This document shows positions 1 through 64,000 of a stretch of DNA of 64,000 bases, in pieces. A program made the position numbers and the translations under genes. Source of the stretch: Capitulum mitella (lineage: Eukaryota > Arthropoda > Thecostraca > Pollicipedomorpha > Pollicipedidae); NCBI GenBank assembly GCA_030062745.1, contig CP099842.1, forward strand, positions 1,922,001-1,986,000, read 5' to 3'. The number at the start of each line of letters is the position of its first letter. The stretch's first letter is position 1. The notes under the pieces were generated by a model. It was not told where the DNA came from, made no database searches, and was given only the letters and a program-made list of their open reading frames with translations.

Positions 1-779
1 TTTATGTCGACATAGCAACTGGGGATGCAGTGGATCGGGATTTTTGTGATCCAGCCGGATACCGAATTTGCCTGATCAGGGTGCCGGACGTTATGTTCGC
101 CTATTTTTATTTACTAATTTTACTGAAGATGTGACGAAAAAGACCAAATTGAAAACCAAAAGGTCTGAAAAATAAAAAAAATAAATAAAATGTAGACAAT
201 GTAAGTCATTCACCCAAGTGCCTACACTTACTGTGTAGTTTCCATAGGTTTCCTTGTAAAAAAACAAAAACAAATAAATAACGAACACAACAGTCGTAAT
301 GGAGCTCGCCATCTCTCACTGCATTCAAAGACATGGGTGTAACCACGGTTCAGAAATTGGGGGGAGGACAAGATGGCTGCAATCTGCCAAGAATATGCGG
401 AGGTGGGCGGGTTAAAATCACTTTTTCGGTCGTGACATGATAACGTAAGGTTAAAATCCCTTTATTTGATTTCAAAGTTGAAGACGGCCTGACAACTACT
501 CTACACGAATATTAATGTATTAATGTGTCTTGATATGCATCGCCCTTAATGCATTTGTATCAGAGGATTTCAGGAAAGGCTGCTGAGCACATGCTGGCTA
601 TTGTTTCACAGCTTTGAGCTTAAGTCCCACTCTTGCCTAAACTAAGAACGAAAAGCGGTGCTCCAGACAGACAGACAGACCTTGAAACTGTCAGTTACAT
701 CGACAGTCTAAGAAGGCACATTGCTCCTGAAACGGTTTCGTGGGAAGACATTAGAACAAAGTCTTGATCATACACCGGG

Positions 780-880
780 AGGCTAAATATCCAGCAAGAT
801 CCGGCCGGATCACAGGAATATCCGGCCGGATACCGGATATCGGATTATCTCTAGTATCCGGCCGGACCGGATGTCCGGTA
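780..880. repeat. Cluster of ATCCGGCCGGAT palindromes, copy 1
   Basis: Within about 100 bp the perfect palindrome ATCCGGCCGGAT and near variants occur about four times, interleaved with ATATCCGG and CCGGATATCGG. The cluster is preserved in copy 2. It may be a repeat fragment or a protein-binding array; nothing here decides between these. Confidence 0.6.
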
Positions 881-3539
881 AATTCCCAATAGCAACCTTA
901 CAGTAAGGGAGAATTTTTCATGACTGGCCAAAAAACAAATATAGGATTGATAAAAACCTTTGAGTTTCGTCCGCACTTCGATGCCATATTCGAGAGGATC
1001 AGAATCTGATATGTACATATGTGGACTTTTGGCAAAACGGAAAACCTTGAAAACATTGCTAAGCCTTAAATATCGGTCTCCGTTGCACTTCCTGTCCAAA
1101 ATAAGTACCGATGATCGCAAGAAGTCCAGTTTTTGTGCCGTAACTAAAAAGCGCACATTGCGCTCCATTACGCTAAATTAAAAGAACGGCATAAGGAACA
1201 CTAGATCATATTGGTGTTCGGGGACCCTACCCTTGGTCTGACCACGCACCGTGCGCGACAAATAAGAAATAAGCCGATATCGAGTAAGGTCAAACCTCTG
1301 AAACAGAACGAGCCGTGTAGGCTTACCACGCCCGTCTTTTGAATTATCGCATCATAATAGCATACCAGCACGTTATGATTCGTCTCATCTTCTGTGGCCC
1401 GCCCTCTTTGAATGAATGTTTGTGATAAACGCCCGAAATTGGGCGAAAGAGTCAGTCCGTGGCGTATTCTTAAATGTCTAAGAAAGCATCAAGTTCGCTG
1501 TGTTGTGGAACGCCCAGGAGCGATTGAAAACAAGTCACATTTAGGGAGGATTTTAAGTTCACATTGTTCGTGCAGATGATGGGTGCCATTTATGTATTCA
1601 TTGGTTTGGTACGCATGCAAAGCCGCACGAAATCTAGTCTCACTACCCAGTGAGGTCATCACTGTTGATATCTGAGTTTGCTGACGTGGCCAGCGTGAGG
1701 GAATGTCTGATTGTCCGCGCACTTGCGTCCGGACGCGCAGGCTTGCAACTTTACGCAACCGAGAATTTGACCTTGAGCATCGCAAGTGCGACGTGCACTT
1801 TGCGCAATGTCGCTTCAGTTGCGCTTCAGTTGCCGTATTTATTTCATTAAATGCGTCCCAGCAAACGCACCATGATATGTTGGCTATCAAATAGCAGAAG
1901 CCACGGTGTCGACTGAATAGTCAACACTAACCCTCTGGCTGTGTGCGTGAGGTTTGCTAACATCACTAACCAAGGCTTACTTAGAACCATGGAAGTCAAC
2001 AGAGCCTATCGTCAGCATGTTTGTTGGTCCTCTGTGATACATTCCCTACAGAGTAGGAGCTGCCATTAATTCCAGCAGCGTGCCCTACCCAGTATCTGCA
2101 TAACATACACACATTTGAGAGAGCGACAGATGCGTGCTACGTTTACCCGTTTCGTTGATGAGTAACAGTTTCTGTTTCTACTAAAAATATGTTCATCGAT
2201 AATAGCATTCTTGATAACGAAGAGTGCTTTAAGATGACATGAATTATTTGAACTTTGATGACGGGGCCTGGAGGAAACACTGTCTTTAACGTTCGCCGGA
2301 CGTAAGGATATTCGCCTAGCCGCCGGACGAGGGGAAAATGGCCGACACCCCTTGCCCGTTTCACTCGCAGCTGAAATCGAATTCCAAAACTAAAAATTGA
2401 CGTGCGGATGTCTAGTTTAAAACCTTCTGGTCACCTGGTGATCAAACTGATCACCTCCCAGATCATACTGACAAAGAATATCACATCGTTTGTCGCCTAC
2501 GTCATCATCGCAGTACCTCTACACCAAAACGGACCGTAAACCATATTACTGACTGATTTGGCTTTAAAACAGACCAGTAGCTGCAGCCAATAATAATTTT
2601 TTTCCTTCGGGCGAAGATCAAGTCAGTGAAAGGTGAAATATCTTTAGGATCTTCATTGAGAGGGTTAAACAAAATGACCATTACTGAACCGGCTCGAAGT
2701 GATTTTTTGGTAATAGACTGTTACTGATCTCACTTGGCCATGGAAAGATCAGTTCCGAAACAGTCTTATATGAAGAACTAACTCCATACCTCATCAGATC
2801 AATGAGAAAGAAGCTGAAACGTCCTTGAAACCAAGAAAAACGGTTTACAAGCACTCGTGAATGACACCATAACTCAATGAGCTGACATGGACTGGTAATG
2901 GTCTTGCCTTCTGGAAAAGATGCTGAAAGGATATAACGCCAGCTATTGTGAACTTCAGGATCTTCACGCAGCCGTTTAAAGGCAGTCTAAGAGATGTGTC
3001 CTGGAATAGTGACAACCGTCCTCCCTCTCGTCCGGCTGTGTTAAGGACATATATGTGCCGAAATAGCAAACTTTATCCATTCGGCACCAGGTTTAGGCAA
3101 TACCAAAACCAGGATGCGCCTGTCTTATTGGGAACCGAAAGGCACTCTACTCCGCTTCGTCGAATAAGCCATGTTTTTACATCGAGCAAATACAAAGCTA
3201 AATCTGGATAAATGCGGTACTTGTAGGCCTCGTAAACGTTGTTAAAGGCACTAAACACGGTTACAGGGCATAGTTTGCTCTTTGTCATCCTCCGTCTTCG
3301 AATCCTTCCGACCTACCACCTTTTGCTTCCTCGTTACACGAACAAACCGGTGACCATGCACAGCGACCACAACCAGTGAAGACAGACAAGGTCACCTCCC
3401 ATTCTTTGCTCACCACCGTCAGCATTTAATTAAAGTTGTTGCACAAAGATGCAAACACCCAGGGCTTTGAATGAGCACACACAAGAGACGACAGCATACT
3501 TTGTCACAGGAGAAACAGACCATAAAGGCGAGACAAACG

Positions 3540-3840
3540 CTCCCCGACCTCCCCACCGATGGGCGTCTCACACCTGTCCGGCGTGCCCGCTTCCATGCCA
3601 GGCAAGGTCAGGACTGTCCCTTTCGTGGTCAGCGAGCGTGGCCGGCCGCCCCTGACCTGCCGTCGTGACTCGGAGCAGGCGGCAGACCGTCCTGGGCGGC
3701 TCCGTTCCGGTGTCGGGCCGCCGCCACCGCGCCGGCTGGGCGCGTGAAGAGGCGACACGTGACGCAGTGCGTCCTGCGCCTCCGGCCGTATCTGGCCTGG
3801 ACTGGTCAGGTGGCCTGGAGAGGTCATGGTCCTGGTGTCA
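3540..3840. other. CpG-rich island, copy 1 (partner 26090-26390)
   Basis: GC-rich, CpG-dense stretch conserved between the two copies. Open frames run across it in several phases with no recognisable protein. I see no start codon followed by a good donor. It could be a promoter or enhancer island upstream of the nompA-like gene. Confidence 0.5.
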
Positions 3841-4960
3841 CTTGTTTAGGAAGTGACAAATGGGCAGCGCACACTTGCTTGGAAGCAGCCATCAGTCGTC
3901 CTGCCTCGTTCATCCCATGCATCTGCTGCCGTTGACCCTTTAAACCGGTCGAGTATGTCATCGCCGATATGCCCCTCTGTTGGTTCCCTTGTATTCTGCT
4001 TTTTTAAATTCTCTCCTTAATCATGCTTCTATTGCCACCAGATCCTGACATCGTTTTTCTTCACGTCGTACCTTCTTCAATTACCATTAGTCCTTTCTCC
4101 TACCTTTCAGTTATATACTGTTACTTTCGGCACTACCCTGCTACATGCTTATTTCTGAAATCAGCAGGTTCTTATTCCAGCCACGGAAGCCTTTTCCTCA
4201 TCTTCTCTTTATCGCTTATCGGCTCGTGTCCCACGGTCCTCGCCCTCCCCCCCCCCCCACCCTTTCGCCCCGTCAGGGCTCTCCCTGTTCTTGATACCTC
4301 TCCCACCGATCATCCGTGCTTCCGCCGAGCTTCGAATCACCACCGCGACGTGCCCGGGCCATACACAGGAACCATAACGTGTCACCGGTTAACCGCCTGT
4401 CCCGAAACCGAACGACCAAAAACGGCCGTAACCGCCGCCGACGATCCGGGGGCGCGCCGGCGAGGCGGTGAATCGGGCCTTTGTCGTCACCGCACGCGAC
4501 TCTCTGACGGCCGGCTCGCGTGAGCTGCCAGCTCGCCGGCAGATGGGGCGATCTCGTGCTTCGGTTCGTGTGCGGGGAGCGGGAGTCTTCGCCGACGATT
4601 GCCGGCTGATGAGCTTATTGTTTGGCGCAACGTAGCGCTTACTGAAGCTTTGCAAGTTGAAGCTTTTGTTGCAGGAGACAATGGTCATTGCGTCCAAAAC
4701 AAGGTCATATTTCCAGATATTAAGATGTCATTGCGTACGCATCGTATTTGTCGATTATTCCCAGTCTGGTTTTTAGTGAAACGATTGTGAGAAGTCTCTG
4801 TTTACGTGGTCGCGCTGGCTTGAAACCAACTACCTTCGTTTGCCTTTTGTCATCATTGATTTTTACCGCAGTAATGCCCAGTAAACGGCAAAAATTGATA
4901 GGGTAGGTTGTATCGCTTAACTGGATTTTTCCACTAGTTGAAATAAGTAATATATATGAA

Positions 4961-4966
<6 letters not shown>

Positions 4967-5030
<64 letters not shown>
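4967..5030. repeat. (AT)n microsatellite, copy 1 only
   Basis: An uninterrupted AT dinucleotide run of about 60 bp. The matching place in copy 2 (about 27495-27550) has unrelated short sequence ending in a brief TATATAT, so this is a large allelic length difference. Confidence 0.95.
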
Positions 5031-5033
<3 letters not shown>

Positions 5034-5729
5034 TTGCCTCTGGTCTAAAACTTAAAACTGTAAAACTAAAAACTAAAAAAATGGTACCACGAAAAAGTGA
5101 TAATGCTGTTGAGTTGAGCCTCCGCAATATTTATTTCAGACCTGAATATAATGCTTCTCGAAGCAAACAAACCTCAAGTTCTTCTTGTTCTGTAGGAAAT
5201 GTAAACTTTATTGAGCTTGATATCTCCATTAAAATGGTCTCATGAATACCTGAACTTGTTCCCTGTTATCAGCCAGACCGCAACTTCTCGTCAATAAGAA
5301 AGCTACCTATCGTCTTCAAACGGTTTGCGTGACTCTATTGACTCTATTTTGAGCACTGTAAATATTTACAAGAAGAATGAAAATTTCGAGTGCGTGCTAT
5401 TTGCGAGCCAGCAGAACATAGCTAAAGATTTCCAGAAATGATTGGTGGGGGGGGAGGGTATGTCCACATAGGATCTCGGACCGTTGGTTGCCAGTCATTG
5501 CCATGAGCCTAATGTTAAATTAAAATTCCTGAATTTTGGGGGCCCCGGACCACCCCAACCCCCGGGACCGTCTGCCGTGCCGAAGAGTACTCATTGGTAT
5601 GCCTGGCAGAGATCCAAGCACTCGATTGGAAATGTAATTTGCATAAGTTATGACAAACTTACTACGACAGCGTCATCTTCCCAAAGAAGCTCCTGTGTTA
5701 TACGTGACAATTCCCATCTGTTCCGCTCG

Positions 5730-6180
5730 GGTCGCATGGTTCCGGAGTTACGGGGCTCCAAAGCCTCACCGTCTCAGCTGCGCTGGGTTACGAGCGCCAA
5801 TATTCCCGGTCTGCGGGGCCCCGTGGTCCCGGTCCAGGGTCACGGGACAACAGCGTCGCCAGGTACCGCGATGTGCCGGGCTCGGGGCTCTCCAGTCCGG
5901 CCTGTCTGTGCAGCGGTGTGCCAGGTCCGGCCGGGAGGGGAGAGCGTGGGCGGAGCCGCCGCCGCCGGCCGCTGACCCCGCCGGCAGCCGGCGGCCGTTC
6001 AGGGCCAACGGTGCCGGGCGCCGGAGCATGCTGCCGATCACCCGGCCGGCCGGGCCACGCCCAGGGGGGCGGCCGACCGGCCGTCCCGGGCGTCAGGCTC
6101 TGTCAGGCCCGCCGCGGCGCCGGGCGGCCGGCTTCCCACGGTCAGAGCCTCCCGCCCCCTGTCACTCCCGTCAGTCTCTG
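5730..6180. other. CpG-rich island, copy 1 (partner about 28240-28680)
   Basis: Strongly CpG-rich DNA with overlapping open frames on both strands, as expected from base composition. Copy 2 shows scattered substitutions in every frame, so no frame looks selected. No domain recognised. Confidence 0.5.
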
Positions 6181-6419
6181 CATTGCAAGGTGCCAGATAA
6201 TTGTTAGGCACCGGAAAAATGACATGGATATTTTATGCGAAAAAGGCACATCTTGTGTCATTATAGTCTATTTCTGATTGTCTTCTGCTCTGGTCGAAGT
6301 ACTGGGAAATGCCACTACGACGTGGCAGCGCCTCGACTGAGATCAGCAGAAAGCATATAGCGTTCCTTGGCCCAGTCGTTTTCCGGTGCCAACGACAAAC
6401 ACGCCATCCATTGACAAGC

Positions 6420-6760
6420 CGTGCTGGTGAGCGGTGGTCGGGTGTTGTCCAGTCCTGGCCGGAGCCGCGTCCCGGCCGATGGCGCGCGTTTTTTGTGCGC
6501 CAATCTCGCCGCGGCCGGCGGCGCCGCTGCCGGCCGTGCTCCGCGCGCCGCGGCCGCAGCCGGCGGGCGTGCCGGGCGGGGCCCGCCGGAAGTGTCCGTG
6601 TCGCTTCCGGTCGGCCGCGGCGCGGAGCGACGAATAACGGCACGGCCGCCCGCCGCTAATCGGCGGCGCGCCAAAAGTGGTGGCGGGAGCCGGGCCGGGC
6701 GGCGTCACTCGATTATCCGGCGACCGGAGCCCGCGGCGGGCCCGCTAATCTGGCACCAGT
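6420..6760. other. CpG-rich island, copy 1 (partner about 28925-29260)
   Basis: Very high GC with many CGCGCC and GCCGGC words, conserved in copy 2. Open frames on both strands look like composition artefacts. A possible regulatory island. Confidence 0.5.
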
Positions 6761-7554
6761 CTCCGGCTCAGAGACTGAAAAATGTGGCTAGTCAGATGGC
6801 ATTCGTTGTCTCAGCTTTGTACAATTGCACATGTCAATTCAATGGCTGTGGACATTAGTACTGAAGAACAGACACACCCTGAATCATCTTCCAGCTATCG
6901 TGGTAGTACCGATGTGATCTTATCATAATATCATAGTTATGTTATACATACATATTATCATAGTTCGGCATTAAAGCCAGCACTGCTAGTCATGTTACTA
7001 CTAAGAAAATTTGATATAAACACGTGCTTGTATGACGCGGAAAAAGCACCACGTTACAAAAAGATTTGCTGATAAAGCTACTTACACTACACGTTTCTAT
7101 CGACGCTGAGGTGCGACTTCTGGCTCAGAACTGGAATACTTTTGCATCAATTGATACTTTTTTTCCAGAATAGCGGTTCAGATGTTACAGTCGCTGGCTA
7201 AGTAGGCCTCTGCTGGATCATCTGCGGTAAATAGTATGCCGGGATGCTGCTCTCCGGTGATTTCACCGGATTTGACCCACTTTGACAAATGCGACGCAAA
7301 TTAGTCCGTTTGCTCCCCACAACCGATGGTTAGGGCCAGCTGACCTGTGGGTAAATGCGTGCTGAGGTTTAAAATGGAAACATGGCGGAAACCAGCTTCA
7401 AAGTAGGTCATGACCCAACAGTAGGCAAGCAATGGACTTTTGAACATCAGCGGGCGAATGTTCAATTTAGCAGTAGTACGTATGATGAGTCTGAAAATCC
7501 GCTTTCGCCGTCGGGAAGGCGACGATTTCTGGAATCTGTCACAAGCACAGGGCT

Positions 7555-7630
7555 CTGGTACTGCTCGTTACCTCAGTGCACAGAGACGCGCACTCATGAT
7601 CGCAGGGTTGTGGGTTCGAATATCGACGTT
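7555..7630 (+). repeat. tRNA-like SINE fragment, copy 1 (partner 30055-30130)
   Basis: A CTCAGT...AGAG stretch resembling a Pol III A box is followed about 40 bp later by GGTTCGAATATC, close to the B-box consensus GGTTCGAANCC. The anticodon-arm pairing is poor and I find no acceptor stem, so this is not a functional tRNA. A tRNA-derived SINE head is the likeliest reading. Confidence 0.4.
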
Positions 7631-8369
7631 GTTAGTCCTCGATTGGAACGCCTGAACCCAAGTCACTGTGCGCCCTAATCCAAACCATCCCACCCAACAC
7701 AGGTCTCCGAAGTTTGAGATATCGAGGCTAAAAGGGAAGGATTCTTGACGTCTCTCTTCGAAACAACTGCCACGCGAGCATTTAGTGGCACGTAGAGCAA
7801 CGCAAACTCTGTTTTTCCAAGTCGCCAAATGTTTTTATCTCTGTTACGCAGTTTTTATTTGTGCAAAAATGGGGGAGAGGTCTAATTTTGCTTCACATTT
7901 GCCGTATGTATTGTGTGTTGAGCCTAACATTATTACCCGTTTATTTGACGTTGTGACCCTTCTGCAAACCATCGAGAGGCGTCAGCGACTTTATTGCGCT
8001 AGCCACATGAATCGAATGGTTTTTCAGACCTCTGACTACCTCCAAAATGGGGATATATTTAAGTACTAAGTATTCAGATTGTGATGCATGGTCTGACGCA
8101 ACAGTTATTTTGTTACATGCTTGCATCCGTCCGTACGCCAAAGGAACCGGAAACCTTGCTGTCATGCATTGAATGAGCTAGTCATTTTTTAATAGAAGTA
8201 CGCTAATTTAGTTTTTTGGACGTAAATAGCACGAGAAAAAAACTATGCTGACCCCAGAGGGAATCTAAGGGAACGCAGTTTAGTGAAAATGTGGGGAAAA
8301 GTGACGTGGGGACTGATCGCCGCACGCACAGACAAACAGAGACAGCTCGCGCGAGGGTGGGTCTCCACT

Positions 8370-9043
8370 CGACGGCACATGTTCGGCCTCAGCGGCGGCC
8401 GTCACGGACCAGCAGCCGCCGCCGCCGGCACGCAGCGCGCCTTTTTGCGGAGCTTCCGCGCGGCGCATCCCGGCCGCGTACGTGCCGGCGCGCGCCGGCG
8501 CGTTTGCGCGCGCCCGAGCGCGCCAATCGGAAGTCACGTCGCCGGGGCGCGCCAAATGATCGCCGCCTGGGTGGAGCCCGCCCGGGGCAGATTGGATCGG
8601 GGGCTGGCCATTGATCCGCCGCTATCGGGTCCGGCCGACCGTGCGGGCAGGACGGCTCCGCTCCCTCGCTCGGACCGACGCCGGGTTTCGGAGGCCCTCC
8701 GGCGCGTGAGGTCTCTGTGTCGGGCCGGCCGGGCCAGTGCGCGCGCAGCCGGCGAGAGCGGTGGTGCTGGGTCTTTGACGCCTGCCGCCGCTCTGGTGCC
8801 GCCGCTGGTGACTGCGGCCAGTGACTGGCTGGTGACTCCTCGTGGCGTCTGGCGACTGCGGCTGGCGACTCGACTGGCGACTCGACTGGTGACGCGGCCG
8901 GTGACGCGGCCGGTGCGCCCCCGATCCCCGACCCGGAGGCTTGTTAGCGGGATGACGCCGGGCGTTTGACGAGCCGCAGCTTGCACGGCTGGCTGCCTCC
9001 GGTGCAAACGGCCCTGAGGCGCAGCCGAGCCCGTGACGTCACC
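8370..9043 (+). promoter_or_regulatory. CpG island and presumed 5' UTR before exon 1, copy 1
   Basis: CpG-dense DNA directly upstream of the exon 1 start codon. It includes a short repeat (units near CTGGCGACTCGA, about 8840-8920) and a perfect CRE palindrome TGACGTCA ending a few bases before the ATG. Equivalent to 30870-31543 in copy 2. Promoter function is inferred from position and composition. Confidence 0.5.
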
Positions 9044-9143
9044 ATGATGATCTGGTCCCCGACCATCGCGCTGCTGAGCGCGGCGATGAGCCTTAACGTG
9101 ACTGGCAACGCCACCGAGCCCGAGATTCCGACGGCGCGCAAAG
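9044..9143 (+). CDS. nompA: nompA-like exon 1 (signal peptide), haplotig copy
   Basis: Identical in sequence to exon 1 of copy 2 (31544-31643). It encodes the signal peptide and ends AAAG|GTACGC in phase 1. It belongs to the truncated second copy and probably represents the other allele. Confidence 0.75.
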
Positions 9144-10866
9144 GTACGCGGATAATTCGGGTAATTTGGTCCTCCTGGTATTGCATCCCGCCTACAGAAC
9201 GTGTTTATGATTCAGGACTCGTAATTGCGCGTGTATGCTGGGAAACGTTTGCTTCTCGTCTTTAACTGCCGCAGAACTTAAGCAGTCTAACCACAAAGTT
9301 TAGTGTGGGTGCTTTTAATGATTTTTCCTTTGTCATGGGCGATCTCAAACTTTTTTTTGATACAGTTTTGCAAGTGTTTTGGCATTAAAATAAATCTTAC
9401 TGCGACCGGCCACCAATGGCTAGTCTATCCGCTCGGCCCCCGGAGTCTTTCAAACGCCTGCTTGGAAATTCTCCTGATGAGGGCGAACCTCTGTGAAGCT
9501 CGAGACCTGTTTTCAGTCTGGTGCCGTCCACAGCAAGTTTCTTCCTTTTTTGATCCTATTAGCCTGAATAGATAACGATGATTGGCGGATTTCGTTTAAA
9601 AAGGGGAAGAATGAAAATAGCGACTAGCTAAGAATGCCGCATATGCAGTGTCTGGACATTTCGCCGTCACTCGCGACAACTGGCGTGAGAGGCTGCGACG
9701 CGAAATGGCACTGGCAGTCGAGAGCATCGTTAGATAACACAGTAACCAACAATATGCAGTGTCTGGTCATGCCAAATACCTGTCGCTAGGAACAATCAGA
9801 TGTGTCCTGCGTATGTGTTTGTCAAGTGATGACAGGCTACTGGCACTGAAAATTCCAATTTCAAACTATGCGGCAACCAACACACTCAGAGGTTTCAGCA
9901 CGGATAAATGATAAAAAGAAGCTAAGGGTTATGGACATCGAGAGGCGCCTCTTTCACTCCTATAATTTTGGCTGGAGATCTCGGAATTGGGTCTAAACCT
10001 TCACTTCCCAGAGATTTCACCATGAAGCCTATGGCAATGGCTGGGAAAATGAACGGTCTGAGATCTTTCTCTGGTCTCATGGTCCCAGTAATTTTCGCAG
10101 ATCTCCAACTGCATATGGAATTGCCCAAAGCAAATTATTTCTTCGGCATGAAAAAAGTGACCGCAAAAACTTTCAGCGTTGTTGCTTTTGTTTACCCTGC
10201 GCCCTGCGTCGTAGCCAATGACGGGATCAAAAGCGAAATAACGTTTTAGTTAGATTTTTGACGGTACAATGTCGCTGTCACTTAATTATCTTTCGGCATT
10301 CGTGTACATTTAGACGAAAACGATTTCCATTTGAGTTTCATCCCTTTTTCATTTCCGAAGGCTTGCCTAGCCATTTTTAGGATGTGCTTAACATTTTTGA
10401 TTTTCCTCCAGCTCATTTTAATTGAAGCAGTTTCAAAAATGCAACCCAGTGCTTAATGCCATCGGATTCTGGGCGGCATTTACCTGATGCACTCAGCTGT
10501 TTCCAAGGAAATAGTACCAAGACGGCAATGCAGTCTCCGAGGATATTTGCTTGTGATGGTCTGCAGTTTCGATCTGGGTTTACATCAAGCAACCTTTTGT
10601 GAAGCCTAACCAAGAACGAGTGCGCCTATCTCAATCGGTCAGAAGACTTTTCCTCATTGCCAACGTAAATAAATAGCTCATACGCATGAAATGTCACCCG
10701 AGGCTTCAAACTGTCACTGTTTCCAGGACAGCGCTTAGCACGTATCCAAAGACCATCCGGTGTTGCCGGCTCCAAGTGGGCGCCTGTGGAGGTACCTGAA
10801 ATCATGCCATTTTGTTGAAATCTGCGAGGAAAATACTCATGTGCGCATTCTTCTTTCCTCTGGCAG

Positions 10867-10964
10867 CTGCTACCGCTGAGATTGCCACCTGCGACAATGG
10901 CAGGGGGCAGCTCGTCTACGAAAGGATACCCGGCTACCAACTGCAAGGATACGACCAGGACCAG
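10867..10964 (+). CDS. nompA: nompA-like exon 2, haplotig copy
   Basis: Identical to 33365-33462 in copy 2. Acceptor TGGCAG, donor CAG|GTGAGA, phase 1 in and phase 0 out. Encodes the start of PAN module 1. Confidence 0.8.
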
Positions 10965-11175
10965 GTGAGACACCTCGTCACAGAGGCGGAAAAGTAAGAG
11001 TAGACCTGTGACGATCGGACAACATCAAACGTAGGTCGGGGTCAGTATCAAGAACATCTATTTTCACATAGCTCGCAGGTGGATCCGAAACATTTCGCAA
11101 AACGTAAATGCGAGCTACGAGCACATGTAGCCTTGTTCCGAGTCGGAACTCACTCGACACTGTGTCGCCTTTCAG

Positions 11176-11293
11176 TCCACCAAGTCAGTGCTGCCGCTAC
11201 AACTGCTCGAGGAATGTCAGCGCGCATGCCTGAAGGACCTGACCATACAGAACAACCTGCTGCGTCCCTGTGGATCGATTGATTTCCACCCCG
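11176..11293 (+). CDS. nompA: nompA-like exon 3, haplotig copy, ending at first of five donor repeats
   Basis: Matches 33675-33792 of copy 2 with a synonymous Leu codon change. The end chosen is the first CCCCG|GTACGT. The 34-bp unit holding this junction is then repeated, so further GT donors follow, ending with the CCCCG|GTAAGG used in copy 2, here at 11429. Only the first donor keeps the exon length of 118 nt. The last would add 136 nt and shift the frame. Confidence 0.75.
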
Positions 11294-11440
11294 GTACGTC
11301 CCTGTGGATCGATTGATTTCCACCCCGGTACGTCCCTGTGGATCGATCGATTTCCACCCCGGTACGTCCCTGTGGATCGATTGATTTCCACTCCGGTACG
11401 TCCCTGTGGATCGATTGATTTCCACCCCGGTAAGGCGGCG
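11271..11440 (+). repeat. 34-bp minisatellite spanning exon 3 splice donor, 5 units
   Basis: Units begin at 11271, 11305, 11339, 11373 and 11407 with the word TGGATCGATTGATTTCC. Each contains CCCCG|GTACGT or a near form (unit 4 has CCACTCCGGTACGT). Copy 2 has one unit only (33770-33803). The array duplicates the last bases of exon 3 together with its donor. Confidence 0.95.
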
Positions 11441-11699
11441 GCGCCTCGCCTGGCCGCGTGGCTCACGTGTTCCGCTCTTATCGGGGAGTGTCGCGCATTT
11501 TAGTGGGCGAGAACGGTTTGAATACGCCGATGGTTGGCACGCATTTTGTTCAGTTACTCGGGTTTTCCTTCTACTTCTGCCACTATCAGTTGCCTCACGA
11601 GTAACAGACGATTATCGATGTACAGAAATAACCCAAACAATGGAGAGAAGTGTTTCTGTGTTAATATGGAGACCAAAGAACCCATTTTTTCGTTTTCAG

Positions 11700-11831
11700 G
11701 CGAACCGTACGGAGATGGCCAGTACGACTCGTCCATGTGCTACCTGACTGAAGAGAAGGCCACACCAGACGGTATCGGCACCTTCGTCAGAGTGCCCGGA
11801 TACATCCACTTCAACAAAGTCTGCATGCCCT
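11700..11831 (+). CDS. nompA: nompA-like exon 4, haplotig copy
   Basis: Matches 34062-34193 of copy 2 with a synonymous GGC/GGT change. Acceptor TTTTCAG, donor CCCT|GTGAGT, phase 1 in and out. Encodes the second half of PAN module 1. Confidence 0.8.
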
Positions 11832-12188
11832 GTGAGTTTACCGGCAGCGGCGCATCGGCTCGCCCGCTATTTTTTTGTTGCTGGGGAGAGTTCAATCCGT
11901 GTGCTTGTCGGCGCGAGTGCTAAAGGCAATAACGGACTTAAAAAAACTGCAAACGTCCAATAAAGCGAGATCAAGAAATTAGACGAGGTTTTCGTGTGTT
12001 TGGAAGCATTGTTTTATGTCTGCATATGCCATGTACGCCTGCAGTACTGGATCAAATCTGAAAAGCAGACAGAACTATCAATCTCAAGAGTAGGTGTGTT
12101 CCAATCAGACAATAAGTTGCGTCGTTCCCATAGAAATGTTAAGGTTGTCTGCCAAAGTGAGCTAAGTCGATGCTCTCGCCTGACGCAG

Positions 12189-12301
12189 CTCAGCCAATCA
12201 GCCGCCACTGTCCGGAGCGGATGTACGTGTTCGAGCGCCACCTGGAGAAGAGCTTCCGGCCGCAGAACAACAACTGCACGGAACGGCGTGTCGAAGACAG
12301 G
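12189..12301 (+). CDS. nompA: nompA-like exon 5, haplotig copy, truncated by gap
   Basis: The first 113 nt of exon 5, identical in frame to 34550-34662. It stops at the N gap 18 nt before the exon end. The downstream exons of this copy are absent from the window. Confidence 0.8.
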
Positions 12302-12801
12302 NNNNNNNNNNNNNNNNNNNNNNNNNNNNNNNNNNNNNNNNNNNNNNNNNNNNNNNNNNNNNNNNNNNNNNNNNNNNNNNNNNNNNNNNNNNNNNNNNNN
12401 NNNNNNNNNNNNNNNNNNNNNNNNNNNNNNNNNNNNNNNNNNNNNNNNNNNNNNNNNNNNNNNNNNNNNNNNNNNNNNNNNNNNNNNNNNNNNNNNNNNN
12501 NNNNNNNNNNNNNNNNNNNNNNNNNNNNNNNNNNNNNNNNNNNNNNNNNNNNNNNNNNNNNNNNNNNNNNNNNNNNNNNNNNNNNNNNNNNNNNNNNNNN
12601 NNNNNNNNNNNNNNNNNNNNNNNNNNNNNNNNNNNNNNNNNNNNNNNNNNNNNNNNNNNNNNNNNNNNNNNNNNNNNNNNNNNNNNNNNNNNNNNNNNNN
12701 NNNNNNNNNNNNNNNNNNNNNNNNNNNNNNNNNNNNNNNNNNNNNNNNNNNNNNNNNNNNNNNNNNNNNNNNNNNNNNNNNNNNNNNNNNNNNNNNNNNN
12801 N
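12302..12801. other. Scaffold gap of exactly 500 N
   Basis: Five hundred consecutive N. The round number suggests a placeholder of unknown true length inserted by scaffolding. The left contig ends inside exon 5 of the nompA-like gene. The right contig begins in a G-rich degenerate repeat with no relation to the expected downstream exon sequence. Confidence 0.98.
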
Positions 12802-13260
12802 AGTGCCATGGGCAGCCTCCGGCAGGGACACCTTCAGTTGGGAGCGACGCCTATGACGCTAGAAGCGTCCTCTGAGCGGGCGGGGCGCCTTTGGTGGAAA
12901 GGTCCGCTGCAGCTGGACAGGAGCGCCTTTGTCGGTAATAGGCGCCTTACTTGGAAAGGGCCAACTTTATCGATGAAGTGCCTTGTGTGGGGCGGAAGAG
13001 CTTTTGGTGGGCAAGGGCGCCTGCAGTTAGGCGGGGGCGCTTTCAGCTGGGAGGGGGCACCTTTGCCACTCGAAGCACCTTCTCTGGACGGAGGTGCCTC
13101 CGGTACGAAGTGGCAGGGGCGCGTTTAGTCGAGTGGGCCGCTCTCGCTAGGACAGCGACATCTTCGCAGGAGGAGCGCCTTCAGTTAAGTATGTAGAAGT
13201 CAACGGGTACGCCTCTGGTGAAGAGAGGGCGCCTTTGAGAGCAGGGGCGCTGATGTGGTT
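12802..13260. repeat. Degenerate G-rich minisatellite
   Basis: Irregular units of about 25-40 bp built on GCGCCTTT/CAGTTGGGAGGGGC variants run from the contig edge. Related G-rich degenerate units occur at 48400-48540 and 49350-49450. Open frames through it are repeat-driven. The contig start inside such a repeat probably explains the assembly break. Confidence 0.6.
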
Positions 13261-14015
13261 TCGATCGGGAGGGGTAAATGTCCCATGTGCCTCCGCTCTG
13301 TGTCCGCGTCTGTCTTGCGCTGAGAAAATGCTCTTCCTCCTAGGAATACAAGTCTGGATCTGAAAAAGACATCAGAATAGCGCACATCTGAAGTCTCACT
13401 GGCATTTCTCAAACTTCAAAACAACTTCGTAAAACTCGCAAAGTAACGTTTTGATGCAGACCTAGGTTCTATTTATTGCTTCAATGCTTTCCGACCGTCT
13501 AGACATCTTTGGTCGCCATGGTGTCCTGTTAACTTATGGCACCCTCGATGAAATAAAGTCCCACGTGTTCCACCAACAAAGTGGAAGCATACGTATGCCT
13601 ACAGTGAAAAAAATTAACTGGAAAACTCCGAAAGCATCCTTGCGCGTAGGAACTTTTTCAGGCTAACGAGGCCAGAGCAATTTTCCAGCGGTTGCACCTC
13701 ATGCAACACAATACAGTTGGTGTTTAAATAATTTAGAGTTGGTAAGGCTGGTAGCCTTATATACCTTGTGGCCTGTTAATAATTCCATGCCTCCGCTTGT
13801 TCTTTTCAAGAGGCCATCACCGGTAGCAGTTTATCGAAGGACTAACTGTGGCAGTAGTAACGGTTCAACCCACGGGTGCCGATTTGCATTCTTTCGAGAG
13901 GGCCTTGGCTCACCCAATGTTGATTCCCCCATGTTGGTTTGGACCCCCGAATATCTTCTGCCGGTTTTAAAGGAAAATGAGTAATAATGACGAAAAGAAC
14001 GGCAGCAATAGATAA
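13260..14015. other. Non-coding stretch, nothing recognised
   Basis: AT-richer DNA with only short open frames (81 codons at most). No splice-flanked coding segment, RNA gene or repeat was recognised. Confidence 0.4.
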
Positions 14016-14039
14016 GAGACACAAAGAAAGTAACGAATA

Positions 14040-14285
14040 AAGTCTAAAGCGATATATCTATATATCTGTCTATCTTTTTGTCTTCTGTAAATGCTGATGT
14101 GTATATGCATATATATAAGAGACACAAAGAAAGTAACGAATAAAATAAAAAAACGAATAAATAAAGTAACGAATTCGTTACTTTATATATATATATAAAT
14201 ATATATATATGCATATATACATCAGAATTTACGGAAGATAAAAGATAGATAGATAGATAGATAGATCGCTTTAGATAGATAGATT
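14040..14285. repeat. Large imperfect inverted repeat with central palindrome
   Basis: The left arm (about 14042-14172, starting TCTAAAGCGAT) is the approximate reverse complement of the right arm (about 14173-14277, ending ATCGCTTTAGA). They meet at AAAGTAACGAATTCGTTACTTT. The arms carry TATC/GATA and TATGCATATA runs. The word AAGAGACACAAAGAAAGTAACGAATAAA also occurs twice directly (about 14013 and 14118). It could fold into a long hairpin and may be a MITE-like insertion. Confidence 0.8.
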
Positions 14286-14286
14286 G

Positions 14287-14287
<1 letters not shown>

Positions 14288-14350
<63 letters not shown>
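14288..14350. repeat. (AT)n microsatellite
   Basis: A pure AT dinucleotide run of about 60 bp directly after the inverted repeat and GATA tract. Confidence 0.95.
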
Positions 14351-14352
<2 letters not shown>

Positions 14353-14499
14353 CTATACGTGAGGATAAATGCAAATTTTACTTAATAGGTAATAACAAAA
14401 AAACTATAAATTTCCGTTGGTCAAAATAATGTGGACTAAATCCGTTGAGAAACCCACATTTGGAAGGTTAGATTTCGGGCCCTAGGCTCGGCCACCCAA

Positions 14500-17450
14500 T
14501 CATTTACAGAAATCGACACTGCCGGCCCGACCGCCACCACCGCCGGCTGTACTTGTCTGGCCAGTGCGTCACCCAGCCACTTACCGTCAAACAGCAGCCG
14601 CCTGACTTCTTAAGACTGCCCGTGCCGCTGGACGCCGAAGTGTTGCGGCACAGTATACCAGCAACGCTTGATCGAGCACCGGCCCGGGCCGCCTTCACGG
14701 CGCGGCGCAGAGGGCGCTGCGGTCGCTACTTTCTCATCTTGAAACTGGTCGGATTGATTACTGACTTGTTCAATCTACTTGTTCGAAACCTTTTCAGTCG
14801 TTTTATGAACCCGGACTCCATTGGATAGTAATTCCACCCTGTAGGAAGAGGCAACGGCCAAAACGGCTTCGATGTAGAACGTCGTTTGAGGGCCTGACAT
14901 ACCCGAGTACGTTAAGAAAATCTTTTCCCGAACAGGGCCTTGGTCTTGAAAGAAGTGACGGCGGTGTTGCGTTTTGCAATTGTTTGCATGATTTGCCGCG
15001 CTCTGGGAGGCATAGCTCCCGCCCATCGCGAGAATGTTTTATCTTTATCTATGTCTTTTATCTTTGTAACTTGCGTGATGAAGTGTCAGCTCGAATGGTT
15101 CCTTTTATGTGATTATGTTCATGTCTTTCTCTGTTCGTGTGACGGGGTCGGCCACTGCACTTCGGATAGCCCCAGTTTTTCATTACAAAATAATACAATG
15201 CGAGAGGTAAAATGATGAGTCAGTTTTCCTGAGTCAAACGTAAACCAACTTCCGCAGATCTACGGATGTTGAACCAGATTGCTTTCTTAGCTGTGAGATC
15301 CATCTCACAACCAAAAAAGCAGTCTATTTCACTGTAGTTTATATGATGACATAAAAGACAAACAGGATAAAAATCTTCATTTCCAAGAGTATCTGCTGGC
15401 ATTTTAAGCACAAAATGATGATTTATAGATGGACGGAGAAATAAAGTATAATTCCAAATTGACCTGCGTTTAAGCCGCGTATTTAAGCAAAACAAAATGT
15501 TACCAAAGTAAAAAAAAGGAGAAAATCTAACAACAATATTTTAACGACCTTTTGCACGTTTCTGTAGAAACAACTGACGAAAAGTTTATCTTAGAAAAAA
15601 CTTTTGCTTCAGGATGGTAGCATAGCCAGAACTTATACTACGCATCGCATGCATCAGTTTATTTTCAGATGTTTGCCGGGCCGCCATATCCTTGACCATC
15701 ATGTTATCCGTACAAGGTCGGATGCAGAACATGTGCTGGGGGGAGGGGCAAAATCTCCATCTGTGTAGTCTAGCCTACCCCCAAATGTCGATTCACCCCG
15801 GATATTGGCCATTTTTGGAACATTAACATTAATTTTCCGAGAGGTGCTCGAAAAATCACTTGCGCCCAAAAATGGGGGCCAAAAGACAGGTTGGCCATCT
15901 TTCCCCAGAGAAAGGGGGCCTGGTTCTGATGCTCTCCCTCCCCCCGCATCTTCCAGTGGATCCGTATTCCACTTTGAATTTAATGAAAAGAAAATGGAGT
16001 TGAAAGTGAATCACGTTCACATAAAGGCGCATTTCCAAATTGTATTTTGTTCCTGCCGTAGCTGACCTGAATCGATGACATCTCGATGAACTTACTGTCA
16101 TGAGTAACGCCTTTGAAATATTTAGTCACCTGTTACGTCCAACAACTCGCAGATCATAAGTAAATGCAAAACTATAGCTTTCGCTAGTTTTGCATCTACT
16201 ATAGGAACTATAGAAAACTAACATAGGCATGCAAAGACGTTGCGACATGAGCGAGTTTTGATTCGCTGTTTGATACAAGCCTGTTTTTCCTGTTTCAGAC
16301 CAAAGCCAAATAGCTACCATTTTATGGATGCGGGAAAATGCGGTAAAAACACTGAGGAGCAGGCAGTGCTGGATGCATATTGGGAGTGTCAACGGCCCAG
16401 GTTAGGCCAACCGCATGTTGCGCTAATGTTTGCTTGTTATTGTCTATTTACGTTTTGAACAAAGTTCTATTGTGCTCAGCGGCCGTTCGCCCGCAGACCG
16501 GGTGACATCAGCAGCCGTGACTCACTCACCGTGCCGAGCCAGTCGCGGAAGCTAAACCGATCACTAAGAGGCACAAAGATCCCGGCAACGCGGACTAACC
16601 TGCGCCGTTGACGGCCTGTTTTCTTACAAAAATCGTTGTCCTGTATCATCTAAAAGCATTTTAATCTCATGAATAGACGTTTTTAATGCTGCCCGAAACG
16701 TGTGCCAACGCTTCACGCCAGGAAATAGGAGTTCGAGCCTACTTCCGTCTCCATTAAGGAAATGAATGAAGCTTCATTGCTTCATTAAGACTTCGCCTTG
16801 TAGCTGGGCACTTTCGCATGATGTTTTCCGAATGCCGTAATGTGAGTTATTTCGCGGTAAGATCATGTTACATACAAGTGTAATTCTATCGCCTTTTTAG
16901 AGACAGCGTAACAGATGGGCGGCTAGTTTTCCAACAAAGGTGAAATGAATATGTTTTCACGGTTAAAGACTTCACTGGTACGATATTTTCACCACTAGAA
17001 AAGCCAGACGTAGATGAGCATGCAGAAGATGGCTTCATGTATCATAACACCAGTCGGCATTACTTCCTTAACAAAAATATGCGTTCGTAAGTTTGCCGCG
17101 AAATTCATGGAAGAGAAATCCAACATTGCCGAAACGATGCGTTGTTGGTGATTTCTCATTAACGGTGTGGCCGGTTTAATTTCATGCGACATCAGTAACA
17201 GTATGGAGATCAGACAAGATATTAGCCATGAAAACCGGGGCAAAACAAGTAGACGGAACAGGGGGATGGGGGCTGAGAAGATGAAAGTTTTAGTCTGCTT
17301 TAAAATCTCGTACCTTTCCTAGTCACATTTCAAAGGTACTGGAAATGCATCATTGCAGTACAGGAAAAGAAAAAAGGCGTCCAGTTTAATGCACCCAAGG
17401 CAACACTCAAATAGAAGAAGAACAAACGCTTGCGCCGACCCAGAAGTCTG
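14500..17450. other. Intergenic stretch without a recognised gene
   Basis: Contains a moderately GC-rich patch (14510-14730) with open frames on both strands and otherwise AT-rich DNA. I recognise no domain and no coherent splice chain. A B-box-like word GAGTTCGAGCCT near 16732 lacks a convincing A box. Confidence 0.4.
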
Positions 17451-17459
17451 AGTTCAGAC

Positions 17460-18350
17460 AGGTGGTAGTTTTTCTGCTTGTTATAATTCCGCTGTTTATA
17501 AGACGATTTTAATGCAAATGGCATGAATCGAGAGTTTATCGACGGGGATTTTCCTGACGACCCAAACCTTTGATATTTTGAGAAAAAATAGAGGTGTTCA
17601 CAGGGATTGAAAAATAGGAGGATATTGTTTGCAAACGGATGTTACAAATAGTTTTGTATACTTATTGTGGTCATGTTTTACTTGAAAAGTACAAATCGTA
17701 ATGAATTATTTGTGTAATGCTGGCATAGGCGGCATTACACATAGGGACATGAAAAGGGGGGAGCTGTCATGGTCCAATGTTTATCAAGTCAACTTGCGAA
17801 CTTTGAACACAATTGACCTCACGTGACCTCAGAGTCGGATGGAATGGCCTTGGGTTTATTCCATTGTATTTTAAGACAATGCCAATCATTTGAATTAGCT
17901 GCATTTCTAAAATTCCTCTTTATGGCCGTCGCGCTGTAGGGTACGATTTCGAACATTTTAAGTCATAGCTCTGTGACCCGTCCTGATATCGACCTGACAC
18001 TCCGTACACAAGAAAAACACACCGTGTTGAGTCATGTCTATTCCGGTTGTTGTTGTTGAGTCATGCCTATTCAGGTTATTTGAAACCCGGAATCAGAAAT
18101 ATTTGCATCAAACAAGTTATAACTTTTGACCTTGACCTTGTCTTGTGAAGTGACTTCAAATAATAAAATATGTTCTGTGTTCGCCTATTTATTTGCCTAT
18201 ACACTAATTTCAGGTTTTAATTTCTATATTAAATACTGTTTTTGGCAACCAGTGCCGAAATGCCGAGATGCCTCCCAAAAACCTGGCTTGGCCTCGTCCT
18301 TGGGAAAAACGTAACGAAAAAAAAATTGGCATAATATGTACAGCATGCCC
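17460..18350. repeat. Diverged copy of the 61-62 kb TTAA element, internal part
   Basis: Resembles 61245-62110 in the same orientation. Shared words include GGCATGAATCGAGAG, the GTTCACAGG...AATAGGAGGAT stretch, GTCATGGTC followed by TGACCT repeats, the GTAGGGTACG...TCATAGCTC stretch and GATGCCTCCCAAAAAC. It has many substitutions and no coding capacity. A right end of the same family may lie at 19190-19470, separated by about 840 bp of other DNA. Confidence 0.65.
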
Positions 18351-19189
18351 CTCAAAAACGCGACGCTTTTCTTAACAACGGACGCATATATATAATTTTA
18401 TGTTTTTCTTATCTTATAATTCAATTTTAAAGATAAAAGCGTGATTTTTCCCATAACAGTACTTGTGCATTGAACGTACCACGGTATATTTTTGTCCTCT
18501 AAATATTCATTATTGCCAGAGTCATCTTGCTCTTGATCAAGATGGTCCTCACAATAGAGGAAAGGGCATTTTGTGTTGGAAAATACGCAACAATCAAATC
18601 TTTCCAACATATTCGCTTGGAGTTTACATACCGTTTCGTTCTCAAACGACGCTGTCCCCAACAGATGTCTCCAAAAGATGTCCCCAACAGTAATCCGTTC
18701 GTCATTGGATGCATAAATTCGGAGTTCATGGAGCGGTGCGCAGTCTGAACGTTTCAGCCTCCGGGCAAGGCCACTCACTCGGGAAGGTAAAAATTTCAAA
18801 GAACTCCATCCAACATTGCTGCCGTTGCGTCTCTTCGTCGTCGCTGCCAAAAACCTCGAGGTGTCCAGGAATGCATTGTGTGGCATTATGAAAAAGGGCT
18901 TGAAGCTACACCTACACCATACAGGTGTGTTCCATAAACTCGAACCGCAAGACATGGAGAAACCGATGGCAACGTGTCAGTGGTTTCTGTGATCTGAGCG
19001 ATCTGTCAGTGGATCTGTGAACTAGAACGATCTCTAGTTCACAGATAAGGCACATTCTTGGGTCAGTGACCATGTCAACTCAACGCACAATGTGGACTGG
19101 GGAGAAACCAAGCCCGATATCGTACTTCACAGCAAACCCTGTGATCCGAGCGCTCAGCGCATAAACGTTGTGAACAATGTCGCTAAACG

Positions 19190-19470
19190 CATTCGGGTGT
19201 GTTTGAGCCGCCGAGGTCAACATCTAGAGCATTTAGCCATAAAATCAAATCTTTACGAAATTTGATGGGCTGAACATGCAGAATATTATAAATGCTCTGT
19301 GAAAATATGACATAATTGACTGAATATACAAAGAAGTTATTACCAAAGTAAAGTGTAACATTTTTTGGGACAGTGTTGGAAGAATAGTTTGGAAAATTCA
19401 CCAAGCTCCATAGACCTGCTTCAAAAACCTGGGGAATCTGAAGCCTCCCCCATGTTGGAATAGGGGTAAC
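19190..19470. repeat. Possible right end of the TTAA element family
   Basis: Resembles 62095-62235: an AAATTCACCAAG-type word followed by CCTGGGGAATCTGAAGCC and GGAATAGGGGTAA at the end. Diverged, and without a clean TTAA. Confidence 0.45.
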
Positions 19471-20279
19471 TCAATTTTCCAAACAACTCCTTGAGGTTTT
19501 TATTATCTTTACAAAAAGATAAAGTGCCGTTGACCTATTGCCCCATGTGCTACCAGATCCACGTTTTGTTTATCTTACGCGAAACATGTTATGGTAGTTA
19601 AAATGTCTTCAAGGCTAGAAATGCTTCATCTTTAGTTAAATGACTCGTGCGCAATAACCTTATTACGTTGCTTGATACGACAGTATGGTTTGTTTTTTAT
19701 GTCACCAACTCTACATTGTGTCTTTCTCAAAAGAAAGCAAAGCAAATGATACTGCGTCTATCCAGTCTTCATCGGGAATGGGGCAAAACGCCCTCCGTAC
19801 AAGACATGTTATCTTGGTTATTTTTCCATTATCCTCGAAGTTTTCAGTGAGGAAAGATTGCTTGAAGTGCTTCGATGAAGCACTTCTAAATGCAGTAGAT
19901 GAGAGCACGAACGACGAAACCATGGAGGTGTTGGGGTGTGGCACCCTCCCCCGAATACTACAATTTAACATTAATCCTGCTGTACTGAGTAGTAAAGAAA
20001 TAAGTTAAAAGTGGTCTTTGCCCCTTCCCAATAATTCCGGACACTGCGCCGCCAATGGATGGGAGATGTTGTTGACGTGCCGCAAGTGTCAATTCCAGTT
20101 CGTTTCGTCCGATCGTTTCTTTTCCCGCAGTGCTCCGACTGATGTTTTGTTGAGGTAATCGACTGGTCATTACCACTCAACTGTCGTTTGACAGTATCCT
20201 CTCACTGGCTCCTGAATGAATGGTTTGCGTTCAGCACCTGTTCCGCCTCGCTGTATAGCCGTGATCGCACGCTACGGCG

Positions 20280-21048
20280 TAGCATTACAGTCCGCGCGTG
20301 CAGCTCTTTCCAGCAGCGTGCTGGCAGGGGCGGGGTAGGGGCCCCGATCGGATCGTTCGGAGCCGGTGTCACGCACAGCCGCAGGGTAACCGGCGGGGGC
20401 GCTTTTTACGAGTGGGCGCGCCGGCCGGCGCGTCGCCTGCGGTCTCAGGCCGTCAGCAGCGGCCGCCGGCGCCGTCCGACACCGATCCGCCGCCGCCGGC
20501 GCTAATGATCCGTGCCGGCCGGCGCGGCGTGATTCGCCGTTTGTCGACCTCGTCCGAATTCGGGTCAAAAGCCGAGCCGTCTCGCCATTTTGGCGCGGGA
20601 CGCGGCGTCCGCGGCCGCTGATAGGCCCAGCGGCGGCCGCGGACGGGGCGCTGACCAATCGGGACGCGCCCGCCGCCGGCCGACCGGGCACTTCCGCTTT
20701 CATAAACCGGCCAATTATCCCGCGGCCGGAATCCGGCCGCCCTTCCTGCGCGTCATAACGCTCATTTTTACGCCCGCTTCCCCGCAATTCTGGGCCGAGC
20801 GGCGCCGCGCGGTCCGCCGGCTGCCCCCTGCCACGGGCGCTGCCCGGTTCGAGTCAGGGACACGGCGGGCGCGGCGGTCGACCACTCCCGGCCGTGCCCC
20901 GTTCGCGGACGCTGCTCCAGGTCCGGCCCCGGTGACTCCTCGGCATCACTCAGTGACCAGGCGGTGACTGGCACGGACCCTCACGCGCGAGAGAGCCGGT
21001 GCCCTCCCACATGGGGTGGTAGCCGTGCCCGCTGTTCCAGACTTCAAG
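20280..21048 (+). promoter_or_regulatory. CpG-rich island upstream of candidate alternative first exon
   Basis: High-GC DNA dense in CGGCCGC and GCGCGCC words, ending just before the small coding segment at 21049. A short upstream reading frame (ATG GGG TGG TAG at 21011) precedes that start. The 12-mer GGTGACTCCTCG occurs here (20931) and also in the island before exon 1 (31331). Promoter role is inferred from composition and position. Confidence 0.5.
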
Positions 21049-21124
21049 ATGAGAAGGAAGACTTTGGAGATCGCCATGGTTGAAGTGATCGCCGTTCTGA
21101 ATGTGCTCAAGACGCTGAGTGACG
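21049..21124 (+). CDS. Candidate alternative first exon of the nompA-like gene
   Basis: ATG opens a 25-codon segment with a basic start (MRRK) and a moderately hydrophobic stretch, ending GACG|GTGAGT, a strong donor. It leaves phase 1, the same as exon 1 at 31544-31643, so either could splice in frame to exon 2 at 33365. Together with the CpG-rich island upstream this suggests an alternative promoter whose transcript skips the usual signal-peptide exon. The hydrophobic core contains a Glu, so signal-peptide activity is uncertain. It could also belong to an unrelated transcript. Confidence 0.45.
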
Positions 21125-21129
21125 GTGAG

Positions 21130-22361
21130 TACGGCGCCTCTTGCGACTCTGGCGCGTGCAGGGAGGCGGACCGCGACTGAGAGGGTCGTGGAGTGTGGTC
21201 CGGTCCGACAGAGATGATCACACGGGACAGCGACCCAGGAGTATAGGACCCCATGTGCAGATCAACAGCATGCAACACCGGGTGTTGTGAGTCTAGTGTG
21301 GAGAGAGCGCACTTCTTACAGCATGCCTATGTTTGCCTATGTGACATGTGTCATGAGTCTAGTGTGGGGAGTACACGTTTCCGGCAACATGCCGGTTTGC
21401 TTGTGTACTGTTGGCGGTTTGAAGAGAGCAAACGGTAAAGGCAGTTTGCCTAAAAACTTTTGGGTCTTTAACCCCACTGTGCTCGTTTCAGTCAACAGCT
21501 GTGCAGAGCAAGCATTTTGTTGGATTTGGATTACGACCGTGGTCTAAACTAGAGCTTATGTCATATCGGTCTGTAATCTGCAACATATCTGATCTGGCTC
21601 TGGCGTCCGTAGGTTATCGTGCTTGTTCAGCACGTTATCTCTGCTGATCGCAATCGACTCTTTTTTAACTAGAATTCGTCTGTACCATTTCGCACCGACG
21701 TGCCATGTACTCGTTCAGTGGTAAATTAAGCAAATGTCTGTCGTCAGATAAACTGAAATGTCTTGACCTGTATCCTTTTACTGTGCAAACATAATTGCCA
21801 CTGCGTCATGTTTAGTTTAGTTTAGTAGAAGCCGTTTTTAAATGTGCCGCATTTTTGGGAATTCTATGCCTGATACATTCGTTTTTTGGGAGCCTTCTGG
21901 ACCTTAATTTCAAAGTCTGCTACTTGCTGTCTTCATGTATTTGCCTTTCGCACGCGTTTTTGTGTTGCGACAGTCGCCGAGGATCATGTCTGTTTAGCCA
22001 TACTGATCGGAAATTCATGGCTCGCTTCACTGAGGAACAAGGATTCACTCTGCTATTCGACGTCCACGGTGTGCTGTGCCTCCTGTTCGTTAATGGGAAA
22101 AGACGGGGTGGAATTCCCCCGCTGTCTGGAGAGCCAACAGATCTTTTGCCTTCTGGAAAGGGAAATCGGTTTGTATTTTAGGAAATTTGTACTTTAGGAA
22201 AGTCATATGCCATTCCGTCACCAAGTGATAACGACGCTACATTTTGACAATTTTCGACGCCACAGGTCAGATGAAAGCCTTTAAATGACGGCTATGACAT
22301 TCTGTTTTTGGTTTGGAGTTTTGGTCCAAAGTCGTCAGTATAAATAACAGGCAAAGACCAA
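21130..22361. other. Intron or intergenic stretch, nothing recognised
   Basis: AT-richer DNA with short open frames only. Two words sharing GTGTCATGAGTCTAGTGTGG/GTGTTGTGAGTCTAGTGTGG near 21282 and 21345 form a loose direct repeat. No gene seen. Confidence 0.4.
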
Positions 22362-22843
22362 TTTATGTCGACAGCAACTGGGGATGCAGTGGATCGGGAT
22401 TTTTGTGATCCAGCCGGATACCGAATTTGCCTGATCAGGGTGCCGGACGTTATGTTCGCCTATTTTTATTTACTAATTTTACTGAAGATGTGACGAAAAA
22501 GACTAAATTGAAAACCGAAAGGTCTGAAAAATAAAAAAATAAATAAAATGTAGACAATGTAAGTCATTCACCCAAGTGCCTACACTTACTGTGTAGTTTC
22601 CATAGGTTTCCTTGTAAAAAAAACAAAAACAAATAAATAACGAACACAACAGTCGTAACGGAGCTCGCCATCTCTCACTGCATTCAAAGACATGGGTGTA
22701 ACCACGGTTCAGAAATTGGGGGAGGACAAGATGGCTGCAATCTGCCAAGAATATGCGGAGGTGGGCGGGTTAAAATCACTTTTTCGGTCGTGACATGATA
22801 ACGTAAGGTTAAAATCCCTTTATTTGATTTCGAAGTTGAAGAC

Positions 22844-23014
22844 ATTGTGTCGCTGATGGGAATTATCTATTTCGTACTTCAAAACTAGGGGAACAAATCA
22901 CCACTTTTGGAAAACTACGTGGAACATGCCCGCTGCAGCCCCATTACACCCATGGGCAAAGGCTCCAGAATATGCAGAATACCATTATAGCGCCTTGGTA
23001 GAACTGGAATATCT
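22844..23014. other. 171-bp insertion present only in copy 2
   Basis: Copy 1 runs directly from AAGAC to GGCCTGAC at 480-490. Copy 2 has 171 extra bases between these words. I see no terminal repeats or clear target duplication, so the direction (insertion here or deletion in copy 1) is undetermined. Confidence 0.9.
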
Positions 23015-23309
23015 GGCCTGACAACTACTCTACACGAATATTAATGTATTAATGTGTCTTGACATGCATCGCCCTTAATGCATTTGTATCAGAGGATTTC
23101 AGGAAAGGCTGCTGAGCACATGCTGGCTATTGTTTCACAGCTTTGAGCTTAAGTCCCACTCTTGCCTAAACTAAGAACGAAAAGCGGTGCTCCAGACAGA
23201 CAGACAGACCTTGAAACTGTCAGTTACATCGACAGTCTAAGAAGGCACATTGCTCCTGAAACGGTTTCGTGGGAAGACATTAGAACAAAGTCTTGATCAT
23301 ACACCGGGA

Positions 23310-23410
23310 GGCTAAATATCCAGCAAGATCCGGCCGGATCACAGGAATATCCGGCCGGATACCGGATATCGGATTATCTCTAGTATCCGGCCGGACCGGA
23401 TGTCCGGTAA
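23310..23410. repeat. Cluster of ATCCGGCCGGAT palindromes, copy 2
   Basis: Same cluster as at 780-880, essentially unchanged between the two copies. Confidence 0.6.
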
Positions 23411-26089
23411 ATTCCCAATAGCAACCTTACAGTAAGGGAGAATTTTTCATGACTGGCCAAAAAACAAATATAGGATTGATAAAAACCTTTGAGTTTCGTC
23501 CGCACTTCGATGCCATATTCGAGAGGATCAGAATCTGATATGTACATATGTGGACTTTTGGCAAAACGGAAAACCTTGAAAACATTGCTAAGCCTTAAAT
23601 ATCGGTCTCCGTTGCACTTCTTGTCCAAAATAAGTACCGATGATCGCAAGAAGTCCAGTTTTTGTGCCGTAGCTAAAAAGCGCACATTGCGCTCCATTAC
23701 GTTAAATTAGAACAACGGCATAAGGAATACTAGATCATATTGGTGTTCGGGAACCCTACCCTTGGTTTGACCACGCACCGTGCGTGACAAATAAGAAATA
23801 AGCCGATATCGAGTAAGGTCAAACCTCTGAAACAGAACGAGCCGTGTAGGCTTACCACGCCCGTCTTTTGAATTATCGCATCATAATAGCATACCAGCAC
23901 GTTATGATTCATCTTATCTTCTGTGGCCCGCCTTCTGTGAATGAATGTTTGTGATAAACGTCCGAAATTGGGTGAAAGAATCAGTCCGTGGCGTATTCTT
24001 AGATGTCTAAGCTGTGTCTGTCTTGTGTCTTGTGTCTAAGATGTCTGTGTTGTGGAACGCCCAGGAGCGATTGAAAACAAGTCACATTTGGGGAGTATTT
24101 TAAGTTCACATTGTTTGTGCAGATGATGGGTGCCATTTATGTATCCATTGGTTTGGTACGCATGCAAAGCCGCACGAAATCTAGCCTCACTACCCAGTGA
24201 GGTCATCACTGTTGGTATCTGAGTTTGCTAACGTGGCCAGCGTGAGGGAATGTCTGATTGTTCGCGCACTTGCGTCCGGACGCGCAGGCTTGCAACTTTA
24301 CGCAACCGAGAATTTGACCTTGCACATCGCAAGTGCGACGTGCACTTTGCGCAATGCCGCTTCAGTTGCGCTTCAGGTGCCGGATTTATTTCATTAAATG
24401 CGTCCCAGCAAACGTACCATGATATGTTGGCTATCAAATAGCAGAAGCCACGGTGTCGGCTGAGTAGTCAACACTAACCCTCTGGCTATGTGCGTGAGGT
24501 TTGCTAACATCACCAACCAAGGCTTACTTAGAACTATGGAAGTCAACAGAGCCTATCGTCAGCATGTTTGTTGGTTCTCTGTGATACATTCCCTACAGTG
24601 TAGGAGCAGCCATTCATTCCAGCAGTGTGCCCTACCCAGTATCTGCATAACATACACACATTTGAGAGAGCGACATATGCGTGCTACGTTTACCCGTTTC
24701 GTTGATGAGTAACAGTTTCTTTTTCTACTAAAAATATGTTCATCGATAACAGCATTCCTGATAACGAAGAGTGCTTTAAGATGACATGAATTATTTGAAC
24801 TTTGATGACGGGGCCTGGAGGAAACACTGTCTTTAACGTTTGCCGGACGTAAGGATATTCGCCTAGCCGCCGGACGAGGGGAAAATGGCCGACACCCCTT
24901 GCCTGTTTCACTCGCAGCTGAAATCGAATTCCAAAACTAAAAATTGACGTGCGGATGTCTAGTTTAAAACCTTCTGGTCACCTGGTGATCATACTGATCA
25001 CCTCCCAGATCATACTGACAAAGAATATCACATCGTTTGTCGCCTACGTCATCATCGCAGTACCTCTACACCAAAACGGACCGTAAACCATATTACTGAG
25101 TGATTTGGCTTTAAAACAGACCAGTAGCTGCAGCCAATAATAATTTTTTTTCCTTCGGGCGAAGATCAAGTCAGTGAAAGGTGAAATATCTTTAGGATCT
25201 TCATTGAGAGGGTTAAACAAAATGACCATTACTGAACCGGCTCGAAGTGATTTTTTGGTAATATAATGTTACTGATCTCACTTGACCATGGAAAGATCAG
25301 TTCCGAAACAGTCTTATATGAAGAACTAACTCCATACCTCATCAGATCAATGAGAAAGAAACTGAAACGTCCTTGAAACCAAGAAAAACGGTTTACAAGC
25401 ACTCGTGAATGACACCATAACTCAATGAGCTGACATGGACTGGTAATGGTCTTGCCTTCTGGAAAAGATGCTGAAAGGATATAACGCCAGCTATTGTGAA
25501 CTTCAGGATCTTCACGCAGCCGTTTAAAGGCAGTCTAAGAGATGTGTCCTGGAATAGCGACAACCGTCCTCCCTCTCGTCCGGCTGTGTTAAGGACATAT
25601 ATGTGCCGAAAAAGCAAACTTTATCCATTCGGCACCAGGTTTAGGCAATACCAAAACCAGGATAAGCCTGTCTTATTGGGAACCGAAAGGCACTCTACTC
25701 CGCTTCGTCGAATAAGCCATGTTTTACATCGAGCAAATACAAAGCTAAATCTGGATAAATGCGGTACTTGTAGGCTTCGTAAACGTTGTTAAAGGCACTA
25801 ACCACGGTTACAGGGCATAGTTTGCACTTTGTCAGCCTCCGTCTTTGAATTCTTCCGACCTACCACCTTTTGCTTCCTCGTTACACGAACAAACCGGTGA
25901 CCATGCACAGCGACCGGAACCAGTGAAGACAGGCAAGGTCACCTCCCATTCTTTGCTCACCACCGTCAGCATTTAATTAAAGTTGTTGCACGAAGATGCA
26001 AACACCCAGGGCTTTGAATGAGCACAGACAAGAGACTACAGCACACTTTGTCACCGGAGAAACAGACCATAAAGGCGAGACAAACGCTC

Positions 26090-26390
26090 CCCGACCTCCC
26101 CCGCGTTGGGCGTCTCACACCTGTCCGGCGTGCCCGCGTCCATGCCAGGCAAGGTCAGGACTGTCCCTTTCGTGGTCAGCGAGCGTGGCCGGCCGCCCCT
26201 GACCTGCCGTCGTGACTCGGAGCAGGCGGCAGACCATCCTGGGCGGCTCCGTTCCGGTGTCGGGCCGCCGCCACCGCGCCGGCTGGGCGCGTGAAGAGGC
26301 GACACGTGACGCAGTGCGTCCTGCGCCTCCGGCCGTATCTGGCCTGGACTGGTCAGGTGGCCTGGAGAAGTCATGGTCCTGGTGTCACTT
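26090..26390. other. CpG-rich island, copy 2
   Basis: Partner of 3540-3840, with few substitutions. No coding exon recognised. Confidence 0.5.
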
Positions 26391-28239
26391 GTTTAGGAAG
26401 TGACAATTGGGCAGCGCACACTTGCTTGGAAGTAGCCATCAATCGTCCTGCCTCGTTCATCCCATGCATCTGCTGCCGTTGACCCTTTAAACCGGTCGAG
26501 TATGCCATCGCCGATATGCCCCTCTGTTTGCTCCCTTGTATTTTGCTTTTTTATTCTCTCCTTAATCATGCTTCTATTGCCACCAGATCTTGACATCGTT
26601 TTTCTTCACGTCGTACCCAGTCTTACTTCAATTACCATTAGTCCTTTCTTCTGCCTTTCAGTTATATGCTGTTACTTTCGGCACTGCCCTGTTACATGCT
26701 TATTTCTGAAACCAGCAGGTTCTTATTCCAGCCACGGAAGCCTTTTCCTCATCTTCTCCTTATCGCTTATCGGCTCGTGTCCCACGGTCCTCGCCCCCCC
26801 CCCCCCTCGCCCCGTCAGGACTCTCCCTGTTCTTGTTACCTCTCCCACCGATCATCCGTGCTTCCGCCGAGCTTCGAATCACCACCGCGACGTGCCCGGG
26901 CCTAACCACAGGAACCACAACGTGTCACCGGTTAACCGCCTGTCCCGAAACCGAACGACCAACAACGGCCGTAACCGCCGCCGACGATCCGGGGGCGCAC
27001 CGGCGAGGCGGTGAATCGGGCCTTTGTCGTCACCGCACGCGACTCTCTGACGGCCGGCTCGCGTGAGCTGCCAGCTCGCCGGCAGATGGGGCGATCTCGT
27101 GCTTCGGTTCGTGTGCGGGGAGCGGGAGTCTTCGCCGACGATTGCCGGCTGATGAGCTTATTGTTTGGCGCAACGTAGCGCTTACTGAAGCTTTGCAAGT
27201 TGAAGCTTTTGTTGCAGGAGACAATGGTCATTGCGTCCAAAACAAGGCCATATTTCTGGATATTAAGATGTCATTGTGCACGCATCGTATTTGACGATTA
27301 TTCCCAGTCTGGTTTTTAGTGAAACGATTGTGAGAAGTCTCCGTGTGGTCGCGCTGCCTTGAAACCAAGTACCTTCGTTTGCCTTTTGTTATCAGTAATC
27401 TTTACCGCAGTAATGATTAATAATGCACAGTAAACGGGAAAAATTGATAGAGTAGGTTGTATCGCTTAATTGGATTTTTCCACTAGTTGAAATAAAACGC
27501 AATACGTCTGCGGTCCCCCTCGTCATGACTTATGTGTTATATATATTGACATTGCCTCTGGTCTAAAACTTAAAACTATAAAACTAAAACTAAAAAAATG
27601 GTACCACAAAAAGTGATGATGCTGTTGAGCTGAACCTCCGCAATATTTATTTCAGACCTGAAAATAATGCTTCTCGAAGCAAACAACCCTCAAGTTCTTC
27701 TTGTTCTGTACGAAATGTAAACTTTATTGAGCTTGATATCTACATTGAAATGGTCTCATGAATGTCTGAACTTATTCCCTTTTAGCAGCCAGACCGTAAC
27801 TTCTCGTCAATAAGAAAGCTGCCTTCCGTCTTCAAACGGTTTGTGTGGCTCTATTGACCCTGTTTTAGCACCGTAAGTATTTACGAGAAGAATGAAAATT
27901 TCGAGTGCGTGCCATTTGCGAGCCAGCAGAACATAGCTGAAGATTTCCGGAAATGATTGTTGGTGGGGGGGATGTCCACATAGGATCTCGGACCGTTAGT
28001 TTCCAGTCATTGCCATGAGCCTAATGTTAAAAAAATCCCTGAATTTTGGGGGCCCCGGACACCTCAACCCCCGGGATTGTCTGCCGAAGAGTACTCATTG
28101 GTAAGCCTGACAGGGACCCAAGCACTCGATTGGACATGTAATTTGCATAAGTTATGACAAACTTACTACGACAGTATCATCTTCCCAAAGAAGCTCCTGT
28201 GGTACACGTGACAATTCCCATCTATTCCGCTCGGGTCGC

Positions 28240-28680
28240 ATGGTTCCGGAGTTACGGGGTTCCAAAGCCTCACCGTCTCAGCTGCGCTGGGTTACGTGCG
28301 CCAATATTCCCGGTCTGCGGGGCCCCGTGGTCCCGGTCCAGGGTCACGGGACAACAGGGTCGCCAGGCGCCGCGATGTGCCGGGCTCGGGACTCTCCAGT
28401 CCGGCCTGCCTGTGCAGCGGTGTGCCAGGTCCGGCCGGGAGGGGAGAGCGTGGGCGGAGCCGCCGCCGCCGGCCGCTGACCCCGCCGGCAGCCGGCGGCC
28501 GTTCAGGGCCAACGGTGCCGGGCGCCGGAGCATGCTGCCGATCACCCGGCCGGCCGGGCCACGCCCAGGGGGGCGGCCGACCGGCCGGCCCGGGCGTCAG
28601 GCTCTGTCAGGCCCGCCGCGGCGCCTGGCGGTCGGCTTCCCACGGTCAGAGCCTCCCGCCCCCTGTCACTCCCGTCAGTC
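28240..28680. other. CpG-rich island, copy 2
   Basis: Partner of 5730-6180. Open frames in several phases; none shows a conserved coding pattern against copy 1. Confidence 0.5.
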
Positions 28681-28924
28681 TCTGCATTGCAAGGAGCCAG
28701 ATAATTGTTAGGCACCGGAAAAATGACATGGATATTTGATGCGAAAAAGGCACATCTTGTGTCATTATAGTCTATTTCTGATTGTCTTCTGCTCTGGTCG
28801 AAGTACTGGGAAATGCCACTACGACGTGACAGCGCCTCGACTGAGATCAGCAGAAAGCATATAGCGTTCCTTGGCCCAGTCGCTTTCCGGCTCCAACGAC
28901 AAACACGCCATCCATTGACAAGCC

Positions 28925-29260
28925 GTGCTGGTGAGCGGTGGTCGGGTGTTGTCCAGTCCTGGCCGGAGCCGCGTCCCGGCCGATGGCGCGCGTTTTTTGT
29001 GCGCCAGTTTCGCCGCGGCCGGCGGCGCCGCTGCCGGCCGTGCTCCGCGCGCCGCGGCCGCAGCCGGCGGGCGTGCCGGGCGGGGCCCGCCGGAAGTGTC
29101 CGTGTCGCTTCCGGTCGGCCGCGGCGCGGAGCGACGAATAACGGCACGGCCGCCCGCCGCTAATCGGCGGCGCGCCAAAAGTGGTGGCGGGAGCCGGGCC
29201 GGGCGGCGTCACTCGATTATCCGGCGACCGGAGCCCGCGGCGGGCCCGCTAATCTGGCAC
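28925..29260. other. CpG-rich island, copy 2
   Basis: Partner of 6420-6760 and nearly invariant. Open frames on both strands reflect composition. Confidence 0.5.
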
Positions 29261-30054
29261 CAGTCTCCGGCTCAGAGACTGAAAAATGTGGCTCGTCAGA
29301 TGGCATTCGTTGCCTCAGCTTTGTACAACTGCACATGTCGGTTCAATGGCTGTGGACATTAGTACTGAAGAACGGACACACCCTGAATCATCTTCCAGCT
29401 ATCGTGATAGTACCGATGTGACCTTATAATATCATAGTTATGTTATACATACATATTATCATAGTTCGACATTAAAGCCAGCACTGCTAGTCATGTTACT
29501 ACTAAGAAAATTTGATATAAACACGTGCTTGTATGACGCGGAAAAAGCACCACGTTACAAAAAGATTTGCTGATAAAGCTACTTACACTACACGTTTCTA
29601 TCGACGCTGAGGTGCAACTTTTGGCTCAGAACTGGAATACTTTTGCATCAATTGATACTTTTTTCCAGAATAGCGGTTCAGATGTTACAGTCGCTGGCTA
29701 AGTAGGCCTCTGCTGGATCATCTGCGGTAAATAGTATGCCGGGATGCTGCTCTCCGGTGATTTCACCGGATTTGACCCACTTTGACAAATGCGACGCAAA
29801 TTAGTCCGTTTGCTCCCCACAACCGATGGTTAGGGCCAGCTGACCTGTGGGTAAATGCGTGCTGAGGTTTAAAATGGAAACATGGCGGAAACCAGCTTCA
29901 AAGTAGGTCATGACCCAACAGTAGGCAAGCAATGGACTTTTGAACATCAGCGGGCGAATGTTCAATTTAGCAGTAGTACGTACGATGAGTCTGAAAATCC
30001 GCTTTCGCCGTCGGGAAGGCGACGATTTCTGGAATCTGTCACAAGCACAGGGCT

Positions 30055-30130
30055 CTGGTCCTGCTCGTTACCTCAGTGCACAGAGACGCGCACTCATGAT
30101 CGCAGGGTTGTGGGTTCGAATATCGACGTT
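30055..30130 (+). repeat. tRNA-like SINE fragment, copy 2
   Basis: Same A-box-like and B-box-like words as at 7555-7630. Confidence 0.4.
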
Positions 30131-30869
30131 GTTAGTCCTCGATTGGAACGCCTGAACCCAAGTCACTGTGCGCCCTAATCCAAACTATCCCACCCAACAC
30201 AGGTCTCCGAAGTTTGAGATATCGAGGCTAAAAGGGAAGGATTCTTGACGTCTCTCTTCGAAACAACTGCCACACGAGCATTTAGTGGCACGTAGAGCAA
30301 CGCAAACTCTGTTTTTCCAAGTCGCCAAATGTTTTTATCTCTGTTACGCAGTTTTTATTTGTGCAAAAATGGGGGAGAGGTCTAATTTTGCTTCACATTT
30401 GCCGTATGTATTGTGTGTTGAGCCTAACATTATTACCCGTTTATTTGACGTTGTGACTCTTCTGCAAACCATCGAGAGGCGTCAGCGACTTTATTGCGCT
30501 AGTCACATGAATCGAATGGTTTTTCAGACCTCTGACTACCTCCAAAATGGGGATATATTTAAGTGCTAAGTATTCAGATTGTGATGCATGGTCTGACGCA
30601 ACAGTTATTTTGTTACATGCTTGCATCCGTCCGTACGCCAAAGGAACCGGAAACCTTGCTGTCATGCATTGAATGAGCTAGTCATTTTTTAATGGAAGTA
30701 CGCTAATTTAGTTTTTTGGACGTAAATAGCACGAGAAAAAAACTATGCTGACCCCAAAGGGAATGTAAGGGAACGCAGTTTAGTGAAAATGTGGGGAAAA
30801 GTGACGTGGGGACTGATCGCCGCACGCACAGACAAACAGAGACAGCTGGCGTGAGGGCGCGCCTCCACT

Positions 30870-31543
30870 CGACGGCACATGTTCGGCCTCAGCGGCGGCC
30901 GTCACGGACCAGCAGCCGCCGCCGCCGGCACGCAGCGCGCCTTTTTGCGGAGCTTCCGCGCGGCGCATCCCGGCCGCGTACGTGCCGGCGCGCGCCGGCG
31001 CGTTTGCGCGCGCCCGAGCGCGCCAATCGGAAGTCACGTCGCCGGGGCGCGCCAAATGATCGCCGCCTGGGTGGAGCCCGCCCGGGGCAGATTGGATCGG
31101 GGGCTGGCCATTGATCCGCCGCTATCGGGTCCGGCCGACCGTGCGGGCAGGACGGCTCCGCTCCCTCGCTCGGACTGACGCCGGGTTTCGGAGGCCCTCC
31201 GGCGCGTGAGGTCTCTGCGTCGGGCCGGCCGGGCCAGTGCGTGCGCAGCCGGCGAGAGTGGTGGTGCTGGGTCTTTGACGCCTGCCGCCGCTCTGGTGCC
31301 GCCGCTGGTGACTGCGGCCAGTGACTGGCTGGTGACTCCTCGTGGCGTCTGGCGACTGCGGCTGGCGACTCGGCTAGCGACTCGGCTGGTGACGCGGCCG
31401 GTGACGCGGCTGGTGCGCCCCCGATCCCCGACCCGGAGGCTTGTTAGCGGGATGACGCCGGGCGTTTGACGAGCCGCAGCTTGCACGGCTGGCTGCCTCC
31501 GGTGCAAACGGCCCTGAGGCGGAGCCGAGCCCGTGACGTCACC
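30870..31543 (+). promoter_or_regulatory. CpG island and presumed 5' UTR of the nompA-like gene
   Basis: CpG-dense block directly before the exon 1 start codon. It contains a 12-bp-class repeat around 31310-31410 that differs slightly from copy 1, and a perfect CRE palindrome TGACGTCA at 31534-31541, two bases before ATG. No TATA box was recognised; a CpG-type promoter is inferred. Confidence 0.5.
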
Positions 31544-31643
31544 ATGATGATCTGGTCCCCGACCATCGCGCTGCTGAGCGCGGCGATGAGCCTTAACGTG
31601 ACTGGCAACGCCACCGAGCCCGAGATTCCGACGGCGCGCAAAG
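31544..31643 (+). CDS. nompA: nompA-like exon 1: signal peptide
   Basis: Starts at ATGATG in context GTCACCATGATG. It encodes a hydrophobic leader (MMIWSPTIALLSAAM) with likely cleavage a few residues later, then two NxT sites (NVT, NAT). Ends AAAG|GTATAC, phase 1. Identical in both haplotype copies, unlike the surrounding introns, which supports coding function. Confidence 0.7.
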
Positions 31644-34600
31644 GTATACGGATAATTTGGATAATTTGGTCCTCCTGGTATTGCATCCCGCCTGCAGAAC
31701 GTGTTTATGATTCAGGACTCGCAATTGCGCGTGTATGCTGGGAAACGTTTGCTTCTCGTCTTTAACTGCCGCAGAACTTAAGCAGCAGAACCACAAAGTT
31801 TAGTGTGGGTGCTTTTAATGATTTTTTCCTTCGTCATGGGCGATCTCAAACTTTTTTTTAGATACAGTTTTGCAAGTGTTTTGACATTAAAATAAATCTT
31901 ACTGCGACCGGCCACCAATTGCTAGTCTATCCGCTCGGCCCCCGGAGTCTTTCAAACGCCTGCTTGGAAATTCTCTTGATGAGGGCGAACCTCTGTGAAG
32001 CTCGAGACCTGTTCTCAGTCTGGCGCCGTCCACAGCAAGTTTCTTCCTTTTTGATCCTATTAGCCTGAATGGATAACGATGATTGGCGGATTTCGTTTAA
32101 AAAGGGGAAGAATGAAAATAGTGACTAGCTACGAATGCCGCATATGCAGTGTCTGGACATTTCGCCGTCACTCGCGACAACCGGCGTGAGAGGATGCGAC
32201 GCGAAATGGCACTGGCAGTCGAGAGCGTCGTTTAATAACACAGTAACCAACAATATGCAGTGTCTGGCCATGCCAAATACCTGTCGCTAGGAATAATCAG
32301 ATGTGTTCTGCGTATGTATTCGTCAAGTGATGACAAGCTACTGGCATTGAAAATTCCGATTTGGAATTATGCGGCAACCAACACACTCAGAGGTTTCAGC
32401 ATTGATAAATAATAAAAAGAAGCTAAGGGTTATCGACATCGAGAGACGCCTCTTTCACTCCTAAAATTTTGCCTGGAGATCCCGGGACTGGGTCTAGACC
32501 CTCACGTTCCAGAGATTTTACCATTAAGCGTATGGCAGTGGCTGGAAAATGACGATCTGAAGTCTTTCTCTGGTCTAATAGTCACAATAATTTTTGCAAA
32601 TCTCCAACTGCGTATGAAATTGCCCAAAGCAAATCATTTCTGTGGCATGGAAAAGGTGACCGCAAAAACTTTCAGCGTTGTTGCTTTTGTTTACCCTGCG
32701 CCCTGCGTCGTAGGCAATGACGGGATCAAAAGTAAAATAACGTTTTAGTTAGATTTTTGATGGTACAATTTTGCTGCCATTTAATCATCGTTTGGCATTC
32801 GTGTACATTTAGACAAAATCTATTTCCATTTGAGTTTCATTCCTTTTTCATTTCCGAAGACTTGCCTAACCGTTTTTAGGATGTGCTTAAAACTTTGGAC
32901 TTTCCTCCAGTCCATTTTAATTGAAGCAGTTTCCAAAATGCAACCCAGTGCTTAATGCTATCGGATTCTGGGCGGCTTTTACCTGATGCATTCAGCAATT
33001 TCCAAGGAAATAGTACCAAGACGGCAATGCAGTCTCCGAGGATATTTGCTTGTGATGGTCTGCAGTTTCGATCTGGGTTTACATCAAGCAACCTTTTGTG
33101 GAGCCTAACCAAGAACGAGTGCGCCTATCTCAATCGGTCAGAAGACTTTCCTCATTGCCAACGTAAATAAATAGCTCATACGCATAAAATGTCACCCGAG
33201 GTTTCAAACTGTCACTGTTTTCGGGACAACGCTCAGCACGTATCCAAAGACTATCCGGTGTTGCCGGCTCCAAGTGGGCGCCTGTGGAGGTACCTGAAAT
33301 CATGCGATTTTGTTGAAATCTGCGATGAAAATACTCATGTGCGCATTCTTCTTTCCTCTGGCAGCTGCTACCGCTGAGATTGCCACCTGCGACAATGGCA
33401 GGGGGCAGCTCGTCTACGAAAGGATACCCGGCTACCAACTGCAAGGATACGACCAGGACCAGGTGAGACATCTCGTCACAGAGGCGGAAAAATAAGAGTA
33501 GACCTGTGACGATCGGATAACATCAAACGTAGGTCGGGGTCATTATCAAGAACATCTATTTTCACGTAGCTCGCAGGCGGATCCGGAAACATTTCGCAGA
33601 ACGTAAATGCGAGTTACGAGCTCATGTAGTCTTGTTCCGAGTCGGGACTCACTTGCCACTGTGTTGCCTTTCAGTCCACCAAGTCAGTGCTGCCGCTACA
33701 ACTGCTCGAGGAATGTCAGCGCGCATGCCTGAAGGACTTGACCATACAGAACAACCTGCTGCGTCCCTGTGGATCGATTGATTTCCACCCCGGTAAGGCG
33801 GCGGCGCCTCGCCTGGCCGCGTGGCTCACGTGTTCTGCTGCTGACGGGAGTGTCGCGCATTTTAGTGGGCGAGAACGGTTTGAATACGCCGATGGTTAGC
33901 ACGCATTTTGTTCAGTTACTCGGGTTTTCCTTCTATCTCTGCCGCTATCAGCTGCCTCACGAGTAACAGACGATTATCGATGTACAGAAATAACCCAAAC
34001 AATGGAGAGAAGTGTTTCTGTGTTAATAAGGAGACCAAAGAACCCATTTTTTCGTTTTCAGGCGAACCGTACGGAGATGGTCAGTACGACTCGTCCATGT
34101 GCTACCTGACTGAAGAGAAGGCCACACCAGACGGTATCGGCACCTTCGTCAGAGTGCCCGGATACATCCACTTCAACAAAGTCTGCATGCCCTGTGAGTT
34201 TACCGGCAGCGGCGCATCAGCTCGCCCGCTATTTTTTATTGCTGGGGAGAGTTCAATCCGTGTGCTTGTCGGCGCGAGTGCTAAAGGCAATAACGGACTT
34301 AAAAAAACTGCAAACGTCCAATAAAGCGAGATCAAGAAATTAGACTAGGTTTTCGTGTGTTTGGAAGCATTGTTTTATGTCTGCATATGCCATGTACGCC
34401 TGCAGTACTGGATCAAATCTGAAAAGCAGACAGAACTATCAATCTCAAGAGTAGGTGTGTTCCAATCAGACAATAAGTTGCGTCGTTCCCATAGAAATGT
34501 TAAGGTTGTCTGCCAAAGTGAGCTAAGTCGATGCTCTCGCCTGACGCAGCTCAGCCAATCAGCCGCCACTGTCCGGAGCGGATGTACGTGTTCGAGCGCC

Positions 34601-37600
34601 ACCTGGAGAAGAGCTTCCGGCCGCAGAACAACAACTGCACGGAACGGCGTGTCGAAGACAGGCTGGCCTGCGAGAGGAATGTGAGCGAACGACAACTTCA
34701 AAATCCGTCCGTCGTCTCAGGACTGGGTCTGACGAAAAGCACTTAAGTAATCGTGGTTATATTTCCCAGCTCGGTATACGTCTTGCTCGGGACTTGCTGC
34801 GATATTAGTGTGTTAACCACGACCCAGCTGTTGCGCTGAATTGGCCGCCAGCGATCGCCGGAACTTCTCTCTTGCTTTGAACTCACGGGAGGATTTTACA
34901 TATCTCCGGTTGCGCGGTCTCCTGCCGCCGGAGTTCTGAGGCCGATCTCCGTCGGTTCAGACGGCTGACAGTCTCCTGTGGGCGGAGTTCTGAGGCCGAT
35001 CTCCGCCGGTTCAGACGGCTGACAGTCTCCTGTGGGCGGAGTTCTGAGGCCGATCTCCGTCGGTTCAGACGGCTGACAGTCTCCTGTGGGCGGAGTTCTG
35101 CGGCCGATCTCCGCCGGTTCAGACGGCTGACAGTCTCCCGTGGGAGGAGTTCTGCGGCCGATCTCCGTCGGTTGAGACGGCTGACAGTCTCCTGTGGGCG
35201 GAGTTGTGCGGCCGATCTCCGTCGGTTGAGCCGGCTGACCGTCTCCCGTCGGCAGGTGCCTGGATTCGGAAAGCCAGGTGTGCCGTTCGGCCTCGTACAA
35301 CTCGGTCAACCAGACGTGCTACATGTGCCCCATCACGTGGCGCTCGGCTCCTGCGCTCTTCATGGACAAGGCCGGCGAGGAGTACATCGAAAACATGTGC
35401 CTCGAGAGTAAGTATTTTGGGGGAACGGCAGGAGAACCGGCATCAAGGTCGGTATTACAGAGCACCATGGATAAGTATGGAGTGCACATTATGATCTAGT
35501 GGAAATATGCAAACGGAAGTCCTAATATGACGAAGTGTCATGGTATATGAAAACTTGTCTGGGCCATTTGCCCACAGGAATAAAGAATCATAGCAGAGAC
35601 AGTCCAATTTATTCCTTTTCCACGATGCAGTCGTGGCCGCCTTGAACGACTCGGCAGAAAGTAAACAATTGTGACGCTTGTAGACACGTAAAGTTAACTC
35701 TGAATATTTACCATGCAAAGAGTTTGCACAGAGGAACAACCCAGGACAGTGGTACTCATTAAGTTGTCCATTCGATGCTTTTGGAGCAGTAAAGGTAGAA
35801 CGAGTAAAGCATCATGGTAAAGTTCTCGTCGTGAAGGTGAGTGCACGAAAAAGTGTTAAAAACCCGTCACTGTGTAAATGTACTTCACTGTAAATAATAC
35901 GTCACGGAGACTCTGTGTGTGTTGTGTTTGCTCCCTGCGCTTCTTCTCATTCAGCAGACGAGCCTGCATGTTTTGTTTTGCCATTTAACTCCGCTGAGCA
36001 CTTGACTTGGTTTCCACGTGAGTAGAAGTGTTGGCTGACACCGGCTTGTTATGTTCCGTTGCGCTCTCCTGCCGTCGGCCATTTTCTGCCGGTCCCGCTT
36101 CGCTGTACAGGCACCCGCCGCCGCGCCCGTCGACGACCGCGCCTCCACTTCCTGATGCTAACGCCGCTCACCCTGACCAGCCATGTCCATCACAGAGTCG
36201 CGCCGATGCGAGCGGCCCGACCACCTCATCTTCGTCGAGGAGGCCAACCGGTCGCTGCGCACGCCCAACAAGCCGACCCGGATCCGCGACCTTACCGTCA
36301 GCCAGTGCAAGACGCAGTGCGCCGAGCACCCGCAGTGAGTGGCCCGGCCACCCGCCGGTCCCGTCCGGTCCGGCGACCGCCGGTCCGGTCCGGTCCGGCG
36401 ACCTCCGGTCCCGTCCGGTCCGGCGACCGCCGGTCCCGTCCGGTCCGGCGGCCACCGACAGGGCCGCCGAGGTCCGCACGGGAGGAGACGCTGGCGGTCT
36501 GACCGCTACAGCCCTTATATTTATTGAGTTTTTACCCGAATCGCTATGATGTAATATGGAAAGATAACATTCACTTCTGGCTTATTGTTTTTATAACTGT
36601 TGTCATTTTTGCATCAATTTTTAATATTGGCGGTATCATGTGATTTAGTCTTGTGACATAACCGACTTCTCGTTTCCAAACCTGAATCCATGTCCAGCAG
36701 AATGTCAAAGATGTGGGGACTTTTGAAAGACGGTAACGTATTAAACATAAAACAATCATAGTAAGAACACCATCAAAATATTTTCTTATTACGATGGAGT
36801 TATATCACGCCAGTAGACTGGTTGGAAATCGTGATATCCCCGGGGTCGGTCTGCGGTGAGCGCCACACACCGCTTATACTCATCTCGGTGGCCGTCTCAG
36901 GATCTTCTGCCGCGCGCTCGAGTACAAGCCCCTGAACAACAAGACGGGCGACTGCTACCTGCTGGAGGACGACAGTCTGAGCGTGTCTCCGGAAACCAGG
37001 GGCGCCGACAGCCGCGACGACACCAATCTCATGGAGCTCATGTGCCTCGACCACGGTGAGTCTCAGCTCTGGTGGAGCTCCTGCGTCTCGACCACGGTGA
37101 GTTTCAGCTCTGGTGCGGTTCCTGCGTCTCATCCGCGGTGAGTTTCAGATCTGGTGGGGCTCCTGCGTCTCGACCGGGGTGGGTTTCGACTGTGGCAGAG
37201 CTCGTGTCTCGATCTCATGGCAAGAGTCGCGACTGGTGGATCTCGTGATCACGGATGACGGACTAGTTTCAGCTGCGATGGCGCTCACAGTTTGGAATCA
37301 CAGCGGTCACTGAGCGTCGACAGCAGCCCGTTTATAAAGCAAAAAAGCGTTTGCTCAGTTCAGTTCAGCTCAGTTCAGTTTATTTACGAATCATTCCAAC
37401 GCGTGGATTATTGTTCGATTCGAGTTACTTCAGAGCAGCACATGCGCGATAGTCATCAGATAAAACTAGGCAGCCAGACACGTCAAGGTATAGAAGATAG
37501 TTCGTCAGGTTTGCGTACAAGCTCTCTACGGGTTCGAGAGGGCGGTGATGTCCGGCGGCAGGTGGTTCCAGGACGAGACCGCGCGGTACGAAACAGCTCT

Positions 37601-40600
37601 GCCTTCACAATAGAATACTCCCCGCTCTCACTTTTTTGGGGAGCCCGTAGGTTCACTGACCTGTGAAATTCGCTGCTCGGCCAGCCCAGCTGGGACGGTG
37701 CGCAGCACCACCCGCTGCCGCCGCGGCTGGGAGCTCTCTCAGAGCGGCGCTGGTCGGTTTCCAGTGATGCAGCAGATGCAGTCGGACCGGACCGGCGGCG
37801 GCAGGAACGCCGACGGCGGGGACGGAGTCGGCGGCCGACGCCCGGGCGCCGGAGGCGACGACCAGACCTTCTTCAGGTGAGCCGGGCGACGACCAGACCT
37901 TCTTCAGGTGAGCCGGGCGACGGCCGACCCGGTCCGAGGAGCTGTGGGACGCGGTCTGTCGGGCTGGGGTGAAGACTCGCGCGCTATGGCAGTACGGGTT
38001 TTAACAGCAGGAACGGCAGTGCCCGTTAATCTTAATGCATAGTACTAAGATTAACGATTACAGGAGTTATCTCTAAAGCGAAGTCCTCCAAAGTCCGACC
38101 ATCTCGCTCCTCTGATGACGTGCTGCACAGCCGCAATGTTACACCATTATCTAAAACATACATGTGGTCGGATTTCACCGGATACACAATCGACTGAACG
38201 CATTGCAGGACCAGCCGCCTGCGTCCCAGGCCGTGTCTCCACCAGTCTTGCGGCTGGGGCGTGCTCGCCGCTCAGTGGTCCCGGTTCCCCGCTGACCAGT
38301 GCCGTGCCCGGCAGGGAGGGCCTGCACCGGGAGGCCGACCGCGAGTACGTGACGGCATTCCGCCGCTACAGCCGCAACCGGCTGGAGGGCGCCGAAGTCT
38401 TGAACCAGATACCGGACATGTCCGCCAGGATGTGCATGCTGGCCTGCCTGCAGACCCCAGGGTAGGCTACACCGAGCACGCGGCGTGCGCCGATGGCCAT
38501 TCGGCCGCGGCTTAATGGTGGAGCTAGGTGCAGGAGAGATGACAAGATGCGCATATACTCGCTTCACGTTTTCCCGCAGTAGCTCAGGGCTACAGGAGTT
38601 ATCTCTGATGCTGCGATATGTCGATTTTTCTCTCAGGCCGACCGCCTGCGGTGTGCCTGTTTACATTGTTGCAAATATCTGCCTGCACGAAGTAAGAAGT
38701 TCAGTGCTTTCTTTGAATCTCATGCCAGTCGACGCCATAGGCCCCAGACTCTTATTGTCCCGATTCCGAGGTTTATATTAGCCGGTTTTCAGTTGCTAGA
38801 AGAGTGTCGAATACTCAGTCGCCTTTCCTCGACGAACGGCAGGTGCCAGGCGATGACGTACAGCAAACGGTTCTCCATGTGCGAGCTGTACCGGCAGAAG
38901 GACGGACAAAGAGGCTCCCGCCTGGTCTACCACGACGACTACGACTACTACGAGAACCTGCTGGGAAGTAAGATCCGCCGTCCGTCCTCCGCTCGAACCT
39001 TATAAGCCTGTCACTTCGATCAACAGGGTGGTCGGTGAACTGGAAATACTGGCAATGGCTGTGGCACTACATGGAATGTCACAAAAATCTTACGTTTATT
39101 TGAGCACCAACAACCACGTAAGGAGGATGACTGGGTGACGTTTGAATGAATAACGGAAAGCTTACGGTTGCACTGCATGATGTTTTCCTATTTTTGCGAA
39201 CTCGGTTTATTTCAACCGGGATAAAGCCTTGTATAACTATTTCGACTCTGTGACTGCCCTATGACCTTTGAGATTTTCTTCTGGTGCTCTGCGTGCACTC
39301 ATCCCAGACTCTGCGTTACGGATTTCCCCCAGTTGAATACGGAAAATCTTGCATAACGCATCTTTAGTCCTGGGTACAGATTGCCTTGAGATTTGGTGGC
39401 TGCTATGTCCCAACTTTAAGGACTGCATGGCTCTAGGGTACCCATGCAGTGCGGAGCATACTTCGTAGTGCGACACATCACATTAACCCAAACAGCAAGC
39501 CAGTCCAACTAATCGAAGCAAAGGTTTCCCACGAGAGGCCATCGGAATCAAAATCTTACCTCCTAGATTTGCTTATTTTGAAGCGTACTGCGCGTCGTGA
39601 CGTCAGTGGCATGGCGTCGGCAACCGCAGAAGTCGCTCTTTCTGCAGGGCGGCATAAAAAAACGATGTAGCATGCGCAGAATAAGTCTCTATGCAAAAAA
39701 ACTTGAACATGAATGAATCTTTATGCGGAAAGAAGCCTTGGCACGAAAAGCTTTCGAGAGACTTCACCACTGTTCTCGTGATGAGCCGATGGTTTGTTGT
39801 AGGAAAGTACGATTTCCTGTACAAGTCTTAGGCCTTTGCTGGGAAACATTATTATCATAGACGAATCAGCCGAGAAATAGGCCGAGACCGAAGTATAGCC
39901 GAGTTAGAGTCTCAGCTGACAAGAACAGTGCGCAAAATGAACGATCTCGAAACTTCTGTTATTCTGTTTTGATCTGTCCCTTCAAGTTCCAGAAAGCAAA
40001 CGTTAACTTCTGGCGGTCCCACCTATCTGACCGATAAGTCAGCCGTTGATCAGCTATCCGCACTACTTTTGGGAACTGGGAAGGAACGGATTATCGGGCC
40101 CTTGACGACATTAAATAGACAATCCGAAGCCGGACTTGACGCCAGGACGTCGTATCGGACACTGGATCTGACACCGGACAGAAGACCGGTCACCGTATTG
40201 GGCACCGTGCCGGATATCGTACCGGCCACCGAACCGGACACCGGACACCGGATCTGACGCCGGACCAGACACCGGATCTGACACCGGACCTGACACCGGG
40301 CCGAACACCGGACCAGACACCGCACCGGACACGTGGCCGCACACCTCCCCGGAAACAGACACGGGACCGCGGACCAGACACCGGCCCGGACGCGCGACCG
40401 TGACGTCGCTTTGCGCTCCCCAGATAACTACTTCGGCCGCGGCGGCCGCTTCGGAGGCGGCGGCGGTTACTATGGCGACGGACGTGGCGGCGGCGGCGGC
40501 GGCGGCGGCTACTACATTGGCGGCGGCGGCGGCGGCAGCGGCGGTTATTATGGTGGTGGCGGCGGCAGCTACTATTCGGACGGAAGAGGTCGCGGAGGCG

Positions 40601-43600
40601 GCGGCTACTACAGCGGAGGTCGCGGTTCCTATGACTCAAGAGGTACCTTTGGCGGGGGCGGCGGCGGCTTCTCTGGCGGACGGGGCCAGTTTAGCGGCGG
40701 CCCTGGTGGCGGAGGCTTCGGAGGCCCCGCCGGCGGCCTGGGCGGCCCGGCCGGCGGCGGCTTCGGTGGCAGCGGCCCACGAGGCTCGTTCGGGGGCGGT
40801 GGCGGCGGCATCTCAGGGGCTGGTGGCGGCGGTCCGGCTGGGGGCGACAGGCCGCTGGGAGGTGGCGGGCCGCCCGGCGAGAACACCGTGGGCGTGGACG
40901 TGCCGCCACCAAAGCCGACGGTCATCCTCGTCAGCGAGGGCGGCGAGGATCCGGATGCCAGTCCGCCGCCGTCGCGCGGCGGCGGCGGCTTCGGCGGCGG
41001 TGGCGGCGGCTTCGGCGGCGGTGGCGGCGGCTTCGGCGGCGGTGGCGGCGGTTTCGGCGGCGGTGGCGGCGGCTTTCGGCGGCCGGGGTGGCGGCGGCGG
41101 TTTCGGCGGTGGCGGCGGTGGCGGCTCCTGGAGTGGCGGCGGCGGCGGCGGCTCATGGAACCGTGGTCCGGCAGACGGCTGGTCGTCCGGCGGCACGACG
41201 GTGTTCCGGCCCGGCGGCGGCAGGTCGCGCGTCATCTCCCCCGGCGGCGGCTGGGACAGCTGGGACTACGACCGGCGAGGCGGCGCAGGTGCGCACCGGT
41301 TTGTGTCTCGCGCTGGTGAAGGGGACGGCTTGGAGGCGGACGCGGCCGGCTCGGGCGACGGACGCCCGGCCGAGCCGGACGGCGCCGCTCTGCAGCGGCC
41401 CGCCGACGCCAGCAACGGCACCGGACACGCCGGCGACGCACCGCCCACCGCCAGGGAGCTAGGTACACGCTGCATGCGGACGGCGCATGCGCGCGCGGAG
41501 ACGCCCGAATCCCTGTCTGGACGGCGGCACGGTCGGCCGAGGCGGCCGGCGGCCAGGCCCCGCCGCGGCGCTCGCCTGGGACGCCAGTAGTTCGAACAGA
41601 ATCGTCGCGCTCTCCTGACCACCGGACTGGCGGCGCCGCGCGCGCCCACCCCGCAGTTGATCTCACGCATTCGTGCCATAGTCGGAGCGGTTCTAGTCGG
41701 GTCGACTTGCATCTGCCGCGTCCGGCGTCGGCCCGGAGCCCCGGAGCCGACGGGCACGGACTGAGGCGGCCGAGGACACCTCCCCGCAGAACGGAATGCG
41801 CCCGGATTGGTCATCCAGCGTGGGAACGGAACGCCGGGGCATGGTGGTGTGGCAGAACGCCTTGGACGGACTCGTATCGCATGCCTACTTATGCCTGAGC
41901 CTGCACGTTGAATGTGTTTCAGTTCGACTGCATCAATTGAGCTTGCACGTGCAATCACGTCGTTCCTGTAGTCAAGTGCTTACAAAGTAGGTGTTTGCTC
42001 TTCGGAACACTTATCTTTCGTTTAAAAACTTAAATGTTGCTTTCATATAACGTACAGTCTCATAGCGTCTCATAACGTCTCAGGCGTACATGATAAATGT
42101 TTTTCGTAGACGTGCAGCTTTGCTTTTCACGCCGCTTTGGGTCGGTGAACCATTCCGCTTAACCGCACAGCCTGAATCCAGTGCCAGCTCGGCCTCTGAC
42201 CTTGCCCCGCGGCTGCCAGGCGGCTCCGGCTACTACGGCGGCTCCCGCGGCGGCGGCTACGACAACCGCTACGACGACAGGCGCGGCAGCTTCGGCGGCG
42301 GCGGCGGCGGCGGCTTCGGCGGCGGCGGCTTCGGCGGCGGCTTCAGCGGCGGCGGCGGACGCTTCGGCGGCGGCGGCGGACGCTTCGGCGGCGGCTTCGG
42401 CGGCGGCGGCGGACGCTTCGGCGGCGGCGGCGGACGCTTCGGCGGCGGCTTCGGCGGCGGCGGCGGCCGGGCGCGCAGCTGTTACGAGGACCGGTTCACG
42501 CTGAAGGAGACCGGCCGGCGCCTGCGTGCCGAACACACCAGCGAACGCATGTCCGTCTCCTCCCTCAGCCAGTGCGAGGATGAGTGCATGCGCAACACCA
42601 AGTTTGTCTGCAAGTCCTTCTCCTACAGATACAGGTACCGTTGGGTCTTTGATACTGAGAGCCCGCATACTGTCTTTTCTTCTTCGGCTTATGTGTTTTA
42701 GATCATTAGCTTTAAGACAAACAAAGTTTGACATGCAAAAGTTGATAAAAATAATAATTACGGCTAAAATTTACTAGACCTGTACTAAAGCAACAAACCT
42801 AAAACCCGTGGCTCTGAAGCGGCTACGGGCTGCGCTGTAGGTCACATGGCTAAAGCTTAGACATCAGATGGAACTTCGCAATTTCGAAAAACAAGCCTTC
42901 TGTAACCACGAACGACTCTCTTCTTTCCAGCTCGTCCGGTTCGAGCGCCTCTTTGGACAACTGCGAGCTGAGCGAATACGACTCTCGCGACTCGCGAGAG
43001 TCGCATCAAAACATCATAGACGGCGACTTCGAGATGGACCGCGACTACGACTACTACGAGCGCTCCCGGATCGAGGACTGCGTTGACCGCGAGGTCGGAA
43101 GACCCGGCCCGGTCGGCGGCGGCGGCGGAGGGTTCGGCGGCGGCGGCGGCAGCTTCGGCGGCGGCGGCGGCGGCTTCGGCGGCGGTGGCGGCTTCGGGGG
43201 AGGCGGCAGCTTCGGAGGCGGAGGAGGCGGCTTCGGAAGCGGCGGCTTTGTCGGCGGCGGTGGCGGCTTCTCCGAGGGAGGCTTCATCAGCACCGACGGA
43301 GGCGATGGTGAGTGACTGCTGGATGACCCGCGTGCAGAGGCGTCTCCGAAGGTGCGCCCCGTGTCGTATTAAACAGGCGCTGAATTCAGCTTCGTGCGAC
43401 TTTTTGGCTCCGAGAACGAAAAGCCCACTCGCTCCACGGCACGGACGTTGCTACGACGGCGGCGGCCGGCCACTGCGACCTCCCGGCCTCCCGACTGAGC
43501 GCGCTTCCGTCCGACCGCCAGTGACGGCCACCTGCGACGAGAACGGCATGGAGCTGACCCTGCAGGCCAACGCGCCCTTCTACGGCCGCATCTACACGTA

Positions 43601-46600
43601 CCGGCACTACGACCAGTGCAGCGTGGTGGGCCGCGGCGACCGCGTCCTGTCGCTCCGCATCACCGCCGACGGCGGGTTCCCCGCCTGCGGCACTCAGCGG
43701 GTAGGTGCTGGTCCTTCCGGCACCAGGGATCTGCGGGTAAGTGTCGGTCCGTCGGACCTGCGGCCTCGGCGTGGTGGTGCTGGTCCGCCGGGCTTGCGGC
43801 ACGCGGCGTGCTGGTGGCGGTCTGCCCAGGCTTCGGTATCCGACGGTAGGTGCTGGTTTGGGACTCGTGTGAATTTGCGAAACGCTCGCCAACAGCAGCC
43901 AGAAGGTAGTATTCTTCTCGCGTCACTGCCGGTGTACATTGCCCGAAGCAGAGCTTTTCGCCTTGTAAATACAGCGCGAAACATGTGTATAAAAACGATG
44001 CATTTTTTGGCGTGATTCAAGAAATGAAAAGCCTCTTTACCATCCCAGTCCGCCCCTCACCTAATCATGCCTGCCCTGTAGTACGGGGACGTGATGCAGA
44101 ACATCGTGGTCGTCCAGTTCAGCGAGTACGTGCAGACCAACTTCGACAAGCGCTACAACCTGACCTGCTACTTCCAAGGCCCCGGCGAGGCGGTTGTTAC
44201 ATCCGGCTACATCGCAGCCAGGTGAGAGGCAGGACGAGTACCTCGGATCTGGCCATGTCCCGCAGGGAACCCGGTGACCGGATAAAGGAGAAAATGTCCT
44301 CTGAAAGGCGGAAATAATTGCTGTTTGTGTGTGTGTTCATTTGCTTGTCCGTTTTTGTTTTTGACGCCCCATCTTCGTCGCTGTAAATGCATTAGGATCG
44401 TTGTAGAGTATCATTATCGCTACTTGTGTATCGTTACTTATCGTCATATCGTTACTTGTAGAGTATCATAACCTCGAGACCTCTCGGCCGTGTGTTGCGG
44501 AATCATGGCGCTGCAGCGAACGGCCAGAACAGCAACAGCGACACTATGGCGTGCCGGCTCACCGCCACTCCCCGCAGCATCACTAATCCACGTGACATGG
44601 CTGTCCGCAGTCCGGGCCAGCTGACGCCGATCATCGACCTGCCGGCGCGCGAAGTGCTCGACTCGCGCGTGCGTCTGGCGATCTTGTACCAGGGCCGGCC
44701 GACCACCACCATCGCCGTGGGCGACCCGCTGACGTTCCGGCTGGAGACCCAGTCCGGCTCGAACCTGGTCACCGACATCTTCGCCACGAACGTGATCGCC
44801 CGCGACCCGTACACAGGCCGCTCCGTCGAGCTCATCGACCGACACGGGTGCGCGCTGCCCGCACGGGCCCGCGGCGCGCCAGGTCGTCGAGGTTCAGCGG
44901 GGTGTCGAAGGGAAATCGGTCACGATGTCCTCGCGAGTTCAAGGTGTTCTTACCAGCTGCAGGCATCTTTTCCGCTATCGTGGTGACCTCCAGGACTTGG
45001 CGTGTCGTTACTCAAACCAAATCTGAAACGCCTGGGGCGCGACAAGTACGGTGCGAATAACGCTCGCATTTGCGTGTGAGGACGGCGTGTTCCGGGCGCG
45101 GCTGTTGTACTGACGAATCTCCGGCCGCCGCCGCAGCTGCCCGACCGACCCGAGGCTATTCCCCGGCCTGGACCTGGCCCGCGACGGCAACGGCCTGGAG
45201 GCCCGCTTCAGCGCCTTCAAGATCCCCCAGTCCAACTACCTGCTGTTCGAGGCGACCGTCAGACCGTGCCGCCAGCGCTGCCGACCGGTGAGCGCCTTCA
45301 CCCCTCCGCCGCTCTTCCTCGCTCAGGGGATCTTCCGAACCAGGGCCTGCAGTGCGCCTCAGGCGCCGGACACTGACGCGAGTCCACTCCGCCGGGTCTC
45401 CGGCCGTTCACAGTTTGGCTCCGTTGGGTCAGAGTCCTGCCGGTGAAGCGGACGCCGATCGGCCGCTCTCGCCTCCCCGGCCGGCGCCGTGGACGGCCTC
45501 TGACGGCGGCCGTCTCCCCCGCAGGCGACGTGCGCCGTGGACGGCCGCGAGGAGGTGTCGTTCGGCCGGCGGCGGCGGCGCGCACTGCCCGAGAACGCCA
45601 CCGAGGAGCTGCCGCTGCCGGACCCGGCCGACGAGCCTGTCGAGCCGCAGGACGAGGAGCTTGGGCCCGACCTGGACCCGGAGCACAGCGAGGAGTATGT
45701 CAAGCGGCTGATGAGCGTGAGTACGGCGACTGGGCGGACTCCGAACGGCCCGCGCGACGACAGACAGCGCCCGGCAGGGGGAACGAGGCGCGGCCGGGAG
45801 AGGGGATGTTGAAAATTGCGAGTGGAAATGTGACAGTGGATCGATCAGATTGCGAGAATGGACGTCACGGGTCAACCAAAACGATGTGCTTTGCGCGGTT
45901 AAACATCAAGAACAAAATAGCGTCAACCCTTCGAAATATCCTTGTTAAAAATTGGCATTTCAGCGTCGTTTTGACCGGCGCAACAGTTCCAGTTCAGTGT
46001 TATTACACCACATCAGGCGGCCAAATCCTGAACAGCGCGGCTCTGCCGTTCGCATCTGACCCGTGACCTTGCCCCGCCAGGTCTTCTACACCCGCGACGA
46101 GCTGGCCGCCGAGGAGATGAAGGTCAAGAAGGACGTCTGCATCTCGTCGGCCGAGTACTACGGCCTGCTGGCCACGATGGTGGTGCTGATGCTGCTGATG
46201 CTGCTGGGCGCCGGCCTGGCCGGGCTCTGGTTCCGCCGGAGCCGGCTGCTGGCCTACAAGAACCAGGACGCCGACATGACCTCGCCGCTGCCCCGCGCCT
46301 TCGCCGCGCCCGGCGCCGGCAAGAACACATTCTCCTTCCTGCACGGAAAACGGTACGCCCGAGGAGGGTTCTGCCCGGGCTGTTGGACGTTGTAAAAGGC
46401 GTTGCATTGTAGTGCATTTCTGTTTTTACGGTTTTCCATCGTGGTGGTGGCTGTACCGCCACGAGCCATTTAGTTAAGCAGTGAGCAGTTAGTCACTACG
46501 GGCATACAGAATCAAGCGTTTATCGCATCGTAGCATATCATCATCTAGTTCACGTTACGCAGAAATGAAACGTTTCTTTTTAAACAGCGATACGGAACCG

Positions 46601-47604
46601 TTCTGGGACAGGTCCTGCGGTGCCGAGGGGACGCTGTTGAAAGCCTTCGGCGCACAATGGGAAAACCTTGCATCTTAGAACTTTAACTTTCTGTTTCTGC
46701 ACGTGAGCGTGGAACTCGCCATTATCTGTCTTGTCTTGTGAACTGTCCTCGAATGGCTTGGTTGCTCACAACGTACGTTGTCAGATACTCGGATTCTTTG
46801 TTCTTTAAAATCCTGTATGTGACCCAATGCGTGCTGTGATTGACCAGTTGCTCACTCGACAACCACTCAAGCCTCTTTTTCAGTCCAGACACATGGCGAT
46901 ATCTTTTACGTCCAAAAACAATCCAGACGGCAAAGTTTATGATTTTTCGACACTCTAATTTCGACACTACTGGTGCTCTTTTTTACCCGTTCCCGTCTCC
47001 CTGTACCCGTTGAGGGTGTGCGGGGCAAAATTTTCCACCCACACAGCTCAGTGTGGGGTTGGTGCTTATCCGGATGAGGGTCAGCGAAATCACTGGACAC
47101 CCTTACGTTTAAGCTCTTATCTTTGTGACGTTCTGCATGCGACAACTGCCGCTCTATGCACATGAATCGTGGGCATGTCAACATGTCCACGCTTTGCTTT
47201 TCCTCAGAAAAAGCTTCAGCCAAATGGGTATCACGTAGGTCTCCGAGGAGAAGGACGAACAAGGGCGTTGTCTGTTCCATGACAGATATTCCGATGAGAT
47301 TCTTTGCAGCCCTCGACGTTCTTCATCAATCCTGATCCTTGTCAAGACGACCAGCCAGTGATGGGCCTTCAGTAACCGGACACACCGCTTCCCCAGGTCG
47401 TCTCCGATGGGCAACAGCTTCCCGCAGGGCAGCGCCAACCCGGCCTACGAAGTGGACGGGCCGCCGGCGCCGCGCGGCCGCAAGTTCGACGACCCCAGCG
47501 AGCCCATCTACACGGACCCGTCGCTGTTCGAGCGCTCGCGCAGCCTGCGCTCCGTGTCGGCCTCCGAGTTCGGCCAGACGCGCTCCGCCGCCGAGCAGCA
47601 GTGA
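31544..47604 (+). CDS. nompA: NompA-like PAN/ZP-domain transmembrane protein, whole gene (21 exons)
   Basis: Assembled by hand from GT-AG junctions and reading phase; about 1,570 residues. Order: signal peptide (about 1-20); PAN 1 (about 40-150); PAN 2 (about 155-245); PAN 3 (about 250-347); PAN 4 (about 355-500); glycine-rich block; PAN 5 (about 925-1040); glycine-rich block; ZP domain (about 1113-1360); RRRRR furin-type site; one membrane span; cytoplasmic tail. Drosophila NompA also has five PAN modules plus a ZP domain; there it sits in the extracellular dendritic cap joining mechanosensory cilia to cuticle. By analogy this protein should be secreted to the apical surface, cleaved at the basic site, and polymerise through its ZP domain. 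The large glycine-rich blocks look lineage-specific. Two junctions remain doubtful (exon 5/6, and a frame break in exon 12). Confidence 0.8.
33365..33462 (+). CDS. nompA: nompA-like exon 2: start of PAN module 1
   Basis: Acceptor TTTCCTCTGGCAG, donor CAG|GTGAGA; phase 1 in, phase 0 out. Encodes IATCDNGRGQLVYERIPGYQ, a typical PAN opening with Cys followed by an aromatic strand and a Gly-Tyr turn. Confidence 0.85.
33675..33792 (+). CDS. nompA: nompA-like exon 3: PAN 1 helix with CxxxC
   Basis: Acceptor CCTTTCAG, donor CCCCG|GTAAGG; phase 0 in, phase 1 out. Encodes LLEECQRACLKD, the C-x3-C helix of a PAN domain, then LRPCGSIDFHP. The donor end is the single-unit form of the 34-bp array seen in copy 1. 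Confidence 0.85.
34062..34193 (+). CDS. nompA: nompA-like exon 4: second half of PAN 1
   Basis: Acceptor GTTTTCAG, donor CCCT|GTGAGT; phase 1 in and out. Encodes GQYDSSMCYLTEEKA and ends FNKVCMP, with the closing cysteines of the module. Confidence 0.85.
34550..34680 (+). CDS. nompA: nompA-like exon 5: start of PAN module 2
   Basis: Acceptor CTGACGCAG, phase 1 in. Encodes HCPERMYVFERHLEKSF and ends RLACERN just before GTGAGC, a strong donor, in phase 0. The next clear PAN segment opens in phase 2, so this junction does not fit by one nucleotide. See exon 6. Confidence 0.8.
34931..35255 (+). repeat. 54-bp minisatellite ending at exon 6 acceptor, 6 units
   Basis: Units start with GAGTTCTGAGGCC-type words at 34931, 34985, 35039, 35093, 35147 and 35201. 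The AG of the exon 6 acceptor (35254-35255) falls exactly on the next period, where GGGCGGAG of the repeat becomes GTCGGCAG. Each unit therefore carries an acceptor-like AG after TCTCCTGTGGGCGG. An uninterrupted minus-strand frame of 18-residue repeats crosses it because 54 is a multiple of three. Confidence 0.95.
35256..35407 (+). CDS. nompA: nompA-like exon 6: PAN 2, second part
   Basis: Encodes CLDSESQVCRSASYNSVNQT, a clear PAN continuation, and ends CTCGAGA|GTAAGT in phase 1. With acceptor GTCGGCAG the exon starts G-TGC and needs a phase-2 donor, but exon 5 ends in phase 0. An alternative acceptor at 35277 (AAAGCCAG|GTGTGCC) fits phase 0 but removes one conserved cysteine. The C-x3-C spacing of the other modules favours a start at 35256 with a one-base discrepancy nearby (assembly error, allelic indel or unusual junction). 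Confidence 0.7.
36181..36334 (+). CDS. nompA: nompA-like exon 7: start of PAN module 3
   Basis: Acceptor CCCTGACCAG, donor CCGCA|GTGAGT; phase 1 in, phase 2 out. Encodes RRCERPDHLIFVEEANRSL and SQCKTQCAEHP with the C-x3-C helix. Lies inside a CpG-rich stretch (36050-36500). Confidence 0.88.
36357..36456 (+). repeat. 25-bp minisatellite just after exon 7 donor, 4 units
   Basis: Units start at 36357, 36382, 36407 and 36432 with GGTCCCGTCCGGTCC or GGTCCGGTCCGGTCC. The array begins 22 bp after the exon 7 donor and lies wholly in the intron. Confidence 0.95.
36901..37055 (+). CDS. nompA: nompA-like exon 8: second half of PAN 3
   Basis: Acceptor GCCGTCTCAG, donor CCACG|GTGAGT; phase 2 in, phase 1 out. 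Encodes IFCRALEYKPLNNKTGDCYL and closes with LMELMCLDH. The exon end and donor form the first unit of a 41-bp array. Confidence 0.88.
37046..37205 (+). repeat. 41-bp minisatellite spanning exon 8 splice donor, about 4 units
   Basis: Units begin at 37046, 37087, 37128 and 37169 with CTCGACCACGGTGAGTYTCAG or close forms. Units 2 and 3 keep an intact GGTGAGTTTCAG donor, and unit 4 reads GGTGGGTTTCG. The exon 8 end and donor have been copied into the intron. Using unit 2 or 3 would add 41 or 82 nt and shift the frame. Confidence 0.93.
37690..37876 (+). CDS. nompA: nompA-like exon 9: linker into PAN module 4
   Basis: Acceptor GGCCAGCCCAG, donor TTCTTCAG|GTGAGC; phase 1 in, phase 2 out, matching both neighbours. 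Encodes TTRCRRGWELSQSG and a Gly/Asp-rich stretch ending GDDQTFF. Less conserved-looking than the other exons, so it rests mainly on phase and splice sites. Confidence 0.65.
37855..37916 (+). repeat. 31-bp tandem duplication of exon 9 donor, 2 units
   Basis: The segment CGACGACCAGACCTTCTTCAG plus GTGAGCCGGG occurs twice head to tail, with donors after 37876 and 37907. Either GTGAGC is usable. The second would add 31 nt and shift the frame. Confidence 0.95.
38315..38461 (+). CDS. nompA: nompA-like exon 10: PAN 4 helix
   Basis: Two in-phase acceptors are 15 bp apart: GCTGACCAG before 38300 and GTGCCCGGCAG before 38315. The difference is five residues. Encodes REYVTAFRRYSRNRLEG and MCMLACLQTP with C-x3-C. 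Donor CCAGG|GTAGGC, phase 2 out. Confidence 0.8.
38843..38967 (+). CDS. nompA: nompA-like exon 11: end of PAN 4
   Basis: Acceptor ACGAACGGCAG, donor GGGAA|GTAAGA; phase 2 in, phase 1 out. Encodes GCQAMTYSKRFSMCELY and an acidic aromatic run YHDDYDYYENLLG typical of linkers in this protein. Confidence 0.85.
39005..40423 (+). other. Intron 11
   Basis: No exon seen between 39005 and 40423. The last 280 bp are a repeat of short CACCGGA-type units. Short open frames upstream have no recognisable content. Confidence 0.5.
40140..40400 (+). repeat. Short-unit CACCGGA repeat before exon 12
   Basis: Degenerate units of roughly 10-12 bp (ACCGGACCTGAC, ACCGGATCTGAC, ACCAGACACCGG) repeat through the end of intron 11, stopping about 25 bp before the exon 12 acceptor. 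Confidence 0.85.
40424..41462 (+). CDS. nompA: nompA-like exon 12: glycine-rich block, contains a frame break
   Basis: Acceptor TGCGCTCCCCAG, phase 1 in; opens NNYFGRGGRFGGGGGYYGDG. Long Gly/Phe/Tyr/Ser repeats (GGGGGF units) surround a less repetitive patch. The glycine frame changes at 41074-41076, where one unit reads GGCTTTCGGC instead of GGCTTCGGC. Before this point the first frame is glycine-rich; afterwards only the +1 frame stays glycine-rich (GGGGSWSGGG, SWNRGPADGWSSGG). The uncorrected frame stops at 41317. Two possible donors in the downstream frame, 41288 and 41462, both leave phase 1 and match exon 13. The extra T may be a sequence error or a real allele. Confidence 0.7.
42220..42634 (+). 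CDS. nompA: nompA-like exon 13: glycine-rich block and start of PAN 5
   Basis: Acceptor GCGGCTGCCAG, phase 1 in. Encodes GSGYYGGSRGGGYDNRYDDR, then many GGRFGGG units, then SCYEDRFTLKETG and SQCEDECMRNTKFVCKSFSY, a textbook PAN segment with C-x3-C-x7-C. Donor TACAG|GTACCG, phase 2 out. Confidence 0.85.
42931..43307 (+). CDS. nompA: nompA-like exon 14: end of PAN 5 and third glycine-rich block
   Basis: Acceptor CTTCTTTCCAG, donor GATG|GTGAGT; phase 2 in, phase 1 out. Encodes SLDNCELSEYDSRDSRES, an acidic Asp/Tyr run and IEDC closing the PAN module, then GGGGFGGG units ending EGGFISTDGGDG just before the ZP domain. Confidence 0.85.
43522..43700 (+). CDS. nompA: nompA-like exon 15: ZP domain, N-terminal part
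   Basis: Acceptor CGACCGCCAG, donor CAGCGG|GTAGGT; phase 1 in, phase 0 out. Encodes TATCDENGMELTLQANAPFY, the conserved start of an arthropod ZP domain, with GRIYT and a DQCS cysteine. Confidence 0.88.
43695..43860 (+). repeat. Degenerate repeat beginning at exon 15 donor
   Basis: Words of the form GCGGGTAGGTGCTGGTCC, GCGGGTAAGTGTCGGTCC and GACGGTAGGTGCTGGTTT recur at uneven intervals after the donor. At least two further units hold a donor-like GTAAGT or GTAGGT. More decayed than the arrays at exons 3, 8 and 9. Confidence 0.6.
44082..44221 (+). CDS. nompA: nompA-like exon 16: ZP domain
   Basis: Acceptor TGCCCTGTAG, donor GCCAG|GTGAGA; phase 0 in, phase 2 out. Encodes MQNIVVVQFSEYVQTNFDKR followed by YNLTCYF, a conserved ZP strand with an N-glycosylation sequon. 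Confidence 0.9.
44611..44847 (+). CDS. nompA: nompA-like exon 17: ZP domain, middle
   Basis: Acceptor GGCTGTCCGCAG, donor ACGG|GTGCGC; phase 2 in and out. Encodes VRLAILYQGRPTTTIAVGDP and DIFATNVIARDPYTGRSVEL, a block strongly typical of insect cuticular ZP proteins of the NompA/Dusky class. Confidence 0.92.
45137..45287 (+). CDS. nompA: nompA-like exon 18: ZP domain, C-terminal part
   Basis: Acceptor CGCCGCCGCAG, donor CGACCG|GTGAGC; phase 2 in, phase 0 out. Encodes GCPTDPRLFPGLDLARDGNG and NYLLFEATVRPCRQRC with the last ZP cysteines. Confidence 0.92.
45525..45716 (+). CDS. nompA: nompA-like exon 19: end of ZP module and furin-type site
   Basis: Acceptor CTCCCCCGCAG, donor ATGAGC|GTGAGT; phase 0 in and out. 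Encodes ATCAVDGREEVSFGRRRRRA; the five arginines at 45567-45581 form a consensus proprotein-convertase site, as expected after a ZP domain. An acidic Glu/Asp/Pro stretch follows. Confidence 0.92.
46081..46352 (+). CDS. nompA: nompA-like exon 20: juxtamembrane and transmembrane segment
   Basis: Acceptor TTGCCCCGCCAG, donor AAACG|GTACGC; phase 0 in, phase 2 out. The membrane span LLATMVVLMLLMLLGAGLAG lies at about 46165-46225, followed by a basic stop-transfer segment (FRRSR) and the start of the cytoplasmic tail. Confidence 0.9.
47397..47604 (+). CDS. nompA: nompA-like exon 21: cytoplasmic tail and stop
   Basis: Acceptor CCGCTTCCCCAG, phase 2 in; TGA at 47602-47604. Encodes SFPQGSANPAYEVDGPPAP and a Ser/Arg-rich end. 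The NPAYE motif resembles an endocytic or adaptor-binding NPxY-type motif (inference). Confidence 0.9.
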
Positions 47605-48290
47605 ACGGCGAGCAGCAGCCCGGCGGCGGCGGCGGCGGCGGCTGTGGCGAGTGAGGAGAGGACGCGCGGGCGCCCCCGGCCGGCGGCGTGGGCGCCGGAA
47701 GTGCGGTGGGAGCGTGAACGGACCGCGAGCGCCGGGGGCGCCGCCGCGGACGGCCGCGCGGGCCGCGCCGCCGAGCGGTCCGCCGGAGACTGTACTGACG
47801 AGTGTTCCGCCGGAGACTGTACTGACGAGCGGTCCGCCCGTGCGCGAGCCCGACGCGCGGCGGTCCTCTCGCGGGGCGCCGCCCGGGCGGCGAGCGGCGG
47901 CGCTGCGGTTTTGTACTTTTGCTATTCTAGCCGTAGTCGTGTCCGTGCGTGTCCCTACAATAGTTATTTGCGGCGGCCGGCCGGCCGTCGGCGGTCGGCC
48001 GCCGCACCCCGGCTGATCTGCCGTGCGGCCGCCGCGCCGGCGGCGGCCGGACCGCTGTGCTGACGAGCGACGGGGCCAGCTGCGCTGGTCGCCCTCGCCA
48101 GCGGCGTCCGGAGCGGTGCCGCGGTTCCAAATGTTCCCCCTAGATGCCAGCACCATCGGCGGCGCCGCGGCACGGCTCCGATCGTCGTTGGACGGTTGTG
48201 CTTTTGATCTAGTGTAAACCGCTTTAAATGATAAGGTCAGTGAAGGATGTGACGCCAGCTTCATCTAAAAATAAACACTTCACCCTCACT
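47605..48290 (+). other. 3' UTR of the nompA-like gene
   Basis: GC-rich sequence after the stop, becoming AT-rich toward AATAAA at 48270-48275. A 27-bp unit (TCCGCCGGAGACTGTACTGACGAG class) is repeated at 47779 and 47806 with a partial third copy at 47833. Open frames here are on both strands and look like composition artefacts. Confidence 0.6.
48270..48275 (+). terminator. Candidate poly(A) signal AATAAA
   Basis: A perfect hexamer in AT-rich DNA, the first good one seen after the stop codon at 47604. Cleavage would be expected about 10-30 bp downstream. Confidence 0.55.
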
Positions 48291-48299
48291 ATACTACGC

Positions 48300-50572
48300 C
48301 GTCTTTTATTTGGGGATAGGAAAGACCGAGGCAGACAGGACTCTTCTCTGCAGCTCGACGGCGGAGAAGAACGCTCCGACCCAGACCAGTTTCCGTCTTC
48401 AGAGGGTATGCTTCTCTTTAGATAATGGTGCCGACCTTCCGAGAAGGGTACTCGGATTCATAGGATGATGCTGGGTTTCAGAAGAGGGTGCCCACCTTCA
48501 GAGAAGGATGCTCAGCTTGGGGAGTCGGTCGTCCCTAACGATGGGCGAACGGCCGCAGCTGCCATGGCAGCATACGTCTGCGGACGCCTGCAGACGTCCA
48601 CCACGATGGCACAGAAGGCCCGTTGCGTTTGTCCCTGAAGCCGTGGGGCCGGGCCAGCGTCTCACCGCGTCTCCAGACCGCTGGACGGCCAGGCGCCGGG
48701 CCGGTGCGCAGCTGGTAACCGGTGAGCGGCTTCCTCGAACAGGCCCGCAGTGGACGTGTGTAGCCCGGGGACGGGTCGGCGCCCGAGCACATCGGCGGTC
48801 GCCACAACTTGCGCCATATCGGACCGACCATGCGCCGCATCGCATCCGCCTTCCGCGGCCTCGGCGGGTGCAGCCGGCTGGCGTTGACACGGAGGAGGCA
48901 GGAAAACCGGCGGGCGTCGTCGGCCGCCCGCGGATGGCCGAGAAGGCAGAGCGCGCCCCGCGTAGCGGTGCCGGGCCAGCCCTCAACGGGGGTTTCTCGG
49001 CGCAGCCGGAACATCGGCGTCTTCATGAAATACCACTTGACGCCCTTAACGCCTTGCCCCAAACCTCAAAAAGACTTTGGATGCATCCTGGTTGCACTCC
49101 AAGCCCTTCAGGCTTTGAGTGTCACAGTGCACCGTGACATTGTCCCGTCGGCCGGTTGGCATCACGTGCACGCCGAGCCGCCGGATGTCTTTGCTTGCCG
49201 TCTCGGGCGGCTACGCGCCCGTATCAGGAACAACAGGACACTTGTCGTGCCTGCCAAGTGCTACCGCTCAGGGGCGGCACCTAGTCGATGCGGCAACCTC
49301 TTCAAAGATGGCTCCGACCCCGCCAACTCGCTCTTGCACCTTTACTCCTATTCATGACAGAGGGACACCCAGGATTTCCCTAAAGGGGGCCTAAGCCTCT
49401 GGTAGGGGGACCTCCGACTTCAGGGGGCCTCCTCGCTTGGCAGCACCTAGGTGTAGCGTTTGCTTCGCAACAAAAATGCATATGCATTCGAGAAGAATGT
49501 CACAGCAAGAATGACCCCAACCGAGAGCAGAAAAAACCATAATTGTTCGTTCTCAGGTCTCTTTATGACCTTAATTCTAATCTGTTGCAGAATGTCACAC
49601 AGCATTAAATGCTATCGGATATGTTGGCCTCTGAAGCGGGTTCATGCTGTTTGCAAGCCAGCGAATGCCCTTTAGCGGCAAGACGGGAACCCCTGTATAG
49701 CCGGGTGCAGGCCATTTTACGAGACACCATACGTCCTTTACCGACCGGCAGCTGTATGACTTCATTCACAGACGTACAGGGGCCCATGGGTGCAATCCAG
49801 GTACGTTGCCAAGGGGGCATGGGGGCCATGGTCTATCCTGAGTCAAGCGGTCCGCAGTAGATATTTAGCAATTTTGCAGGAATACTGAATAGTTTTGACA
49901 TATATGCTACAAAAGCAGATACTATATGTTTTTCCTGCGTTTTCAATATGAGGCTAATTGCGCTAAGCTGTTGCTTTTTCGTACAAATTTTGTGACACGG
50001 TAGTGGCATACGACAGAATTTGGCATCCCCCGCCACCCGAACCCCAGTGTAAATCCATGGGTTATTTCCTACACACGCCTCGCGATGGTGTCATCTGTCT
50101 GGCTGATGGTGTCATGAATTCGTAGCTGCAGTTTACTTCATGGTTATGCCATAAAAGAAAAAGGGAAGCAGCTGTTTGTGCCATTTACTTGATTTCAAAA
50201 GTCACGCACATGAGACGTGTTGTGGCCTGCAAGCGGCTTGTGTTTTCAAAGCGGTTTCCGCGCGAGTCGGGACGAATAGCCACATGCATTCGAATTGGGT
50301 CATTGGATCGTTGGAGCTCTGAGGTTCAAGCTCGCGCTTAAATCGATGGTCCCGGACTGCGTTTGTGCATTGAGCAAGGCAAGCACAATGCCTTGGTGAC
50401 TGCTGACTGGTTCAGAGGAGCCTTGTATGATAAGTCGATACGTTTCGCATGACTCATTTTCCATGTGGTCGCTGCCCAAACATTCAGTCGAGGCTGGACC
50501 GTGCTGTGAGTCGCTTCTATAGTTGACTTCTCATTTGAGTAGTTCATTGGTAATGCTTTGAAGGTGATTGAC
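48300..50572. other. Intergenic stretch between the two genes
   Basis: Holds degenerate G-rich units (48400-48540, 49350-49450), a GC-rich patch (48540-49060) with overlapping open frames on both strands and no recognised domain, and an interspersed repeat (49790-50045). No gene is supported. Confidence 0.5.
49790..50045 (-). repeat. Interspersed repeat, inverted relative to 55735-55985
   Basis: Its reverse complement aligns along its whole length with 55735-55985. Shared words include GGGGATGCCAAATT, GAAAAAGCAACA, CGCAGGAAAAACA, ATTCCTGC, AATCGTTAAATATCTA-type, and CATGGCCCCCATG. A non-coding, diverged family member, probably a MITE or SINE-class repeat. Confidence 0.8.
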
Positions 50573-50645
50573 ATGGGTGATCAGGCAGCATTGGCTGGTG
50601 TCATAAAAAGGGTGCACGCAGAACTTCGTGCAAAATGCCAAAAAG
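50573..50645 (+). CDS. SAMTOR: SAMTOR exon 1 (24 codons)
   Basis: ATG opens MGDQAALAGVIKRVHAELRA, matching the LSGVVKSVH-type helix of the family, and ends AAAG|GTTAGT in phase 1. Exon 2 requires exactly this phase. Too short to be found as an open frame; recognised by homology and phase. Confidence 0.8.
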
Positions 50646-53600
50646 GTTAGTACCATGTTATTTTGTTTGTGGATATGTATTTACATAAACAAGTGACCTG
50701 ACAGGCTGATTGAAATATTAAACCACCATTTTATTTTTTTATGTTAAATTTTTTTGTGGTTTTGGCCAAATATTGTGATGCTCCAGTATGAAATATATAT
50801 TTTGTTTTGGTCATTTTACTATTGTCTTTTATTGTTTTTTATGATGTTGGTGACCTAATATCAGATTGTTGTACAAATGCATTTAAAGATGTGTTCATCC
50901 TTTTGCCTAAAGAAATGATTTAGAATGTGCTCATGCATTCTGCCCATGATCACTTGCAAACTTTTCAAGATTATTCAGTGGTGCAAATGCAACTGTTAAG
51001 CATAATTTCAGACAATTATGTAGAAGATATACTGTTTTCCAGTGAATGTGAGAGATCTCCTATGCCACAGACTACATATTTATGCTTAAGTCATGTCTAT
51101 CAGGTAAATACTTTGCACCACTTTTTGGTAGCCATTATTGCCTTCACATTTTTTCATTAAGAAATATTTGCAGAATTGCATAAATTTTAAAGTTAGGAAT
51201 TTCTAAAATGAAAGTTTTCCTCTTACTCCAGTTAGGACCATCTGTAAATATGATATTGGGGTCTGGAATGCCAACCACCCAAAATATTCTGTCATGCATT
51301 ATTGCATAATCGTCCTTCGCAGTATTAATTAACCTCATAAACATCATTTCCTGTTGATGTTGGAAATCGTTTGAAGAATGTTTCAGATTTGAAACTGGAA
51401 TTCAGTTAACTTAAGTTTTGTTTGATTTATAGTTACTAGTATAGAAACAATAGTGTATATAAATGCATAGCTTTTATAATAAAATATAATAACTATGTAA
51501 TTGCAATGTATCATTACAAAAAAACATGACTTTAGCTATGTTTTATTTGTGTTGATATCTAGTTATTCTTCTCATTTAACTTAAATTATACTTCAGTGAT
51601 GCATGGTAGTTCACAAATCAGTCATTGTTAGCTTTGTGTAATTTTGTCAGTCATATGTTAAGAACTAATCACTTATCATGCTTCTTGTAATGAAGTGAAG
51701 ATGGCATGCTTGCTCATTTGGGCTTTCCTCACTGTCAGGCTTTTGCTGCACGTTCTGGAGCAGGTCTATCGAGTAGTCGTGTCTCCCTCTGGTTTTGCGG
51801 CTGGCATTGTGCCTTGCGTGAGGAAACGGTAGCCCCTGTCCACGGGTCGATGTTCTGGCTGTGGGACGTGAACGAACAAGTGCCGTCGGCACAGCAATGG
51901 GGGCGCCTTCTGAGGTCATCGATCGGCGACCCGCGCAGACGGCGCCCGCATTCAAGTCGGCCTTTCCGTGGGCACTTGTCCCAGCTGGAACCAGGAATGG
52001 TGCTTTGTGAAGGTCTTTGTGTGTCCGAGCGCCCACAGACCTGAATTGGACTCTACAGAATGTTTGTTCGCATAAATGTGCGCAAAAACATTGCCGGAAA
52101 TCCGGACGAATTTGAGGGGAGAATAAGATATGGTGGTCGTTTCAATGGCATTTGTCGTATTTCCTTGGCTGCGTGTGTCAAAGCCGTGGTTCAGTGGCCC
52201 TGTTGGATGCCCACATTAGTTTTTGAAAAGCTCCGTCCTTGGCTCGGATGGTAAACCGAGCGGTTTCGGTTTCGGTTGGATGCGTATCACTCCTTAGGGT
52301 AACTACTTCAGTATGGTTAAAAACGCAGAATTTGACACACATTTCCTCAACAGTTTTATTTTGCGTTTGTAGCCGCCTGGGATAAAGATCTGTTTTTGAA
52401 GACGACGTCGAAATAGAAATCGTCCGAGTGCCTGAAGCTTAAACTACTTTGTATTGGCTAATCTGTTCATTTCTAATTGGACGTATGTCCGGTAGATGGC
52501 AGCTCGGATGAGACCGTGTGGCGGCAGCACGTGACACAGGACGCCGTGTTGTCCGAGTACGCCGAGTCGATGCGCCGGCTGGCCACCGAGGTGTGGGACG
52601 ATCGGCACGCGGGCGCGCCGGAACTGTCGCGGATCGCCTGGACGCACCAGGCCATCCTGCAGTACTACACGGAACCCCAGCTGGCCCGCGCTCGGGCCTA
52701 TGACGACCGGCTGGCGCAGCGGCACGGCGCCACGCACTGCTGGAGCAGGTACTAACGGGACGGGACTGAACCTTTTGCAACGGGTCCGAACTCTGATGGA
52801 GCAAACATCTGCAGCGTCCGACGTCGTTGTAGCTGCGTCTGTCATCGCTCATATGCTTTTCACCCTGTTGTGCTTCGACTCGCTGACGTGCGCATACAAA
52901 ATACTAGCTATGATTAATGCCGGTTTCCTTCGTTATTCTTTATTTACTGTCACGCTGGTAATTTGTTGTGTTGGGCCGTTACTTGGTGTCATCGTTGACG
53001 AGGCGCCGCCGCCGCCTCGTCTGACGCGCCCGCCGGCCCGCAGCGCGGCAGAGCTGAGCCGGCTGGCGCAGTACGACACGCTGGACGCCGGCAGCTGCTA
53101 CGACCCGTTCCGGGGCCTGGCGCGGCTGCGCGTGACCGCGGTCGACCTGTGCCCTGCGGCGCCGTCCGTGCTGCGCGGCGACCTGCTGACGGCGCCGCTG
53201 GCCGCCCGGACGGCGGCCGACGCCGGCCGCCTGCTGAGCCTGGCGGCCGCCGCCTGGCACGCCGTCTGCTTCTGCCTGCTGCTCGAGTACCTGCCGACGC
53301 CGGCGCTGCGGCTGGCCTGCTGCCGGCGCGCGGCCGCCCTGCTGCGGCCCGAGGGCGTGCTGGTCGTGGTCAGCCCCGACTCGGCGCACCGCACGGCCAA
53401 CGGCCGACTGTACCGTGGCTGGCGGCTGGCGCTGGCCGCGCTCGGCCTCGTACGCGTCAGGTCAGTGGCCGGCCGCCCTGCTCTGGCAGAGGCCGTGCTG
53501 AATACGGGCCATAGGGGCCGGGCGAGGGAGAGGGCTGACACTGTCAGAGGTGGTCTGGCAGGGGACAGGGCTGTGCCTGTCAGGGATAGTGCCGACTACT

Positions 53601-54476
53601 GGTGATGTAGTCTGGTGAGACGCTTCTGTCGGGAACGGTGCCAGTCACGGACTCTTTAAGCCCGGCTGGGCGTCAGTGTCCGACGGCGTGACGTCGCCGG
53701 AGACGGATTATCAGGAATTTCTGGCTGTGTCTGAGATATTGGGCTGTGTCTGACATATGGACACTTCGGGCTGAACATTTCAGGGCCTCACTTAAGACTG
53801 ATTTCAAGTGGCGGCACCGTGCACTCCCCTGCCGTGGGCGGCTCCGCCGGTTGACGTTTAAGTCCGGTCACGGATGGTTCTCTGTAGTTGGGTCCGATGC
53901 GAAGCCGTGCGCCATTAATTGGTTTCAGCGATCATTACGCATTCCTTTGACTCCTGTTGAGGCGTGTTTTGGTTGCGTTGAAACCGCACGCCGCGCGCAC
54001 TCTGTATTGGCCGCGCACTGAGCGCGGTCCGCCCGGTCCGTAGGTACGAGAAAACGGAGCACCTGCACTGCATGGTGTTCCGCAAGTCGGTGCACCCCGA
54101 GCTGGTGGCCGCCGAGGCTCGGGAGCAGATTCGGCAGGACGCGGCGCGCGGCCGCCTCGTGTGGAACCGGGCCGCTCCCGAGCCCCGGCGTCCGCCCGCG
54201 GGCGGCGGGGACGGCGAGGGCGAGGCGGGGTCGTCTCCCGAGCCCCTGCGTCCGCCCGCGAGCGTCGGGGACGGCGAGGGCGAGGCCGCAGCCTCGTCTG
54301 CCGGGCGGGCCGACCGCGGCGATGGCGACGCGGCTGAGACGCCCGAGCCGCACCAGCTGATGGTGATTCACCAGGACCTGAAGCCGACTGTGCTGACCTC
54401 TGCCGCGCCGCCAGCGCCGCCTGGCGCCGACTTTGGGGATCTGAGGGAGGCCATCAGCGAGCTGCCTCAGTTGTGA
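50573..54476 (+). CDS. SAMTOR: SAMTOR/BMT2-like S-adenosylmethionine sensor, whole gene (4 exons)
   Basis: Joining 50573-50645, 52496-52748, 53044-53460 and 54044-54476 gives 391 codons plus stop with every phase consistent (1, 2, 2), close to the roughly 400 residues of the human protein. Order: short N-terminal helix; a WRQHV...YAESM helical region; Rossmann-type methyltransferase fold with DAGSCYDPF (SAM-binding loop), VDLCPA (acidic residue after strand 2) and VVVSPDSAHR; then a variable tail. In animals SAMTOR binds SAM and, when SAM is low, associates with GATOR1-KICSTOR to restrain mTORC1. That role is inferred from family membership. Confidence 0.85.
50646..52495 (+). other. SAMTOR intron 1
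   Basis: 1.85 kb, mostly AT-rich. A GC-richer patch at 51690-52040 has open frames on both strands with no recognised domain; it may be a repeat insertion. Confidence 0.6.
52496..52748 (+). CDS. SAMTOR: SAMTOR exon 2: helical domain
   Basis: Acceptor GTCCGGTAG, donor AGCAG|GTACTA; phase 1 in, phase 2 out. Encodes DETVWRQHVTQDAVLSEYAE, matching the family IWREHC...LCEYA pattern, and ends THCWS. Confidence 0.88.
53044..53460 (+). CDS. SAMTOR: SAMTOR exon 3: SAM-binding Rossmann core
   Basis: Acceptor CGCCGGCCCGCAG, donor CGTCAG|GTCAGT; phase 2 in and out. Encodes LDAGSCYDPF, VTAVDLCPA, CFCLLLEYLPTP and VLVVVSPDSAHRTANGR, with the strand-loop signatures of the BMT2 family. Very Ala/Leu/Arg-rich owing to high GC. 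Confidence 0.9.
54044..54476 (+). CDS. SAMTOR: SAMTOR exon 4: last strand and variable tail
   Basis: Acceptor CGGTCCGTAG, phase 2 in. Encodes YEKTEHLHCMVFRKS, closing the methyltransferase fold (family HLMAFRK pattern), then a low-complexity Glu/Pro/Gly tail and ISELPQL at the stop. A 60-bp in-frame duplication encodes PEPxRPPAxxGDGEGEA twice. Confidence 0.88.
54181..54300 (+). repeat. 60-bp in-frame coding repeat in SAMTOR tail, 2 units
   Basis: Units begin at 54181 and 54241 (AGCCCCGGCGTCCGCCCGCG, AGCCCCTGCGTCCGCCCGCG) and both contain GGGGACGGCGAGGGCGAGG. Sixty bases keep the frame, giving two 20-residue acidic repeats. Confidence 0.93.
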
Positions 54477-55730
54477 TGTGCGGGACTCTGATGTGGCGCC
54501 AACGTCGAAAGTAGGAGGTGATATTTATTGGGAAAGTGCATGTAACACTGCGACGACGAAGTCGTTTAAAATTTGTCATTCCCGGAGTTAGCGACTATAA
54601 ATGTTATCACATTTTAAGAGGAGGTGCAAAGGCCGTCAGATTACACGTGGCCTTACCCTTGCTGCATAACTATTTTTTATACAAAACAGAATGAAAGTGT
54701 TTCAAGACGTGATTGCCGATACCGTATCTGACACCATTCATGACTGTTCGACAGTATTGGCATAGCCTACTCGAGTGTGGGGATGTTTATTGTGATACTG
54801 ATCATCTCTAGATGTATTTTTGTGGGGGAGATTTTTGACCGAGACATCTGCATTTTTTGCCCGTTCCCTGGCCGTGGCGAGAAGCTCCTGTAATATATTT
54901 TTACACAGATTGGATCAGTGGGCACTGGTGGAAACTGGAGGACAGCAGTTCTCAAAACACTAGTTGTCATAATTCTCGCTAGGCGTCGCTGGTAGTCCAG
55001 CACTATGCTTACATAGTAGAACTTTTTCTGCTGTCTTCAACGGATGATGCAGTGTTTTCCCGTGATGTTGAAAAACCTCGGGTTACTACGGTCGTAAACG
55101 AGCTGAAAGCATCCGTGTAATGGCGTATCCTCGATCAGCTTGAGTCTCTTGCGGAGGGAGATTCCGCTGATGCATCAGAACTGTTTTTTGGGGGAGGGTA
55201 TTTGTCCTACTGTCCACGGCCGCGGTGACCCTGTCCTCGGTACTGATTAGCCGCTTCGAATGAGCCTCAAAACTATCCGTCCGGGCCGAAAAATATATCA
55301 GTCCCCATTAATACGTGTCATGTAATGTGACTGAAACATACCCAACCTGGAAATGTGGAACGGGGACTGTTTCCAAACGTCTTGTTTTCCTCACATTTGT
55401 CACGATACAAGTCATTTACCTTTTCTGTGGAATATCATACATGTCGGTAAATTGTCTTTTCTCTTTTTAAGTCGAGTTTTGAGATGTGATATCTGTGGTC
55501 ATTGAGGCGTTTCTCGTTAACTTTAAATCAGCTATAGTAGCAGGATTTGTTGCTTCTTAGTTATCCAGGGCCAGAACGTGATATAGGTAGATATGTTGGT
55601 CGTGATGGTCGTTTTTCATATGATACCTTAATTACCATATTTTGACATGAGGCTAGGACTTATGAAAATGACGCTGGAAAGCTTGGGTCGTTTCATTATC
55701 ATTTGAGTTCTGCGTTGACCAGGCGCGTAG
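54477..55730. other. Downstream of SAMTOR, no gene recognised
   Basis: AT-rich DNA with only short open frames. I did not find a clear AATAAA soon after the SAMTOR stop, so its 3' end is undefined. Confidence 0.5.
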
Positions 55731-55734
55731 CCAG

Positions 55735-55985
55735 GATTTTCCTCAGGAGGGGATGCCAAATTTTGCCAAATGGTACTGGCATATGACAAAACTGATAGGA
55801 AAAAGCAACAATTTTATGTAAGTGACCTCATATTTAACGCACAGGAAAAACAATGATGTTTGTTTTTTCATTGTATATATGATCACTATTCCGCATTCCT
55901 GCGAAATCGTTAAATATCTAATGCAAACTGCTCGGCTCGGGGGGGGGGACATGGCCCCCATGGCCCCTGATTACGTGCCTGGCGT
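55735..55985 (+). repeat. Interspersed repeat, inverted partner of 49790-50045
   Basis: About 250 bp, homologous in reverse orientation to 49790-50045. It starts GGCGCGTAGCCAGGATTTTCC and ends ATGGCCCCTGATTACGTGCC. The two copies flank SAMTOR. Confidence 0.8.
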
Positions 55986-55989
55986 TGAC

Positions 55990-57270
55990 ATAAAAATGAA
56001 CTTTATGACCGTATCTCTGCCACCGAGTGTTGCGGAATGGGCAATCACGTTTAAAGATTACCGGTCCACTGGTTGAGTCCGCAGCGGCAGAGGTTCGTGG
56101 AATTCCTGCTCCATCCGGACCACTCAGATTCGGGGGCAACAAAAAAACTTCGTCTTAGTTATCGGCGCGGACGATCAGGGCTGCCAATGAGTTGCCGTTT
56201 CTGCCGCCGGAAATGTAGGTCACGTGGTCGTCACGCCACGCCGTGCTTGACGGAAGATTAGACACGGCACGTTTCTCGCCGTTGACAGACGACTGTTCGG
56301 GTTTTTGTATTATTTACGTTGACGATAAATGATCGTCATTGCCCTTTTATTTATTCATTTATCGGCGCGAGGATGGAAGGAATTTGGCTCACAAACATTG
56401 CTCCATTCGTGTTCTTTTTGTGTTTCTTTTGCTACAGCGTTAGCATACTGTGATTTCGCGGGCTCAAACTGCCTCTTGGAATCAACATCTCTCAGACAAG
56501 AGAGACTGCGTTATCAGAGCTTGGTTCCTCGAAGTTGACCTTACCTGTTGTCACTTCAGCGAAGGCGGCATGACTTGGACAGGCCCTTAATCTCCACTTT
56601 GCTGTCGTTCTATCGACACAGCTGGTCTGACGCGCCTGAGGCCGGTCGACTGACTATCTAAGATAGCACATCTGCGCAGGTCTCACCGCGGTAAACAATG
56701 GATGCCGCCACGGGGCGATTAGCGAATCACGCGGCGTTTTAGTCATTTCCGGTCTCATGGCTGCCTTTGTTATCAAAAACCGGACATAGCCACCGGACAT
56801 TTTCAAGACACGATTTCGAGACACCACGCAAGTCACAACTTCTCTCCATTTTAATTCGAAACGGTCTCGAGGGACAATGATGGCTACGTCATTAGTAGAC
56901 AGTTAAGCTGGCTATCCATTGGTAAATAAGGCACGATCATGCAGCATTGCGGTTTTCGTCCATTTGGTATGAGCAACCCTGCAGGTCTCAAGCACCTCGC
57001 AAGTCTTGTTTTCCGTACGTAAAAATAAATGAACGACATAAATTTTTGGTACCTGTTGGCACATAGCTGTTGCAGTTCTCGCAAGGCTTAAACGTCAGGT
57101 AATGATAAGCCATTAACATTTTATGTCATAGTGATATACAACAAACATACATAATAATTTCGTAACATAATTGGCTTAAAATTTCAGTAATATGTCTGTT
57201 ACCTAGGTGAAGACATAGAAAGTACAGGGAAAGTGGTGGCAGAGAAGGTAGTTTTCTGAGTACGCATCAG
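55990..57270. other. Intergenic stretch, nothing recognised
   Basis: Short open frames only; no splice-flanked coding segment or RNA gene found. Confidence 0.4.
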
Positions 57271-57274
57271 AACC

Positions 57275-57890
57275 GACGTCCCGATGGGATTCCCTGCCTC
57301 CGGGCGGGCTGGCGGTGCGGACACGGGCACCTGTCGGCCGGGCTCTCAGCTCGATTGGGCTCCCTGTCGCCGGGCGGGCTGGCGGTGCAGGGCACGGGCT
57401 CCCGTCTCAGCCCGGCCCGCAGCTCGGCCGGCCAGCGGTGACCTCGATCGACCGCGGACCGTCTGGCGGCACCGGGGGAGCTTCCATTTGCGCCGGCGTC
57501 CGGCGGCCTGGCCCGCTGTCCGGCCAGACAGACGGACATCGCGTGTCGTCGCGCCGCCGGCCATTTGAGACGCCCTCTCGTGCGACGGCGGACTCCGCAG
57601 ACTTCCCGAGCCGCGTCCGGGTCCTCTCCGGGCGTGTTCCGCGGTGGCGCTCCCTCGTCCGGTTAACGTTCCGTGCTGCCTGCCGCCCCTGCAGATCTTC
57701 CTCGGCGTCGCCTTTTCCTCTCTCCGGCTCTCCCTCCGTGACGGTGGATCCTCCGTGCCGCTGCCGGCCCAGCGGGCAGCCCCCCGCCGCCGTCAGCAGG
57801 GCTGCCTGGGTTGTCTGCTGGCCGTGTCTGGCCTTGTCTGCTGCTGGCCGGAATGTAAGATCGAGGCAGTCATTCGCTGGCTGGAGCGTC
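57275..57890. other. CpG-rich island with 70-bp tandem duplication
   Basis: GC-rich DNA. CGGGCGGGCTGGCGGTGC occurs at 57301 and 57371 within a 70-bp tandem duplication (to about 57420). Open frames on both strands have no recognised content. It may mark a promoter for a gene outside the window. Confidence 0.5.
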
Positions 57891-57899
57891 GGGTAAAGT

Positions 57900-59380
57900 G
57901 ACCGTTAGGGTGTTAGATTCAAATCGTCACAAATTCGAACTTGTGCACCGACACATGCTCAAGTTTACGGATAGTGTGTGCAATATCTACACCACTGACG
58001 GAACATACAGAAGACTTTCACGAGGAAAAGTCCCTTCGGCAAAAAGTCGTTTCGCCTTTCGTGAGTAAAAATCGTTTCGTCAAAAAGTCAGATTCACTCA
58101 GTCATTTGCCGTCCGTTGTTCATGATCGTTTTTCCGTGTCAGTTATCCGCCTCCTCAACACAGTCGTCTGAAGCTGGCCGGAGACTGCGGGCAAATGCAT
58201 AATGGATGCAAATGTAAATGCCTGCGGATCGGTTCGACGCGCTATGATTGAGTCCACACGGCTCGCAGCGGCTGCACTTTGCAATCTGCTGCCGGAAGTA
58301 ATCTCACTGACAACTGCGGTGTCACGCGCTCACTTCGCCAGCATGGCAGATTAATAAACCAGTGTGTCAATACCGCGTGACTGAGCCAATAAAACTCGGC
58401 GGTCAGCACGTGAGCGACACCGGAGGCGTATAGGCAGCCCCTGCTTTGGTATAACTAGTGACGAGGAACGTCGTCACAACGCCACCATTAATCGCCCGCT
58501 GTTCCTGAGTCTGGGGGCCAGATAATTGTGTACGACGGGAGGGCTTTAATGAGACCGAGCTCCTGATGAGGTGCCCCCTTGCTGGGGACGGTCGTTGGGG
58601 CTAATGCAAGCCTAAAAGTACTCGGTAAACCTTGGCTGAGCAAGATTAGAGGCGTATGCATAGGTGGTGGATGGTTTTCTCCAAATGTGTTCGCTTCTGG
58701 CTTCCTGGTTTGCCTGCAAATGTGGCTGTCGCTGGCGTTATTGACACAAATAACAAACAAATATGCGAATAACAATGCATGGAAAGACAAATGTCTGAGT
58801 AATAACGACGAACGAATAATACAATGAGGGGATATACATAGGGATATACATAGAGATGTACATAGGCGCTCAGGCGATGGAAAAGTAGGGGTAAGTGGCA
58901 TCCATATTAACGAAGTATGCATATTTGCAAATTTCATTGTAAAGCATTCCCTGTTCTCAATGTATATTTCGTACAGATACATTTACACCAAACCAGCAAG
59001 ACGCCTTGTGGGGAGCATGACGAGTAAGGCCTGTTTAATTTCCTTTCAAATTGGGAGGTACGTTTTCCAGTATTGTTTGGCAGTTTGCATCCCGTTATAT
59101 ATTTATCAATGGAAACCAATATTTATTGACTCATTCAAACATGTTGCATCCGAGAAACTGCAGTCTTAGATAGCACGCAAGTCCAAACCATTATTGGACG
59201 GTTCAAAAACACCCGTAGAGAAATGGGCCTAAGAGCGAAAACATTACTCGCGGAATAGTCATCTGGAAGGAAACGCTAGCAGGCTACCACCGTGCGAATG
59301 CAAATACATACAGTTTAAACCGGCAGTTGTTGGGCTGTGGCGCCACCTTCGACTCGCTGCGGGGAGGGCGCGTTAAACTC
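57900..59380. other. Intergenic stretch, nothing certain
   Basis: A minus-strand frame of 164 codons (58488-58982) and a plus-strand frame (58579-58827) overlap; neither shows a known domain. A short GGGATATACATA repeat lies at 58828-58865. Confidence 0.4.
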
Positions 59381-59752
59381 CATCGCCCCATAACTCCAGA
59401 ACCAATAGGCCGATTACACTTTATTTAAACGGCAATCGATGCCTCGTGATCGTATGTCCCCGTCAAAAGTAGAATTTTTGAGATCGGAGTCGCGGATGAC
59501 GCATGGGTCAGGATTTCGAAAAATTTCAACCTCGCGTAATCGCAACTGCAACGCGACCGAAATATGCCCCAAACCTGTTGGCATGCTGTAGATGGTCTGT
59601 AGTTTCTATTTGCACTAAATAACGACGGCCATCCAAGGTGAAGGTCAAGGTCAGGGGCAAATTGGGTTTTTCAGCATGAAGTTCTACGATACGTGTTTTC
59701 TGGGTTCATTTGGACTGAGAACTCCATAAAACGCGTTTAACTAGCCATACCT

Positions 59753-60200
59753 GCACCAGACAGCTTTCAGATGGCTGTCGCAAGGTGTCTATTGACACGG
59801 CATTTGAAAAAATGCGATTGTAAAATTTAGGTTATGATGATCTTTGGTGAGTGCAAACGTAGTTTACATTGATCTCTCATGACATTGTGACCACGATAAC
59901 GTGCCCATGAATATTCATACTCGCACCAGAAAGCCTTCAAATGGCTGCCACAAGACGTACATTGCCACCGTGTTTGAAAAAATCGTGATTGTAAAATCTG
60001 ACCTATTATGACCTTAAATGATGCTGCGGTTAGTCTATATTGATTGACCTGTGGTGTTGTGCTCACATTAACATGCCAATAAATATTCATATGTGCACCA
60101 GAAAGCTTTCAAATGGACGGCACAACGCGCAAATTGACAACGTATTTGAAGAAATCGTGCTGGTAACATTTAATCGATGATGACCGTGGGTGAGGTCACC
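59753..60200 (+). repeat. 171-bp tandem repeat, about 2.6 units
   Basis: GCACCAGAMAGCYTTCARATGG recurs at 59753, 59923 and 60095 (periods 170 and 172), followed each time by GCACAA/GCCACAAG, a TTTGAARAAAT word and, in the first two units, ATGACCTTNA-type words. The units are diverged and non-coding. Confidence 0.85.
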
Positions 60201-61023
60201 GGAAGTCTTTTGACGGCCATTAAAATGTGTTGCCAAAATGTGCGGAACTGATCTACCGAGGGGTGCTGAAAGTGTGGGGTGGCTGCGTCAAGCCAAAGCA
60301 GAGTTACAGCGCAGCAAAAAAATGGTGGCGTTAACGACCTGTCGGCTTAAAGAGCTGAGGCATCTTCTAGCGAAAATTCAGCATTTGTACATAGTGCTTA
60401 TGAAATTATTGGTTTTTGGGAAAGGTAACGGCCAGGCCGGCCGCTCATGTATTTATTTATTTATTTTTATTTTACTTGTTGAAGTAAGACTTACTTGGTC
60501 TACGACCTTGTTACAACATCCGGTTCCAGCTGAAATAGCAGTTTGGAAAGCCAACCGACGACTGTCGAGTAGCCTTCCCAAGCTCCGCCAATAAAACTTT
60601 CCTACGGCTGAACATCATCTGTTCGAGCACACCTCCTACCTGGCCCTGCTGTGGAATACGCGCGGATGATTTGAGCCTTATAGTCCTTGTTACTGGATCT
60701 GTGTTGTAGGCTGTGTCGATGCAAACGGATTGGCGTGATGAGGAAAACGGCATATATGGGCGAAATCGTATATTGGTGTAGCAAAACGTACAATGTGCAC
60801 AGGGTGGGGGACACGTGTGGTAAACGCATGATCTCGTGGCTGGAGAGCCGATTGTGTTGACCAAGTTCGGAAATTCGTTTTTTGTTTTTGACATCAGAGC
60901 TTGATATTTGTTTTGGAGTACAAAATTTTGCAAAGCATAATGCTGGTTTAAGATGGGATTCTTGGTGTTATTCAGCTATGACGTCATACCTGCTTCGTTG
61001 TCAATGGAATCAGAGTCACTTGC

Positions 61024-62236
61024 TTAACGCTATTCCCGGAGGGCTAGACGGTATGGTCGATTCCCGGCAGGGGGGCGGATTCGCCCCCCCCCGAGATCTC
61101 GAGAACTACTCGTCCGATTTCATCGCAACAAACGGCAATCGATTTTCCGTGACGTGAACTACATTTTTATAAAAAGAAATTTTCAAAATTTTGAAATTTG
61201 TGGATTCAGGGGGGCAAAAGTTTCAAAATGGGGGGTACTTTTGGACTTCTTATAACTCCGTTGTTTATGGACCGATTTCGATGAAACTGGCATGAATCGA
61301 GAGATTATGAATAGGGCTTTTACCATGGGTCCCCAAATCTGAAATTTTGAGAAAACTCATGGGCGTTCACAGGATTTCCAAAATAGGAGGATTAGTTTTT
61401 TAACAACTGAATGAACAAAAGAGGCAAACACTCTTTTTTGGCTTCTGCTAGTCATGTTGCACTAAAGAACTACAAATCGCATTACAATGTTTGTATAATG
61501 TTAGCATAGGCGGTGCCAGGGACATGAAAAAGCGGGAACTGTCATGGTCACACGTTTCTCAGATCAACTTGTGACCTTTGACCTTAAATGACCTCCAGTG
61601 ACCTTGGGGTCACTTAGAATGGTCTCGTATGCATTTAATATTATCTGTAAACGTTTTCAGTCATTCGAATTCACTCTGTTTGAAAAATTTCATTTTATGG
61701 CTATTGCGATATAGGGTACGCTTACTGACATTTTAGGTCATAGCTCCGTGACCCGACCTGATATCAAGCTGAAACTTGGTACACAAGTGGAAGGTACTCT
61801 TCTACGTCACATATATTCCGGGTTTGGCATTTGAAAAAACGGCGCCGAAATTATAGCAAAAAACAAATTTGGCTTTTGACCTTGACGTGACCTTGTAAAA
61901 TAACCTCAGATAAACAAAATTACATCTGCACATTGCCCAACTATTTAGCTATACATTCATTTAAAGTTTCGAGTTCTATCTTAAAAACTCTCTTTTTGGC
62001 AGACATTTTTCTTTTACTCTCAATATGGCGAAAAATGGCCTGAGGTGCCTCCCAAAAACGTTGCCTGGCTCCGCCCCTGAGCAAAATAGAATTTTGAAAT
62101 TTTGTCACAGCACGTAGAAAGAATAGCTAGGAAAAGTCACCAAGTTTCGTGAAGCTGCGTTAAAAAGCCTGGAATTGATAAGCAAAAAACCCGGGGGGGG
62201 GGGCGGATTCCGCCCCCACTGCGGGAATAGGGTTAA
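61024..62236. mobile_element. piggyBac-type non-autonomous element with TTAA ends
   Basis: TTAA at 61024-61027 and 62233-62236 bracket about 1.2 kb. The ends are inverted: left TTAA-CGCTATTCCCGG, and right (reverse complement) TTAA-CCCTATTCCCGC. A second inner inverted pair follows: GGGGGGCGGATTCGCCCCCC on the left and GGGGGCGGAATCCGCCCCC on the right. No transposase frame is present. TTAA target duplication with CCC-type ends is the mark of piggyBac elements. Diverged relatives lie at 17460-18350 and perhaps 19190-19470. Confidence 0.65.
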
Positions 62237-62759
62237 AGAATGAGATGAAGAATAAAGGTTAAAGAATTAAAGAATGAGAAATCCGTCAACATGTTTATAA
62301 TGCGCGTTTATATGGAGGAACCAGATCAAACTTTTGGGACGAAAAATGTTTTTGGAACACATATTTTTTGGCGTTCTTCAACATGAAAAACAGCTTCACT
62401 GACCCTGATGTTGACTCACATGGCTTATTCTGGGGCCAGAATCAATGCAGTAAAACAGTTTCATGGGTGCACACGTCATGGCTCGGCATCTTGACGTCAC
62501 CAGCATTGTATACTTTAGCTTGGACCGTTGTCCCGCCTTTGGCAACGGCTACGCAGATGTCGCCGGAGCTTCTCGTCAGAATTATTCGTCCTAGTCGTAG
62601 AAACGTGGGGGCCGGGGGTCATGTCCTCCACTTTCTAGAACCTTAACATTAGTCCAATGGAAGAAAACGTCTTTCCCCCACTTTTTGGATCCTCCCATGC
62701 TTCTGCTGTACATACATTGTCTATCTGACATACATACATTGTCTGAGGCACTGGAGCTT

Positions 62760-63110
62760 TCTAAAAGCCTCTGAATGGAAACCTGAGCCGACTGCCCGAC
62801 CAGGGACGGTCTTCTCCGGACGGATCGCCTGACCGCACGGTGACACCGCTCCGCCGGCCGCGTCTAACCACGGTCCGTGCACGCTGTCCCCCGTCTGGCG
62901 CCACTGACCTCGAGCACCCGCCTCCGCGCGGTGTCCGCCGTCGCCGCGCTGCAGCCCGGCGGGGGCGGCAGGAGACCCCGGTCGGCCCGCTAATGCCCGC
63001 GGGGCACACACCGGCGGCCGCCGCTTCCCAGAACCGCGGCCGAACGCGCGCAGTGCACGGCACTCGGAACGGGTACAACACGGTGGTCATGACAGGCGGT
63101 GTACAGTGCG
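62760..63110. other. CpG-rich island near the right edge
   Basis: GC-rich, CpG-dense DNA with overlapping open frames on both strands and no recognised protein. Possible promoter of a gene outside the window. Confidence 0.4.
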
Positions 63111-63432
63111 GCTGGCAGTCGGTGCAGGAGCTGGGTCGGCATTTGGCACGGCGCATGTTGGAGAAAGTTATGTCGCTTCTCGGAGTCTTGAAAATTTATT
63201 TTCCCCTGTGACTCAAAATAATTTGGATAAGCAAGTGGACAGCTACGGACTGTGCAAAGACAGGCCACGATCATTTTTCCATGACCATGTTCTCCCACCG
63301 CTAGATTGTTTGAAAACTTTAATGAGCTTTAAACGTTTTGTTTTGAAGTTTACGAATGCTCCATAGAAGGCGAGGAAGAAATACGGCGTGGGCAGTGAAC
63401 AGTATTGTATGTATATGCCACTGAGATATACT

Positions 63433-63495
63433 TAACTATACCTGCCTATGCCTTACCTATCTAACTATACCTGCCTATGCCTTACCTATCTATAT
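63433..63495. repeat. 29-bp tandem repeat, 2 units
   Basis: TAACTATACCTGCCTATGCC occurs at 63433 and 63462, within a longer run of CTACC/TATGCC words to about 63545. Confidence 0.9.
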
Positions 63496-63545
63496 TTTTA
63501 CCTACGTATGTTGGCCTGTACCAGCAGGTATGCCTGCCTATACTG

Positions 63546-64000
63546 TCGCATTCACTAGAGCGAGGTTAATCAACATATCACATTTGCACAAGATTTTGAA
63601 CGCGAGAAAGCTGTGATTCAGATATTTTCTTATACTTTTTCCACACACAAGTGTCTTTCAACCTTTGGATTTCCTGGAAGTTTTCTGCCACGGAAGACGA
63701 ATTCACGTCCAGCTGCCGAGAATGCGCGGTAAGGCATGACACTGCAAAGTAATATGAAGCTTTTTGTTTCCCTCATGCTGATATTCATACTCACTGCTGG
63801 TTTAGCGCACGTTTGCAATGAAAGACAAAATTTGAACGACAGTATGTCGAGCCTAAGTTAACTATGGTTTCGAAATGGAATTTTCATTTGCCCGCGTTCC
63901 TCTAGTTATCGGTGCCGCCAATTTGGATACCGAGTCGTTGAGTGAAAGGAAAATCTGTGGCAATTGACAACACTACATGTGATGCTACTGCTGGTACGAA
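63546..64000. other. Right edge, nothing recognised
   Basis: AT-rich DNA; the frames are short and without recognisable content. Confidence 0.4.

Follow-up and report, generated by a model that had tools for sequence, protein, structure and literature searches.

Minisatellites lying across 5' splice sites in a PAN-domain gene of Capitulum mitella and at other exon ends of its genome

Minisatellites that lie across exon-intron boundaries have been described in amphioxus, where they are called mirages. According to the available parts of two reports (PMC3087553, PMC3902484), mirages occur in Adh3, in the globins BflGb6 and BflGb9, in troponin C and in PGBD5. Their minisatellite-like units extend across the boundary, many of them carry AG/GT signals, and it has been suggested that new introns arise from them. 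The BflGb6 mirage has six units in one haplotype and three in another, and RT-PCR suggested that splicing is undisturbed by mirages (PMC3087553, in its available part). Previously, boundary-spanning minisatellites were thus on record, in these partial sources, from a few lancelet genes. In potato, a tandem duplication with splice signals in an RdRp gene gave a new intron that is absent from relatives (PMC4974935, excerpt), and the intronic minisatellite CeRep25B of C. elegans lies near alternative splicing (PMC4039745, excerpt). In the part of the literature covered, no report of such boundary-spanning minisatellites in arthropods or crustaceans was recognised by its title or the start of its abstract.

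The arrays of C. mitella share with the mirages, as the excerpted reports describe them, units that span the boundary, AG/GT signals, and a unit number that differs between copies. In those same excerpts mirages are found in few genes and at both 5' and 3' boundaries, whereas about 130 donor arrays are extrapolated here, with no excess at the normalised acceptor word; and mirage splicing was checked by RT-PCR, whereas we infer normal splicing in C. mitella from sequence. The potato gene, in the portion of the report at hand, gained a new intron, whereas the C. mitella arrays only enlarge existing ones, although splice signals are duplicated in both. CeRep25B, as excerpted, is one named repeat family, whereas each C. 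mitella array that was read has its own sequence, because it is built from the local exon end; both lie near splice decisions. The kind is known from lancelets. What is new is its recurrence across this genome, which is seen for donors rather than for the tested acceptor words.

The window, that is, the whole stretch of DNA analyzed, comprises 64,000 nucleotides (C4:1922001-1986000) of an assembly of 477 Mb in 16 contigs. A hand-built gene model was obtained, and the exon numbering used in the original prediction matches it. The 5' part of the gene is present twice:

31544-47604, plus strand: gene of 21 exons, with 20 introns, every one GT..AG
1-12301, plus strand: upstream copy of the 5' gene part and its flank, with exons 1-4 and part of exon 5; its identity to 22362-34662 is 96-98%

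In the model, the coding frame is unbroken from exon 1 to exon 5, from exon 6 into exon 12, and again from exon 13 to exon 21. A one-base phase mismatch separates exon 5 from exon 6 (34680-35256), and a single-base frame break lies inside exon 12 at about 41075, within a Gly-rich run; the join of exons 12 and 13 was placed by hand because exon 12 carries this internal break. Each of the two single-base breaks may be either an assembly error or a damaged allele. In a profile search, PAN_1 was above its cut-off in three of four protein pieces, with 1 + 3 + 1 = five stretches at E values of up to 1. CUT_N was just over its cut-off (27.9 bits against 27) and ZP-C fell below it (16.6 bits against 24.6). 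The protein also has Gly-rich stretches and, by eye, an RRRR stretch and a transmembrane-like segment. In insect NompA, five PAN domains precede a ZP module and a membrane-spanning segment, an architecture that this protein may share. Elsewhere in the window, positions 52535-53605 hold a long open frame with a membrane-like stretch and, by eye, a methyltransferase-like look, which is likely a second gene.

The upstream copy stops at a 500-N gap (12302-12801). The 187 codons of exons 1-5 show two synonymous and no non-synonymous differences between the two copies. Exons 6-21 are present once in the window, and a 501-base probe taken from the gene's central part (38000-38500) has a single occurrence in the genome. 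The duplicated 5' part fits a leftover, unmerged second haplotype. Extreme polymorphism is reported for another species, the barnacle Balanus improvisus (PMC8270832, available part).

Arrays along the gene were located with TRF, and their units were checked in direct sequence print-outs:

11263-11432, plus strand: exon 3 array of the upstream copy, 34 bp x5, across the donor; unit of 31 bp exonic and 3 bp intronic sequence
33762-33795, plus strand: exon 3 segment of the downstream copy, the 34-bp segment as a single unit at the donor
34917-35253, plus strand: exon 6 array in intron 5, 54 bp x6.2, stopping 2 bp short of exon 6 (35256)
36344-36457, plus strand: exon 7 array, 25 bp x4.5, beginning 9 bp past the exon 7 donor; intronic
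37032-37187, plus strand: exon 8 array, 41 bp x3.8, across the donor after 37055; unit of 24 bp exonic and 17 bp intronic sequence
37854-37929, plus strand: exon 9 array, 31 bp x2.5, across the donor after 37876; unit of 23 bp exonic and 8 bp intronic sequence
40185-40345, plus strand: exon 12 array in intron 11, with 12/24/36-bp periods, ending 78 bp ahead of the acceptor; intronic
43746-43816, plus strand: exon 15 array in intron 15, 36 bp x1.9, beginning 45 bp past the donor

The donor-spanning arrays that had been proposed for exons 3 (in one assembled copy), 8 and 9 were all recovered by TRF and in the print-outs, and their units carry both exonic and intronic sequence, with the exon end and the donor in each. 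The claim that unit number differs between the assembled copies also held: the exon 3 array has five units in the upstream copy, the first four donors reading GTACGT and the fifth GTAAGG, and one unit in the downstream copy. If the two copies are alleles, the number of units varies between haplotypes. In the exon 9 array, units 1 and 2 are identical and are followed by a partial unit. Comparison with the gene model found no units of mixed exonic and intronic sequence in the arrays near exons 6, 7 and 12. For these three, the presence of an array stood and its exact position did not. The exon 6 array adjoins the exon with no exonic part, but ends 2 bp before the acceptor and not exactly at it; the 25 bp array of exon 7 is near the donor, but starts 9 bp after it by TRF, not 22; and an array does precede exon 12, but at a distance of 78 bp from the acceptor. 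The decayed donor-spanning array suggested for exon 15 found weak support, as the array starts at +45; a lone donor-like site at +36 hints at a trace of an older donor-spanning unit.

Donor scores in bits were derived from the gene's own 20 donors. In the upstream copy, the five donor sites of exon 3 score 8.7 bits apiece. The true donor of exon 8 scores 10.5 bits and its decoys 10.5, 8.7 and 5.9, and the true donor and the decoy of exon 9 score 11.2 bits alike. The expectation that repeat units keep functional-looking splice sites was therefore borne out for the donors of exons 3, 8 and 9, but not for the AGs of the exon 6 array, which score no higher than 5.5 bits, whereas the true acceptor scores 10.8; with its AGs this weak, we regard the array as an intronic one that adjoins an acceptor. 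No donor-like decoy of more than 3 bits was found inside the exon 7 array. At exon 15, the +36 site (after 43736) scores 10.2 bits against 7.7 for the assigned donor, which makes the assigned donor uncertain. That decoy use would shift the frame holds in part: the +36 site of exon 15 is in frame, and the 54 bp spacing at exon 6 is a multiple of three. In the donor-spanning arrays the coding frame continues to the first donor; the exon 9 decoy runs into a stop at once, and use of the last exon 8 decoy would mean reading through a stop. Under random placement in introns, two of six arrays would fall on donors with P 0.03-0.14, and three of seven with P 0.004-0.03 when the upstream copy's exon 3 array is added, where the range reflects how far into an exon an array may reach and the arrays were picked post hoc. 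A donor placement beyond chance within the gene is thus suggestive.

Our preferred reading, which we hold to be probable, is that the arrays are minisatellites straddling 5' splice sites ("mirages") that are tolerated in a repeat-rich genome and have made no new intron. Ordinary tandem duplication or slippage would give rise to them, in a genome where minisatellites are dense; evenly spaced stretches totaling 200 kb hold 60 arrays of period 20-100, which make up 3.8% of the bases. A duplication within an exon would usually harm the protein, and one within an intron would not. Across a donor, it would do no harm provided that splicing uses the first donor: the added copies would then all fall in the intron and leave the mRNA unchanged. 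With the exon and the donor preserved by the first unit, arrays could thus persist at 5' splice sites. Across an acceptor, duplication would place extra AGs near or downstream of the branch point, where they would probably be used, so that the mRNA would gain sequence; this is perhaps why acceptor-spanning arrays are rarer. Harm at acceptors but not at donors would explain the preponderance of 5' over 3' arrays without any benefit or intron birth.

To find such arrays at other genes, the whole genome was searched for pairs of the donor word, CAGGTGAG N12-42 CAGGTGAG (CAG|GTGAG at 20-50 bp spacing), and of the letter-reversed word. Calling exons by codon score gave too many overlapping frames, and the score was used solely beside donors. 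Of the first 14 CAGGTGAG clusters on C1, 11 have a coding exon that ends at the first donor, 10 of them by score and one by eye (L048, in which the exon ends one unit earlier, at CAG|GTGGG); the other three (L038, L042 and L047) are without a clear exon. All three further GTGAG triple clusters are coding upstream, as are four of seven GTAAG clusters, the remaining three of which (L072, L073 and L075) have no clear exon; the upstream stretches were of unequal length, and coding scores are not strictly comparable between these sets. By reading, F-box-like and CAP-Gly-like exons are among the clustered exon ends. For nine of the 10 clusters that the score marks as coding, the start of the array lies 4-37 bp ahead of the first donor, less than one unit; in the exception, L041, it lies at the second donor. 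Unit length is a multiple of three in four of 19 arrays, without bias, in a test that took in L042 and L047, which have no clear exon, and omitted L038 (29 bp). Together with the stop behind the exon 9 decoy, this figure is in line with silent decoys. At one locus (C1:4794690-4796793), a coding exon end and its donor are followed by about 48 copies of a unit of about 45 bp made of exon end and donor; as this length is a multiple of three, many of the decoys are in frame. Other genes, on C1, C7, C9, C10, C11 and C14, have arrays of diverged units at their exon ends. This recurrence of donor arrays at other genes suggests a tolerated, repeat-rich landscape rather than the birth of introns in one gene.

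Kinase loci were also inspected, as eight pairs of neighbouring domain matches in different open frames (a subset of such pairs), with junctions assigned by eye, and none of the eight first-exon donors lies within an array. In one of these kinases (L032, coding-strand positions 1887-2027), the donor of the second exon lies inside a decayed array of 41 bp x3.4, with the donor GT gone from its place in the later copies. This decayed array is an older stage of the donor-spanning arrays. Twenty evenly spaced 10-kb stretches of C1-C7 (L007-L026) were tried as a source of donors and rejected as too gene-poor; three arrays with donor-like units were opened there, none with a clear exon.

A different account of the same arrays is that 5' splice sites are preferred, either through some process linked to the exon-intron junction that makes or keeps donor arrays there, or through a benefit of spare donors for exon recognition. 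We think this unlikely, although several counts speak for it. The genome has 1,716 CAGGTGAG pairs against 172 of the reversed word, with 22,952 and 9,377 single sites, that is, 7.5 and 1.8 pairs per 100 sites, a 4.1x difference; triples number 1,122 against 91. Words of the same composition gave 73 pairs in 4,031 sites (1.8 per 100; 200 kb of evenly spaced stretches), so that the excess is again 4.1x, or 6.5x without the locus L010, which alone contributes 30 of the 73 control pairs and leaves 43 in 3,752 sites. A donor-repeat pattern that goes beyond one gene was thus confirmed for the GTGAG word against both kinds of control. The acceptor word CTTTCAGG is near parity, at 43 pairs in 20,663 sites (0.21%) against 21 in 10,770 (0.19%) for its reversal, or 1.07x; no triples were visible among its 43 pair matches, and its composition class has 62 pairs in 9,126 sites (0.68%). 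A second acceptor word, CTTCCAGG, has 73 pairs against 75 reversed, as raw counts without single-site normalisation, and some of its arrays look like donors.

Raw pair counts weight long arrays heavily, however, and the C1 array of about 48 copies alone makes up 47 of the 100 CAGGTGAG pairs listed. Clusters were also counted by eye among the matches listed, with site numbers scaled from genome totals and each region ending at its last listed match. Clusters of at least two copies numbered 14 (C1:0-31.9 Mb) against 43 in the control (C1-C9), only 1.36x per site (P 0.20), whereas those of at least three copies numbered 12 (C1:0-43.7 Mb, about 1,989 sites) against 10 (C1-C9, about 6,019 sites), which is 3.6x per site (P 0.003). 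By extrapolation from the 12 clusters in these 43.7 Mb, the whole genome would hold about 130 donor arrays of at least three copies for this one 8-mer. The 3.6x excess surpasses what indifference to position would give, unless arrays are generally denser in the introns of genes than in evenly spaced DNA, which may be the case. The second donor word, CAGGTAAG, has 76 pairs in 10,260 sites (0.74%) against 38 in 13,117 reversed (0.29%), a 2.6x difference, but stays below its composition class (54 pairs in 5,838 sites, 0.92%); the GTAAG form of donor is therefore without a demonstrated excess, and the donor-specific reading loses one support. As single sites, CAGGTGAG is 2.4x as common as its reversal and CAGGTAAG is rarer than its own (10,260 against 13,117), so that GTGAG looks like the favoured donor form in this genome.

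The coverage of donors also weighs against a preference for the splice site itself. For 40 consecutive plus-strand CAGGTGAG sites on C1, with 100 bp upstream and 300 bp downstream and each array counted once, array coverage was 0.7-3.4% upstream, 10% at the donor (four of 40), 12-13% in the 100 bp behind it and 5.8-7.1% beyond. Two of the 11 coding-like sites in this sample were covered, and a third has an array from 6 bp into the intron. In this small sample, with its four donor arrays and 11 coding-like sites, the idea that repeats are denser at splice sites than elsewhere in introns failed, donor coverage being no higher than that of the following 100 bp. Arrays seem to favour the starts of introns, with the donor sharing in that, and the sample has no peak at the donor itself. 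We are similarly doubtful of the fuller statement that the 5' splice site is favoured for the birth or retention of minisatellites, that several percent of GTGAG donors are multi-copy, with about 48 copies in one array, and that splicing in this lineage reliably picks the first donor.

It is still less probable that a wrong assembly accounts for the lengths of the arrays or for the duplication of the 5' part. The gap at the end of the upstream copy, the single occurrence of the mid-gene probe and the two single-base frame breaks would agree with such an artefact, but the diverged units of the arrays at exon ends on six contigs would not, and an artefact would not prefer donors to acceptors. 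Intron gain or splice-site drift in action through tandem duplication of an AGGT-bearing segment (the Rogers model), as the original prediction proposed, is hardly credible: the exon 9 unit does span one AG|GTGAG to the next and strong decoy donors are duplicated, but the gene model has no extra intron, frames reach the first donor, the units straddle existing donors rather than exonic AGGT and, at 31-41 bp, would make very short introns, the decoys of exon 9 and (last) exon 8 meet stops, and the introns already present are merely enlarged.

Minisatellites across 5' splice sites, as we prefer to read these arrays, make this array-rich genome a natural test of how the spliceosome chooses among identical adjacent donors, and of whether arrays become introns. 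With three such arrays in one gene, and one unit against five at exon 3 between the two assembled copies, a direct test on alleles is possible.
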